Part shown: positions 1 through 64,000 of the stretch, piece after piece
Numbering within the stretch: position 1 is the stretch's first letter
Layout: every line of letters starts with the position of its first letter
NCBI RefSeq assembly: GCF_964275005.1
Contig: NC_092688.1
Location: forward strand, 23,007,903 to 23,071,902
Length of the DNA stretch: 64,000 nt
Reading direction: 5' to 3'
Source: Diadema setosum
Taxonomy: Eukaryota > Echinodermata > Echinoidea > Diadematoida > Diadematidae
Notes under the pieces: model-generated
Told to the model about the DNA's origin: nothing
Databases searched by the model: none
What the model saw: the letters and a program-made list of their open reading frames with translations, nothing else
Position numbers and translations under genes: made by a program

Positions 1-2045
1 TTATGCAAATTTATTCTCCAGTAACGCGTGGGACCAGAAAGATTGTCCTTTTTTTCTTCTTTTACTTTTTATCTCAATTATTGTGACTACAAAATCATTA
101 CAAACATCTTTTTCTACAACAATAACTGTACCTGAAACAAAATATTTCAGAAAAAATCATGAAACTGTTTTCTCTCAAGGTCATTTATAGAAAGATAGGT
201 ATAGTAATGCGTGGGACAAGTAACGCGTGGGAAATTTTTGTCACTATGAATATTGTGATGTGAATTGCACTTTTACTGAAAAGAAACTCTAATATGTGGT
301 ACTATTTATCTAAATAGATGTATTTCTATTAAATTCTTGCAAATTTCAATGATTTAGACCCACCAGAACAATAGATATAATAAAAAATATGAAATGCCTT
401 TGTTATCCTTCATTTTTTGACATTTGACTTTGAATGTGACCTTGAAAATAGCATGCAATGATCTTTTGTGAATTATTCATCCAAAGTAAAACTTTTCACC
501 AAATTTCAAGTCAGAATTCAGAAAATTACAAAAAATCCCTCAATAATGTACACATTTCCCATAGAAGACTAAGATTTAGTACACTTCCACTGACTTGTAC
601 ACAAATCGTCCCACGCGTTACTGAAATGTCCCACGCGTTACTAAACCTAATTACTGTACATATGTAAAAATTGCAAGTATGAGATTTATCAGACTAACTT
701 TTTATCTCTTGGATATGATTAGGTCCATTGTGAATTTGGTCTTTTGAAAGTTTCAAGTCAATTAAATCATTAACTTTTATGCAAATGAGAAATAATGACC
801 TAAAAAAGTAACGCGTGGGACATGCTAATTTTGGCCTGTCCCTCATTTGCATATTCAATCAGTTGAGAAACTGAAAATCACAGTCATGATAACTTGTTAT
901 TCAGACTTAAAGATAAAAGTTTTGGTATTACCTCAAAAGTTTCCCTGAATTTCCTTGTCTTATAGTTTGTGTTTCAGGTTAAAGTACCTTTCATATAACT
1001 AACACTGTGAGACTTACTCGCCCCAAAGTGCTCTCATGTCTTAGTAATCATGCAATAATGGTTTCGTACCAGAGCCGCCGCCGTACAGCGGCAAGGTAGT
1101 ACACGTATTGTACGAAACCATTAATGCATGATAACTGCGACCAGCAGCGTGCAGCCCCATACGCATACTGAGTAGCTAACTGTGACCAGCAGCCCTATAC
1201 GCATAGCTAAATGGGGCTTCGCATTGTAGCTTACAGGATCATGACAGATTTAGAATTGCGGGTAAATATCAACTTAAAATCCAAAAATTTCTTCAATTTG
1301 AAGACTTACCAGTTAAGTTTAAGTATATTTTAAAACAAGCTTCGGGCAACGTTTGGTTTTGCCAATAGTCCCTTTCTGTTTGAATTGATGACTGAATGTG
1401 ACTCGGTCGAGAGGACCTTGGGAGAGCTACACTGAATTGACGGCCAGTGCATGCGCACACAAACATCTTATCCGTTCATGGATTTGAAATTTGTCCGCAT
1501 GTGATGTGTGCGTATGCGCTGACCGTAGTAATCAGTGTACAATATATGTAGCTCTCCCAAGGTCCTCTCGACAGAGTCACATTCAGTCATCAATTCAAAC
1601 AGAAAGGGACTATTGGCAGAACCAAACGTTGCCCAAAGCCTGTTTTCAAGACTTCAACTTAATTGGTAAGTCTTCAAATTGAAGAATTTTTTAGATTTTA
1701 AGTTGATATTTACCCGCGATACTAAATCTGTCATGATCCTGAATGCTACAATGCGAAGCCCCATTACGCTATGCGTATGGGGCTGCTGGTCGCAGTTAAT
1801 TGCATGATTACTAAGAAATGAGAGCACTTTGGGGCGAGTAAGTCTCACAGTGTTAGTTATATGAAAGGTACTTTAACCTAAAACACGGAAATTCAGGGAA
1901 ACTTTAGAGGTACCAAAACTTTTTATTATCTTTAAGGTCACCATAATATTTTCATAAAAACTTGTAAAAATTATTATATATATTTTAAAATGCAGAATTT
2001 TTGAATGTCCCACGCGTTACTCTAAATTTTAATTTATGCAGATTT
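1..2045. repeat. motif-studded repeat containing a large foldback
   Basis: The stretch carries seven copies of the phrase GTAACGCGTGGGAC or a one-base variant. Forward copies lie at 21-34, 204-217, 220-232 and 808-821. Reverse copies lie at 608-621, 628-641 and 2007-2020. DNA between copies is AT-rich and has no credible ORF. The copies at 808 and 2007 sit symmetrically outside a long inverted repeat (about 908-1936), so at least the right part is a symmetric element of about 1.25 kb. The left edge may lie outside the window. The repeated phrase is seen directly. Its meaning (subterminal transposase sites of a non-autonomous DNA transposon) is inference. Confidence 0.6.
908..1936. repeat. long foldback (inverted repeat, arms about 400-500 bp)
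   Basis: The left arm (about 908-1437) pairs with the right arm (about 1543-1936). Shared blocks include CGCCCCAAAGTGCTCTCAT, the CAGCCCCATACGC segment and the CCTTGGGAGAGCTAC segment, which recur as reverse complements. The left arm is longer because it contains a small palindrome at 1056-1123 (its ends read AATGGTTTCGTAC and GTACGAAACCATT) and a partial duplication of the CAGCCC(C)ATACGCAT segment. The loop is about 1438-1542. A diverged relative of one arm lies at 46808-47112. It looks like a foldback-type or hairpin MITE; no transposase is present. Confidence 0.8.
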
Positions 2046-2289
2046 ATTTATTTATTGCTGGTTATGCGGAAGGATTTTTACTTTTTCTTTTTGAAATTCA
2101 TGTATTTTAACCTTCTTAGCTTTAAAATGATACCAAGTTTATGTAGATTGACCCATTTTGAATTTTCAGTCTTGTGTGATCAAATACAGTGTAGCTTGGA
2201 CTTGCCCATGTATATCTACCCAATAGAGATTCCTTCTGAATTTTTTTTTTTTTTTTTTTTTTTTTTTTGCCAAAAGGTCAAAAGCCAGG
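2046..2289. other. AT-rich spacer with T tract
   Basis: No gene is seen. A run of about 28 T lies at 2241-2268. The following phrase, AAAAGGTCAAAAGCCAGG, resembles the AGGTCA-rich dispersed repeat found at 18.4 kb. Confidence 0.5.
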
Positions 2290-2680
2290 TTAAAGGGTGT
2301 GTACAGTTCTGGTCGAGGTGAGGATTTAGCTTTTAACGTTTTGCGAGATATTCAGAAATCACTCTATGAGATATCAAAGAGCATGCAGTTCTAAGGGGTA
2401 TCAAATGTTTATTCGATGAAAATCGGTTTTGAAATGGCTGAGATATCCAAAAACAAGGTGAAACAAAGAGATCCTAATAAAGTTGTGGCATGTCGCCTTT
2501 TATTATTAGCACTTTTTTGGATATCTCAGCCATTTGAAAACCAATTTTCATCAAATAAACGTTGAATCCTTCTTAAAATTACATGCTCTTTCATACTTCA
2601 TAAGAGGTTTTTCATTATCTCACTTAGGAATGTTCAAAACATGAATCCCCACCTCAACCAGTACTGTACAGTCCCTTTAA
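2290..2680. repeat. MITE with near full-length inverted repeat
   Basis: The left end reads TTAAAGGGTGTGTACAG and the right end is its approximate complement, CTGTACAGTCCCTTTAA. Pairing continues through nearly the whole unit (for example GGCTGAGATATCCAAAAA and its complement), with a short centre near 2485. A second copy, split by a later insertion, occupies 46063-47932. No ORF is present, so this is a non-autonomous DNA element. Confidence 0.8.
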
Positions 2681-2767
2681 AATGCCAAAATTTTACTATT
2701 AATTTTGTTATTAAAATTACACCTTTTCTCAATACCTTGCAAATTACTCTATGATGCACAAACTTAA

Positions 2768-3514
2768 CCCTAAAAGGGCCAGGGGGCGGAATCCGCCCCC
2801 CTCGACGTTTCGCGCTATAATTCTGTAACGCGAGAAGGCCTCGTCGCGAGGCTTCTTGACTTTGTTTGTTCAAGTCTTGCGCAACTTTTGAGACCAAATT
2901 TGCGACGTCCGCGCATACTTTTGCGAAGCCACGCCCATTTTTGTAATGGAATGTCGCCCCAAATTGGGCACAATTTTGTGATTTTGTGTGCATTTCCTAT
3001 GGAAAACAGTGCTCTGTCATGAAAGTCATAAAAACCTGATTGTTTTTACAATTAATCACTTTCATTGATTAGTTTTGTGCTAATTATGGTAGAAAAGTGG
3101 TCAGTGACAATTTCCAATAAAAAACAAAAGTTGAAAAACAAAGAAATACATGAGAAATTCTGAAAACAATAAAATACATAAGAATTGAAATGAGTTTTGA
3201 AAGTTTTTGTGATGTACAATTGTTGAATATGCCAAAACAGATTTACAGATCAAAAATTAGACTCTCGATGCTTTTAATTAGGCTAAAATATGATCTTGAG
3301 CTTAATTTGCATAATTAAAATTAGAAATTGCTTGTTTCAAAAAATCTTATGACACAATATTGTAGATTATGACGCGGGTCTCACGCATGCCAAATTTCAT
3401 CGCGATCGCACCACCGATGGCCGAGATCTCGGGGGGGGGGGGGGGGGGGGGGGGGCGGAATCCACCCCCCCCCCTGGTCTGAGCATAGCCAAAAAAAGCC
3501 CGGCCCCTTTAGGG
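2768..3514. mobile_element. non-autonomous piggyBac-like element
   Basis: The ends read CCCTAAAAGGGCC and GGCCCCTTTAGGG, and both are flanked by TTAA (2764-2767 and 3515-3518). TTAA target duplication is the hallmark of the piggyBac superfamily. GC-rich patches (GGGGGCGGAATCC near 2780 and its relative near 3455) lie just inside each end. The interior has no transposase. A G homopolymer (about 3430-3456) is at its right side. Confidence 0.75.
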
Positions 3515-3518
3515 TTAA

Positions 3519-3957
3519 AAGGGTCAAAAGTCAAGTAAAAATTCTCAAATCCCCAAATACCTGCTCTCTTAGACAATATTGCCATTCATTCTAAACCAAG
3601 TTCAAGGAAAGTGAACATTCAATACATTTGTGACAAACATGTCATTTCGATATTTTGCCATTTACTGTACTTGAAACTGTCAGCATACATTATCAAGACG
3701 TACATGGCTTGTACTATAGACTTCCTGGGAAAACCATGCATCATGGCGGAGGCACACCAGGCGCCATAGCGACATTTCTAGTTGAATGTCAAGATCAAAA
3801 TGTATAACTACCTGAGCACCGTGGCCAGCTGCAATCCAACTTTGACGATATGATTTGGTGTTCTCAGTTGATTTTCAATGTGACTTTGAAACAGCTTTAC
3901 ATCCTCTGATACTTTGCTTCTGTTTTCTTGCTTTGCTTTTCTTTTTTTCTTTTTCAG
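3519..3957. other. probable CHEK2 intron; no exon recognised
   Basis: The earlier FHA exons and the SQ/TQ cluster of CHEK2 are not visible here or further left. The stretch ends in a pyrimidine tract and the CAG acceptor of the first recognised exon. The N-terminal exons probably lie before the window, which would place all of 1-3957 in an intron. Confidence 0.45.
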
Positions 3958-6900
3958 GAGACTAAAGACCACTGCAGCTTCTACTTTATCGAAGATAAGA
4001 GCTCAAATGGGACATTTGTCAATGGAGAGAAACTTGGTAATAAGAAAGTTGCAGTACATTGTATATGCCAGATTATCTTCAGATGTCACTCTCTTTTTCT
4101 ATCCCCATCCAAAAAGGGGAAAAAGAAGAAAAAAACAAAACAAAACCCAAAACGTACCTCCGTATGTGTTTACTATACTGGCTGGTATTAGAATGGCAAT
4201 GGAAAAGTACTTCAAATCTTTGATGTTTTCTTCATTGTCACTTTTGTGATCAGTTCTACACATGTCAGTAAATTCAACACAATTGACAACACAAATGACA
4301 ATGTTCTGCGCGAAAACAAGGTTAAATCAAATCTATTCACATAGAATGACAGATTTAACGTGAAAGTAAACGACCTGTGAAACTTTGATTCTCCAACATT
4401 TATGTGATCATAACTCTGCAATTTCTTTAGTGTTCCTTGATTTGCTGCTGCTTTTATTTTTCTGCTTTCTTAATTCTATAGGTATAGTGGAATTTATTCT
4501 TTAAGTATTTGTTTTGCCATCATAGTATACTTTCATTGCTCTGTGGAGTGTAATATCAATGCAACTTACCTTCTTTCCTCATCCTCCATGTAATCTCATT
4601 CACTTGTTTTTGTTTTTTTTTCTTTCTCTTGTTCACAGGTAAAGGACGGAAGCAAGTCCTAAACAATAATGATGAAATTGCCTTGTCTATGCCCAAGAAC
4701 AAAGGTGAGAGTCTTTGATTTATGCTAGCTGTATATGGTTGACAAATGTGATTTATTTATTATTCTAAACTTTGCAAAATCAGTGGAAGTGCTATTGCTA
4801 CTGGCAACAAGTTTTCCAACAAACCTTTGTGAACTTGGTGGGGAATAAAGTCGTACATGAGGTGTATGTTATGGCCCAAGCTGTATGCGATCTGCTTTGC
4901 CATTGTGACTATCTGCACTTTTAGACCTCAGTTACTCTCCAATTTTGGACCTCTGCTATCTTGTACAGTTCAAGTTCAATCTTCCTACCTTGAAACAAAA
5001 CTTCGAAATCAGTTTTACCTTGTGCAGACAACATACATTGTCACCACAAGCCCACACTTTAGACATTGTTGTTAGAAGCAACCTCTGTGTACTTTCTTCT
5101 TCCAAATGCAGCATATGTCTTCATGGATACATCAGACTCGGACCAAAGCAGTCTTCCAGAAGCACTGAGGGAGAAGTACATCATGTCCAAGCTTCTAGGA
5201 AGGTCAGTGTCCAGTCACATGCTGCAGAGCTGCACAGTTCTGTAAATGTGGAAATTTTCGCGGTGTTGAAATTTTTCGCGCATTTTACGCGACCAGGAAC
5301 TAGCACGAAAATAAAAGCAGCCGAATATTTTTGCTTGCCATTATGTTCCAGATGTTGATGTCTTGATTCCGCTGAATTAAACACACGCGAAACTTCACTT
5401 ACCTGGCCGAGCGCGAAAAATTAATCACGTGAAAATATCCACTTCTACAGAAACCCATTTTCTCTACTGGTCCAACCAGTCTGTTGGACCAGTAGGCACC
5501 CATTTTTTTTTTTCTATTTTTTTTTTACTTGTCCATTCCTGAAAAAGTTACTGGTCCAACAGTGATTTTTACTGGTCCTGTACTGTTGGACCAGTGCCGG
5601 TGTGCAAGCCTTGCATAATGGATGATTTTGTTCTTGCATTCTGCAGTTGAGACTTCAGCAAATGATGAAATGGATCTTTACAAAGTGTATTCTGTCTCAG
5701 TGACAGGGTCATTGACAATAACAACAACAGAAAAGAAATAACGTTGGTGTTTTCGTTGATTTTCTTGATTTCATATTTGATGGAGTTTGACCCTGTATTA
5801 ACATTTCTTATATTCTTGTACTCTGGTGCATTTCAGGGGAGCATGTGGACAGGTGAAACTGGCCTTTGAAAAGGGAAATTGCCGGAAAGTGGCCGTCAAG
5901 ATCATAGAGAAGAAGACATTCTCCATGGGGGGCACCATGGTGCGGGTAAGATTGCCAGTTTTATTTTTATTTTTCATTTTACTGTTACTTTCCTGGAATA
6001 AGATTGTGTGATTGATCTGCATTATAATAAACATCAATGGAAGAGACCATATTAATGATCTCATTCTAACAGCAGAAAATAAAAAGAATGCCTTCACTTT
6101 CTCAGTAAAATATTTCCCTTTATTCTAATGCGATCGTTAGGTTCACTTTCAAAAGCCAATGTCATTGTCTTTTATCTCTGTCATCTTATAATTTAAACTG
6201 GTCAGAGAGGTCCAATAATCAAACTGCTCTCAGAAATAGTTATTACATGTAGTATTGTTTGACATTTTGTAGGAACCCAATTGATCTGGCATATCATGGC
6301 TGCCTTCTTTTTGAATAGTGCACCTTTTAGACGCACAATGATATTTTTGCCAATCCTATCAACCTGATTTGATGACAGAAAATATCATAAATTCTGCTGC
6401 TCTATGCCTGTTGCCATAGTGATTTGAAGCATTTTTTTGTTGTTTTTTTATGTCAATGCAGAATATGGAGAAGACTGTGATGGAAGAAGTGAGGATACTG
6501 AAGAGACTTCACCATGTAAGTTGATGATATGAATATTTCAGATTGTCACAGTGAATCTTTGCACTTCTATGGGATAGCATGGTGTCAGAAGTGTTGTTGG
6601 AATAGACTGGTCATCTTCCATAGTCACTGCCCAGAATTAGATGAATCCACCTTGCCTTTGTCAAATCCAATGTGACCAGAAAAATTCGAAGAGTTTTTTT
6701 TTACTTAAATAGTAGAATTAACATATGTTTATCCATCCGGATAATTGTTCTTTTCTGACTTAGCCCTTTTTTTTTTTTGACTCTTGCAAGAATGATTTAG
6801 GCTAGGTTGACTGTATTTTCTTCTTACTTTTTGTTGTATTGGATCCGGCATTAAATAAGTGCTGGGATTGAAGGCATGCACACTGGGTTCATACTGTAAA

Positions 6901-9900
6901 ACCAGAACCATTTGCAGTATGAAACTTTTGTGAATTGGAGCTTTTTACTTTCGCAAATCTTGGCTACTCACAAAATTTGCGAAAGTTTCAAGCACACAGA
7001 CATTTCTGGTTTTACAGTATTGAAGACTGGAGCAGGATCTTTGTTGTGTGGGTTCTCTGCTGTATGAGTACCTTACGAAGTTACCTTCAGCTTGTCTGGT
7101 GTGTGATGTACATGACAGAAAAGAAGAAGAAGAAAAAAAAAAACATCGCTGTGAAACTGAAACTTGTAAGAGTTATTCTTTGTTATGTATGCAAAATGTA
7201 TTGGAAAATAATTAAGTGATGTTACATCGGTAGATACAGTTACCAGGAAGAGCAATAGGTGTTCTGTGCCAAGTCAGATTTTGTTTCATTCTTGGGATGC
7301 ATCATAGGAAAAAAAAAAAAAAAAAAAGAAATAAATTGTAACAAAGTTTAAAAAAAAAAAAATGTTGGTACATATCCTGTTTTGTTTTGCTTTAGAGACA
7401 CCGGAGAATGAAAAGTGATTGCAAAACAAATTTTATTTTAATAGATTCATACCAAACAAAAAGGCTTTTGGCCTGAAAAACTCCATAGTGTTGTACTGTT
7501 CATGCTTAAAAAGATAATAAAAAGTAAAAACAGAAATAGAAAATTCTATGACTTGAAGAAAAGCTGACTGCTCTTTTGTGTCTCTTATCCAGCCTTGTAT
7601 TATAGGTATAGAAGACGTCTTTGATACTCCTGATGTCCTGTACATAGTACTAGAGTTGTAAGTATTTATATATTTTTTTTTTTCTGTGCCAAAAAAAAAG
7701 GGGGGGGGGAGGGGGCTGAGGTGTTAGCTTTAGGCCAGATTTACCATAGTACAGCTGTCTTAAAAAAGCCTTGTTGGTAGAGAATTTTCACACTGTAAGT
7801 CTACGTGTCTATGCTTATTGTGCTTGTGGCTGCATATATATTTGACTCAAGTGATGTCTTAACTAAAGATCCTTCACGAAATAAGAAGCAATTTACCAGT
7901 ATGTTTCAGAGTAATACTCTGGGAATATTAAGTTACTACTATTAAATGGAAGGAACATTATTATATGTAACATCTTAGGAATTCTTTCTGCAAAGAAATG
8001 CATTTGCTCTAAATTATGGGATTCGATTTTGTTTCATTTCTGCATTCCTCTTTCATGCAAGATTATAACACAAAGTCATTTAAACAGCATAAGTTATTGA
8101 GTAATATTTGAATTTAACAGAGGAAGTACTTGGAAACGGCTAAATGATCAATCTTCGTGTGTAAATGTACAGCATTGTTTTTCTTGGTAATACATCATGA
8201 AAACAGGTACATGTGTCGTATGCATTGTATTATATTTATTGAAACTTTTTAAATTTCATGTATCTGCTGTTCTAGTGACCCATCTAGCAAATTTGAACGT
8301 AATAGACATGTAGGCGACCATTATCGTAACCAGATGCTTCAACAAGGATAATGGCCTACAAAAATATGTGTCCACAATTCTCATCGAACAATCTAATGAT
8401 GGTATTTTTGGGGCATATCAAAACCCTTGGGTTACTGATCTGTTTATCCTCGACAGCGTACTGTATACGCCATATATTTAGTGAGTCTAATTTTTCAGGG
8501 ATCGGAATTTCCCAACTACGTTGTGAGAAGTTAAATTCGCAATTGTGGAGGACAGTGCTGAATAAAGAAGGGTACGTGTGCACCTCACATTCATGTCGGG
8601 ATCAGCGTTGATATTTTCACCTGTTTTTAAATTCGCAAATAGCATCTGACTTGCGAAATTCTTTGATGCCATGCACAAAACTATCACCCATGTCTTACAT
8701 CCCTTGAGACATTTCTCTCAGCATGCCAGGAATATTCTCTTTAAGCTGTCAGTTCTCACTTGTTATGTATATCATATTCAATCCATCAGAGTTGAGGGTG
8801 GTGAGCTGTTTGACAGGGTGGTCAGTGTGGGGAAGTTTGAAGAACCACTGGCCAAGCTCTACTTCTACCAGATGGTGACAGCATGTAAGGTATGCATGGC
8901 TTCACCTGTGCTGTCATTGTCAAAGCTAAACGACTATTACTGCTTTTGGCTCATAAATCTCTCCTTGTTCACTGTTACAGTGAATGGGAATATTCATATT
9001 TGTTGTTGTTGCTTTTTAAAAAAATAATTTCCCCTTTCTTAGGCATGTAAAATTTGCCCTTGATATTTCTTGCCCAGAAAGCATGCAAAATCTGGACATT
9101 TTGGATTTGCTGTACATGCAATAACATACAAAAGCATCATATGATTTAAACAGTTATAAAGCGATTAATAGCATGCACTAATTGTACAATTTTCTTTTGA
9201 TTGCTTTAAATTTCTCATCATTTTTAGTGTATTGTATTTTTCTCTGTGTGTTTGTGTATGTGTGCTTGAGGCAAGTATGGTTATGCTGCAAAAACAAGGA
9301 TATATACTGGCTTTAGGTACTCCTGCTTGTCAAAAGCACATCAGTAGTAGGTTTTCTGTCGAAACTTCTTTTTTTTTAAACGAATGTGTCTTTTGTTCAG
9401 TTAGTTAAAAAAAAAAAGAAAGGAAGAAACTACAACATATCTCCCTGGGGCATTATCTCAGTCAAGTAAAATGCTAATTGATGATGATCTCCTCCACTTG
9501 TACCTTCAGATACAGGATATATGTTCTTTTATACACATAACTAACTCTATTCCACCTAGGTACTCTGTAAGTGCTCCTATTTATAGTTTGGTGAGAATGT
9601 TGTTGATTTGTTATAATCATGTTTCATTTGTACAAGTTGAAAATTGAAGGAAAAAAAAACAACAACAACTGAAATTGAATTGAATGAGAGGCTGCAGATT
9701 TGATCTTGCCAAGGAGCCTAGCACCTCCTTGATCTTACTTGGAAATGTTCATGGCGATTCATTTAAGTTTCTATAGGTGAATGTCACATTGATGTCACAG
9801 AAAGTAGACCTTCACTTTGTCAGAAATAGAGTTCAAATTGTGATATTTGCTGGATATACGTGTAGAGGTGCAGTCAAAGGAGAATCACAGCAAATATTGA

Positions 9901-12900
9901 GCGTTTGATATGAAGAAAGTGTGAGGCATTTTTTTTTTTTTTTTGGCTGACCTCACAAGTAATGGTACACAGATGGCTTATTCTAGATGTTCTTTGTGAA
10001 GAAAATCACCTGGGCTTGTGGCATTTTATGTTGCATTGTCTTGGAAGTATCATCTTTTAGATTCATTATTCACAGACCGTATGATAATGAGAATTTGCAG
10101 ATGTATAGTATTCTGAAATGATTTTTTTTGTTTTTTTGTTTTTTTGTTGAGAGAAATGAAGCAAAAAAGAAAATCATGGCTTTGTCAAACTAATTGTTTT
10201 CTCTCTTCTACAGTACCTCCACGACAATGGTATAACACACAGAGATTTGAAGGTAAGAATACAAGTCTTAAAACCATTAATTCTTCATGAATGTTTATTT
10301 CTTGTAATTATGACATATGGGATATAAATGACATATGTGAATACACTGCATGTCATATTGCTAAGAGGTACTGTCAAGCAAGAAATATTTGTGGCATAAA
10401 AATTTTTGTGAATTGGAGCTGGTTGCCTTTTTTGTCACAACAAATTTTTTGGGAACATCACTGATATTCAGCGCATATAGTGTAGACAAGGACTGTGGCA
10501 TGCATTGTAATTTCACAAATCTTGGCTCTCGCAGGGTGTGATATCAATGGCTGCCAAAACTTAGGTGCATTCATTCCAAGTTAATGGAGTATCATATATT
10601 GCGTTGCTATACATTGCCCCCCCCCCCCCCCCCCCCCGATTGTTATGATATAAGTCAAATGTATTTTGTGCAAAAGCTACTCCAGACAATGTTGCTTTAA
10701 CTCCTTTTGGAAGCAGTGTAAAAGATGATATCTGCTCTCCGTCAGCCTCTGATTGGTTGATTACCCCCCTTGCACCCTGCCCGACAGCCGGAGAACCTCC
10801 TCCTCATGAACGACAGCAAGGAGACGGTCGTCAAGGTAACCGACTTTGGCCTATCCAAGTTTGTCGGGGAGCAGTCCCTGATGAAGACGCTGTGTGGTAC
10901 ACCCACCTACCTGGCCCCCGAGATTCTCACCAGCATGGGGATGGGGGGCTACACCAAGGCTGTGGACTGCTGGAGCCTGGGAGTCATCCTATACATCTGC
11001 CTGGCCGGCTACCCGCCTTTCTCCGATGAGATCAAGACCATGCCGCTGCAGGATCAGATCAAGAGGGGCTACTACAGTTTCCCCAAAAAGTACTGGGGCT
11101 CTGTCTCTGAGAACGGTGAGTAACATCAAGACTAGGCCTGGACTTTCCTCTCTTGCTTCCGTGTGGTAGACTTTGCTTCATTGTTAAGCCTGCCTCACAT
11201 TTCTTGCAATAAGATGTCGCATCGCATAAGATTGCATGATGGCACACAGTGTGACGAGGTCTTGTGATGCATTAACCGGCAATTTTTGTAACATCTTGCA
11301 ATGGAAAGAGCCACAGTGCGCAATATATCGCTCAGTGGTGCTTGGAAATGCAGCACAAGCTATCACAAGTCAAAATCGCGCATTGTGAGGCGGGCTTTAT
11401 AAAATTGCATGGTTGGCATTGTGGCATGTGCACCGAAGCATAGGTTACATCAGATTTTATGCAGAATTTTCCTATAAATTCCATTTATTGTATCAAAACA
11501 TGTCATGCTATACCAAGAAAGATATGAAGAGTTTGTTTGCAAAAACCGATAAGTCCTTATTTGCCAAATGGAGATATTTGCGATTAAAGGTCAAGAAAAA
11601 TAAAGAGAATAATAAGAAAATTTTTGCTTCTTTTGACCATAACTTAAACAATGTATCTTTATATGTAGTGACCGATATATCATTTAAAAGGTATTATTTT
11701 GTACTTTATGACGGGGCCGTACTTCAAAATCTTAAAAAATGGACTTATCGGTTTTTGCAAACAAACTCTTCATATATTTGCCCCAGTGCTAGAGAAAATG
11801 CAAACAAACAAGAGACTTATTGAAAGCAAGAGAATATTAAGCAGAGAGGGGAAGGTTTTAGAAAAGGTGTGAATTTTCTTCAATTGGTCTCCCTCTACAA
11901 ATGAAATTTGTAAGATCGCAACTGCTGACATGTAATTTAACGAACTTGTCGGAAAAAAAGATTTATTCTGCAAAGAAATAGTCTGTGAGTGACTTCTGAG
12001 GAACAGTTCTTTCGATTTGTTCTTGTATTTGTTTGCTGTTTCCCTGCCATTCACTATAGACTGTCTTCTCTTCTCCTCGTAATACATAATTACATTTGTA
12101 ATTTACTAGTTAATGTGGCCATTATATCTCAGCTATTGACATGGTCAAGAAACTCCTGACTGTGGACCCCAAGCGACGGCTGACCACCCAGCAGGCCCTT
12201 GCTCACCCTTGGCTCGAAGACCAGGAGGTGATTGCCAGGGCGGAGCTCCTGATGTACCCCGGTAGAAACGGCTCCATGCCTCCACCAGCTGCTCCCGTGA
12301 GTATGACTTGGGCCCGTGCCAGACTGAGGCATGTGTTTTGATTTGAGCTTTAACCCTAACTAGGCCGAGCTATTTTAGGTAGATGATAGAGCTGAGGGGC
12401 TCTCTCGTGATCACGACAAAAATCGGCACACACATTGCCTGCGAAGTAATCTACAAAACTGTCAAGATGATTTTTCAAAAAGGAAAATATATTTTATGTC
12501 ATGCATAATGTCTGCATGAAGTCGACTTTTTGCTAGAAATCACTAAACACCAATCCAGTTAATTGGCAGAAAATTGACTTGAAAGCGCAGTTGGCCTTGA
12601 AATTGTTCATGAATTCACACTTTTGAGCCATGTTTGGTCCAACATGCATGCATATATTCATGCATAACTTCAAAACCACGCACCTGGGCATCGCAAATTT
12701 GGTTTCAAAGGTTGCAGGAGACTTGAGGGAAAAAAGTCATGAAATATCGCACTGATAGCTTTTTGTGATGGTGACGTGTAGTCCGGAATGTTGAGTAGGG
12801 ACCCCCCACGGCCTAGTAAGGGTTTAGCATTCTGTCGATGAGTGCCACTGATAAATGCACATACAGTTAACAACAAAATTATTCATACTCTGGGAAATTT

Positions 12901-14423
12901 TTGGTTTTGAGCAGATTTCTTACAAGTGAAGGATGGAGTGATGGTGATTGGGTGTTATATCTCAATATTTGTATTGTTATGCAAATGAGGTGAAACTGGA
13001 ATTAATGTCAATTTATAGAGGACAAATAAGAGTAAATAGTTAACACCCAATCATCATCACTCCATCCTTCACTTGTATGAAATCTGCTCAAAACTAATAA
13101 TTTCTCAGGGGTATGAATAATTTTGTTGTTAACTGTACATGTAATAGTGACTGCTATTTTCTGACAAGTACAGCAGGACATTTTATTTGAAAATGAAACA
13201 ATTAAGTTATTTCTTCACCTGCGCCCCAGAACTGTTCATAGCTGCCCATCGTAAAACCACTTAACTGCATTTATATGTGGCCACTCTTGTGTGTGAGAGT
13301 GTATGTGTAGGTGTGATGTGTGAAAATGTGTAAATGTGTGTCTGTCTTTCTCATACACGTGTGTCATTCTTCTTCTAACTTCCTCTGCTATTAAATCTCT
13401 ATGAAAACACAGTTACTCTGTTTGAAGTAATGTACAGTGGTGCAAAATAACTGTTCCCTTTTGTGAGTTAGGCTGATGTTGCAAGAATGCTGTAGGTTCC
13501 AAAGGGTTAAGAGATGCTGCCACAAGTGGTACTCTCCAATTTCAAGCGGTCATGTAGGATCCGGTTTTGATGGCTCTGGATACAATTGAGGCTGAGTTTT
13601 CACAAATCCTTGACTGGTATCCTGTGTCCCTGGATGATTTTTTTTTTTTCATTATTATTACTACAAGTGTTATACAAAATCCCTGTGATCAATCGCCTGA
13701 GGAGGATGCTTCTGTTGTAGGATGTTGCATACATGTAGCTATGGCTGAAATCCATAGGAACAGTTTTTAAAAGGAAAACTTACATGTATATCCGCACTTA
13801 CGATGTGGTGTCTTGTCGATATGAAGAAACTACATCCTTTACATGCCCACTAGGAATGCCATTGCAGACCCGTGTTTAGGTATTTCATCTTACTCAGAAT
13901 CTCTTTCTGTACAAATCCAAACAGGACAACAGGCACACTGCCAAATAATCTTGGCATGAAAAACATGTTGTTGTGAATGTGCAATGTATTCTAATGCCAA
14001 CAGTTGGTAATAGTTTTTAAGATACTTTTACTGACTTATCAGTGCAGGCATTCAATGGCACCAGAATATCTCAGTAAGTTTTTGGTAAGGTACGCTCCCT
14101 CTCGTAATTTAAGATCAACTCAGAAAAATCTTCTCCAATGTCCTGCTATCACAACAAAGTTTTATGGTGAGCGATCTTTTGCTCATGCTGCTCCCATACT
14201 GTGGAACGCTGTTCCGTGTTATATAAAAGAAGCTCCCACAGTGTTAAAGTTTAAAACTGCTCTCAAGACATTTCTGTTCAAAAAGTATTATGAATGAGTT
14301 TGGTTTTGCATTTATGGTTCATACATCGTACACAACATTTCCTCTTTCTACTTTCATCCCTCTCCCTTAAAGCGCATAGAGACACCACGGTAGCGATATG
14401 CGCTATATAAGCATTGTGTGTTT

Positions 14424-14462
<39 letters not shown>

Positions 14463-15456
14463 TAAATACCAGAGAAACAATCTGTGGTTCTGTATATATA
14501 TATATATAAATATGTGACCCGCTACAACAAAAGGATCCTAAAGTCGCTGACGGGCGAGCTAAGCATGGCCCAGAAAAATGCTATTTTCAGGCCTTTCCTT
14601 TGATCATTTAGCTTCAAAATTTCGGCAGATGATAGAAGATACATTAGACGACAAAATTATGTAAAAACAGAAATCCGAACATTTTGACAGATTTGGTGAT
14701 CTGACTTCAAACTCGATTTTCTCGGCTCACCCGTCAGCGACTTTAGGATCCTTTTGTTGTAGCAGGTCACATATATAAGTATTGAAACAAGTTCATGTGG
14801 TTGACTGCAGGTTCATCCGTATTTATTGCAATAAATACAGATGAACCTGCAGTCAACCACGTGAACTTGTTTCGATACTTCTGTCTAAAGCTCTTCCTTT
14901 GAGGATATCAAGCACTCTTCATAGTAGGATAGAATCACCAAGTGTGTGTGTATATATATATATATGTATATGTGTATTCATTTTAGCTCAGAATGAATTG
15001 CCAGAAAAATACAAATGTAGCTTTTTAATTTAATCAAATTTGGCACACACTTTTGAGCCACCTTTGCATCCTATACAAGGTTCTTCCACAACAGAAAATT
15101 GCATTCTTTGACTCCATTGGCAAAGTTTGTTTTTTAACCTGTTGAAGACTAGTCTCGAATATTTTTGGGCTAGGGTGAATTGGAAATGCGTGATATTGGA
15201 AAATCAGTCTGTCTTCAATGGGTTAGGCTTAATATGCTCCCTTCCATTGGGTACTCTCTTTTTGCCTCTGCAGCCTGGATCCAAGAAGCGCCCTCGTGAG
15301 ACAGGAGCCGGTGCTGAGGAGGGAAGCGACCACCCTGTCGGCCCCGGTGGCGAGAGCATGCGGAAAATGTCACGGAGCGACGACAGTGGCGAGGGTGGGA
15401 GCGGCGAGATGGAGGAGCCAAGTGGAAAGACTACGGAGCTTGGAAAAATCCTCTGA
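3958..15456 (+). CDS. CHEK2: checkpoint kinase 2 (CHEK2/Chk2), 5' partial
   Basis: Serine/threonine kinase of the nuclear DNA-damage response, in which ATM activates Chk2. Eleven exons join in phase and encode 425 residues plus TGA: 3958-4036, 4639-4704, 5112-5202, 5837-5945, 6462-6515, 7593-7657, 8790-8889, 10214-10252, 10788-11115, 12133-12296, 15274-15456. All introns are GT-AG. In order: end of the FHA domain ([13 protein letters not shown]), the linker, the glycine loop LGRGACGQV, the lysine in VAVKII, the Chk2-like [10 protein letters not shown] block, HRDLK, DFG, and an activation segment [16 protein letters not shown] that keeps the threonines matching human T383 and T387. The tail begins KKRPRE, as in the human nuclear-localisation region, and is Gly/Ser/Glu-rich. 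The SQ/TQ cluster and first FHA exons are missing, presumably upstream. Introns 3 to 10 host many MITEs. The assignment is certain at family level. Confidence 0.97.
5240..5450. repeat. MITE in CHEK2 intron 3
   Basis: Ends CTGTAAATGTGGAAATTTTC and GAAAATATCCACTTCTACAG are inverted and imperfect. The unit is rich in TTTTCGCG words. A larger relative with the same ends is at 31384-31814. Confidence 0.65.
6894..7017. repeat. short MITE in CHEK2 intron 5
   Basis: Inverted ends CTGTAAAACCAG and CTGGTTTTACAG are flanked by TA on both sides, as in Tc1/mariner-type MITEs. The interior phrases TGAATTGGAGC and AATCTTGGCT recur in diverged copies near 10385-10560, 30225-30405 and 41890-42090. Confidence 0.65.
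8461..8675. repeat. diverged MITE in CHEK2 intron 6
   Basis: Starts CTGTATACGCCATATATTTA and matches, over most of its length, the better preserved copy at 16324-16568 (shared blocks include TTAAATTCGC and AGCATCTGACTTGC or a near variant). The right end has eroded. No coding content. Confidence 0.6.
9000..10213. other. CHEK2 intron 7, no gene seen
   Basis: Apart from T and A homopolymer runs (about 9365, 9405, 9930 and 10125) nothing structured is recognised before the CAG acceptor at 10211-10213. Confidence 0.5.
10253..10787. repeat. CHEK2 intron 8 with MITE remnant and C tract
   Basis: A decayed copy of the GAATTGGAGC/AATCTTGGCT MITE family lies at about 10385-10560. A C homopolymer lies at about 10617-10637. 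The intron ends in a pyrimidine-rich acceptor at 10785-10787. Confidence 0.45.
11186..11397. repeat. MITE in CHEK2 intron 9
   Basis: Inverted ends AAGCCTGCCTCACA and TGTGAGGCGGGCTT bound 212 bp of non-coding DNA rich in TCGC/GCGA words. Superfamily not determined. Confidence 0.65.
11522..11775. repeat. MITE with about 34-bp perfect inverted ends
   Basis: The left end starts ATATGAAGAGTTTGTTTG and continues to the phrase CGATAAGTCC. The right end is its exact complement. Perfect arms suggest a fairly recent insertion into CHEK2 intron 9. No ORF of known type inside. Confidence 0.8.
12354..12822. mobile_element. non-autonomous piggyBac-like element in CHEK2 intron 10
   Basis: The left end TTAA-CCCTAACTAGGCC and the right end GGCCTAGTAAGGG-TTTA are inverted. 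One flank keeps TTAA; the other reads TTTA, a likely later substitution. No transposase inside. Same superfamily as 2768-3514 by its ends, though a different family. Confidence 0.65.
12864..13135. mobile_element. Tc1/mariner-type MITE
   Basis: Long inverted ends start CAGTTAACAACAAAATTATT and finish with the complement, both flanked by TA (12862-12863 and 13136-13137). Pairing extends about 100 bp inward (the TGAAGGATGGAGTGATG block). 272 bp, no ORF. The CAGT start and TA duplication are typical of Tc1/mariner elements. Confidence 0.85.
14004..14460 (+). mobile_element. LINE 3' fragment (reverse transcriptase C-terminus and tail)
   Basis: The reading frame 14004-14297 encodes the C-terminal tail seen in many non-LTR retrotransposon polyproteins: [10 protein letters not shown], then [28 protein letters not shown] and a final [10 protein letters not shown] before a stop. 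The 3' end reads GCGCATAGAGAC and GCGCTATATAAGC and runs into a TA microsatellite (about 14428-14456), as in CR1/L2-like LINEs. Heavily 5'-truncated. The clade is inferred. Confidence 0.75.
14513..14772. repeat. MITE with about 44-bp inverted ends
   Basis: Ends TGTGACCCGCTACAAC and GTTGTAGCAGGTCACA; the arms continue through AAAGGATCCTAAAGTCGCTG. Flanked by TA-rich sequence, so the target duplication cannot be fixed. 260 bp, non-coding. Confidence 0.8.
14778..14880. repeat. near-perfect hairpin, arms about 50 bp
   Basis: AAGTATTGAAACAAGTTCA opens the hairpin and its complement closes it, with only a few mismatches. Together with the 44-bp-armed MITE immediately before it, this gives two adjacent foldbacks in the last CHEK2 intron. 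Confidence 0.8.
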
Positions 15457-18344
15457 TAGGACGGAGAAAAAGACTACAAATTTTGGTAGCTGATTGCACC
15501 AAATTCTTTCATCTCTGGAGTCAGTACACATCTCATGAGATTCCCCAGTGCCTCTGTCGTAGCAAGGACATCAGGCGCTGGCTTTGTCTGCTGTGGCCAC
15601 AGTGCAAGAAGGTAGCTGGTCCAGTTTAATCCTGATTCTTGTCCACATATGACCACTACACGTACGTTATTTGGAGCAAGGAGCAAGCTGTAATTGAAAA
15701 GAAAGGAAATTCCTGAGAGAGTATCTTTGCCCAAAGAAGTGCTGTGAAAGCTGTTATTTTTGCAAGGGTTTAATCTTTGTGAAAATTGCAAATCACTGTT
15801 TGGTCGCAAATTTGGACGCAACACATGCAAATATCACCACACGGTAGGGTGTTAGTACACATACAATAGCCTCGGCATCCAATCGCGAAAATGACATTTT
15901 GCGAAAATGGCTGTAACCTCCTCGTGCCCAAAAATAACAGCTTTTACCTTTAGATTAGTTGAATTGGATCAAAAGTAAAATTTCATTATTATTTCATACA
16001 GTTGGACATCCAAGGGAGCACACAAAAAGGAGCAGTCACGCTCATTGAATCTCTCTTGCTTGATAAATATGTTTGTCTTATGCACAACAGCAACACCATA
16101 ACCAAAGATACTTATATGTATTCCAGGTATTCCTGAAGTTGTTGGTGACTGCTCACTTATATGATGTGCAGGAGCCTGAGTACCCTAGAAATATTTTTTT
16201 GAGCCATTGTTTTCAAAATATTTCCTTCAAGGGAAAGTGAAGTTACTCAACACTTTGTGCAGAATGCAAACATGAATTTACACAAGCAGCTCACTGCATG
16301 TTCATGTTAGCTTTCTTGAGATACTGTATACGCCATATATTTCACGAGTTTAAATTTTCGCGAATCAAGACTTCCCGACAATTTTGCGAGTGGTTAAATT
16401 CGCGATCGCGGAGTATGTACTGAATGGAGAAATGTTAGTTTATGAATGTACGTCACATTCATATCGGTATTAGAGTCAATATTTTCTCGTGTTTTTAATT
16501 TCGCGAATAGCAGCTGACTTGCAAAATTCGCGAAAATAAAAACCTTGCGAAATATTCGGCCTATACAGTACCCTTTGAAGAAGCAAACTAGTTGACAAAG
16601 TTACATTCAAATGGTTCTAACCATCCTCTGATTTTATGCAATATTTACAGAAGTGCTGCTTGTCACCACTTTCACATAGAACAACCAGTGGAGTATTAAA
16701 CTCAACTGCCGTGTGTAACAATTGTCACTTTATTTTCTACTTCATGGGTGCATTTGTGTGTGAAGTTGGCTTTATGTGAATTGTGTATGAGACTAAAGAC
16801 TCCCTTGTGGTACATGTGTGTCACTGGCCTATTTGGGCTACCTCATCGAGAGTTATTCACAGCGATTTCATCATGCTGGCACATTGGTGTGCAGACAGGG
16901 CAACTAGAGTGCTACTAATTTGCTCTCTTTGCTCACTTTGCCCATGTGCCCACTTCTCCACTTGCCCGAGGCAAAAGAAATTCACTGTTGGGCAAGCAAA
17001 ATCTATGGGTACTAGCTGGTCAGTCAGAATGGCCCTTTGGTGAAACCATCCGTCATTATTGCAATGATAGGTTTGCTCATCTATATTCGAAGCACTTAAA
17101 TACTATCTTAGTCCAATCCAGTCACAATCCGAATGTATGGCTTACTGGCCCAAATGTGGCAAATGTTTGGGCAAGTTTGAGAAATAGTTCTGTAGTGCCG
17201 TTGACTGGCTGGGAAAATAATGAAAGTTTTGTTTCAACAGATTCAGTGCTGGAGCGTCATGCAGAGAGTTGAAAGACCTTAACACTATTGACAAGGTCTG
17301 CTAAATGTGCTGGCTGTGCATGATATATGTGGGTTTCATTCATTTTAATTGCTCCTGGTACAAGTACATTTTAAATTAAACATTTTCTCTCTCTGCCTCT
17401 TGTGTTTTCTGCCAAGCATTGTTGAGAGAGCTGAGCAAATGAGAGGTGGAGATGAATTGTGGATGTCAAAATTTATGAATAAAGGAAAAATTAATTTCAA
17501 GGAAGGATGCACATTGCCACCCAAACATATTGGACATTCAAAAGCAAAAAGATCTAGCACTGAGTACCTGTAGTGGTGAAAGTAAGGTAGTAAAAGTAGC
17601 ATAATAGGTACCAGTGTTAAATTTGCACAGCTTAGCATAAATGCTTAAGTAAATGAAATAATGGCTGCTGTAAATATTATGTTGCATGAAATGAATTACT
17701 TTCCTTCATAGAGCTGTTAAAAGATGTACTAGTTCCTGGGACTTGTCACCATTTAATTGCCACACACATTCAATGCCATTCTTGATGCACAACTTGAAGA
17801 TGTGTGATGTAAATACGATATATGTGTTTAAACAAGTGAGGCCAATTGAAAACTTCATCTGAATTTGTAAACAACATTGATGGGGTCATAGCAATATTTA
17901 TCTTGTGACTGCCCCCTCTGACAGGGCAATGAGGGCAGAAGTATTTTGTGGCCAATTTTGTGGTCAAAAGTTTCTTGATTTTGTATAGAGTGATTCATTC
18001 TTTTGACCACCGTGGTGATTTTGGGGACTTTTTTCTCTCATGTGAATGCTATCATACTGATAAGTGTTATTGTCAACAGTGTCAAGCTCAGTGGAATTAT
18101 TTTGTTGACATGAACCATGAGGACCAATGTCTTTTCAACCACTCTTGCTCAGAATGTACTCCACTGGCTACTACATGTCAATCATGTATGCTGATAAAGA
18201 TATACTGTATATTCTGTACATTGAGCAGTAATTTTCTTCTTGCAATTTCAAGGGAGTCAAACAATATTGTTGAAGTTAAAAACGGGCAAAAGTATTGCTC
18301 CCTGTAGCACAAATGTGTTGCATAGCGCATCCAAGGTGGGAAAT
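15457..18344. other. CHEK2 3' flank, no further gene seen
   Basis: Directly after the TGA lies the presumed 3' UTR; I could not fix its polyadenylation site. Short ORFs here show no recognisable family, codon bias or splice context. A MITE lies at 16324-16568. Confidence 0.5.
16324..16568. repeat. MITE of the CTGTATACGCC family
   Basis: Ends CTGTATACGCC and the loosely inverted GGCCTATACAG. TTCGCGAA words are frequent inside. Better preserved copy of the element at 8461-8675. Confidence 0.65.
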
Positions 18345-19093
18345 TGCTCTAGGGTCTTTATGCCTCTGCCCGAAGGGTGCCGGAAGCATTCTGTTTTCAG
18401 GTTGTCCGTCCGTCCGTCCATCCGTCCATACGTCTCTTGGTACGTCCGTACATCCGTCCCCATTTGTTTACGCGATAACTTGAGTAATATTCCCTGGAAT
18501 TTTACCAAACTTGGGCCAGGTATAAGGTATGATGGGGCAATTACTTGATTAGATTTTGGGTGAAATCGGCCAGAGGCCAAAGGTCAAAGGTCAAGGTCAA
18601 ATCATGAAATGTATCCGTTTATGTGATAACTCAAGACCAGATCAAGCAAATTTCACCAAACTTGGTCCAAGGATGACGTATGATGGAGCAATTAAGTAAG
18701 TAGTGTTTGAGTGAAATTGGCAAGAGGTCAAAGGTCAAGGTCAAATGCTAAAAATTTTGCTATTTCCCCCATATCTGTGCAATTCCTCAAGGTATTTTCT
18801 TGGAACTTAGTGTAGACATGCACTACTGAATGAAGATTCTCCAGAGAGAGTTTCAAGTCATGAGGTCGAAGGTCAAAGGTCAGGAAAATGTTAAAATTTC
18901 CCTTTTTTCCATATCTTGCAAATGGTTCAAGGTATCTTCATGGAACATGGACTGGCAGGGATTATCTACGGAATTAGAGGTCATGGGTCAAAGGTCAGGG
19001 GGTCAAAGGTCTAGGTCAACTCCTCAAAATTTCACTATTTACCTCATATTTTTTGCAGTTCTTGCAGGATTTTTCTTGAAACTTAATATATAG
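18345..19093 (+). repeat. AGGTCA-rich dispersed repeat, left part
   Basis: Begins with a TGCCTCTGCCCGAAG segment and a GTCCGTCCGTCC run, followed by units of about 100-150 bp that each contain AGGTCAAAGGTCA-like direct repeats, an ACTTGG or GGAACTTAG word and a CCATATCT word. Another copy in reverse orientation lies at 28245-28640. The repeat continues at 20251-20460 after a LINE insertion. Confidence 0.75.
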
Positions 19094-20250
19094 TTTGATA
19101 GTTTGAAGTTGAAGTTTATTTGAACAATTTCTCGCGACCCCTTTCGGAGTATGAGAAATTTACAATGTCTTTGTAACAGTAAAATACAACAAACATGATG
19201 TTAACATATATACATACATGTATGAACAAATATAATCATCATAAAGTACATTGAAAACACGATGCAAAGGGATGCCTGACACAAAAAGGACATCAGGGTG
19301 CCCATGTACACCCATATGTGTGTATATACTTTAGCATACGTAAAACATATACTGGTATTCATATAATTATGCATGTACACACATACAACACAATTTCCAG
19401 GTCCAGAAGACCTCGCTGTAACAAGCTACCACTGTAGTTCTGTAGTGTACCATATTTTTAAACAGTCGTGTAAAAAGAAAAGGTGATGAGTTCTAGGGTT
19501 GTAGTAATTAGGCTATAGATCTGTTACTACAGAGGCAGCTTTCAAAATTCAGCTAATCATTTGACAGCTAGAAAGAGATATCATTCCATTTTCAAAATAC
19601 ATGGATAAAGTATTTGGGCATATATACAGTATATGGTAAGTGGAAAATGAGATCATGAATTTTCAGATGAATACCAAAAGTGAGGAATTGAATAGTTAAT
19701 GTACCATTCCAAAATAGTTACAATGTAAAGACATGCCATAGAGATAGGAGAAGTACCACAACCCCTGTACAAAAATGAGCATGTTCCAATTAGACTTAGT
19801 TACCTAACTTGAGCAGGATAATTTTAACGAACTTGGCAAGATTGGACAATAATTTTACCTTTTTTGTATTGAGCATTTTTAAAGTGTTTGGACGGATTCG
19901 ATACTTAGAGGGAATATAAGCTTCCCTTTCCAAGTCAAAATATGTACATTGAAACAAATAATGAAATTCATCTCCAACTAGGTCCAAGTTGCAGAGAGAG
20001 CACAGCCTATCTGCTCTTGGAATACCTTCGTTTAACGGCCTTTAACACAAGGGAGGCGGCTATTTCCACAACGATATTTACAGAGATTCCTCCATTTTAC
20101 ATAATCAAGTCGAAACAGATAGGGCTCCAAACGCATATGGTTTTTAGATATCCTATAATTAGTACATTGACCATTTGCATCGACATCACTGTACCAATTT
20201 TGAGTATCTATGTCCTTCATTCGCAACTCCAAAGTTTTCTGGATCCATAT
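19094..20250 (-). mobile_element. 5'-truncated LINE inserted in the AGGTCA-rich repeat
   Basis: Read on the - strand, the fragment codes for the end of a LINE polyprotein: the block TQNWYSDV, then YRCGNSRLPCVKGR, then a zinc-knuckle-like CSLC-x13-H-x4-C arrangement and a hydrophobic tail, with frame changes between. The 3' end (left, near 19094) shows tail-like CAAATAAACTTCAACTTCAA. Sequence on both sides belongs to one AGGTCA-rich repeat, so the LINE is the younger insertion. Confidence 0.7.
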
Positions 20251-20460
20251 ACATGTATTACCTAATGGAGATTCTCTGGGAAACTTCCTGCCAAAAGGTC
20301 AAAGCTCAAGTGAAAGTGCTATATTTCACTTTTTACCTCCATATCTTGAAAGTGATTCAAGTATCATGAAACTTGGTACATATTTATGCATGTTCTACCT
20401 GACAGTAATTCTCTTGGAAATTTTAGGGTCAAAGGTCAAAGGCCAGGCTAATATGCTAAT
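20251..20460 (+). repeat. AGGTCA-rich dispersed repeat, right part
   Basis: Resumes with CTAATGGAGATTCTCTGGGA, matching the unit spacing of the left part, and carries AAAGGTCAAAG and GGGTCAAAGGTCAAAGG words. Confidence 0.7.
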
Positions 20461-20710
20461 ACGAGTAAAGACCATACACTATTTGTTCTATACAACACCT
20501 CAAACGTCAACAGATGTGGTCCACACAGATTCTTGAATTTAGCACAGAAATGGCAACCATTTTCCTTGAATCACTTGAATCATGAATTTAACATCGTGAG
20601 TCAGTAGAAATGGATGACGTCAACCATGCGCTATCCATTTTTGCTCAAACGAAATTGCATGGCTGACACCCACAGCGTGCCATGGAACTTAAATGTCACA
20701 TGATGGGCAA
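20461..20710. other. junction between repeat and RAG1-like relic
   Basis: A 12-bp inverted pair (TATACAACACCT at 20489-20500 and its complement at 20726-20737) brackets this segment. The right member falls at the point where RAG1 homology stops. It may be a small insertion that cut off the end of the relic, or the eroded element end. No RAG2-like sequence is seen. Confidence 0.4.
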
Positions 20711-21426
20711 TCATACATTCTTTTTAGGTGTTGTATAAAAGAGTTTGTTACTGGCTTCATTGCCCTCTCTGCTAATGGCTCCAACTGAACCAAGTCCATC
20801 CTCATTCTCAATTATTTCCTGAGGGTGCTCTGTGACCTTATGGAGGTAATATTGCCATGGGACATAATTGAAGTGAGAGATCAATTCTCTGCCCATTTCC
20901 GCAGCAACGTCCTCGAACTGGCGGAGTTCATTGGCATGTATAACACGTGTCGTATGTGCATAGTACACTGAACGAAGGAAACAAAACTTCTCCATAACAG
21001 CATCCAAACGCTTCTGCCTTTCCTCATTGGGAATAAGTGAGAAGATGATTGTGGATTCTTCTCAGAACACAACTGTCTGGAGTAGTTCCCAGGTATCACA
21101 AGCTTGGGAGCTGATCCAACATGCTTTCTTATGTGAGCATCAAATTTATGTTCAGCATGCTCCACAAGTCCTTTGATGTCTTCTGTCACCTCCCATTTTT
21201 GTGCTCCTGCAATTTTTCTCATAATGATTTTCTTGAAGAAAATGCCAAGATTAATGTCAGCATGAGTAGCATCTAGAAGTTTTGCCTCGACATCGAACTA
21301 CAACTGTATAAAGGACGCTGTTTCCCACCAAGTGAGAGACTATCCAATTTAGCTTCCGACAGCTTATCTGGATTTACTTGAATGTAATCAGCGATCGCTG
21401 AAGTCATGCGATATAGGTTCGATTAA
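20711..21426 (-). pseudogene. RAG1-like core, second Asp to third catalytic Glu
   Basis: Resumes after the piggyBac element with NPDKLSEAKLDSL, then DATHADIN (second catalytic Asp, human D708 in DALHCDIG), HKFDAHIRKH, GNYSRQL, YLHKVTEHPQEIIE (zinc histidines) and SREGNEASNKLF (third catalytic residue, human E962). Homology ends directly after NKLF, so about 80 C-terminal residues present in human RAG1 are absent. Confidence 0.93.
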
Positions 21427-22204
21427 CCACTTGACTGCTGTTGGCTTAATTCACACCCATACCCCCTGGTGCTGAGCAATTTTCGGGGAATATGACATGT
21501 ATGAGTATATTGGTTATGAATCTGTTTTTTACCTTCATTTTTCATTTTTTTCATCATAATTTTTATTTTGTGGAAGAAATTATTGAATATAATTTATAGA
21601 GGTATAAAAATACAAATTCTACTCACCCAGTCATGTCATCCTGGATGTCCTATGGAAATTATCTCCTGAAGTACGAAAATAACGCTTTCTGGGAGTGATG
21701 GGGGAAGAATGCCTGCTTTGAGTTGGACTTTCACCAATATTTATTAGTGGGACTAGATCATCACTTTCCTCATATGAGCTTTCATTTTCATCGTCAAAAT
21801 CACTCCCCAGATCTATAAATTCCTCTTCTTCACCTTCTGAAATACCCGAACGATCACTAAAATCACTTTCACTTTTGCCATCAAACGATTCCTCCATTAT
21901 TTTAGCCATCCGACGAGACCTCCGTCGTGAACTGCGGGTCGCCATCTTGAAAGTTTGTTCACTCGGTAAGCTGTGCAATACAGCTACACAGAGTTCTCAA
22001 AAAAGTCAGATTTTTTTTTGAATGGCGCCATCTATAGTTCAAAACCTCTATAACATCATCACAGTGCTAATTACAAAGTGGGGGTAGGAGGATCGTGATG
22101 CGGCAATCTTGAAAATAAAATGAGTTCACCATGTACATGTACGTGGTACGCACAGTCGTGCAATATCGCTACCACGTACATGTACGTGGTCCGCAGTCAA
22201 GTGG
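21427..22204 (-). mobile_element. piggyBac element inserted in the RAG1-like relic
   Basis: The ends CCACTTGACTGC and GCAGTCAAGTGG are inverted and flanked by TTAA on both sides (21423-21426, 22205-22208), the diagnostic piggyBac target duplication. Length is 778 bp, so most of the transposase is gone. The words ACCACGTACATGTACGTGGT (22170-22189) and CACCATGTACATGTACGTGG (22127-22146) form internal palindromes next to the right end. The insertion splits the relic's coding sequence and is therefore younger than it. Confidence 0.92.
21631..21945 (-). pseudogene. piggyBac transposase, N-terminal fragment
   Basis: The methionine at 21945 opens MATRSSRRRSRRMAKIMEES, followed by a Ser/Asp/Glu-rich stretch (residues about 25-75) and a basic segment near PRKRYF. 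An acidic N-terminus is typical of piggyBac transposases. The DDD catalytic domain and C-terminal cysteine-rich domain are absent. An in-frame ATG at 21978 is an alternative start. Confidence 0.75.
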
Positions 22205-22790
22205 TTAAATGAAAAAGAACCCAGTTTGGACTTACTACTTTCCTGAGTAGCAGTGCACAAAGTGCACAGGTACCTGGAACCACTGACAGCAAGCCCGCCT
22301 TCAGCTCGATCAAGCTACTCGTCAATCATAGAATTGAAAAATCTACAGTGGAAATGTCTCCACAGATCAGTGAACCACACTTTCATAACCTTTTCCTTGA
22401 GAAACTCCCTCTCATCCTCAAGAGGAATCTGCAACAGACTAGCTGTCAAAATATAATTCTCATCACCGATTCCTTCCAGCAATGGCCTTTTGCATCTAAC
22501 AGAGTTAGGCTTTTCATCTTCAAATACAATCACGTTGCCTCCTACTTGGCGGATAGCTTTGATGCGAAGAATAGCAAAACTCGAGCGAAACGCCTTGTCC
22601 AGGAGAAAAGTGTCGCTTTTTTCCTTGTACACCGAGACATCTCCCATCCCATCTGAACCATCTTTTATTAGGACTATGAACTCTGTATTTTCGTCATGAG
22701 GATCCATCCCCTCTTTCCTTAAACTGTCCTGAATTTGAGGATCTAATTCCTTCAGAGTTTTTGCTAAAGCACTTGGATATAAGTGAACCT
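22205..22790 (-). pseudogene. RAG1-like core, first catalytic Asp to zinc CxxC
   Basis: Opens with SALAKTLKELDPQIQDSL, aligned with human SALVSALMDMEEDILEGM, then KDGSDGMGDVS (first catalytic Asp, human D600), FEDEKPNS, and after one stop the YLCTLC motif (human C727/C730). Homology continues to the TTAA where the piggyBac element was inserted. Confidence 0.93.
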
Positions 22791-22998
22791 AACCTATTCT
22801 GCCATACGTTTTCTACTTGCTTCCACCTAGTATCTTTCTTGCACTTTAGATGATCAATTAAAAGAAAACAAAAAAACAGGACATCGGTCTTGTCTTCTAA
22901 TCTTTTACTACAAAAACAATCTATCTGAGATAAAACAGGGGCTAACCTCTTAGTCTTTACGTAATCTTTCCTTGCGTCAATTGGACGGGTTTTGGACT

Positions 22999-23326
22999 TC
23001 TAACCTGATTGAGGCACACTTTTACGACATGCTTTTTTGACAGGTGGTTCTGACTTTCTACTACAAGCTACTTCATGCTGTTTTAACTTGGCCAACTTAC
23101 ATGTATAAGAACAACCATTCGCATGATGGCTACACTGTACTTTCAAAGAAGAGATAACATCATTAAACCAACCCTGACTTTCCTGAAAATTCACCTGCTA
23201 CAGTACTACAGTAGACTTACATTTAGCACAGACACTACTATTTGAAAACCACTGGTTGTAACAATCTCTACAATAGATATGTTCACACTGTCCAGTAAAT
23301 GGGCCTTCTGTAACACAATTACAAAT
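22999..23326 (-). pseudogene. RING and adjacent zinc-finger region of the RAG1-like relic
   Basis: Cysteines and histidine run ICNC, then QCEHIYCRDC, then CAKC, the C3HC4 layout of a RING finger, although the first pair is spaced CxC instead of CxxC. After a stop, the segment FQESQGWFNDVISSLKVQC and a following C/H-rich stretch align with the RAG1 region after the RING (LNSLMVKCPAKEC in human). In RAG1 this module has ubiquitin-ligase activity; activity here is excluded by the damage. Confidence 0.85.
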
Positions 23327-23845
23327 CACTCACAATAGAATGTCTGCCAAGTGATTATGAACATATCTCTGTGGTGGGTATTTTTCAGCTGGAAAAGCTT
23401 GCTCTTCAACTTCTGGTGGTGCTGTGCTGCTTGTAGTAGGTGAATCAATAACAGAAGGTTGAGACAGATCTGATGAAAATTCTGCACTGCAGTTAGGTCT
23501 CTGACCTGAGCAGCTGTAGGTAAAGGGATGTCAGTCTTATGTCATTCTAATCCAGAACTGTCTTCTGCAGTACTCTTCTTTGGTCTACCTTTTTTTTTTG
23601 TTCTTCTTAGAACACAATTGTCAGTCTATGTCATGCGGTTTGGATGTAAGTAGTTCGACGTGATGGCTTGGGTCTTCTTTCCTTCTCAACAAATTGTGGC
23701 AGCAATTGTTACAGACTTTCCTCCCATGTATCCATCTGCATCATCGTCAATGCATATACCAACAGTCTCTTGCAGAAGACCTTTGTATGCTGGTAAGTTG
23801 AGACTCTGTTTGAGGTTGGCTTTGCCGCACACTCGTTTGCTTCAG

Positions 23846-24133
23846 AAGAGACACATGCTTTTCAGGCACACCATCTTGGGTCTGAAATTAATGAGAGCAG
23901 GCAAAAAATAAAAGGAAATGATTTTTCTCCAATCAATCATCTTATCATATCAATTAGTAAAAAATCACAGAATGCATGCAGCTGCGGCATGCAGCATTTG
24001 ATAATTTATATTCGTGAAGTTGTAGGAAAACTGATGGGAACTCCACTAGACATGGACCTGACCCTTGCGTCCAACTTTTGTCCCCCTAGATTATAATCTA
24101 TCGACAGAACCTCACACCTACATATCTTGTATA
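23846..24133. other. spacer right of the RAG1-like relic
   Basis: No gene is seen. The N-terminal part of RAG1 homology and any terminal inverted repeat should lie here but cannot be recognised. The palindromic word GCATGCAGCTGCGGCATGC is at about 23975. Confidence 0.4.
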
Positions 24134-25130
24134 CAGTGTGTTTATAAAAAAAGTAAACCCAACTTCAACGGCAAATTTTTAGAAAACTATAAAATATTTA
24201 CACATTATTTTTTCATGGTTAGATAGTCCAATAAGTCCTCTGCCCAATGATACCACGTGGGTTATGTAACTCTCATGCATGACTGAGCATGATTCAACTT
24301 AGTGAATGGGTGTGAAATCATCATTGTGGCAAGTTAGAATTGCACTTTGATGGGAAGTTCATCAATCAAATGACTTAGGAAATGTCTGATTCCGTACGAA
24401 CATACCTTAGGGATGTGTACCCTCGACATGACCGCCATTCCTTTCGATGCAAAGCTTGGAATGCCTCCTCATGTCCCTGACAGCACGCCTGATCATTCCT
24501 TGATCTTGTCGTAATCGGTTCACTTCATCTGTTATCCGTTGCCTCAGCTCCTGAATCGTGGCCGGTGGGGTTTGGAATACTTTTCCTTTAAGATACCCCC
24601 AAAGAAGGAAATCGCATGGTGTCAGATCTGGTGAACGTGCAGGCCAGCATACTTTCTCACATTGTACCAGATGGCTCTTTTTGTTGGAGGCTGCCTGTCG
24701 GGGAACTGCACCCGAAAAGCCTCTTGAACTTCCATGAAACTTCTTGTTTCCTGGTATCGAGTTACCAGGAATACTCTCTGCTCAATTGTCAACTGTACCA
24801 TGTTTGGAAAGCATGTGAAGTGTGCCTGTGTCAGGAACAACCTTTGCTGAAGTTGTTATGTAATCATAGGCCTAACATGTGACAAAAATTTAACTTCAAA
24901 TATGCCCTGAATGCATGACAATAGCAAGAAATAACTTGCCACAGTGATGATTTCACACCCATTCACTAAGTTGAATCATGCTCAGTCATGCATGAGAGTT
25001 ACATAACCTACGTGGTATCATTGGATAGAGGACTTATTGGACTAACCATAATGTGCAAATACAACTGTATTTTATAGTTTTCTGAAAATTTGCTGTTGAA
25101 GTTGGGTTTACTTTTTTTAGAGACACACTG
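24134..25130 (-). mobile_element. mariner-like element, internally deleted
   Basis: About 210-bp terminal inverted repeats start CAGTGTGT and are flanked by TA at both ends (24132-24133, 25131-25132), as in Tc1/mariner elements. The - strand interior keeps both ends of a transposase but not its middle: a helix-turn-helix N-terminus and a C-terminal SPDLTPCDFLLWGYL block. The element sits at the very edge of the 25131-25908 element and appears to have used the TA in that element's terminal TGTAGGG. Confidence 0.88.
24421..24840 (-). pseudogene. mariner-type transposase remnant (HTH plus C-terminus)
   Basis: The N-terminal part (24622-24840) reads MVQLTIEQRVFLVTRYQE and RVQFPDRQPPTKRAIWYNVR, the helix-turn-helix of a mariner transposase subgroup. 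Then, in another frame, SPDLTPCDFLLWGYLKGKVF is followed by TIQELRQRI and a tail (about 24421-24650). The last catalytic Asp lies in the SPDLTPCD motif. The first two acidic residues are lost with the middle of the gene. Confidence 0.8.
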
Positions 25131-25908
25131 TAGGGTAAGGGCACCAGTATTCGGTCAGGCACCGGTATTCGGTCACTTATCACTAGTCACCAGCCAGTAA
25201 GTTCAACTGTCACAACACATGCAAATCACCCTAATTCACATACTTGTACACTCATTCACAACAGGAAACTCCCTTAGCCCCCTCCAAAAATCCATCCCAA
25301 ATCCAAAATTTTACCGTCAAAAGTGCAGAATCGGCGCTACTTTCCAAAAGCGCGCGCGGATAAGGCCCAGTTTTAAGAGTACGGGTCGCCGAAAAAGCGC
25401 TAAAAATCGAGAAATACGCCGTTCTCTCGCGGGATTTTTCGCTTATCGCAAGCTTGGAGTGTAATGGTATCCTCAAAAACGCAAAAGAAAAACAAAATGT
25501 CCGTACGTGCCGATACAGTGTCCCAATGTACATGGGTTGAATGCAAGTGCCGAGGCCCCAGTATTCGGTCACCAACGGTCGCCGCAACTTCCCCGATGCA
25601 ATTTTGCACCAACAAAGTAGCGCGCGCGCGCGTTTTTCAGCTGCCTTGAACACGCATTGACTTTGAACGCGCACATCGCGTGACCGAATACTGGAGCCGA
25701 TGACCGTATACTGGGGAATTTTCAAGGTGAAATATTTCGCTATTTTGTGCAATTCTGTGAGATATTTAACGAAATGAAAGTTGAGATTAAAGAAATTTGA
25801 TATATTTCACATACATTGCTGTAGATATGATGTATGTATGTATTATTTTAGTTTGAAAAATATTGCAAAAAAGCTTAAGTGACCGAATACTGGGGATGTT
25901 ACCCTACA
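25131..25908. repeat. element with six copies of CCAGTATTCGGTCAC
   Basis: Inverted ends TAGGGTAAGGGCACC(AGTATTCGGTCA) and the complement of TAGGGTAACATCCCCAGTAT. Copies of the phrase are at 25144-25157, 25161-25176, 25557-25573 (forward) and 25680-25694, 25700-25716, 25879-25896 (reverse). The interior is GC-richer with CGCGCG words, and no ORF of known family is seen. Layout suggests a non-autonomous DNA transposon with several internal transposase sites. Confidence 0.7.
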
Positions 25909-25911
25909 TGT

Positions 25912-26865
25912 AGCTGCTTCATATTTGTCTAGCAGGCTTTTGACCAGTTGTCAATAATGGGTCTTCAAGCTCTGGATGACCCCCTGGTCCATCGGCTGCA
26001 GGTGTGACGTCGTGTGTGGAAGGAGGTATTGAAGAGTGATGGACTGCAGGCCGTTGATGTCGGGGTGAGCGGAGCAGTTGTCGATGAACAGGAGAACTCG
26101 CCTTTTCTGGGCCAAGAACTTCCTGTCCAGCTGCCTAACCCATGCTACAAATTTATCTGATATCATCCATGCCTTCTTGTTGGCGAAGTAATCTACTGGA
26201 AGAGCATGCACATTTTTCAGCGATCTTGGGATTTTCGTTTTACCAATGACAAGTGGCCTGATTTTCTCCGTCCCTGTCATGTTCGAACACAACATCACTG
26301 TGAGTCGATCTTTTGTCTGCTTCACGCCGTGGCACTCCTTCCCATAAAAAGCCAGAGTCTTATCTGGAGTCATTCGATAGAAAAGACCAGTCTCGTCAGT
26401 GTTGAAAATGTTCTCCGGTTCGTAATCTTTCATGATTACAGGCAATGTCTCGGTTCGCCGCGTATCGACAGTCTCCACATCGACTCCAGCACTCTCCCCA
26501 CATACCCGTTGTTTACAAATACCGTTTCTCTCTTTGAAACGATATAGCCAGCCAGTTGAAGCATTGAAGCCATCGTGGCCCATTCGACGGGCAAAGTTTT
26601 CCTCTTTCTCCTTCAGCAGTGGTCCACTCACAGGCAGATTTTTGGCGCGAACATCACGGAACCGACGTTTACAAGATGGATGGATTCGGGACTTGTTATC
26701 CTGTGCTTCTATGCAGGCTTTATTCCTGATAATTGTCCACAGGGTGCTAGTCGCCAGGTTTTATTCTCGAGCTGTATCAGAATTCTTTTCTCTGTTCTCT
26801 ACAGCCCGGAGAACGGCTATTTTCTTGTCAATAGATAGAGCTTGTCGCTTTCGAGTAGTGGCCAT
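25912..26865 (-). pseudogene. pogo/Tigger (CENP-B-like) transposase
   Basis: From the ATG at 26865 the frame reads MATTRKRQALSIDKK, the start of a CENP-B-type DNA-binding domain. It then meets one TAA at 26763-26761 and stays open from there to a stop near 25949. The second half of the DNA-binding region includes ASTGWLYRFKERNG. The DDE domain shows FNTDETGLFY, LLFIDNCSAH and HTTSHLQPMDQGVI, which hold the three catalytic acids. After SLKTHY a stop follows, and homology ends at about 25912 against the neighbouring element. Close to intact, so a comparatively young copy. Confidence 0.9.
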
Positions 26866-28244
26866 TTCGGAGAGGATTGCATTGAGTGAAGGAGGAAAAC
26901 ACGACGCTTGACTCCTGATTGCCAAGCTGACTAATTTTTATGCAAATCAGACTCAACCACCATTAATTTATCAGCAGGGATATTGCTGATGTTTCTCACA
27001 GATAAAAAGCGAAATATTAAAGCAAAGTCAATCCTATCTCAGAGCATTTTAACTTCCATCTCACAAGTTGCAACGAACATTATCATGACTTTATACAATT
27101 AAAGTATTGAAAATTCAGTTAAAAAAAAACATCTGTCAACATCCCCTTAAAAAAAATGGAACACCCTAACTAGTAATTGTTTTCGTCCAATTAGAGCCTT
27201 GTTTCTAGGGAAAGCGTCAACGACAGAAACCAATCAGAATAGACTTTTACCCAATCCAATTTGCTTCATCGTGCTGTGGTTCTCCAACTCTCTAATCTCT
27301 TGATTGACATACAGTACATGTAGCTCCTCAGTATCTCCTTGTGTGTTCGTCCCCGCATTTGTCTTGAGCTTTAAATAGCGCACTATCACCTTAATCTCGT
27401 TTGTTTGTTTCTTAACCCGATGTTATCATCCTATAGTGTGAGAAAAGGAAACATCAAGGTGTTGTCTGGGCAATCATGAGACAGTGTTGTTTATAGACTG
27501 ATCACCGACACTACAGTACAATGTCACGTGCTGTGCACTTGTAAAGTCATTACACTCGCAGGTCTTTCTTCTAGAGAGGGTCCCATTATTTCTTTTTAAG
27601 CGTCCGTTTACTCTGCTTCTGTTCGCTAATCGGCGATTAATATTTCGTCACTACTTTGCGGCTACATAACTGTTTTTCAATGCAATTTATACAATGTAAA
27701 GACGATCCGTGGACAGCGTAAAATTGATCAACATGTGAAACTGAAAAAAAAAAAAAAGATTAGTAGGGGGCCTACGTTTTACATGCGTCGAAAACATATT
27801 TCTTTTGTGTGTTTTCTTTTTTTTTCCGAGAATACTAATCACTATCCTGTCGTTTTTCCCGTTTTTCTGTTTATCAATTATGCGCCGTACTATGTATGTA
27901 ACCCTATGGTAGTACACCATGTTCATACAGTGAACATTTAAGGATGTCTATCAATTTTTTTGATTCAACAAGAATCTGGATATAACGAGAAAAATTGGCC
28001 GGAACCAACGATCTCTCCCCTGTAGTACATGACAATGTGTGATGACACTTTCGCATAATTAGCAAAATATTAAAATAACAGGTTTGTCACAAATGTTCAC
28101 TTTCCTTGGGCCGAATGCATAAAACTAGCAGTTGCTTGTAAGCAATTGCTTCAAGCAAATTCCTTAGATAATCACTGCCAATCAGTGCATGCATATGTAC
28201 TAAGTTCCATTAAGGTACATTGTACCTTAGACCATTGGTGAGAA
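26866..28244. other. intergenic, nothing recognised
   Basis: Both strands show only short ORFs without family features. The left part may include the non-coding 5' portion of the Tigger copy, but its terminal repeat could not be identified. Confidence 0.4.
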
Positions 28245-28640
28245 ATGGAGAAAAAAAGTGAAATATCCACATTTTCACTTGATCTTTGACCTTTGACCTC
28301 ACAACCCAAAACTCTTGAGAATCTTTATTTGGTACAGTAGTTCATGTGTACACTAAGTTTCAAGAAAATACCTTCTGGCATTCCATAGATATGGGGGAAA
28401 TAGTGAAATTTTGTGCATTTGACCTTGACCTTTGACCTTGAGCATTTGTGCCCAAAAGTTGATAGGCACAACTTCGCCCACTCATATATACGTGCCAAGT
28501 TTCATTAGGATACCTCAAACAGTTTATTAGTTTTGCTGTCCACAATGTTGATTATGGACGGAAGGACGGAGGGACGGAGGGACGGACAAGCCAAGAACAT
28601 AATGCCTCGGGCGACACTTCGTGGCAGAGGCATATAAACA
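28245..28640 (-). repeat. AGGTCA-rich dispersed repeat, reverse copy
   Basis: Contains GATCTTTGACCTTTGACCTC and TGACCTTGACCTTTGACCTT, the GGACGGAGGGACGG run and the terminal ATAATGCCTCGGGCGACACT segment. It is the reverse of the layout at 18345-20460. A small terminal fragment of the same family is near 37020-37060. Confidence 0.75.
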
Positions 28641-28993
28641 TATATACATGTCAGGGCAAAAATTCTCTGATCGTGAGAATGTTTCGTGACATGTACATAT
28701 AAATTCTGAGTTAGTATACAGTTTACTATAGTACTAAGATATGAAGTATAACTCTTCAAATATTTGTAGTTTAGTCAACTCTGCACAAGTAAAAGTTGCA
28801 CAAGATTTATTTCTGACACAGTAGCAGTAAAATGCTCAGACCAAACTGTCGGGACTGTGTGCCAATTACATCATGTAAGTCAGATATTGCTTCAGTTGAA
28901 GCTTATTGTCCAGTCATACGTATAGATTTGGCTCATGTAGAATTGTTCATGCAGGGAAACCCTGTTGTATTGATGTCACTGGGACTGCCAGTA

Positions 28994-29318
28994 GGGAGCT
29001 TTAGATTTGTGACACCATCGTTAAGACTATGGTTGCGTTTACAGTTCTCCTCTCTCCCTACATAATGTCACAAAGTAGCTTTATTTTTTTGTGAAGGCGC
29101 AGCCGTTGCAAAGTAGAATATCGTCCCCATGTGTCTTTCGTCATTATGGCATCAAGTAATTGTCTTTGTCATGAATTTGAGCGGCACTAAAATTGCTAAG
29201 AACAGTTGTGAAAATGCACATGACGCAAGATCGATTTTGATAAGCAGTCTTGATCGTGTGCAGATTAGGGTCTTCTGTATTTCTCTCTTAATATTCACGT
29301 CACAAATCTAAATCTCCC
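28994..29318. repeat. TIR element, 325 bp
   Basis: Ends GGGAGCTTTAGATTTGTGAC and GTCACAAATCTAAATCTCCC, flanked by TA on each side. No ORF of known type. Confidence 0.6.
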
Positions 29319-32300
29319 TATTTTTAATTCATAACTGGTATGTCATTATTAAGGTACTATAAAAGACACCAGCTGAATACAATAGTGCAGTAGTGGAAGA
29401 CCGGGACTGCAAAATTCACCGCGTGAATTTGTTACAATGGTGTTTCCATGTAGTGCAGGATTGTAGAATTACAGGACCTCAGGCACGATGTATACATACA
29501 CTCCTTCTAATGAGACATTCTTCAGGGTTCTTTGCTAATCAGTTGTGAATTCCTGATGTCATCAGTGCCTTGTGAACATAAGGTGTGGATGAAAATGATT
29601 ATGTTTTTGTGTTAGTGTTTATGTGTGTGTGAATGTGTGTGTAGTGCATTCTTTGAAAGAATGTTGTCGTCTGGTGTTAAACTTGGGATGGAAAGATATA
29701 GCAGAGTATACACATAGGAGCAAATATCCAAGAATAATCAGAATTAGATGTGAGATATGTTGAGAGACTCACACAAATGTTCAAAATGGCAGCATTAAGA
29801 AATAGGGAAATAAGAACTTTCTAGCCTGCACTTGGCATATTTAGTATTGATTTTTTTTTTTTTTTTTTAACATGGTATTTGTGTTTTCTTGTTGTTGTTG
29901 TTTGTTTTTCCACTAGGAAAACATGGATATATTAGGTCTTTGTAGCAGACTCATTGAGATTTTCTGGAAAGCATTCGTTTTACTCGCCATTTGTAAGAGA
30001 TGACAAAAGGGGCAACTTGCTAGTTAACGACATCATTATTTCCTACTTGCAAAATGCAAATGCTGATAGTAATTCCCCCCCCCCCCCCCCAGCAATGCTG
30101 GTTTGTAAAGACAAGATTTCATCCTCTTGTGTACGAATGTAATGTAGATAGGGCACTGTATTTTTTTGTATTTATTTATTAGGTTTTTTTTAAAGGTTTG
30201 TATGGTTTAGATTTGTAGCACATCTTTGCTGTAAAACCAAGAACATTTGCAGCCTGAAACTTTCTTGAGTTGTCACTGGCGCTCAGTGCATTGTGGAGAC
30301 AAAAATCTTTTGTGTGCATTTTAATTTGGGGAATCTTGGCTTCTCGTGAAATTTGCAAGAGCTCAATATGCACACAAAAATTCCTGGCTTTCTAGTATCA
30401 GCACAAGTGTTTTGTATGCAGATTGAATTTGAGGGGTTTTTTTTTGTTTTTGTTTTTGTTTTTGTTTTTTTTCCAGTGCAAACACATGCAAGCACCAATA
30501 ATAGGAATGGTGCATAATGTGCAAACCAACCCTTGTGCTAGTGTAAATCTTTGTCTGCATGTCACAGATCCTTGAAGGTCTTGCATGTTATTTGTTTGTT
30601 TGTTTTTTTTTGAAAGGAGAGAGAGAGAAAAAAAATGTGTTATTGTCACCTGCTTGTGATATGTTTTTTTTTTTTGTCCAAGTGTTCCAGCCTGTTCTCT
30701 TTGTATAATATTTTATGAATAACTTCTCCACTTGTATGACTACCTTGTACATAATGTGTATCTATTTGCAAAAGTATTAACGACACATAACACTCCAATG
30801 ACATTTGAGTCTGCATGAATGCTGATTAAATTTTGATACCTAGATTTTTTTCAATTTATCATGAGTCTCTCAAAACAGCTGGTCATATGGATGTATAAAG
30901 TGTTGTCTTAAAAATCCTAAATTCCTTCAAAGTCTAGGTGCTTAGAGGCTCTCTTCACATTACTTTTTACTCTGATGATCTGCGTATTGTTTGAATAGAA
31001 ATGCACTAGATTTACAAAATCTGTTTCCTGCAAAGTATTATTGTGTTTTATTAATAAATAATGTTAATTGTGAAGTTCTCATATGGCTTCTGTTCAGTTG
31101 TGTGAATCATGTCTTGGAACTAATCATATGGTAGATGACAGTAGAAATTGTTCTCATTTTCTTCAAGACAGTGAGAAGTAAATGTGTCTGTCACAGCACT
31201 TTCTGATGAACATTCATGATACTGTAACCATGACATAGTTTCATAATGTACTGGCTAATTGATGGCTTTGCTGCATTTTGTAGACGGATTTGTCAGTTGT
31301 ACAGCTACTGGTGTATATTTTGCATCTGTGCTAAGCACTTTAACATTGGCATTTGTTTCATTTTGCATTTTTCCTGCAGCATACTGAAGAAGTGGAAATT
31401 TTCGCGCAAACAGATACCAGCGCGAAAATAAAGACACAAATCGTCGCTGGGGTGACAAAACCTTGTATCTCAAATTTGGGTGAAAATGATGTTTTTAGAT
31501 TAGTGGTCAGATAATCGGTTAAGTGATGTCCTGTCTGAATCCTAAGTATATTACCCCAAAATGAAGCCACGACGACATGTCAAAGGAAAGATAATCCCAT
31601 TTGGTACAGTGCTTTGGCCGCCATGTTTTTTGGCTCTCCTGAACATTTGACATTTTGTAGATACGAGGTCTTGTTGTCCCAACGACAAAATATTTTTGGA
31701 CGTTGTATGTTACACTAACGAGTGTCTTAATTCCGTGCAATTAAAAACACGTGAAATTCATCTCTCCCACACGAGCGTGAAAAATTACTTGCACGAAAAT
31801 ATCCACTTTTACAGTAGTCTTGCATAGAAGCTATTTTAGACATTTTTCATTTTTGTGGCCTCACGCAGGGGATTCCAGTTATATCAAGGTCGTCTTGTCT
31901 GATTTATTTATTGGTAATTTGATTGTTATTGTAATTGTAATATCACTATAGGACTCTCATTGTGCCTGTACACTTTGAATACACCCATGAACGTACACTG
32001 TGTGACTGTGTTCCGCCATGATAGATATACATAGTATGACGTGACGACGCGCGTTGCCAAATGTTTGAGATCTGACAAAAATTATGTCGCAGATGAAACC
32101 TGCCTTTTGTTACAATCTTATCCACTAAGCCATGGTGCTAGTCACTGGGGTTAGTCACTGCAAACATGCAGCGATAATGCAGACAAGTAAAGACTGGTTA
32201 TTCAGCAGTAGTTTGCTGGTTTGGACACGACCAAACTTATCGTTACATCCCTACAAATTCTTCATTTTTCGTTCTTCTTTGGCCAAAAATTTATCTCACA

Positions 32301-32800
32301 AAAAAAACAAACAACCTTCGTAAGTCTTATATGTATAGGTTCCTTGTGACCCAAATCTTTACCTCGTTAAAAGAAGATTGTTGTATCCGACCTTACTATA
32401 ACAGGACTCCCCTGTAATGCCATGTTCTCGGCATGTTGTATTCACCGCTCAGCACCCTCCTGTATACCCCAGGCTTATACATGTAGTTACAGCATAATGT
32501 ATATTTTTATTTGTTCCAATGATGATGTAAATATTTTATATGTACGTTGCCAAATGATAGATTTTAACTCTTTTGGGGATATTATAGAATAAGCCTACAC
32601 AATCTCCCAAGATCTTGCTAAAGAGAAAGTGATACTGATGTTGTGTATGATGATGATGTCTGATATGAGAATAAAATATTGGTTTTCTTACAAAAATGAA
32701 CATAATTGGTGAGAAGTTTGGTTGATATGTGTCCTATATGAGCTGGTATTTCTTCCTTGTTTGTTGCCATTATAAAATATCATCTGTGAACAAACTTAAA
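29319..32800. other. intergenic, scattered MITE copies
   Basis: A GAATTGGAGC-type MITE remnant lies at about 30225-30405. C (about 30076-30090) and T homopolymers and a GTTTTT repeat (about 30445-30472) are present. At 32340-32410 a short piece reads TTACCTCGTTAAAAGAAG, resembling the pogo-type MITEs at 35757 and 39105. No gene is recognised. Confidence 0.4.
31384..31814. repeat. MITE, larger relative of 5240-5450
   Basis: Ends CTGAAGAAGTGGAAATTTTC and GAAAATATCCACTTTTACAG, flanked by TA. GCGCGAAAATAAA is shared with the copy in CHEK2 intron 3. Confidence 0.65.
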
Positions 32801-33857
32801 GCCGTGTCACACCTTTCCGGGCAAGCCTTGCGTGTGACTTGCAAAGAACAATTTTTACTACCCAGAGGTCCCCGTAGATGAGCCGCACATGACAATACCT
32901 AGCACGTATCTCACCCGTGGTCACCCGGAGGTGCGCTTGGAAATCTTTTTACCCGCAATCATGTTTAGGCTCTGTCACACCTTTCCGGGCAGGCTACGCG
33001 GGCTTGTTACGTGTAGGGATTTTCCAGCATACGGGACAACTTCTGAGAGCGGACAAGGATTTGGGCGAGCCAGTGCATGTGTTTATACTTGCTGGACGCG
33101 TTCAACTTAAATTCTACATGCGGGTATACTGTGTGACTTGTGTACCAGTTGCATGGGGGCTGACATCTCAGTGAAGGAATTCCTCTGAAGGAATGGCAAA
33201 AGTCCCACGGAATGTCATTATCTTGGCTGTGACGGGGACTGCAAAGTACCTGCGTGGGAGTTGCCTGGGAAGTGCTGCCGCTAAGGGCCTCCTACTGGCG
33301 TTCTGCGTGGACCTCTCTGAGCATCCCCACGACTCGCCCGGCAAAAGTTTTGGTCATGCTCAAAACTTGGCTGCGGTTAAATCAGACTTGCGTGCGCACC
33401 TCCTGGCAACTACAGGCGAGATACGCGCAAGGTACTGTCGGGTGTGGACCAACTGTGGAGAGCTCCGGGTAGCAAATTTGTTTCCCCGCAAGTCAAGCCG
33501 CAAAACTTCACCAGATACGGTATGACAAGGCCTTGAACATGCTCAAAACTTGCGGTACATGCAGAACACCAGTAGGAGACCCTTACCGTCATCACCTCGC
33601 AGGCAACTACAACACAGGTACTTCTCAGCACCCATAAGTCGCTCGTAACAGAAAACGAATCAGTTTCACAGCTCTCACGCAGGTCACACGGAATGCACGC
33701 AAGTACTGTAAAAGCTAAGTAGCATGTGTCTAGTAGGTAAGAAACAAGTTGGAAACTTGCAGACATTCTTGTTCGCCCGCGGAAAATCTCCTGTGTGCTG
33801 GAAAATACCTCCTCACCACAAACCCGTGTAGCTTGCCCGGAAAGGTGTGACACGGCC
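32801..33857. mobile_element. TIR element of about 1.06 kb with a doubled left end
   Basis: Left end GCCGTGTCACACCTTTCCGG and right end CCGGAAAGGTGTGACACGGC are exact complements over about 26 bp. A second left-end-like copy (CTGTCACACCTTTCCGGGCA) is at about 32972. The interior is GC-richer than the surroundings and has several ORFs up to 147 codons without recognisable family motifs. Confidence 0.75.
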
Positions 33858-35756
33858 TTTATGATCTTGATGAATTTTGACGAGTTAGATGTCTGTGACG
33901 GTAAGGCTCTGTCTGCCTGCGATCACACCATAATTCCAAGAAACCATTTACTCATCTATTCAAATGCATGGATATCTTTCCACTGAGAACCTTTTGACAG
34001 GCTTCAGTATTCCAGTCATCCATTCATACCCTTTGCATTTCAATACCTCTTGATATGTCAGGCAATTCTTTGACAAGTTACCCCACCCCCCCCCCCCGAA
34101 TATCCTTTGTCATGAAGGTATGCAAAATTCAGTATTTGAAATAGTTTACTCTATAGCCCAACTATTTTTCCTATAAAAACAAGGACATAGATTGTAGATT
34201 GTGTAGAAGTGTGAATTATGGTTACTTCACATGCTTAATAGCATTTATTTTCTTTTTTACTGAATTACAGAAAGCCTCAGTATTTAGAATGTACAAGCTT
34301 TCATTTGCACATGATTTCCTGCAAAGTCATGTCAATAGACCTTCATGCTGTTTCTGATGTCATGCTCATTCGAAATCATTCCTGTTTCCAACACCAAGTA
34401 TAACAAGAAGACATTTTGAAAGTACAAAGAGCAGATCTATGGTTGAGCAAGGAGGTTCTAGAGAATGGAGTCACAACCGTCTATTTCCTTTGCTAGATAT
34501 TCGAAGCCGCCGCTCAAAAATATTTGAAGCATGTGCCAAACAGGATCTGCTGCGCAGATATGAAGACCATTGACTCGTGTCTCATTGCATAATCACCAGC
34601 CACTTTCAAAGGAAGATATGTCTTTGTGATGGTAATTACTTTTCGCTATCCCTTCTTATAAAAGGTAGGTGGTACAGACACGAGGATGCGCGTATAGAAA
34701 TTGAGCAAAAAATGCTGAAATAAAGATGAAAATTACTCGACTGGACATACCCGGGCACTAATCTGATATATCTATCAATAAAGAATTATACCTGAAGAAT
34801 ATTCCATATTAGTTTCATTTGTGGAAATTAAGCGGAAAAGTGATCAAACCAGCTTTCCAGGATGGTGCAGTTTTAAACATTTTCACATGATACAGCTCTG
34901 ATTTGCACTCGTGCACAAATTTCTGGGCGGGATTGACTTTTGTTTTACATGCTTTATCATTGAATTAAATTTCATTTCATTTAATAGATAAATAAGCAAA
35001 ATATGGCCAACATTATGATAACATTCAAAATGAATCTTCAGATTGCTCAGCAAGACGGCGGCGTCGAACATCGATCATCAAAGGAACAAGTGAAATCTGA
35101 CAACTGTTTGAATAATTACAGCCAGTTGGAACTCCCATGTATAAAACCTCCTTGGGTGGAGAAACCCAAATGAACCTACACCAGAACACATACTTTCAGA
35201 CATATTGTATATGTGCAAACATTCACCTAAATATTTACAGGAAATATATGGGACATAAATGCCACAAGTATCAACTATCATGGAATATGGCAAACTCTGC
35301 CCTTTGTGCTGGTCAGTGTTTGATCACATACATACCGGTATGTATCTTCATTCATAGAAATAAACAAATACAAAGATGCCTTCAGAAATTCATGATTGTG
35401 TATTATCAGTCATATGCCTACACCCTTGGAAATCCATTCGACCTTTACACATACCATCAAGCCTCCCTAATACACTGTACTTCTACAAGTGTGATATGTT
35501 TTGAGACCTTTTAAAAACTGAAAAAGTTATATCTGTGCATCCTCTGATCAGACAATGAAATAATGGTGTGTTCCTCCTATTCTTTGATTTGTTATTATTA
35601 CAGTATTATTATTATTATTTTTTTTTTGTGCACCTGTTCCATGTGAAAAAGTGTCATATCCCTGCAACACTTCCTTCCCCACCAAGCAAAACCATCACAC
35701 AAATACACTAGACACACATATGAACACACACACTCAAGCAAAATGTGGTTTCTGTA

Positions 35757-35930
35757 CAGGGGGACCTCGTTAAAGGACGGACCTAAAAACCATGATAATC
35801 ACCTTGCTATGTCAGGTTTTTCACTATTTTAGGGTGCAAGAATAAAGAAATATCAAGAGTTTGGACTTGCTACATCACCTTGCTAAAAGAGGGTTTTGTT
35901 ATCCGACCTTTTTATAACAAGGTTCCACTG
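35757..35930. repeat. pogo/Tigger-type MITE
   Basis: The right end reads AACAAGGTTCCACTG-TA and the left TA-CAGGGGGACCTCGTTA, an imperfect inverted pair flanked by TA. CAGTGGAACCTCGTTA-type ends are typical of Tigger-derived MITEs. A sister copy is at 39105-39280. Confidence 0.7.
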
Positions 35931-37245
35931 TACGTAATTATGTACGTCTGCATTACCATTATCTACTGATTTACAAAACATTACAAGTTGTCTTGGTGTT
36001 TGTTAGGTCTTCCCTTTACAACCACATCATTTATTTCAGTTCAATCATAGAGAAATCACTCTCAATAATCAGAATGCTATATAGAGGCGTATCAATACCC
36101 ATCACAGCAAAAGGCTTTTTCTGTCATTGTATCTCACTGAGTAGAAGCCAGTTGGTACAATACATGCAAGAGCAGTACTGTTTGCTTTTGTGATGTTTTA
36201 CGTTCACTGGCTTTAATGACTTCACAACCCCATGAGTTGTACTAACCTCAGAAGAGACAACTTTCATTCAGATTGACAAGCATGCTGATGGTGACACTCT
36301 CATCGTGTTATTTCATCCTAGGCCTTTATACTGGCAATCTAGAACATTGTGTCATAATTTTGCAAACTTCGGCATTTGGAATTACACATTCAGTCTTCAG
36401 CAGAAGATACAGTAATATATTCAGAAGTCGTTTTCTCAGGCAAAGTGGAGCCTTCTGGAGAGGTCAAAGTTCCCAAAAGTCACACAAATTGCAGTGCCTA
36501 CTGTAGATAGGAAACCCTCTCTATAATACGCAGATAAGGAGAGATACCAAGAGATAAGTGACCCATAAGTACTTCCCACACAGCTTGCTTTTCATTTCAT
36601 TTATCTCTCTTCATTCACTGTGTAATGCCAAACAGGTACTGTGAGGCAAAATGCTGATAATATCCAGGGCAATCCCAGTCCTGTGAGATGTTATCTGCTG
36701 CCAACAGGGTCAGTAATTCGCCCGATACTCTTCTTACTTAGAGAGTTGAGGTGAACAAACTCTGATACATCAGTCAACCCTACACATGTATTTGTAGTTG
36801 TCCGAGTTAAATGTTTTCAAAGTACATTCTCTTAACACACACAAGTAGAATGCAGCATTTAACTCAAACCATTTTTTTTTCTGTGTCACTTGTCTTGACT
36901 TGAATGGGGTTAACCATAATCATAATGCAATAGAATTCTTTGTCTTGATATGTACAAGCTACATACATTGGCAGTTTTGCCGTTTCTTACATGGGTACGG
37001 ATGGCAACATAGTGAAAATAATGCCTCCGGCACCACTTCGTGGCATAGGTACAAAAAAACATTCCTTCCTCTGCAAGGCACCAACATCATCTCCAATGAA
37101 GCTCACAGCAACCTGTGAACCAGCATTGATGAGAAAGTGTACTCTTTACAACAAATTTGGCAAATAATATTGACGCTAACAAAGATATTCTGTGATACAT
37201 GTATTGGTGATTTCCTTAAAAGTGCAGGCTGAATACATTGATTAC

Positions 37246-37285
<40 letters not shown>

Positions 37286-37658
37286 GCACCTAACAAAACA
37301 TGCAAACCCAAACTTTGATTATTCTTATATGATATCATTTGAAATGACAACTTGCATTGCATCTTTTGTTTTTAACAGGTTAATTGCCAGAAATAGGCAC
37401 ATTATTCTCTCTTAAAAATCACCTACAACTGAGCATAAGCATAAAATGATTAAGAGAGCAAAAGAAAGAGAAGGATAGAGAAAGAGGGAGAGAGAAAGAA
37501 TAAATGCATGGAAAATGTAATGTCATTAAATGACCACAATTTACATCCAAACATTGGACATCAGCTGCTTTCACATTCTAATCAAACTTCCATGCTGAGT
37601 TAAGAAAATATATATCACATTTGATGTGTTTGAGCACTCAAAGGAAAACCAAACCGTA

Positions 37659-38044
37659 TTATAGAATGGGTAGTGAGAATCCTGTGATCTCATTGGTCGA
37701 GAGCTATGTGTTGATTTTTTTTTTACTGGCCGCACGCTGAGCCACAGTGGTAAACACGTTATCGCGCACTTGTAGCAAGAGTACGCGCACTTGAATTGTA
37801 GCAAAGCTTCGGGCACTAAGCAAGCGTTTACGCGCTCGGTACGAGACGCCTACTGGCTAAAAATCATGCATCGAGTACTTTTTTCCATACCTCCAGTAAT
37901 TACTGGATGCACGGTTTTGAAGTACTGGATGCATGATTTTCGGGCTCTCGTCTATGGCAAGCCAAAAGGAAATACATCCAGTAAATTTGCCATCAAGTAA
38001 CATGATAGGAAAATTTTTTGGCAAGGAAATTAGCCATTCTATAA
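37659..38044. repeat. possible MITE
   Basis: Short inverted ends TTATAGAATGG and CCATTCTATAA. The interior holds a direct repeat of the word GTACTGGATGCA (actual spacing about 30 bp). Only 11 bp of terminal repeat support it. Confidence 0.4.
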
Positions 38045-38850
38045 CACAGATGATGCACATGTCTTTTCGTGTGTCAGTTGGAAAAGTGTGCATGCCGTAA
38101 CTATAGAATTTAGCCTAAACCCACTCCGCTTCGCCTCATGGGTTAAACATTCCATAGTTACCTTATGTATACAATTCCGACTGACACGCTCAGACCTGTG
38201 CGTCACAGTACAGTATGCTCGAGAGCACTCAAACACACCCACTGATACACTCAAAGTCAAACATACAGGCATATTTGCTCCATGATTATTCAATTGAACC
38301 AACATAAATTTACACTTTTCTGGCATCTGATTATTTTAGAAAAGGGGTTTTGAATAGTAGAATACTAAAGACAAGATTGCGGAAGTAAAAGAATAGCAAT
38401 TAGAATTAATGAAATGTTCAAGTTTTGCAAAGGCAGCATTTATGTATCATTCTTTACATTTGAAATCAATCTGCCTAATGATAATGATTTTTTAAATTTT
38501 TTTTTTTTCACATCTGCTTTGTCCGTGAGTATGTAGTTACATTCAGGCTTTCATATTAGGGGCAGTCAAACTGCCCTCTGCTGTTTTTGTGCAAATCGAC
38601 AATGTATTCTGGTGGAAGCTCCACAAAATTCACAGATCTCTCTGTACTTTAAAAGATATACAAAAGTAAGCTTACAAACTGTTCGACAAAAGTTAGCACA
38701 TATACTTCACTTCAAGGTTGACCATAACATCAAACCTTGTAAATCATTTCTATAATCTCCCTTTCCAACCTGCCACATCCATAACTGCACTCTGAAAAAA
38801 ACAAATTGCTCTCAAAGTGTCGTGCCATGTACAAGAGGCATACAGCCATA

Positions 38851-40753
38851 TCATAGCTTGGATTTCTTCAACTCTTTGAGCTTGATGATCATTTTGGTCA
38901 CGTCGTCGTAGAGCTCTGGGGTCAGCGTCTCTCGCACCCTGCCGACCCAGTTCTTGATCCGGGGTCGCTTCTCAAGGGTGTCATAGCCTGTCGGTTCCAC
39001 TTGGATCACCTGCAGACATTCAGAGTAAATGCCACAAGAAAGGTAACTCATCAGACTACACACTGTGTTTACCACATCACTGTGCTTTTGTGAGCAATAT
39101 GCACTAGAAGGGGAACCTTGTTACAAGGACCTACAAACAATGACAATCACCTGGTTATATCAGGTTTCTTATTATATCAGAGTACCATAACACAGAAATA
39201 TTAAAGAGGTTTAGACCTGCAAATCACCTTTTATAAGTGGGACTTGTTACATCCAACCTCTCCATGATGAGGTTCCACTGTATCACGCTAGATATATAGT
39301 ATTATATACCTCACTTCTAGAATCCTCTCATCTGATTGGTTAAAAGGGGAGTCATGAAAATAGCTGTGCCCTATTTTTGAGTTACTGTGACCGGGGCCCG
39401 GGCACAGTTAGTAAATAGGTTTTAGAGACAGTCGCGACCCCGTACACATAGATTGCTCATATGTACGCACCAATGATACGACCGCCGCGCATTCGATCAG
39501 CGGGCTGTAAAAGAGACTAGCGGACTGGTTTAGAGACAGTCGCAACTCCCAACCCCGTGTACGTGTGTACACATAGATGATCACACGCACCAATGATACG
39601 TACGACCGCCGCGCTGTCGATCAGCATTGATTACAACTTACAAGTGCTGTAAAAGAGACTAGAATCTATATTCTCGGTATTTATATGTCTGAATATATGT
39701 CGGTATATAAAACAAATAATGACTGCTTGATATTCGGGGCACAGTTAAAATTATGTTGGCCCTCGGTGATGTGAAAACCATAACCATGCCCTCAGCTTCG
39801 CTTCGGGCATAGTTACGGTTTTCACATCACCTCGGGCCCATAATTTCAACTGTGCCCTCATAAGCAGTCATTATTTGTATACTGTGCAAGGGTTTGACGA
39901 TCAAATAGTGTACACTAGTTTTAACATTGATATCTTCATCAAGGCCCTATAGTTATGGCGAAGTTTTTTTTTAATGTTTGTTATGACAGTGGAGGCCGAA
40001 TTTCTGTATTCATCCAACAGACAATGAAGTATTGGTACAGTATTCATCACATAATCGGGCATCTGATAATCGCGAACCTCGCTTAAATGACATACGCTTT
40101 CCAGAAACATTTCCAATGCACGTTATTTTCACTGGATAATCGGGCGGGGACCTCTGATAAACGGGACAATTTTTCTTCAAGCGATCTTTGATTTTGTTGA
40201 TATTTTACACAAAAAATCTACCAAAATACCACAACAATATTTCAGAGATTCCCTATCAGTTGTCGTTTACATCGAACTTACAAAGCAAGCTTCGGACTGG
40301 TGTGTTTTGACCTCCGTCCATCCAGTACACGTACATTTCAGCTCGCTGCCCGCCTTCACTTTTCTGTACATGATTGTGTATGGCGAGCTAGATTGCTACA
40401 TATTGACAACACATGTACTTTGTACAGTGCAGTGATCGCGGCAAGTAAACAATCAAGCCATGATGATTGAATGATTGAAGGACTTTTCATTGACATTCCC
40501 ACATCAGTTCTGGGTAATCATTTCCCATGGTTGTGGATATGTATTTATACGGAACGCCCTACGTGTTCAAGAATTCTACGAATGTTTAAGAAAGTGCTAG
40601 CTTTTAATCCACATATTTTGTGTTCGGAGAGAGGTGACAGAAGAAGAACCCGGTTGCGATTACATCATTGCGAGAATGCAGGGAGAGCTAGAGGGTCGCG
40701 CCGAGGGGTAGCGTGGTTGTGTATTCATGTACATGTACAGTACGTCAGTATGC

Positions 40754-40784
<31 letters not shown>

Positions 40785-43700
40785 CTACATGTACATGTCG
40801 TATGCAGTTAGTGTATGGTGAGTGCTCATCGCGAAATCGGGCACCCCGCTTAAAGGGGCCGTGTTTGCTACTCCCAACCTGTCCCGATTATGCAATGAAT
40901 ACTGTACTTGTATAAATCAAACAGGGGCAACATGCATTTTGCAGCAAATACAACCACCCTGGATGTGCAATACCTGTGTTCATTGCTCCATGCTGAAATA
41001 ATCTTCATGAGGAAATCTATTCACTATATGATCTGCATGCATCATCTACAAGGCATGAACTGAATGTAAAAAGTCTCAATGTGCCATTACTGTGGTGTGT
41101 ATTCGAATATATGGGATAGAGCAACTCATGGGGAGGGTACTACGGTATGTGGTCAATTCTATTCTGTTACCAGTGACTTGGTAAATTAATTTCATGCTCC
41201 AGCTAACTTAATATCATAACTGTCACCTTGCCGAGAAAAGAGAGAGGGAGAGGCAGAGATCTAAAGGCATGTTGCTCAACTTTGGTTATAATGTACACAC
41301 AATGACAGCAGACCACGTTGTTGCAGATGAAACTTTGAATAAGTCAAATATGTTTTCACCTTTTCACCAAATTTGTTGGACGTTTCCTCCATCATACCCT
41401 ATTTCTCCTTGTATTCTAACATTAACTGCAGATCTTGAAAGCATAGGCATCACGAACTTAAATGCTCGGTACACATGTACTATTAAAGGCATAATTTACC
41501 ATTTGCAGATGAAACAAAAACCCAGCATTAGTGCTTTAAAATAGTTCTAAAATGTGAGTTAGGGATAGAAACAACCACTGTACACATTTGAATAGGTAAA
41601 ATCGATGTTTAGTATTTGTTAAATATACAAAATGTGAACAATAGTTATGATAAAAATGCTTCCAGATTAAACCGTCTACAGTTACGGTTTATTGAGAAAA
41701 ATACAGATATCTCCTGATATTCCAGGCTTTATCGCAAAAATTTTATATGATAGGATGTTTTGTGGTACAACAGACTTACACATATGCATTAAATGTCATA
41801 TCTTAAAATTTTTTAAAATCACTGTTCCCAAAGGTAAACTGGACCTTTAACTGTTCTCATGAAGAGTTTCAACGAGGAGCATGATCAGAGTACTGTAAAA
41901 CATGATATATTCACGGCACAATATTTTTGGGAATTGGAGCCAACGGCCTTTTTCGTGAATTGCCACTGGCATTCAATGCATTATATGGTGTAGACAAGAA
42001 CTTTTCCATGCATTTTAATTTCGGAATCTTGGTACTGGCAAAATTAGCGAAATTAAAATGCACACGATCATTCCTTGTTAGTATCTTTTCACTCTTGCAC
42101 GTCATACCTCATTGACAGCAAACAGGTCAGCGATGGAGATTTCGTCCCCGCAAACGAATGGCTTGTCTTGCAGGAAGTAGCTCTCAAACTGGTCCAGGGT
42201 GTGCTCCATCTTTTCTACATCTGGAGCCAGATCGGCGGGATCAGCGGGTGTGCCCGTCATCCTGGGGAAAATCACCTGCCAGCATCAAACCACAGCAAGA
42301 ATCACTCAACCAATCAAGAATGACATGAAATTTGACATTTGCAATGGTCATAATTCTACGGTCGATGAAACTGGTCGAAGATGGTGTATTGGATAAAATG
42401 CTGCTCCAGATATTGAAATGAATTCTACACGTACATCTCCCTGAAGAGCATTTCATATTTGTTTGTCTGTTTGTATGGAACCCACAGGCAGGAGAGATCC
42501 TTTTATACGTAAATTGTGTCACATCCATTATTCATCCGTATACATGTACATGATGTACACTGAACACATCGAAAGCTGACAGCAATGCTTTTCAATACAC
42601 CATGTTCAAGATACATGGTTCCCCAACTATGGATCCCCAGGATAAAGATCACTCTTGTTCCTGGTTCCTCAGAGGCTCATCTACCCATCAACATTGGATG
42701 TAAACAATCTGAACACTATCCCACATAACTGCTCTGTTCTAGGCAGTTTAACAGGGTTGATTGCCACTATCAAAACTCAATACAGCAGCAATGGTATTTG
42801 AATTTGTGTATAAACAGTCAGGTTACATAAGTTGTCAGACATTTCACTGCCTATTCTGACATATAACAAAATATCAGGGGATCAGCAGCCATCATTATCA
42901 CTTTTGAAAAGCAATGACTATTCCAGCTTTTACGATTTCTAACCCCTTTCCCCTCCTTTCCCAAAATCTTCAAATGGTCAAAAGTGTTATGCCTGAGGTA
43001 GAATGACTTGTTTATTTTTGAACAGGGCTTACTGCTGTGGCAGCCACAGACTTTTCAACTTCAAAAGAAAAACAAAACAGACAAGAGAAACGAAGATAAG
43101 ATAAGCTTTATACATCATAATACAAATTACTGTTACTTTACATCAACTAGCCACTTCATTCAATACAGTTTAGAGCAATTGGCACCCCGAGTGAAAAATG
43201 AGGAACTTGCACATTTACTTAATCTGGAGAATTCTGCAGACAGCTCAAGAAATGTTGATATTCAACCAGTTGTGTCATGTGGCTCTGTAAATTTTAAAAG
43301 TGGGCTGTTTTTGCTTGCAAGAATAGAAGATAACAACGGTTATGTTATGAAAAAATTAATAAACTAAAAAAATTAAAAAGATAAAAAAATAATAAAGAAT
43401 GCATGTTCCACTTATGGTGGCCTCTAGTAAGATACATTTATGTAACAAGGTTCAAACACTTGCATGGACTTGCATGAAGAATGTGATAGATTGTAATGAC
43501 AGAATTAATGAAAGAAGAATGAATGAGAAGACCATGCCTGAACAAAAAATGTGTAGTCTATCATACCCTGCTGTCTGAAATTGTAAAATACATGAAGTGA
43601 AAAGCAGAATGACACACAAATGATGCTGCAGAAAAGTCATTACTATGTCATTAATATGTGTGTGCTTTTGTGATGCACATGTAGGACCCTACTGCTTTGG

Positions 43701-46700
43701 ACAGGATAATTATACAAAAACAACATAAACAAGTACTTAAAGGGGCATTCCAGACGATTTTCATAATTTCACATCATGTAGTACATAAATCAACAGCTTC
43801 ATGTATAGATTTGTAGAATTTATTGTGGTTCTTGAGCAGAGAAACAGTACTTTCAAAAACCTTAAACAAATTACACTGAACAAAGATGATGACATGGGAG
43901 CCTCAAATATCTCAGAAATGTAGCAGTGTCATTCCATTACAATACCGCATGCTTGCAAGCTCACCTGTGTGTAATCTATGCATGCCTTCTTCTTTTGTCC
44001 TGCTTCCTTGAGCCACATCTCATGCATTCTTATGGTGAGGCTGCCATGTCATCATCCTTGTTCATTGCAATTTGTTATAAACTTCGAAAATATTCTTATT
44101 TTTCATCCCAATCATTATAAATCCTCAAAGTCTGTACCCAGTATAACTAATTTATATATGTTCAAATGTAAAAATTTGAAATTCATCCGGAGGTCTCCTT
44201 TAACAATCTAGCCTATCCAGGTACCACATCCTTCATAAACAAAAACACACTAAATGAAAAAAACAAAACAAAACAAAAAACTCCCCATTCATGCTGTTCT
44301 TTATCTCCCCATCTCCCCCCACCCCCCCCCCTTAAAAAAAAAAAAAAAAAGACAAGATCTCAAACACTTTAATTCTGTGGATCTGTCCTAGTATCTATGT
44401 TTGTATCGACTATACAATGGACTCTTTAGGAAGCTTTTTATTATGCTCAACTGCTACTGGCTCAAATGATATACAGTGTAAGTACTGTCAATCTGCTGTC
44501 AGAAAGTATTATTCTCAAGTTCTGAACAATTGAAAGTACAGTACATTGAATTCTTGTCATGCAAGAAAAAAAAAATTAGGTTCTGAATAATTTCACCACC
44601 ATGCAAAGCACTTGCCGCAAAGAAAGATGTTTTTGAACAGCCACATCAACAGTAACACTCACATCACGAAGGAAAAGCTTGGTCATGTGTGGTCTGATAC
44701 TGGTGTGCTGCCAGTCCACATACTCATTGACCCTTGCCCTTTGCTGAAGGCTTCTGGGATACCAGTGATCTGCGCAGTCAAATTTTTCATGGAGGTATCT
44801 TATGATGGACGCACTTTAGCGATGAATGTGTCCACATTGTGTAGAAAGCAATACAAGAGATACCATTATCAAAATTGAGAATCTAGCCCGGTGAAATATT
44901 GAATGTAATAAACAAATTAAAAAAAGAATAAATTAATAAAACAGGTAAGTGTACACATCCAAACACCTTCATCTAAGGGGGGAAACTATGTCATATGATG
45001 GGAGATGACTGCATGGTGTTATATATATATACATAATGACTAGAAGTACCAGGTAAATAAAAAGAAAGATAACAGCCAGATCGAATCTTAGTAACACTAA
45101 CCTTCTTCAAAAAGACTTTAGCTACGTTAACTCGAGTGTTCATGTGCTGCCATGCCAGATATTCATCAACCCTTGCCCGAACTTTGGGGTCCGAGGGGTA
45201 CCAGTGATCAGGGCAGTTGAACTTTGTGTGCAGATATTTTACTATTGCAATACTAAATACAAAAGAAAAAAAATATCAAGAATTATAAAGACATTCTTTT
45301 CATTTACATAATACAATGTACAGTTGATAAATGGGTCATATCAAATCAACATGCCACAAAAGTAGAATGTTAATCTATAGATTTTCTGCAATATTTCAAT
45401 AATCACAGGGACTGATTTATACAATTTTCAAACTATCTTGTCATTAACAAAAATAGTAAAAGGTCAGACCTGGCTTAATCCATCACATAGCTATGGTAGT
45501 TGAAAGAAACTTCCTAATACAATTGACTGATGACCTGTAAACATTTTTAAGACATGATGTAAATATTGGGACAGACATTCATCTTCTGTTGTTAATCTCT
45601 ATTTGACTCTGAACTCTATTCCAAAATTTATTTCTGGTTTTTCAAAATTGTCTTTCCTGTCAAGCTATGGCAATGGCATGCAAGAAGCTTTGGAAAGTTT
45701 GCTATAGGAACTAAAATCAACTTTGACTGACATGCATAATTGATATGATGTTGCTCCTACAAATGAAATGAAATACAAATATTATATAGAGGATCTACAA
45801 TTGTACCTCTCTGTGAGGTTGAAGTCTCCATCTTGCATGGCAGGTATTTTCTTGAAAGGATTGATCTTCGCATATTCTTCAGACTGGTGCTCCACTAAAA
45901 AAAAAAAGAAGAAGAAATAATAATATATGAATAATAATAAAAAAATTAACACACACATAATTTACACGACATATACCGGTACATGATGGCATGACAATGA
46001 CGCATACCGGTACAACATTGTATATACAGTGTATATTGTTAGGGTAGGATAAGTATTCACAATTAAAGGGACTGTACAGCACTGGTTGAGGTGGGGATTC
46101 GTGTTTTAAACATATTCCTAAGTGAGATAATGAGAAACCTCTAATGAAATATGAAAGAGCATGTAATTTTAAGAAGGATTCAACAGTTATTCGATGAAAA
46201 TTGGTTTTCAAATGGCTGAGATATATCCAAAAAAGGGATAATAACTAGACAAGCACTCTGAGAGCACAGACCTCTACCAAGCATGCAGCTCATTTCCACC
46301 ACTGATCTTGTTTTTCCATAGCTCTAGATCAGTGATTTGCACCCATACTAACCCCGGGACGCTCCGTGTACACAGTTACACACTGTGGGAGCGTCCTGAG
46401 TCAATAGAGTGCTATATCGGTAAGCTTGAAAAACATACACAGTCTGTCACAGATTTTCGCGCCTCCGTAAGTTTCGAATTTCACTAGAAAAAAACTTACT
46501 TTTATAGTATACATAAGATTCTTATCTAATTCCTACCATATGTTCTTGTTCACACTGGTCCAATGATCTTGAAAAAACGTTTTTTTTTACAGGTCCATCT
46601 CCTAGCTCCCCATCCCATTCACCATTTTCGAAATCAGTATGCAGTACACTGCGCACGTAAATATTCATGTGCTGGGCGGAGTCGCAATGCTTTTAGCCTT

Positions 46701-49281
46701 CTGACAAGGCCTGCGCGCGCGTACCCACCCAGAAAGCAACGCAATATACAGCGAGAGGGTTTGCCACAACAGTATGATACGGCCTTGCCATAAAGCTACA
46801 GCTGTACAGATGAATTGACGGCCAGCGCATGCGCACAAGTTTCAAATCCATTGACTGTATAAGATGTCGTTCTCCCAAGTTCCTTTCGACCAAGTCGTAT
46901 TTAACTCATCAATTCGAGCAGAAATGGAATATTGGCAGGACCAAAAGTTGAACACAGTCAGTCTTCAACATTATAACTTCACCTGTAAGTCTTCATATTA
47001 CAGAATTTTTGCGATTCTATATTGATATTTAGACGCTACACTTCGCCTGTCATGATCATATCTGCTACAATGCGCAGCCCCAACACTGCGTGTTGGGGCT
47101 GGTCGCAGTTACACCCATACATACTTACAGCATTGTGTGCTGAAGTCACCCTATTTCCTAATTGGCAATATAGAAACCTTTTGTTACGTCATAAACTTCC
47201 AGCTGCGCGGCGCGCCTCACCTGGGCAGAAACTAGAGCACGCACTTTAGTGCGCGCATGCAAACCTCAAATACGGCGTAGCCTGAACTCCCAAGTTCATT
47301 GACCCTACCTGCGAAAATATTAAAAAATCCTCCATAAATTCCCCACAATTCTCGGATCACTACCAAAATTTAATCATGTGTTACTTGTATCATTCTCAAA
47401 CCTTTCCTGCAAGTTTAATCCAAATCCGTTAACTACTTTTTGAGTTATTTTGCACATCCACGGACAAACTAACCAGGGGCGGATCCAGGGAGGACCGCAA
47501 CCGGCGCACGCCCCCCTTTATTTTTTGTTGAAACAAAAGAAATAAAAAGAAAAAATGGGGGGAGGGGTGCGTGCGCCCCCCCTTTAATTTTGTAAACACG
47601 CCCCCTCTTTACGGAATTCCTGGATCCGCCCCTGCTAACAAACCAACGGTAATGAAAACATAAACCTCCTCCCTTGGCGGAGGTAATAAAAGGCGTGAGG
47701 CGACAGGCCACACCTTTTATTAGGATCTCTTTGCTTCACATTGTTTTTGGATAGAGATCTAGAACTACATCTATCTCGGCCATTTCAAAACCGATTTTCA
47801 TCCAATAAACTTTTGATACACCTTAGAATGGTCTTAGAATTGCATACTCTTTGACATCTCATAGAGTGGTTTCTGAATATCTCGCAAAACGTTAAAAGCT
47901 AAATCCTCACCTCGACCAGACTTCCACTTTAACGTACTAACACACCCTTCAAATCTTAGTCAGGCCCTAGCCTGACCAGACCGCTGTGCAAACAGCGGTC
48001 TGACATGTACTAGTGTTTAAACGTTGTAAACGACCGTCGCTTTTGACGGCAAGACCACAAAAATGTCTTTTGTTTTGTTTGATTTTAACAGTAATACCAC
48101 CCACCTATATCATATTTTGCTGATGGTTGAGTTGAATTTGGTGTTTTGTTGGTATCCAAACCTTATTGTTGAATTTTTCGGAGTAGATTGTGCAATGATT
48201 CACAAAATCAACGAACTACCACGAACGCTCAACCCGAGGTACCGTGGTAGCATTTTACGTACGCCCGTGCGTTTCTTGTCGTCTTCTATGTACATGTATT
48301 TCCGCGCGTGCTGCTCTCATGATTTGACGTCACTTCCGCTCCGACTAGCTCATCCACTTCCGCTCCGACTAGCTACGTTGTAGTATAGGAGAGTGATTGC
48401 TATTCAATAACACGCAGAAGATGAGGAGTGAAGCAATATGGACGCTTACAGACCTGATTTTAAGGACGGATTTTGGTGGGTTTTTGACGTAATAAAAAAA
48501 AAATACGCATTCCGATTATTGAATGATTATCATACTAGTTTACGGGTATTCCTTATATTTTAGTTTTCCACGATTAATAAAGACATTCATGAAGGAAACG
48601 TACACCCACCGCTGAAAATAACAACGTCTGCGAAGGAGTAGAGGTGGAGCCGCTGTCGCGAAGCGACAGCGGTTGCGTGTAACTTGTTAGTTAAGTCAAG
48701 GCCCATAGGCACCTATTGCCTACTGTTTTATTTAAAAAAAAAAAAGAAAAAAAAATGCAATCATACAATATACAAGTAATCATGAAGTGAAGTTCATTGA
48801 CACATCAAGTATCTGAATATTTAACAACTCTTATAAACAAAGCATACAAAAGATAATATCTATTGTCATGTCACACTCAGTCTCAGCCCTAACGTTAGCA
48901 CTGATAAGAGTAATAGAGTCGATGTAGGCCGTAGAGGTCGGTGTGTACCAGTCCCAGGTACGCGCCTCGCATGGAACGGGGAACCCGCATCACATGCATA
49001 GATCGCATGAATGCAGCCGGCTCGCAGCGGGCGCTTATCAATCTACGAGAGCAGAGAATCTGGATGGACCACAGTATTTTACGCATGTAGGCCTACTGTA
49101 TGTAGGCCTACCGTACCACATCAAACAATTAACCCTCGTTCAACAGAAATTAGAACGATAATTACTCACATTTTCGCATTGCAATTGGACATGGTGTGTG
49201 TGGAATCTTGTTTGCTCTCACAAACATCACCAAAGTCCTTGCGGGCTGCGACATCAAGTCGTAAAATATCTTTACAGACAT
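38851..49281 (-). CDS. GSTT: glutathione S-transferase, theta class
   Basis: Cytosolic enzyme that conjugates glutathione to electrophiles. Five exons on the - strand join in phase to 225 residues: 49281-49170, 45894-45807, 45252-45102 (or the alternative 44813-44663), 42275-42108 and 39009-38851. The ATG at 49281 opens MSVKIFYDLMSQPARTLVMF. The S in SQP is the theta-class catalytic serine (Ser11). INPFKKIPAMQDGDF and TES form the glutathione site, and HWYPSDPKVRARVDEYLAWQ starts the helical domain. Exon 4 carries VIFPRMTGTP and FVCGDEISIADL, exon 5 RPRIKNWVGRV. Human GSTT1 aligns throughout (SQP, NPLKKVPAL, DYWYPQDLQARARVDEYLAWQ, ISLADL). Start and stop fit the family length of about 230-240. 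Intron 1 is stuffed with nested repeats. Confidence 0.95.
39105..39280. repeat. pogo/Tigger-type MITE in GSTT intron 4
   Basis: GGGGAACCTTGTTACAAGGA at the left and GAGGTTCCACTG-TA at the right, sharing internal order with 35757-35930 (AATCACCT, TATCAGGTTT or near variants). Confidence 0.65.
39418..39661. repeat. two-unit tandem duplication of about 120 bp
   Basis: Both units begin GTTTTAGAGACAGTCGC or GTTTAGAGACAGTCGC and share CACCAATGATACG, CGACCGCCGCGC and GTAAAAGAGACTAG. Located in GSTT intron 4. Confidence 0.75.
39737..39856. repeat. long hairpin, arms about 50 bp
   Basis: Left arm starts GGGCACAGTTAAAATTATG and the right arm ends CATAATTTCAACTGTGCCC; the loop is TCAGCTTCGCTT. The stem includes GGTGATGTGAAAACC. 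The preceding GC-rich GGGGCCCGGGCACAGTTAG near 39393 repeats the arm end. Confidence 0.8.
40038..40904. mobile_element. pogo-like or Tc1-like non-autonomous element
   Basis: Ends CAGTATTCATCACATAATCG and CGATTATGCAATGAATACTG (near-complementary), flanked by TA on both sides. Just inside, AACCTCGCTTAAATG and CCCCGCTTAAAGG resemble Tigger-type subterminal words. Contains a TG microsatellite at about 40755-40782. No transposase. Confidence 0.75.
41890..42090. repeat. diverged MITE beside GSTT exon 4
   Basis: Starts ACTGTAAAACATG and carries GAATTGGAGCCAACGGCC, CATTTTAATTTC and GGAATCTTGG, the signature words of the 6894-7017 family. It ends only about 20 bp from the exon 4 donor. Confidence 0.55.
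42276..44662. other. GSTT intron 3, nothing else recognised
   Basis: Contains C and A homopolymers (about 44317-44350). An ORF at 43008-43367 has no recognisable family and is flanked by A-rich low-complexity sequence, so it is not called. Confidence 0.45.
44663..44813 (-). CDS. GSTT: GSTT alternative exon 3b
   Basis: A second open copy of exon 3, 151 nt, the same length and splice phase as exon 3a. It encodes 50 residues including RYLHEKFDCADHWYPR and RARVNEYVDWQHTS, identical to exon 3a at 25 of 50 positions. The donor is GTGAGT; the acceptor is AAG behind a weak pyrimidine tract. The TES junction and WYP motif are kept. Differences fall at the end that lines the electrophile pocket (HTSIRPHMTKLFLRD versus HMNTRVNVAKVFLKK). 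Either a mutually exclusive exon or a recently idle duplicate. The intact frame and splice donor favour use. Confidence 0.75.
45102..45252 (-). CDS. GSTT: GSTT exon 3a (default)
   Basis: 151 nt with a TTTAG acceptor behind a good T-rich tract and a GTTAGT donor. Encodes YLHTKFNCPDHWYPSD and ARVDEYLAWQHMNTRV, the start of the helical domain of theta GSTs. Lies 288 bp upstream, in gene orientation, of its duplicate 3b. Confidence 0.92.
46808..47112. repeat. single-arm relative of the 908-1936 foldback
   Basis: Shares GAATTGACGGCCAG, CATGCGCACA, CTCATCAATTCGAGC-like and CTGGTCGCAGTTA words in the same order as the right half of the foldback. Ends in its own small hairpin, AGCCCCAACACTGCGTGTTG. 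Confidence 0.75.
47474..47634. mobile_element. 161-bp TIR element (CAGGGGCGGATCCAGG)
   Basis: Perfect 16-bp inverted ends, CAGGGGCGGATCCAGG and complement, with CTAAC duplicated on each side (47469-47473, 47635-47639). G-rich and C-rich runs sit inside. A partial relative ending GGAATTCCTGGATCCGCG is at about 57251-57268. Superfamily not assigned. Confidence 0.88.
47933..49169. other. rest of GSTT intron 1
   Basis: Short palindromes (GACCGCTGTGCAAACAGCGG near 47978, GCCGCTGTCGCGAAGCGACA near 48649) and a doubled word CACTTCCGCTCCGACTAGCT near 48330-48375. No exon or ORF of known family. Confidence 0.5.
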
Positions 49282-49840
49282 GTTGAAGAAGAGTTTCCGT
49301 CGTCAGTTTCGCTCAAGATCAAGATCGTTTATGACAGCGGGAACGTAGAGGGCAGCACGTAAAACAAATTGGAGAACATGAGTCAAACACACAGAACTCT
49401 TACAGGTTACACAGTTCTGTGGTCAAACATTGAACGCAGTAAAACATGAAAGTGTTTTTGAAGATTATATACTCCGCATCGATGATCTTGTTTTGTTTTA
49501 TACAATGTAAGCATTTTGTGTAATGTGAATGTATCTGCATCATTATTTTGTGTATTGTGAATGTATGAAAAGAGGAGCAGGGAATGAAATACCATAAAGA
49601 CAAAAATAAGGACGGGAACAGTCTCCCCAAGTGTTCTTTTGTTTTGGTTACTTTTTACCCTCTGCAGAAGTTTTGTGAAAATCGGGAATAGGTCGAGAAA
49701 GAGGGGTCAAGTAGGCCCTACTAGAATTCATTGGGTATTGGATTGTTGGTGATGAGTGGGAAATATTGTAATATAATTATGTAAAGTGTTAAATGAGAGG
49801 AGGAGCAGAGGAGTGAGAGTAGAGCTATGACAGGATTGGG
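49282..49840. promoter_or_regulatory. upstream flank of GSTT (promoter expected, no motif identified)
   Basis: The gene reads leftward from 49281, so its promoter should lie here. No TATA box or initiator can be argued with confidence. No other gene is seen before the transposon end at 49841. Confidence 0.3.
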
Positions 49841-52800
49841 GGCCCAAAACCACTATTTCGGCGCAATTGGTCAAAAATCGTGTCGCTTATGTTCCTACTC
49901 ACCTAGGAGAGATAAAAAGCTCTTTCAAAATGCCCCTGTGATTTTATGTGATGCCAAGGGACATATAAACAAAAACTGAAATCATTTTGAAGGCGAAATT
50001 ATACCAATAAGCCATTGGTAGGTGGAGGGTTAAGTTCGGCCAACAGGCTTAAAAGTGCATGTCGCCAACGATGATTTTTTATGTTTTCTTAACTTTGTGG
50101 GAAAATATGAGCATAAAGAGGATGCTTACTCACGGTTTCAGAAAAGTGGCTTAAGGTTCTACGAAAACCTAACACAACTTTTTAAACTAACCATTCTTTA
50201 TCAACAAAATAACTGATGGAAATGTGTCGCCAGATCCGCTGAAACATACGTTACCATCTTTGTACTGCCAACCTGGTTATGCTATTACAGTGAGTACTAC
50301 ACAATTGTATTGTTTTTCTGACCAAAAGGGGTGTAAGTTTATGCTAAAAGATATTTCATCACTCAGCTTCAAACGACATGCGACTGCTAATCTCGCAAAT
50401 ATAGATTTTAAAAAGGTAGATTTAAGAGAAGTAACATACGTTACCATCTTTGTAAAAGGTATGAAGGTGCATGGCTCTGAATGATTGTTCTAGAGTTGAG
50501 ACTAATGGAGTAGATTGTCGTCATACCCATGGGTTGCAAAAGATTCATTATTATGTTGCTAACTTATACGATTTAATCCACAAGTGTAACATACGTGATG
50601 TAACTTACGTTACCACCAAATGACAGAAAGCTTAATTACACCATTAATTACCACCTAGATGTACATTTCTCGAATCTGTGCCGTCGATTTGAGGTCATGG
50701 GATAGCTCAGCAACTTCTTTCAATGGCATCTTGAGCATTGGCAGCGCGCAAAATACCTTTACATGATGTGTTGAAAAACTGAGTAAGTATTTGATTGTTG
50801 GAAATGTGTTGTTGGTTTTTATAGAATCATGCTTTACTTCTGTTTATTGTGTCTTTATTAAGTCAGTAGATTCCACCGTAAAAATCCAGTTATTGCTTTG
50901 CTGTACAGGTTTATTCTTTTGAAATAAATCACTCAATTTATTACGTAACGTATGTTTCAAATTTTGGTAACGTAAGTTTCAAGATGTTGTCATGTTGATA
51001 ACAGACAATCCACAGAAAAGCCCATTTAATTTGAGACAATTTAATTGTTGCAGTTATGATGTTGATGAGTTTCTCCGTCAAAACATATCAAATTCATTTA
51101 CAGCTGTATGTTCTTGTTTGTTAGGAGGATGCAATAAAAGGGGACATAATCAGATAGTATCTTTGAAAAAAATCTTTTGGTGGGCGTTGATGTTCAACTT
51201 GGCTTTAATGACGTCATATTCCAGGTATAAACAATGAATTTAACATTGTTTTAAGAAAATTCAATGAATAGCTAATAAACTAAGGGATTACGCAGATCTC
51301 TACTTCAAAACTATTGGATCAGGTCACTGCATTAATATAGTAACGTAAGTTTCTAGTTTTGGTAACGTAAGTTTCATCAATTCATGTCATTGAAAAAGGA
51401 TATTTTAGAGAATGTGCGTGGATAGAAATAACATTTAATTGTTCTAGAACTATAGTTGAAGGAATTCCATAGGGAAATAAGTCTTTTCAATTATATTTAT
51501 CTTCGGTTATCATAAATCAATATGGTGACTTACTACTACCTGACTATTTTTAACGGAGAAAATTAACTCAAATTTGTGTCGTTATATCGTTGATGATCTC
51601 AAAGTGAAGAAAAACACATTTTGAATGAAGAAAAGGTAACAAAAATACATGTGCATTAAAGAAATGTAATTTAACTATTACTGAGTATACCATCATAGAT
51701 CAGGCCTACATGATAATAATAATGTTAATAATAATTATAGTGATGTATGTTTCAGTAAGATATATGTTTAAGACATCAACATTTTTTGTTCTTCCTTCTC
51801 GTTGAAGTTAATGCAGTTGCAATGGGGAAGAGCAGTGCTGAGATTAAAACCCCATATATAGGGAACGTATAAGCTGCAATCAGATTGGTGAAAAATCATA
51901 TCTCTAAGCAAAGATTCAAGAAAAAAAAAAACATGTACCCGTCGCGTAGTTGACAAAAAAAGAAGCAAAGTCATGCATCTTTTTTTTTTTTATTATTATT
52001 TACCCTACCAGGGTAACTATAGGGGAGGGGGTTCGAGGTCCCCCGCCCCTTTGCCAGCTGTCAAAATATAAACAAAAGGAAATAAAAAGAAAAAATGAAT
52101 CGCAGAATCCTCCTCCCCAGTTTGAAATAAACAAATAAAAAAAAAAACATGAAATTGGGCTTGTACTGGCAGCATAGAATTAAGCTGAAGCCTTTCTTTA
52201 TATTTCTTCAATTTTCTTTTCTTTCTTTTTTTTTTCTTGCTTGTCAGTCGATGAAACCCGGTAAAACAAATGAAACAAAAAAAAAAAATGGCACAAGAGC
52301 TTTTATTTTTCTCCCTGTCAGGTGATTAAAACTGGAAGTAGTCGACTTTTTCTAACTCTGACCCCATCCCCCACCCCATGAAAATCCTACTTATACGGGC
52401 CTGCCTGTAATCATTATCAGTACCTTTGTTGTGCATGTATAGCAACGTGTCCTTTCACTTTTCTTTTGAAAGATTCAAAAACATTTTTCCATGCAGGAGA
52501 CAATTTCCAGATACGGCAAGAATTATTAATGCAAGACTTGTTATTCTTGTTATCCTTGTTATCCTTGTGGATTATACTGTCGTATGCATACATAACAAGG
52601 ACAATCGAGTACATCATTTCACTAATGACAATTTCATTCATCCTACCCAGTATTGTGCTAAAGGAACTATGTAATTTGACGTTATTTCATCGACCTCATT
52701 TGCCATAGTCAACTTAGTAAAGTGGTCATTTATTTATTTAACAAAGAACATTTCTTGGTTCCTTCTGTCCCTATCTCTTGTTTACCGAGTTCAGAAATTT

Positions 52801-54076
52801 CAAATACAAGCAATACGGCGTTATTGTTCATTATGAAGCACTTTAATAGAGTAACCATCTCGTTTCTATTATACCGTTTCTTGTTTCATACAGGTGTTAA
52901 AAATTTTGTGAATACTATTGTATTGCAACTGCTATTTTCAAACTGTTCCTGCATAGAATAACTGTTGCGACAGCAAAGTTATGGAGTCTGTAAAGTTATG
53001 GATTCGAAACATATCTTTCAACGGCATGAAGTGACAGCTGAAGATAACAAGTTACAAGACATCAATATGAAGATAACACGTTACAAGACGTCAAGCATAC
53101 GAAAACTTCCATTATGATAAAATTGTAGTGAAACCTACGTTACCCACCACTCGTTTTATATTTTCGTCCGTGAAGGCACGTGAAAGCATGTTCCCAACTC
53201 TTATGATTTCAATGCCATAAATTCATAAGTATGAAGCCAATTTGTCTTCAAAATATCAACAGTAACGGATTAATGTTCTACTACAGAGTTTATACGCGGA
53301 CATGTTATAAAGTCTTGCAGTTTTACAACTATTTCAATTGTAATTTTTGAGAATTGTATCACCATGATATTGCGACATCTTGTTATAATATACGTTCACT
53401 TAGAGTTGACGAGAAATTAATGTAAGAATATATACCAAAACCAAAAAGAAAAAGTACCAAAATCAGTTGCACATGTAGTAGCATTATCTTTGTAACTTAC
53501 GTTACATTAACGTGAAACATACGTTACGTGGAATCTGACGAATATATTTTTGCGCACATAGATTCACATGTTTCATCGATGATACTCAAGAATTGGCTGG
53601 CAATTTGGGACTGATAAATGTTGAAAATATTTTCTGAAGAAAGTCAGACATCAAATTATCGAGAAAACAAATGAACATTACATGAAATAAGATTTAACAC
53701 AATAGGACATGCTGTGTTTAGTATAGCATACAGGTCATTTGCCATCCTTCCCATCTGCAGGCAGCATTTACAAACATGGCAGCCGATGGTATACTTCACA
53801 TCTGACGCATAATTATCTCAATCATAGACTGTAGTCACCAATCTTAAAGCATTTGAAATAGAATGACATTGGTAACGTATGTTACATGATGAAATCTACG
53901 CCCTATGAAAGAAATCATCACACCACAAAAATAAAGCAAGATTGTGTGTTCATATTTTTCAACTACAAACTTGAATATTTGTGTCATGGATTGGTATAAA
54001 AATGAAACCTATTCTAAAAACTTTAATTTTCGCGTTTTGCGATTGTCCAATTGTGCCGAAATAGTGGTTTTGGGCC
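49841..54076. mobile_element. 4.2-kb TIR element with about twelve copies of a GTAACGTAAGTTTC-type phrase
   Basis: Inverted ends of about 30 bp (GGCCCAAAACCACTATTTCG and complement, one mismatch) bound the element. Phrase copies, as GAAACATACGTTACC or GGTAACGTAAGTTTC variants, lie at 50241, 50431, 50585, 50600, 50945, 50966, 51340, 51361, 53130, 53492, 53514 and 53871, in both orientations. The two copies at 50241 and 50431 share the longer word CATACGTTACCATCTTTGTA. ORFs at 50224-50484 and 50992-51237 are short and unrecognised. No clear target duplication. Non-autonomous by content; superfamily unknown. Confidence 0.75.
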
Positions 54077-55400
54077 TGGCACCAGGGAGGATCATTCTGG
54101 ACCAAGTATAGGACAGACCTATACTGTTTTCAGTTTCAGTTTCGGTAAGTTTTATTTCTCCACTTGTACAAAACAGAAGATAAGTATAACAATATCGAAC
54201 ATATAATTCACAAGTCATAAAGATATAAAAAAAATGTCGCTTTACAAATATATAATCATGTGAAATAATACATGAATATCATTTCAGATCTTTAAGTGTA
54301 CAGGTGGAGGAGACATTTTATCAATAAGTAAAACGCTTGACTTGGATAACGGCCTCTGAACATAACCTTGTAACAATTTTGTATTCAACTAACTGTCCAG
54401 GCGGACCTCCTCTGAAGAAGACATCTTCCCTAAGCCTGCAGCCTCCTGGATGACTACATGGTATAGAAAACTGATATACCATGAATTATACCATAATATG
54501 GATTCCAAGGTTATAAGAATAACACTATATTCTGAGGGGCACAGCCCCGAAGAAAATATTGCAATTTCTGTCATTGAGGAATCCATAACTTTGCTCATAC
54601 AGATGAAGCTCCAGTGCATGTTATATTCTTTTGGATAAAAAACTTAATCCTCTATATAGTAATTGGTTTAAAAAAAAAACTTCACGTGTTTATTAATATA
54701 TTTTCAACTATCATTATGTCAGATTGTTGCCTTACTTGACACCCCCTGCCAGTAGTGCTTACCAAATGCACCATTATTCCGCATTATCCTCACTGGAAAT
54801 ATGTTCGATTGAGCGGAGACAGGATTATCTTTGATTGTATCATCATTATGCGTATTTATAAATGTGAGGCAATCGTCATTGTCAAGCACGCGGTGCAGCT
54901 TACAATAATGGTGTAATGCATTTCTTTCATTTCATTTCATTTATTTTATTTTATTTTGTTGTCTATAAAATGGACAATCTTCATGAAACAAGTGCATGGC
55001 ATTTTATACGATTACACATAAGTAGAGCACACATTCCAAAATGAAACACAAAACTTACATAAGAACAATACATATAACATTAATTCATTATAAAATAACA
55101 CAGAAATCTTTACACCAAAAAACAAAAACAAAAACACAAACACATCCACTACATAAAACATTGCACTTGTCTCTTCTTATTGATAATAAAGCGCATAAAA
55201 AAAGTGACATGACAGCAAGGTCGGAGCACTGTGGGCGACATCACCACAAACTGTTGTGTCCTATACATTGTAGACCACCAGTACAACCTCCATAACAAGT
55301 CTGAATCAACTTAAATCCAACAAACAGTGAGGCTTGTATCATAATAGCACATTCAAGAAGTAGTAATGACATGGTCTCTTTTAAAAGTCGGAACAATGCT
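54077..55400 (-). mobile_element. probable LINE 3' ends, reverse orientation
   Basis: Two separate stretches (about 54125-54640 and 54925-55300) open, on the + strand, with TTTTATTTCTCCACTTG and TTTCATTTCATTTCATTTAT, the complements of LINE-type 3' tails. The - strand ORF at 54389-54619 is not clearly related to a known protein. Weak evidence; AT-rich intergenic DNA is the alternative. Confidence 0.4.
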
Positions 55401-55506
55401 TAGGGGTGGGGTTATTCTAAGTAACAAAAGTTTTCATCAGTGCCATGTAACGGCACTGATGAAAATTTTTGTTAGGGGGCCTACATGTAGAATTACCCCC
55501 CATCCC
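55401..55506. repeat. hairpin MITE of about 105 bp
   Basis: AAAGTTTTCATCAGTGCC pairs with GGCACTGATGAAAATTTT around the loop ATGTAAC. Outer GGGTGGGGTTATTCTA pairs loosely with TAGAATTACCCCCCATCC. Confidence 0.75.
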
Positions 55507-55796
55507 CAAGCCTCCATAGCAAGTTAAAAAAAAAGAAAGAAAAAGAATAAAAAACTGATTTGTCGGATTCGTTTAATCATTATAGTCTTTTGAACAGCAT
55601 ATACTTAAAATTTTGTTTTATACACCTGCCAATCACTTTGTGTTACTACGAACCAAAACATTGTTGTTCATTTATCATAACCACCTCCGTGTAATTCATT
55701 GTTCAAATTACCACGATTACTCAATAATGTTGTTCAATACCATAGTTTTCTGTTATGTCTTGTATGAAAAAGGAATGCAATGAAATAAGATAAAAA

Positions 55797-56466
55797 GCGA
55801 CCATGACTGTATTTCATGCATGACATGGTCGACGCATCCGGGGCTGCGGGGGCAGGAGGGGTCCACTATTTTTTTTATTTTTTTATTTTTTATTTTTTGC
55901 ATATACAAGGGTCTTACAACTGATTTTTGCCCCTCCCCCACTTTTTTTGTTGTTGCAAAGATATAGAGTTTGACTTTTCGTTGTTTATCTTTGCTTGTCA
56001 GCAGCTGAGTGGCATCAAAACTGTGAACCCGGAAGTTGCACCCAAAACAGAAGACTTTCGTCTTCCTCTTTTTTTTTTTTTTTTTTTTCTTGTTAGCCGG
56101 TTACTCCCAGAAATGACATCAGGAAACGTTAGGCCCTTTGTTTGTTTGTTTATTAGTTTTTTTTCTCTCTCTCTCTCTCTCTCTTTTTTGGAGGGGGGGG
56201 GGGGCTTGTCAGCCGATTTTGGGAATGCATACTCCTCGCTATCCTATAACGTGCGTAAAGTGATAGACGTCCCTGTAAATTTGTATACAGCTCTGAGTGA
56301 ACATTCAACATTCCCCTCTTTAAACACAAAAGTTACCATATCAGGGCAAAAAAGTTTCAACTTTAATGCTTTGATTTGAGTTCACTGGCACTGTGATTTG
56401 AATTCACTGGCCCGCGGCCCCGGATGCGTCGACCATGTCATGCATAAAATACAGTCATGGTCGCTT
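55797..56466. repeat. inverted-repeat unit with about 50-bp arms
   Basis: GCGACCATGACTGTATTTCA opens the left arm and the complement ends at the SINE start; both arms contain GACATGGTCGACGCATCCGG. The interior contains T, CT and G runs and several variants of the phrase GCTTGTCAGC. Target site and class not resolved. Confidence 0.7.
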
Positions 56467-56687
56467 TGGCATAGTGGATAAGACCCCCGACTCCCGATCG
56501 GAGGACTCGAGTTCGAATCCCGCCCAGTGCTTGCGTCCTTGGACAAGATGTTTTTACCCACTGTGTCCCTCTCGACCCAGGTGTATAAATGGGTACCTGG
56601 CAACGCTAGGGTAATAATAATAGCAGGGCCCTCTGGTAGAGCAGTGGCAACACTGAAGAGGCTACCCTGGGTAAATAAGACCATATT

Positions 56688-56690
<3 letters not shown>
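56455..56690 (+). mobile_element. tRNA-derived SINE
   Basis: The 5' part looks like a tRNA: A box TGGCATAGTGG at 56467-56477, B box GAGTTCGAATCCC at about 56509-56521, and between them an anticodon-type arm with loop CTCCCGA. It is followed by a non-tRNA body (CTTGGACAAGATG, CTCGACCCAGGTGTATAAAT, GGGTACCTGGCAACG) and then an ATT repeat tail. The body resembles the conserved central part of widespread animal SINEs. A working tRNA is unlikely because the acceptor stem does not close. Confidence 0.8.
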
Positions 56691-56863
<173 letters not shown>

Positions 56864-57076
56864 ATCCAGGACATGATCGCACCAAAATTTAATTGCCCTA
56901 AGGGCTTTTTTTATTTTATCTTATTTTGTTAAATTTTATTTTGCTTGTCAGCTGATTAAACCCGGAAGTGCGGTGGTCGGACCAGTAATATAGGGTAATA
57001 TTTTTCATTTTCATTTTCATTTTCATTCATTTATTTTTTTTAAATGAGCTTAAATGTATACATTTGTTTGATTTAT

Positions 57077-57138
57077 TAATTCTTCTTCTTCTTCTTCTTC
57101 TTCTTCTTCTTCTCCTTCTTCTTCTTCTCCTTCTTCTT

Positions 57139-57169
<31 letters not shown>

Positions 57170-57230
57170 TTGTTATTATTATTATCATTATTATTATTAT
57201 CATTATTATTATTTCATTATTATTATTTCT
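57077..57230. repeat. CTT then ATT microsatellite
   Basis: CTT units with rare CTC (about 57079-57168) pass into ATT/ATC units. A long homopurine-homopyrimidine tract of this kind can adopt triplex structures. Followed by a partial GGAATTCCTGGATCCGCG element end. Confidence 0.9.
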
Positions 57231-57269
57231 TGTTGCCCCGGCCTCCCATACGGAATTCCTGGATCCGCG

Positions 57270-60200
57270 CCACAGTTTTGGCTTATCACTAACACGCAAT
57301 TTCAATAAAAGATGTATAGACGGTGGTATAGATGAATGAGAAATTATGGTCAGTAGGATTTTACAGCAAAATTGGATTAAAATTTACAAACGCACAAACA
57401 TCTCGGGCAAATATCCGAGCAATTGAATAATCATAATTAGAGTAAGGTGCAACCCAAGATTCAAGAACCAAGATTCAAGAACCCATGTTGGAGCAGTTTC
57501 TCGAGACACTAGGTACTACTCCACAAAGAGCTCTTTGCTACTCCACTCCACTTCGTGACAATGTTTACAGCGCGCTCTACAGTACAAACTACTAGTAGTC
57601 GTGAACGTCACATGATCTGTCGTGTGCTTGGACAGGACTCGTGCCAAAATGCAAGAATTTAGATGGGGTAGATATCAACTTCACTACTATTTTTATTGCC
57701 AGTGTGAATTTACAGTTTCCAACATGTCAATACATATAAAACATGGTGAGGCATTATGATTCTTGATTTCCTGTCGATTAAGCATCGAATTGTAATTTAC
57801 GAGCTTTTGAAGCAGCGTGTTTGTATAGTCCCATAAACCGATATTTGCGTATAGTGTCCAGGTTGTAATCGGACGTAGGCCGTGTACTGTAAACTTTACG
57901 CCTACTAGGCTGCTGCCACTGGTACTGCTGAAACATTGTATGATCCATATCCACTTGTTGGGTGGATCATCATGAATGTTTAATCTACAATGCCCTCTGA
58001 GACAGTTACCTTACCAAGTGGTCAAAGCTATGCCGATGGGAAAGACATCTTCCCACAAGTCACAACCACAACAGCTGGATGCTTCATGAACCATGCTCAC
58101 TGCACTCTTTAATAACTAGATCTACTTGGAATAGACTTTAGACTCTGCTGTAAGTGTAACTCTGGACAGCCTGGTCTTCTTGTATCACCCTCTCAGACTG
58201 GAAGGAGAAAAAAAAAGTGTTAGCAGATAACCCTGCAACCTTGGCAGTTTTCCATACTGGGGCCTGGGGGAAATCAAGCAATGAAGAAGAATAAGACATT
58301 GTGTCTTTTTGTGATGGACAGTCGCATAAAAACGAAAATAAAAATAGAATTTATGAATGCTGTGATATGCCAAGGCCATTCATGGACATTATTAAAGGTC
58401 TTACAAGAGTTGCAGCCCCTAAGATAGCGTTTTTCATATAAAAATCAGATGTACACCAAGCCATGAAATGAGATCAATTATCCATAAATTGATACCTATT
58501 GAATATAGACATGAAAAGTGTTGAAATCAGCCAATTTTTTTTTGGTTAAAATCTTGCATTTTAATAACTTTTCGCATTGGCGATTTTCACATTGCAGTAG
58601 CGAGTGCCCTAGCGGCTTCGATTCGCCGATCATTGTAAGTAGAGAGCTGAGCCAGCGCGCCGCGTCAGCAGGCAGTCGTAAATCACACAACACCCATAGC
58701 GCCTCCCGCGGCAGCAAGCGCGAAGCTCTTCACGGGCTCCGATCGGGCAGCCAATTTCACTGAAAACAGGTATTGCAAGGTCCATTTCGTGTACCGTTCT
58801 TGCCACATGCGCTAACTTGCGCTCGATAAATTTTCCTTTCAGAAAATCAGAAAACATTTCAATTTTGAAGTTTCGATACTGCCATATTTTGCGCAATGTG
58901 GATTGAGTACAAAATACACCAAAGGTCACGACAAATAAGTGCGAAATTTCGACTTGGCATGCCGAACAGATCGTCCTCCTCGGGCTACTAGTGGTAGGTA
59001 GCAGACGCAAACCCACGTACAGGATGGCAAAAGTAGATCAGGTTTTTGATTCGAACATGTTGTTTGCAGTACGGCCGTATTACTTTTGAAAAGAATGATA
59101 TCATTGCACCCCTGTCATAACTGCTACAGCTAGCGATCGTCGCGAATGGGCTCAGAAATTGAGCACACTGCGTGTGTAGAAAGCGATGTACATGCGCGAG
59201 AGCGCCATCTAGTGCTGAATGATGAATGCTACCTAAGATGAGAATCCTTGAGACCAGGAACCCATTTAAAGGTCCAAATTATGTGATGAGATGGAATTCT
59301 GTCCTGTCCTGAGGGCTGAGAGGCCCTAGCTATTCAGTATCAGTAAATACCTTTTGTACTGTTCTGAGACAAAAAAAAGAGAGAAAGAAAGAAAGATGTA
59401 GAAGCCTTATCATAATGTCTTTTGAAATATAATTGCTGCATAAAGTTCTCTTTGCCACCTTTGGAGCAGAGAGAGGCAGTGCTTGCATTGCATTATTGAT
59501 GTAGTGTAAGATGGTCATGATCCACTGACATGTAAAGTTGCACATGTTACTGAAGTAGTGTAGCGTAAACACAAGTTTCTATTGAGTGCATGGATAAGAA
59601 TGAATTAAGACACTTCATTTACTTCCTGATTGATTGGGCTATGGAAATGGTTTGAAAATGTTTGTTGTGACATTCAGTGCAAAGCCTAGCGCCTTGGCCC
59701 TTATTTGGTGCAGTTGAACAGGTCCATGCATGATTGATTTGTGTGAAAATAGACTGGTGATTCTTCATCTGATCCTAAAACCCAACTCAAAATGAATCCT
59801 TGCTAGGAATAGGATTGATAAGGATTTATTTGAGTATTTGTAGAATTCTATTGGTTAGATTCACATTTCTCACCCTCAATCATGTCAACAGAGCATAATT
59901 GTATTTGAAAGTTCAACTTTGGAACAACAAAATTTATTCATGGTACATAAAGACCTGACAGTTTGCAGCAACTTTTTAGAAAGCTTTTGTTGTTTTGTAT
60001 AATATTCATAATTTGCACTTTTTTGACAGTTTCATGCCTTTCTGTTATGTTCTCATCATAACCCATTCTTTCTTAATAATGAGGAATCCATGTATGAGAG
60101 GCTAATGTGATATGAATATAAATTATTCTAGTAAATCAGACCTTGCCTAGTTTGCAGTTTTGTTTTTGTGAGAATAAGTAGATGGTACTTTGTTGTCATA

Positions 60201-60661
60201 CCACATGATTTACTTCATATTTTGTTTACTAAATTGTGTTGTGAGATACACTACTTCAACATTGACAGATTTTAGATAGCAAAACATTCTGCATCTGTGT
60301 ATAATGTATACCTCTTATAAATTTTCTACATTTCAGACTACATGACAGACTTCTTCTAAAATAACCTGAAAGCTCTCCATGATGATATGAGTGCTATGGT
60401 TATAGCAACATCTGCAAGACAAAAACTGGAACTGCTGTGATATGTGTGGAGCAGCACATGGAATCGTGTTGATCTGAAAAGTGAGTTTCTGTCCTGTATG
60501 TCTCACTGTTGTTGGCAGGCTGTCCAAATTTGCAGCCAAAAGTGCACTGGATGAGCTGTTTTGTGGGACTTATGTGATATCCTTTTAATGCCTTGGCTTA
60601 CTACACATGAAAAATAAAGTTGGTCCATTGAAAAGTGTTCCCTGGGTTTGCTGTTTTCCAG
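57270..60661. other. upstream region of the GLOD5-like gene, no coding exon seen
   Basis: Mostly featureless AT-rich DNA. The exception is the GC-richer, CpG-bearing part at about 58560-59200, the best candidate for a promoter and 5' UTR exon of the gene at 60663. ORFs there (for example 58630-59016 on the - strand) have no recognisable family. Confidence 0.45.
58560..59200. promoter_or_regulatory. CpG-bearing segment, possible promoter
   Basis: Many CG dinucleotides (CAGCGCGCCGCGTCAGC, CTCCCGCGGCAGCAAGCGCG) in an otherwise CpG-poor neighbourhood. A possible splice donor AACAG-GTATTG occurs near 58767 on the + strand, about 1.9 kb before the acceptor of the GLOD5-like exon. Speculative. Confidence 0.3.
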
Positions 60662-60662
60662 A

Positions 60663-61193
60663 ATGCTAAGAAGGATAAACTCTAATGTCAGTTACATGCT
60701 GAAGAGGTGCCCATTTCTGGAAATCCACAAGTCTAAAGTTGCTCCTCGTACACCACAGTGTCCAAAGGCATTGCTTCAGAAATTTACCAGAGACATGTCC
60801 TCCACTGGAGCTATCCGTATTGACCACCTTGACCACTTGGTTTTAACGGTCAGAGATGCGGCCGCCACCGTTCGCTTCTACACCAGTGTTCTCGGCATGG
60901 AGGAGATCACATTCAAAGAGACGCGCAAGGCTCTCCGCTTTGGCAACCAAAAGATCAACCTCCACCAGGCAGGCAAGGAGTTTGAACCCAAGGCGGCATG
61001 CCCCACCCCAGGGTCGGCTGACCTCTGCTTTATATCTGACACACCTATCACAGATGTGATAGCCCGGCTAGAGGATTGTGGGGTCAGCGTAGAGGAAGGC
61101 CCTGTGATGCGAACTGGAGCTGTTGGCCCTATCAAATCTGTATACTTCAGAGACCCAGATCAAAATTTAATTGAAATCTCAAACTATGTTTAA
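60663..61193 (+). CDS. GLOD5: glyoxalase domain-containing protein 5 (VOC superfamily)
   Basis: A 176-residue protein of the vicinal-oxygen-chelate fold; the human GLOD5 substrate is not established. The ATG at 60663 follows directly on a strong acceptor (TTTTCCAG ending at 60661), so a 5' UTR intron is likely. Residues 1-33 are basic and nearly free of acids, compatible with a mitochondrial presequence. The VOC domain starts at about residue 40 ([15 protein letters not shown]) and contains [35 protein letters not shown], a PGSADLCF strand and [16 protein letters not shown] at the end. Human GLOD5 has [34 protein letters not shown] and YFRDPDRNLIEVSNY. Putative metal ligands are the His of DHLVL, the His of NLHQ and the Glu of LIEIS. 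The whole coding region is in one exon. Confidence 0.95.
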   Translation: [176 protein letters not shown]

Positions 61194-61263
61194 TTGTCAA
61201 AACACACTCCAAAGACTCATTCCAGTACTCACAACGAGAAAAAAAAAAAAAAAATGATGCAAG

Positions 61264-61269
61264 AATAAA
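61264..61269 (+). terminator. polyadenylation signal AATAAA of the GLOD5-like gene
   Basis: AATAAA begins 71 nt after the stop codon, a normal position for a short 3' UTR. An A tract (about 61239-61254) lies before it. Confidence 0.6.
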
Positions 61270-61979
61270 ACATTCCGTATTGATAGTCCCGGAAAAAGTT
61301 ACTGACAGAAAATCTAAAAGTATAGTATTATGCACATACTTTAAATGTTGATATTTTCAAAATTATTATCATTATTATTTTTTTTCCTTGCATTGAGTGG
61401 CTCAAACATATATTTGCAGGTTCTTGAATTTGCACTGCACAAATGCTTACTCGTATGTTTTCATCCAAATCACAGAAAAGACAGAATTTGATTTCGAAGC
61501 ATACAATTCAAGTCGTTTCAAGAAATATCATGAAAGTTATTTTTTAGGGTTATAGAATTCATACTAACCAAAAGTAGTGCAAAATTTGCAAATGTACTGC
61601 AAATGTTTCTGCTTTTACAGTATCTTTACATAGAATAAGATTTATTGTAGATATATTCTTTTTCTGATGCCAACTCAACTGAAATGTCGTAGATTAAATA
61701 AACAAGTTAAAATGAAAAATTGTTCACTATCAAATTGTTTTGTCACATATGCATTTCAAGATGAGAATTGGTATGGATGTCATTTTGATTATGCAAGATT
61801 TAGTGGTTAGATATAATTCCTAATAGTATGATCCAAGGTAATGTTTTGCAAATGTAACTTCAAATGTGATTGTTTTTATAATTCAAAGTAAAGGTAATTT
61901 ATCATTGCTTGAAATCATGCAGTATAACAATAGGGTTGATCGAATTTTACCTCTCTCTCATTAAGCAGAACAAAATTGG
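61270..61979. other. 3' flank of the GLOD5-like gene, nothing recognised
   Basis: AT-rich DNA without an ORF of known family or clear repeat. Confidence 0.5.
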
Positions 61980-62790
61980 ATGGCAGCTGATATATGCTGT
62001 AATAGTGGGGGGCGCAAGGGATTTTTGGTTCAAATTTTTCCAAAAGCACCAAAATTTGGCACACATGTAGCCCAACCATACTATTTCGATTTTTGATGGG
62101 CGCCAAGAAGGGCGCCTTCTGGGGCGGCCATATTGGTAAAATCCAATATGGCCGCCACATAGGTTTAAAGGTCACTTGCATTTGAAAACATAAAAGGGTT
62201 ACAATCATTTAAAAAGTCAGGTTAAGAGGTTTTCTGGGTCAAGGAATTCGAATCTGAAGTTGTTTTTGTGGTCTGAAGTCATTTTTTCCTTATAAGGTCA
62301 CCTTAAGGTCATTTAGGGGTCAAGCCATTGTATTCATACCAGTTTATTGAAAAAAATGGCTTGCCCATGGTCAATATTCCAGGAATGCCAGCCTTAGTAA
62401 CAGAATTGCAGTTGTCGACGGCTGAAAAAAGGCATATTTCTTGTGAAGGGCGCCCTCCGGGGCGGCATATTTGCAAAATCCAATATGGCTGCCACCTACG
62501 TTTAAAGGCCAGTCCATAACAAAAAACCTCTAAAGTGTTACAATAATTTGAAAAGTCAGCTTTAGAGGTTTTATGGGTCAAGGAATTCGATTCTGAAGTT
62601 GTTTTTATGGTCTGATGTCAACTTTTCCGTATAAGGTCTCCCTAAAGGTCATTTGGGGTCAAACCATTTTATTCACAATAGGTAATTTAGAAAATGGCTT
62701 GCCTATAGTCAATATAGGAGGAATGCCAGCCCTGCTAATAGAATTGCAGTTGTTGAGGGCTGTGGGAGAGGGAGAGGTGGGCTTTCTCAC
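61980..62790. repeat. tandem array of about 340-bp units, about 2.4 copies
   Basis: GGTCAAGGAATTCGA recurs at about 62237 and 62577; GGGCGCC(T/C)TC(T/C)GGGGCGG recurs at about 62112 and 62448; AATGCCAGCC recurs near 62383 and 62722. The word CCAATATGG is in each unit. Spacing is 336-340 bp. Short ORFs in the array are by-products. Confidence 0.8.
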
Positions 62791-64000
62791 GAGTAACATC
62801 AATATACCGGGTATCTGCTTTCGTGTTAAGATTTCAAACACTAGGTATACACTCATGAATTATAATAAGAACCCCTTTCTAAGAGTAATTAGGTTTAAGG
62901 GATCTTACTCAGATCCTTATTTCACAATCAAATTTGAAGACTTGGTAACCCTTCAATTTTATTTTTAATGATTACTTACGGTAATTTTTTTCTGCGTCAT
63001 TTTATTAATTATGGCCTGTTATAACATGGCTACACAAGCTTTTAAGTGAGGTTCTGTCCAAAGCTATGGAATATCATAGTTCATGTCACAATCATTCCAC
63101 TAATTATTTTTACATTACAGGCGCTAAGAGGAAATGTCCTCACCGACTGGTCATATCTGCGGAATTCAATATATTTGCATTTGCTTTAATGACAGCCAAA
63201 AGAGCTAGTTAAGTTAGAATTATGGGTAATGCCCTTAAAAAGAGTTTTCAAGATTTGATTATTGGATTATTATTTTCATCTTTATCTGCAAGGAATGCAA
63301 TAAAAACATACATATATGAGAAATAGAATCATATTGCTACCTAATATATTAATTGTTTAGCAATACGGGGGGGGGGGGGGGGGGGGGGGCTACTCTCTAT
63401 ACCAGCGTCCTTGACGTTGCCACTAAAAAGAGAAGTGTTTTTATTTCTCTGTTGCAGTTCAGGGATCCTCAATCACAATAGATATTCATAATTCAGATTT
63501 AAATTCAATGGAATAATAATTATGAAGATCACTCATAATCTGGATGAAAAAAAAAAAAAATCTGTCATGTTTAAGAGAGTTTTCAGTACATCAGGTTGGC
63601 ATCAATTTGCTATTTTCGAACTTGTGTAAGAAAGTTCGATTCTAAAGTCCTTATAGGAAATTTATGTGCCTCCACAGCTAAATATGCCGTTCAGAGAACA
63701 TGACGGTCCTGGTGACGCCATGTAAGGAACAAGCATATTTCACAGGTGCCACAGTGACACCATTAACAGGGTACAGATTAGATATGCTATAGTACAACTT
63801 TCATGACACCTTCTAGGGTCTATTAAGATTCTATCCAAAGTGCTTGGACGCAAATTGGTATGATATCACAAGACTTTATAAGTTGGTATCTCGTTGGTCT
63901 GAAGACTATAGGTTGCAACTCTACTCCCGGCAACATCTCTACGACGCACGTCTCCTGGAGACGAGCCCGCCGATCTCCAGGATTCGCAGGAGAATCGAAC
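62791..64000. other. right end of the window, no gene recognised
   Basis: A G homopolymer lies at about 63368-63389 and an A run at about 63547. The last 120 bases become GC-richer and contain GTCTCCTGGAGACGAG, a short palindrome. The window end cuts whatever follows. Confidence 0.45.

Follow-up and report, generated by a model that had tools for sequence, protein, structure and literature searches.

Positions 20739-23887 of the window (the whole 64,000-nucleotide stretch that was analysed, C4:23007903-23071902) hold, on the minus strand, one colinear, broken RAG1-like (RAG1L) gene, which is very probably a RAGL-type RAG1-like transposase pseudogene with a RING-containing N-terminal region. 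When the three minus-strand frames were read with stops as X, pieces at 20711-23860 aligned colinearly with residues 9-78, 191-384, 421-497 and 495-603 of BbRAG1L (6b40_A), with the stretches lying in two frames and the third frame giving no match. Vertebrate RAG1 chains also aligned with the pieces and ranked after BbRAG1L. Pfam RAG1 was above its cut-off for 22315-22788 and 20711-21061 and below it for two further pieces. The Diadema setosum genome (912.68 Mb, 102 contigs) was searched as well, and the closest relative found there is L002, an open-frame locus with 82% amino-acid identity to the catalytic piece of the relic and with 79.9, 83.0 and 80.7% nucleotide identity in three blastn blocks. 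The original prediction had placed fragments of a RAG1-like relic on this strand in RAG1 order, and their coordinates and order hold. The best matches went to RAG1L and then to vertebrate RAG1, colinearly, and not to Transib or an unrelated family with motifs out of order. The pieces of the relic, in gene order, are as follows.

23895-24095, minus strand: 201 bp upstream of the frame that are shared with the sister locus, up to the point where both sequences diverge
20739-23887, minus strand: RAG1L relic, coding homology to L002 in blastn blocks on L002 cds 1-1090, 1432-2006 and 2003-2684
23330-23887, minus strand: RAG1L N-terminal zinc-motif region (non-core), frame-shifted, aligned to L002 residues 1-186
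23198-23329, minus strand: RING finger, first half of a ZDD-like region (Pfam zf-RING_2 5.9e-6; zf-C3HC4 1.5e-5)
23000-23197, minus strand: second zinc finger of the ZDD-like region (zf-TRAF and Sina_ZnF below cut-off; colinear with a vertebrate RAG1 chain and L002)
22784-22996, minus strand: piece corresponding to BbRAG1L chain residues 9-78, on the NBD side of the core (domain i-E 7.3e-5)
22779-22780, minus strand: junction of a 341-nt internal deletion (cds 1091-1431) relative to L002, from the comparison with that locus
22315-22788, minus strand: pre-RNase H / RNase H piece with the D600, E662 and D708 codons (BbRAG1L 1e-36; RAG1 chains from 2.1e-17; Pfam RAG1 3.2e-19)
22209-22314, minus strand: ZnC2 piece with YLCTLC (C727/C730), where the BbRAG1L alignment continues through a stop to residue 384
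20881-21297, minus strand: piece that includes DATHADIN (H795 region) and, at the R848 position, Val (BbRAG1L 421-497, i-E 1.2e-12; Pfam RAG1 0.0044, under cut-off)
20711-21061, minus strand: ZnH2 / C-terminal piece with H937/H942 and E962 (BbRAG1L 5.2e-23; Pfam RAG1 4.3e-9)

Residue numbering was derived from alignments with RAG1 chains, the 1040-residue one of which we take to be mouse, and the names D600, E662, D708 and E962, in part those of the original prediction, are assumed here. The D600 codon lies at 22651-22653, E662 at 22459-22461, D708 at 22321-22323 and E962 at 20756-20758, and with H795 the relic keeps codons at all five positions, although not within one open frame. The zinc-ligand codons C727/C730/H937/H942 are kept too, so the earlier assignments of D600, C727/C730, H937/H942 and E962 agree with codons present at those positions. 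The assignment of DATHADIN to D708 was wrong and is ruled out by alignment with the RAG1 chains: DATHADIN (21250-21273) is the D792/H795 segment, and D708 is the Asp of SMIDE. The claim of a complete DDE set stands for the codons and fails for a protein, whose segments are split by a stop, an insertion and a frameshift. At both the E649 and the R848 positions the relic has Val, and it thus has the residues of the invertebrate RAG1L type, which carries V at E649 and a hydrophobic residue at R848 according to PMC7204232.

Judged by its sequence, the relic is a dead pseudogene. Comparison with L002 gives 6 in-frame stops over 763 codons, together with 9 indels not divisible by three. One stop is the codon just before the RING, opposite the first RING Cys of L002, and the piece at 22315-22788 terminates at an in-frame stop. 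The RAG1L homology stops directly after NKLF, with the 3′ end of RAG1L gone. Two elements lie in or beside the relic.

21427-22204: piggyBac-like insertion of 778 bp, 12-bp terminal inverted repeats CCACTTGACTGC, TTAA at 21423-21426 and 22205-22208
24134-25130: mariner-like element just past the 5′ flank of the relic, with long inverted ends, TA on both sides and a DUF4817 match inside

A TTAA duplication with inverted ends is what we take to be the piggyBac trait, and the piggyBac-like assignment of the 778-bp insertion rests on its TTAA and ends; Pfam gave no match inside it. Within it, 21631-21996 on the minus strand is an acidic 121-aa open frame, likewise with no Pfam match, that is perhaps a transposase N-terminus. 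The inverted arms of the mariner-like element (24132-24336/24932-25132) are 88.8% identical by self-BLAST. No TIR or TSD was recovered around the relic, and no RAG2L was found by it with Pfam in the three plus-strand frames or with tblastn of RAG2L exons from both lineages, which gave one chance-level match (E 0.21) at 37472. The CCGHC tail (CTT*), sought with the exact spacing C..C...GH....C, is absent from the six frames of window positions 10001-30000, and the homology of the relic ends ahead of the point where the tail would lie. Elsewhere in the window are protein kinase gene exons at 8650-15456 on the plus strand (Pkinase match at 10761-11123; presumably Chk2-like), a Pogo/Tigger-like transposase frame at 25951-26760 on the minus strand (DDE_1 2.2e-30, Tc5 HTH; the name Tigger is our assumption) and a Glyoxalase-domain gene at 60618-61193 on the plus strand (Glyoxalase 1.1e-10). 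Rfam and tRNA scans of the window gave nothing.

The sister locus of the relic and two transposons of another RAGL lineage in the same genome are located as follows.

C1:38615978-38618776, minus strand: L002, a single 933-aa open frame with a RING region
C1:38603408-38604277, plus strand: convergent RAG2L-like gene with kelch and PHD matches, about 12 kb from L002
C1:41452071-41466699, 14,629 bp: RAGL transposon with L003, TIRs and TSD CAGTT/CAGTT
C11:32600302-32615076, 14,775 bp: RAGL transposon with L004, TIRs and TSD CGCCT/CGCCT

L002 aligns with the 1040-residue RAG1 chain over 144-999 at 1.2e-89 and with BbRAG1L at 1.4e-174. The stretch C1:38603408-38618776 (L002, L032, L033) is a RAG1L and RAG2L-like pair and a candidate for domestication; its RAG2L-like gene and the RAG2L of the mobile lineage share 37% identity. 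A six-frame search of the 20 kb around L002 gave no CCGHC tail. Among 2,580 CAC-CAC end pairs (left 38598500-38603300, right 38618780-38623000), the best 15 had no matching 5-bp flanks, and the best 16-mer pair, matching at 13/16 positions without a TSD, was taken as chance in an unshuffled comparison. Because the frames of both L002 and the relic begin with TTTCAG behind a T-rich stretch, which is splice-acceptor-like, an extra exon upstream of the L002 frame is possible.

The two copies have changed unequally. When amino-acid sites were polarised by the outgroup L003 where it could be aligned, 33 were derived in the relic, 4 were derived in L002 and 42 were undecided. Differences between the two at codon positions 1, 2 and 3 were 93/775, 82/776 and 220/773 (12.0, 10.6 and 28.5%), and dN and dS were 0.108 and 0.621 by NG86 and 0.108 and 0.529 by YN00. 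From the polarised sites, the codon-position differences and the NG86 estimates, we conclude that the L002 lineage has been constrained while the relic accumulated amino-acid changes. This constraint is as compatible with a transposon lineage that was long active and has lost its other copies as it is with a domesticated gene.

The two 14.6-kb transposons, labelled L011-L014, are near-identical and lie on different chromosomes. Both have CACGTTCA ends and perfect 5-bp duplications, and both start with CACGTTCAGCTTTCG and finish with the inverse of CACGTTCAACTTACT; each has CAC-ended TIRs and a 5-bp TSD. Over 14,562 aligned sites they show 14 substitutions, and there are 16 gaps besides, the longest of 188 bp. 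Each carries a 598-aa RAG1L core frame, with the C11 protein identical to the C1 protein, and, convergent to it, a RAG2L that has kelch and PHD matches; the CCGHC tail was seen in the C1 copy. Upstream RAG1L exons probably exist in these transposons, and in the C1 transposon the stretch from the N-terminal exon to the core gave no RING (three frames, E<=0.05). Among the best candidates scored, the 150-bp left end was found at two places only, the two transposons. The copies have the anatomy of recent transposition. TIRs with one TSD have been described in a starfish (PMC4411706). Naming the RAG2L genes rests on a match of the mobile-lineage RAG2L to amphioxus RAG2L at 1.8e-19, on the kelch and PHD matches and on position. 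Pfam RAG2 over the genome gave 0/3 candidates, with both RAG2L genes unrecognised, and this null says nothing about absence since the control genomes were silent too.

With the 933-aa L002 query, we obtained at least 37 matches in at least 17 places (49 of 66 candidates scored), and at least 14 of these places carry RAG1L-core matches, the other 3 of the 17 matching only N-terminal or RING parts. C9:4816685-4827737 is a tandem array of RAG1L fragments, mostly C-terminal, with nine matches, and C4:43597248-43597559 is a 365-aa open frame matching only the RAG1L N-terminal zinc region (residues 9-103, 35%). The mitochondrial genome is contig C102 (15,708 bp), and its gene order, as read from frames and tRNAs, is that of sea urchins. 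Beyond this genome, RAG1L searches gave 6 pattern matches in viral_contigs and 17 in genome_contigs, with 0 confirmed in either.

The predicted RING finger of the relic is supported by the Pfam matches at 23198-23329, where zf-C3HC4 is above its cut-off and zf-RING_2, at 26.9 bits, is slightly under its cut-off of 27.3. The vertebrate RAG1 chain 9lqo (28-188) also aligns across it, with a weak domain E of 0.085. Taken alone, the 151-aa RING region of L002 scores TRIM56 (1.9e-5) and TRAF6 (3e-5) slightly above the RAG1 ZDD (1rmd, 7.4e-5), and its last finger ends in Cys like the TRAF6 row, whereas the RAG1 row has His. If these likenesses reflect descent, the region would have been captured independently from a TRAF/TRIM-type protein and would not be the vertebrate ZDD by descent. 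We consider such a capture quite unlikely: the region sits where that of RAG1 does, between the N-terminal zinc motifs and the core, a single alignment spans RAG1 144-999, and amphioxus and mollusc RAG1L likewise have a ZDD, as reported in PMC7204232. Since the region alone scores TRIM56 and TRAF6 above the RAG1 ZDD, it is by position that we judge the RING of the relic and L002 to probably share ancestry with the ZDD of RAG1.

A literature search for RAG1, Diadema and transposon returned no paper, within coverage that mostly excludes subscription literature. Printed echinoid TIR or ZDD reports beyond this coverage are possible. The ZDD is reported absent in echinoderm RAG1L (PMC7204232), the RING is reported missing in TransibSU (PMC4411706), and a 2023 study of four sea urchin species, Diadema not among them, describes echinoid RAGLs as being without ZDD (RING domain) and without TIRs (PMC9885083). 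Neither absence holds for the D. setosum genome.

The core of the relic is nearer RAG1L and RAG1 than Transib. A transposase of the RAG2-less Transib group would share the DDE core, which is common to both, and we give this reading of the relic virtually no chance: the relic had no Transib chain at E<=1, its third frame is unmatched, and L002 reaches 6pqn_A, which we take to be Transib, only at 0.004 (tool label DNA-mediated transposase) as against 1.4e-174 for BbRAG1L. Match ranking rules out Transib or another DDE family. Transib is also described as having no RAG1 N-terminal region, no RING and no RAG2L (PMC7204232, PMC4411706). As to whether this RAG1L groups with the invertebrate RAGL_B family or with family A, the L002 core is 46.6% identical to BbRAG1L (622 sites) versus 34.2% to the RAG1 chain (571 sites), in a set that has no family A, C or D invertebrate sequences. 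In a core tree of four sequences and 532 ungapped sites, L002 with L003 was the best grouping, and L003 with BbRAG1L was not excluded (AU 0.278). For L002 with BbRAG1L, AU gave exclusion (0.014), whereas KH (0.058) and SH (0.070) did not. This quartet does not settle whether the RING would have been lost or gained.

The gene of which the relic is left once encoded a DDE transposase that, with a RAG2L partner and as in known RAGL elements, would have cut at CAC-ended TIRs and inserted with 5-bp duplications, an insertion anatomy that is seen in D. setosum in the other RAGL lineage, the 14.6-kb copies. The relic locus has lost its RAG1L 3′ end and decayed, and no RAG2L was found there. Its closest relative found in the genome, the open RING-bearing L002 with its convergent RAG2L-like gene on contig C1, has undergone little protein change. 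Arrival of the relic by transposition, and not by segmental duplication, is probable but inferred, since the relic itself yielded no TIR, TSD or RAG2L. Segmental duplication of a RAG1L gene that had already become immobile (domesticated) would account for the lack of TIR or TSD at L002 among the best 15 of the 2,580 end pairs, for the little-changed L002 protein and for the roughly 200 bp upstream of the frame that both loci share. Against this, in the 20 kb compared and dispersed repeats aside, there is no shared homology beyond 24095 or past the 3′ end of the gene, nor is there a RAG2L trace by the relic, although truncation could mask either history, and we regard segmental duplication as rather unlikely.

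A broader reading can be offered tentatively, as a possibility that we hold to be somewhat doubtful. Diadema may retain an ancient RING-bearing RAG1L lineage lost in other studied sea urchins. The open copy with its convergent PHD-bearing RAG2L, lacking TIRs and a CCGHC tail, might be a host gene pair domesticated independently of vertebrates, with an architecture resembling that in vertebrates (a ZDD and a single long coding frame without interruption); the relic would be an earlier copy, and the second RAGL lineage would still be jumping. The RAGL-type transposon family gave rise to the vertebrate antibody-gene recombinase, and surviving RAGL elements are the material from which the beginnings of V(D)J recombination are reconstructed. 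A sea urchin whose RAGL copies are near-identical and have TIRs and TSDs may let RAGL movement be observed today in an invertebrate deuterostome, and a RING-bearing echinoid RAG1L bears on placing the loss (or gain) of the RING domain. The domestication of a transposon as a gene can be tested directly in a single genome that contains a dead copy, an open copy under constraint and a lineage that moved recently.

BbRAG1L, of amphioxus ProtoRAG (PDB 6b40), is like the relic in its catalytic and zinc residues, in V at E649 and in a hydrophobic residue at R848. Full-length amphioxus BbRAG1L has a ZDD (PMC7204232), and the relic and L002 have the RING region; the relic, unlike BbRAG1L, is broken, with no RAG2L, TIRs or CCGHC tail found at it. 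Compared by their description in PMC9885083, the type I and II RAG1L of S. purpuratus, P. lividus, L. variegatus and H. pulcherrimus are likewise from sea urchins and multicopy, with type I paired with RAG2L, but they are reported without ZDD or TIRs, whereas the D. setosum relic and L002 have the RING region and the L003/L004 lineage has TIRs with 5-bp TSDs. Transib differs from the relic in having no RING, RAG1 N-terminal region or RAG2L, and its match is near-absent. Vertebrate RAG1 shares the RING-bearing architecture and the colinear core of the relic and L002, and it differs at the 649 and 848 positions, where the relic has transposase-type residues.
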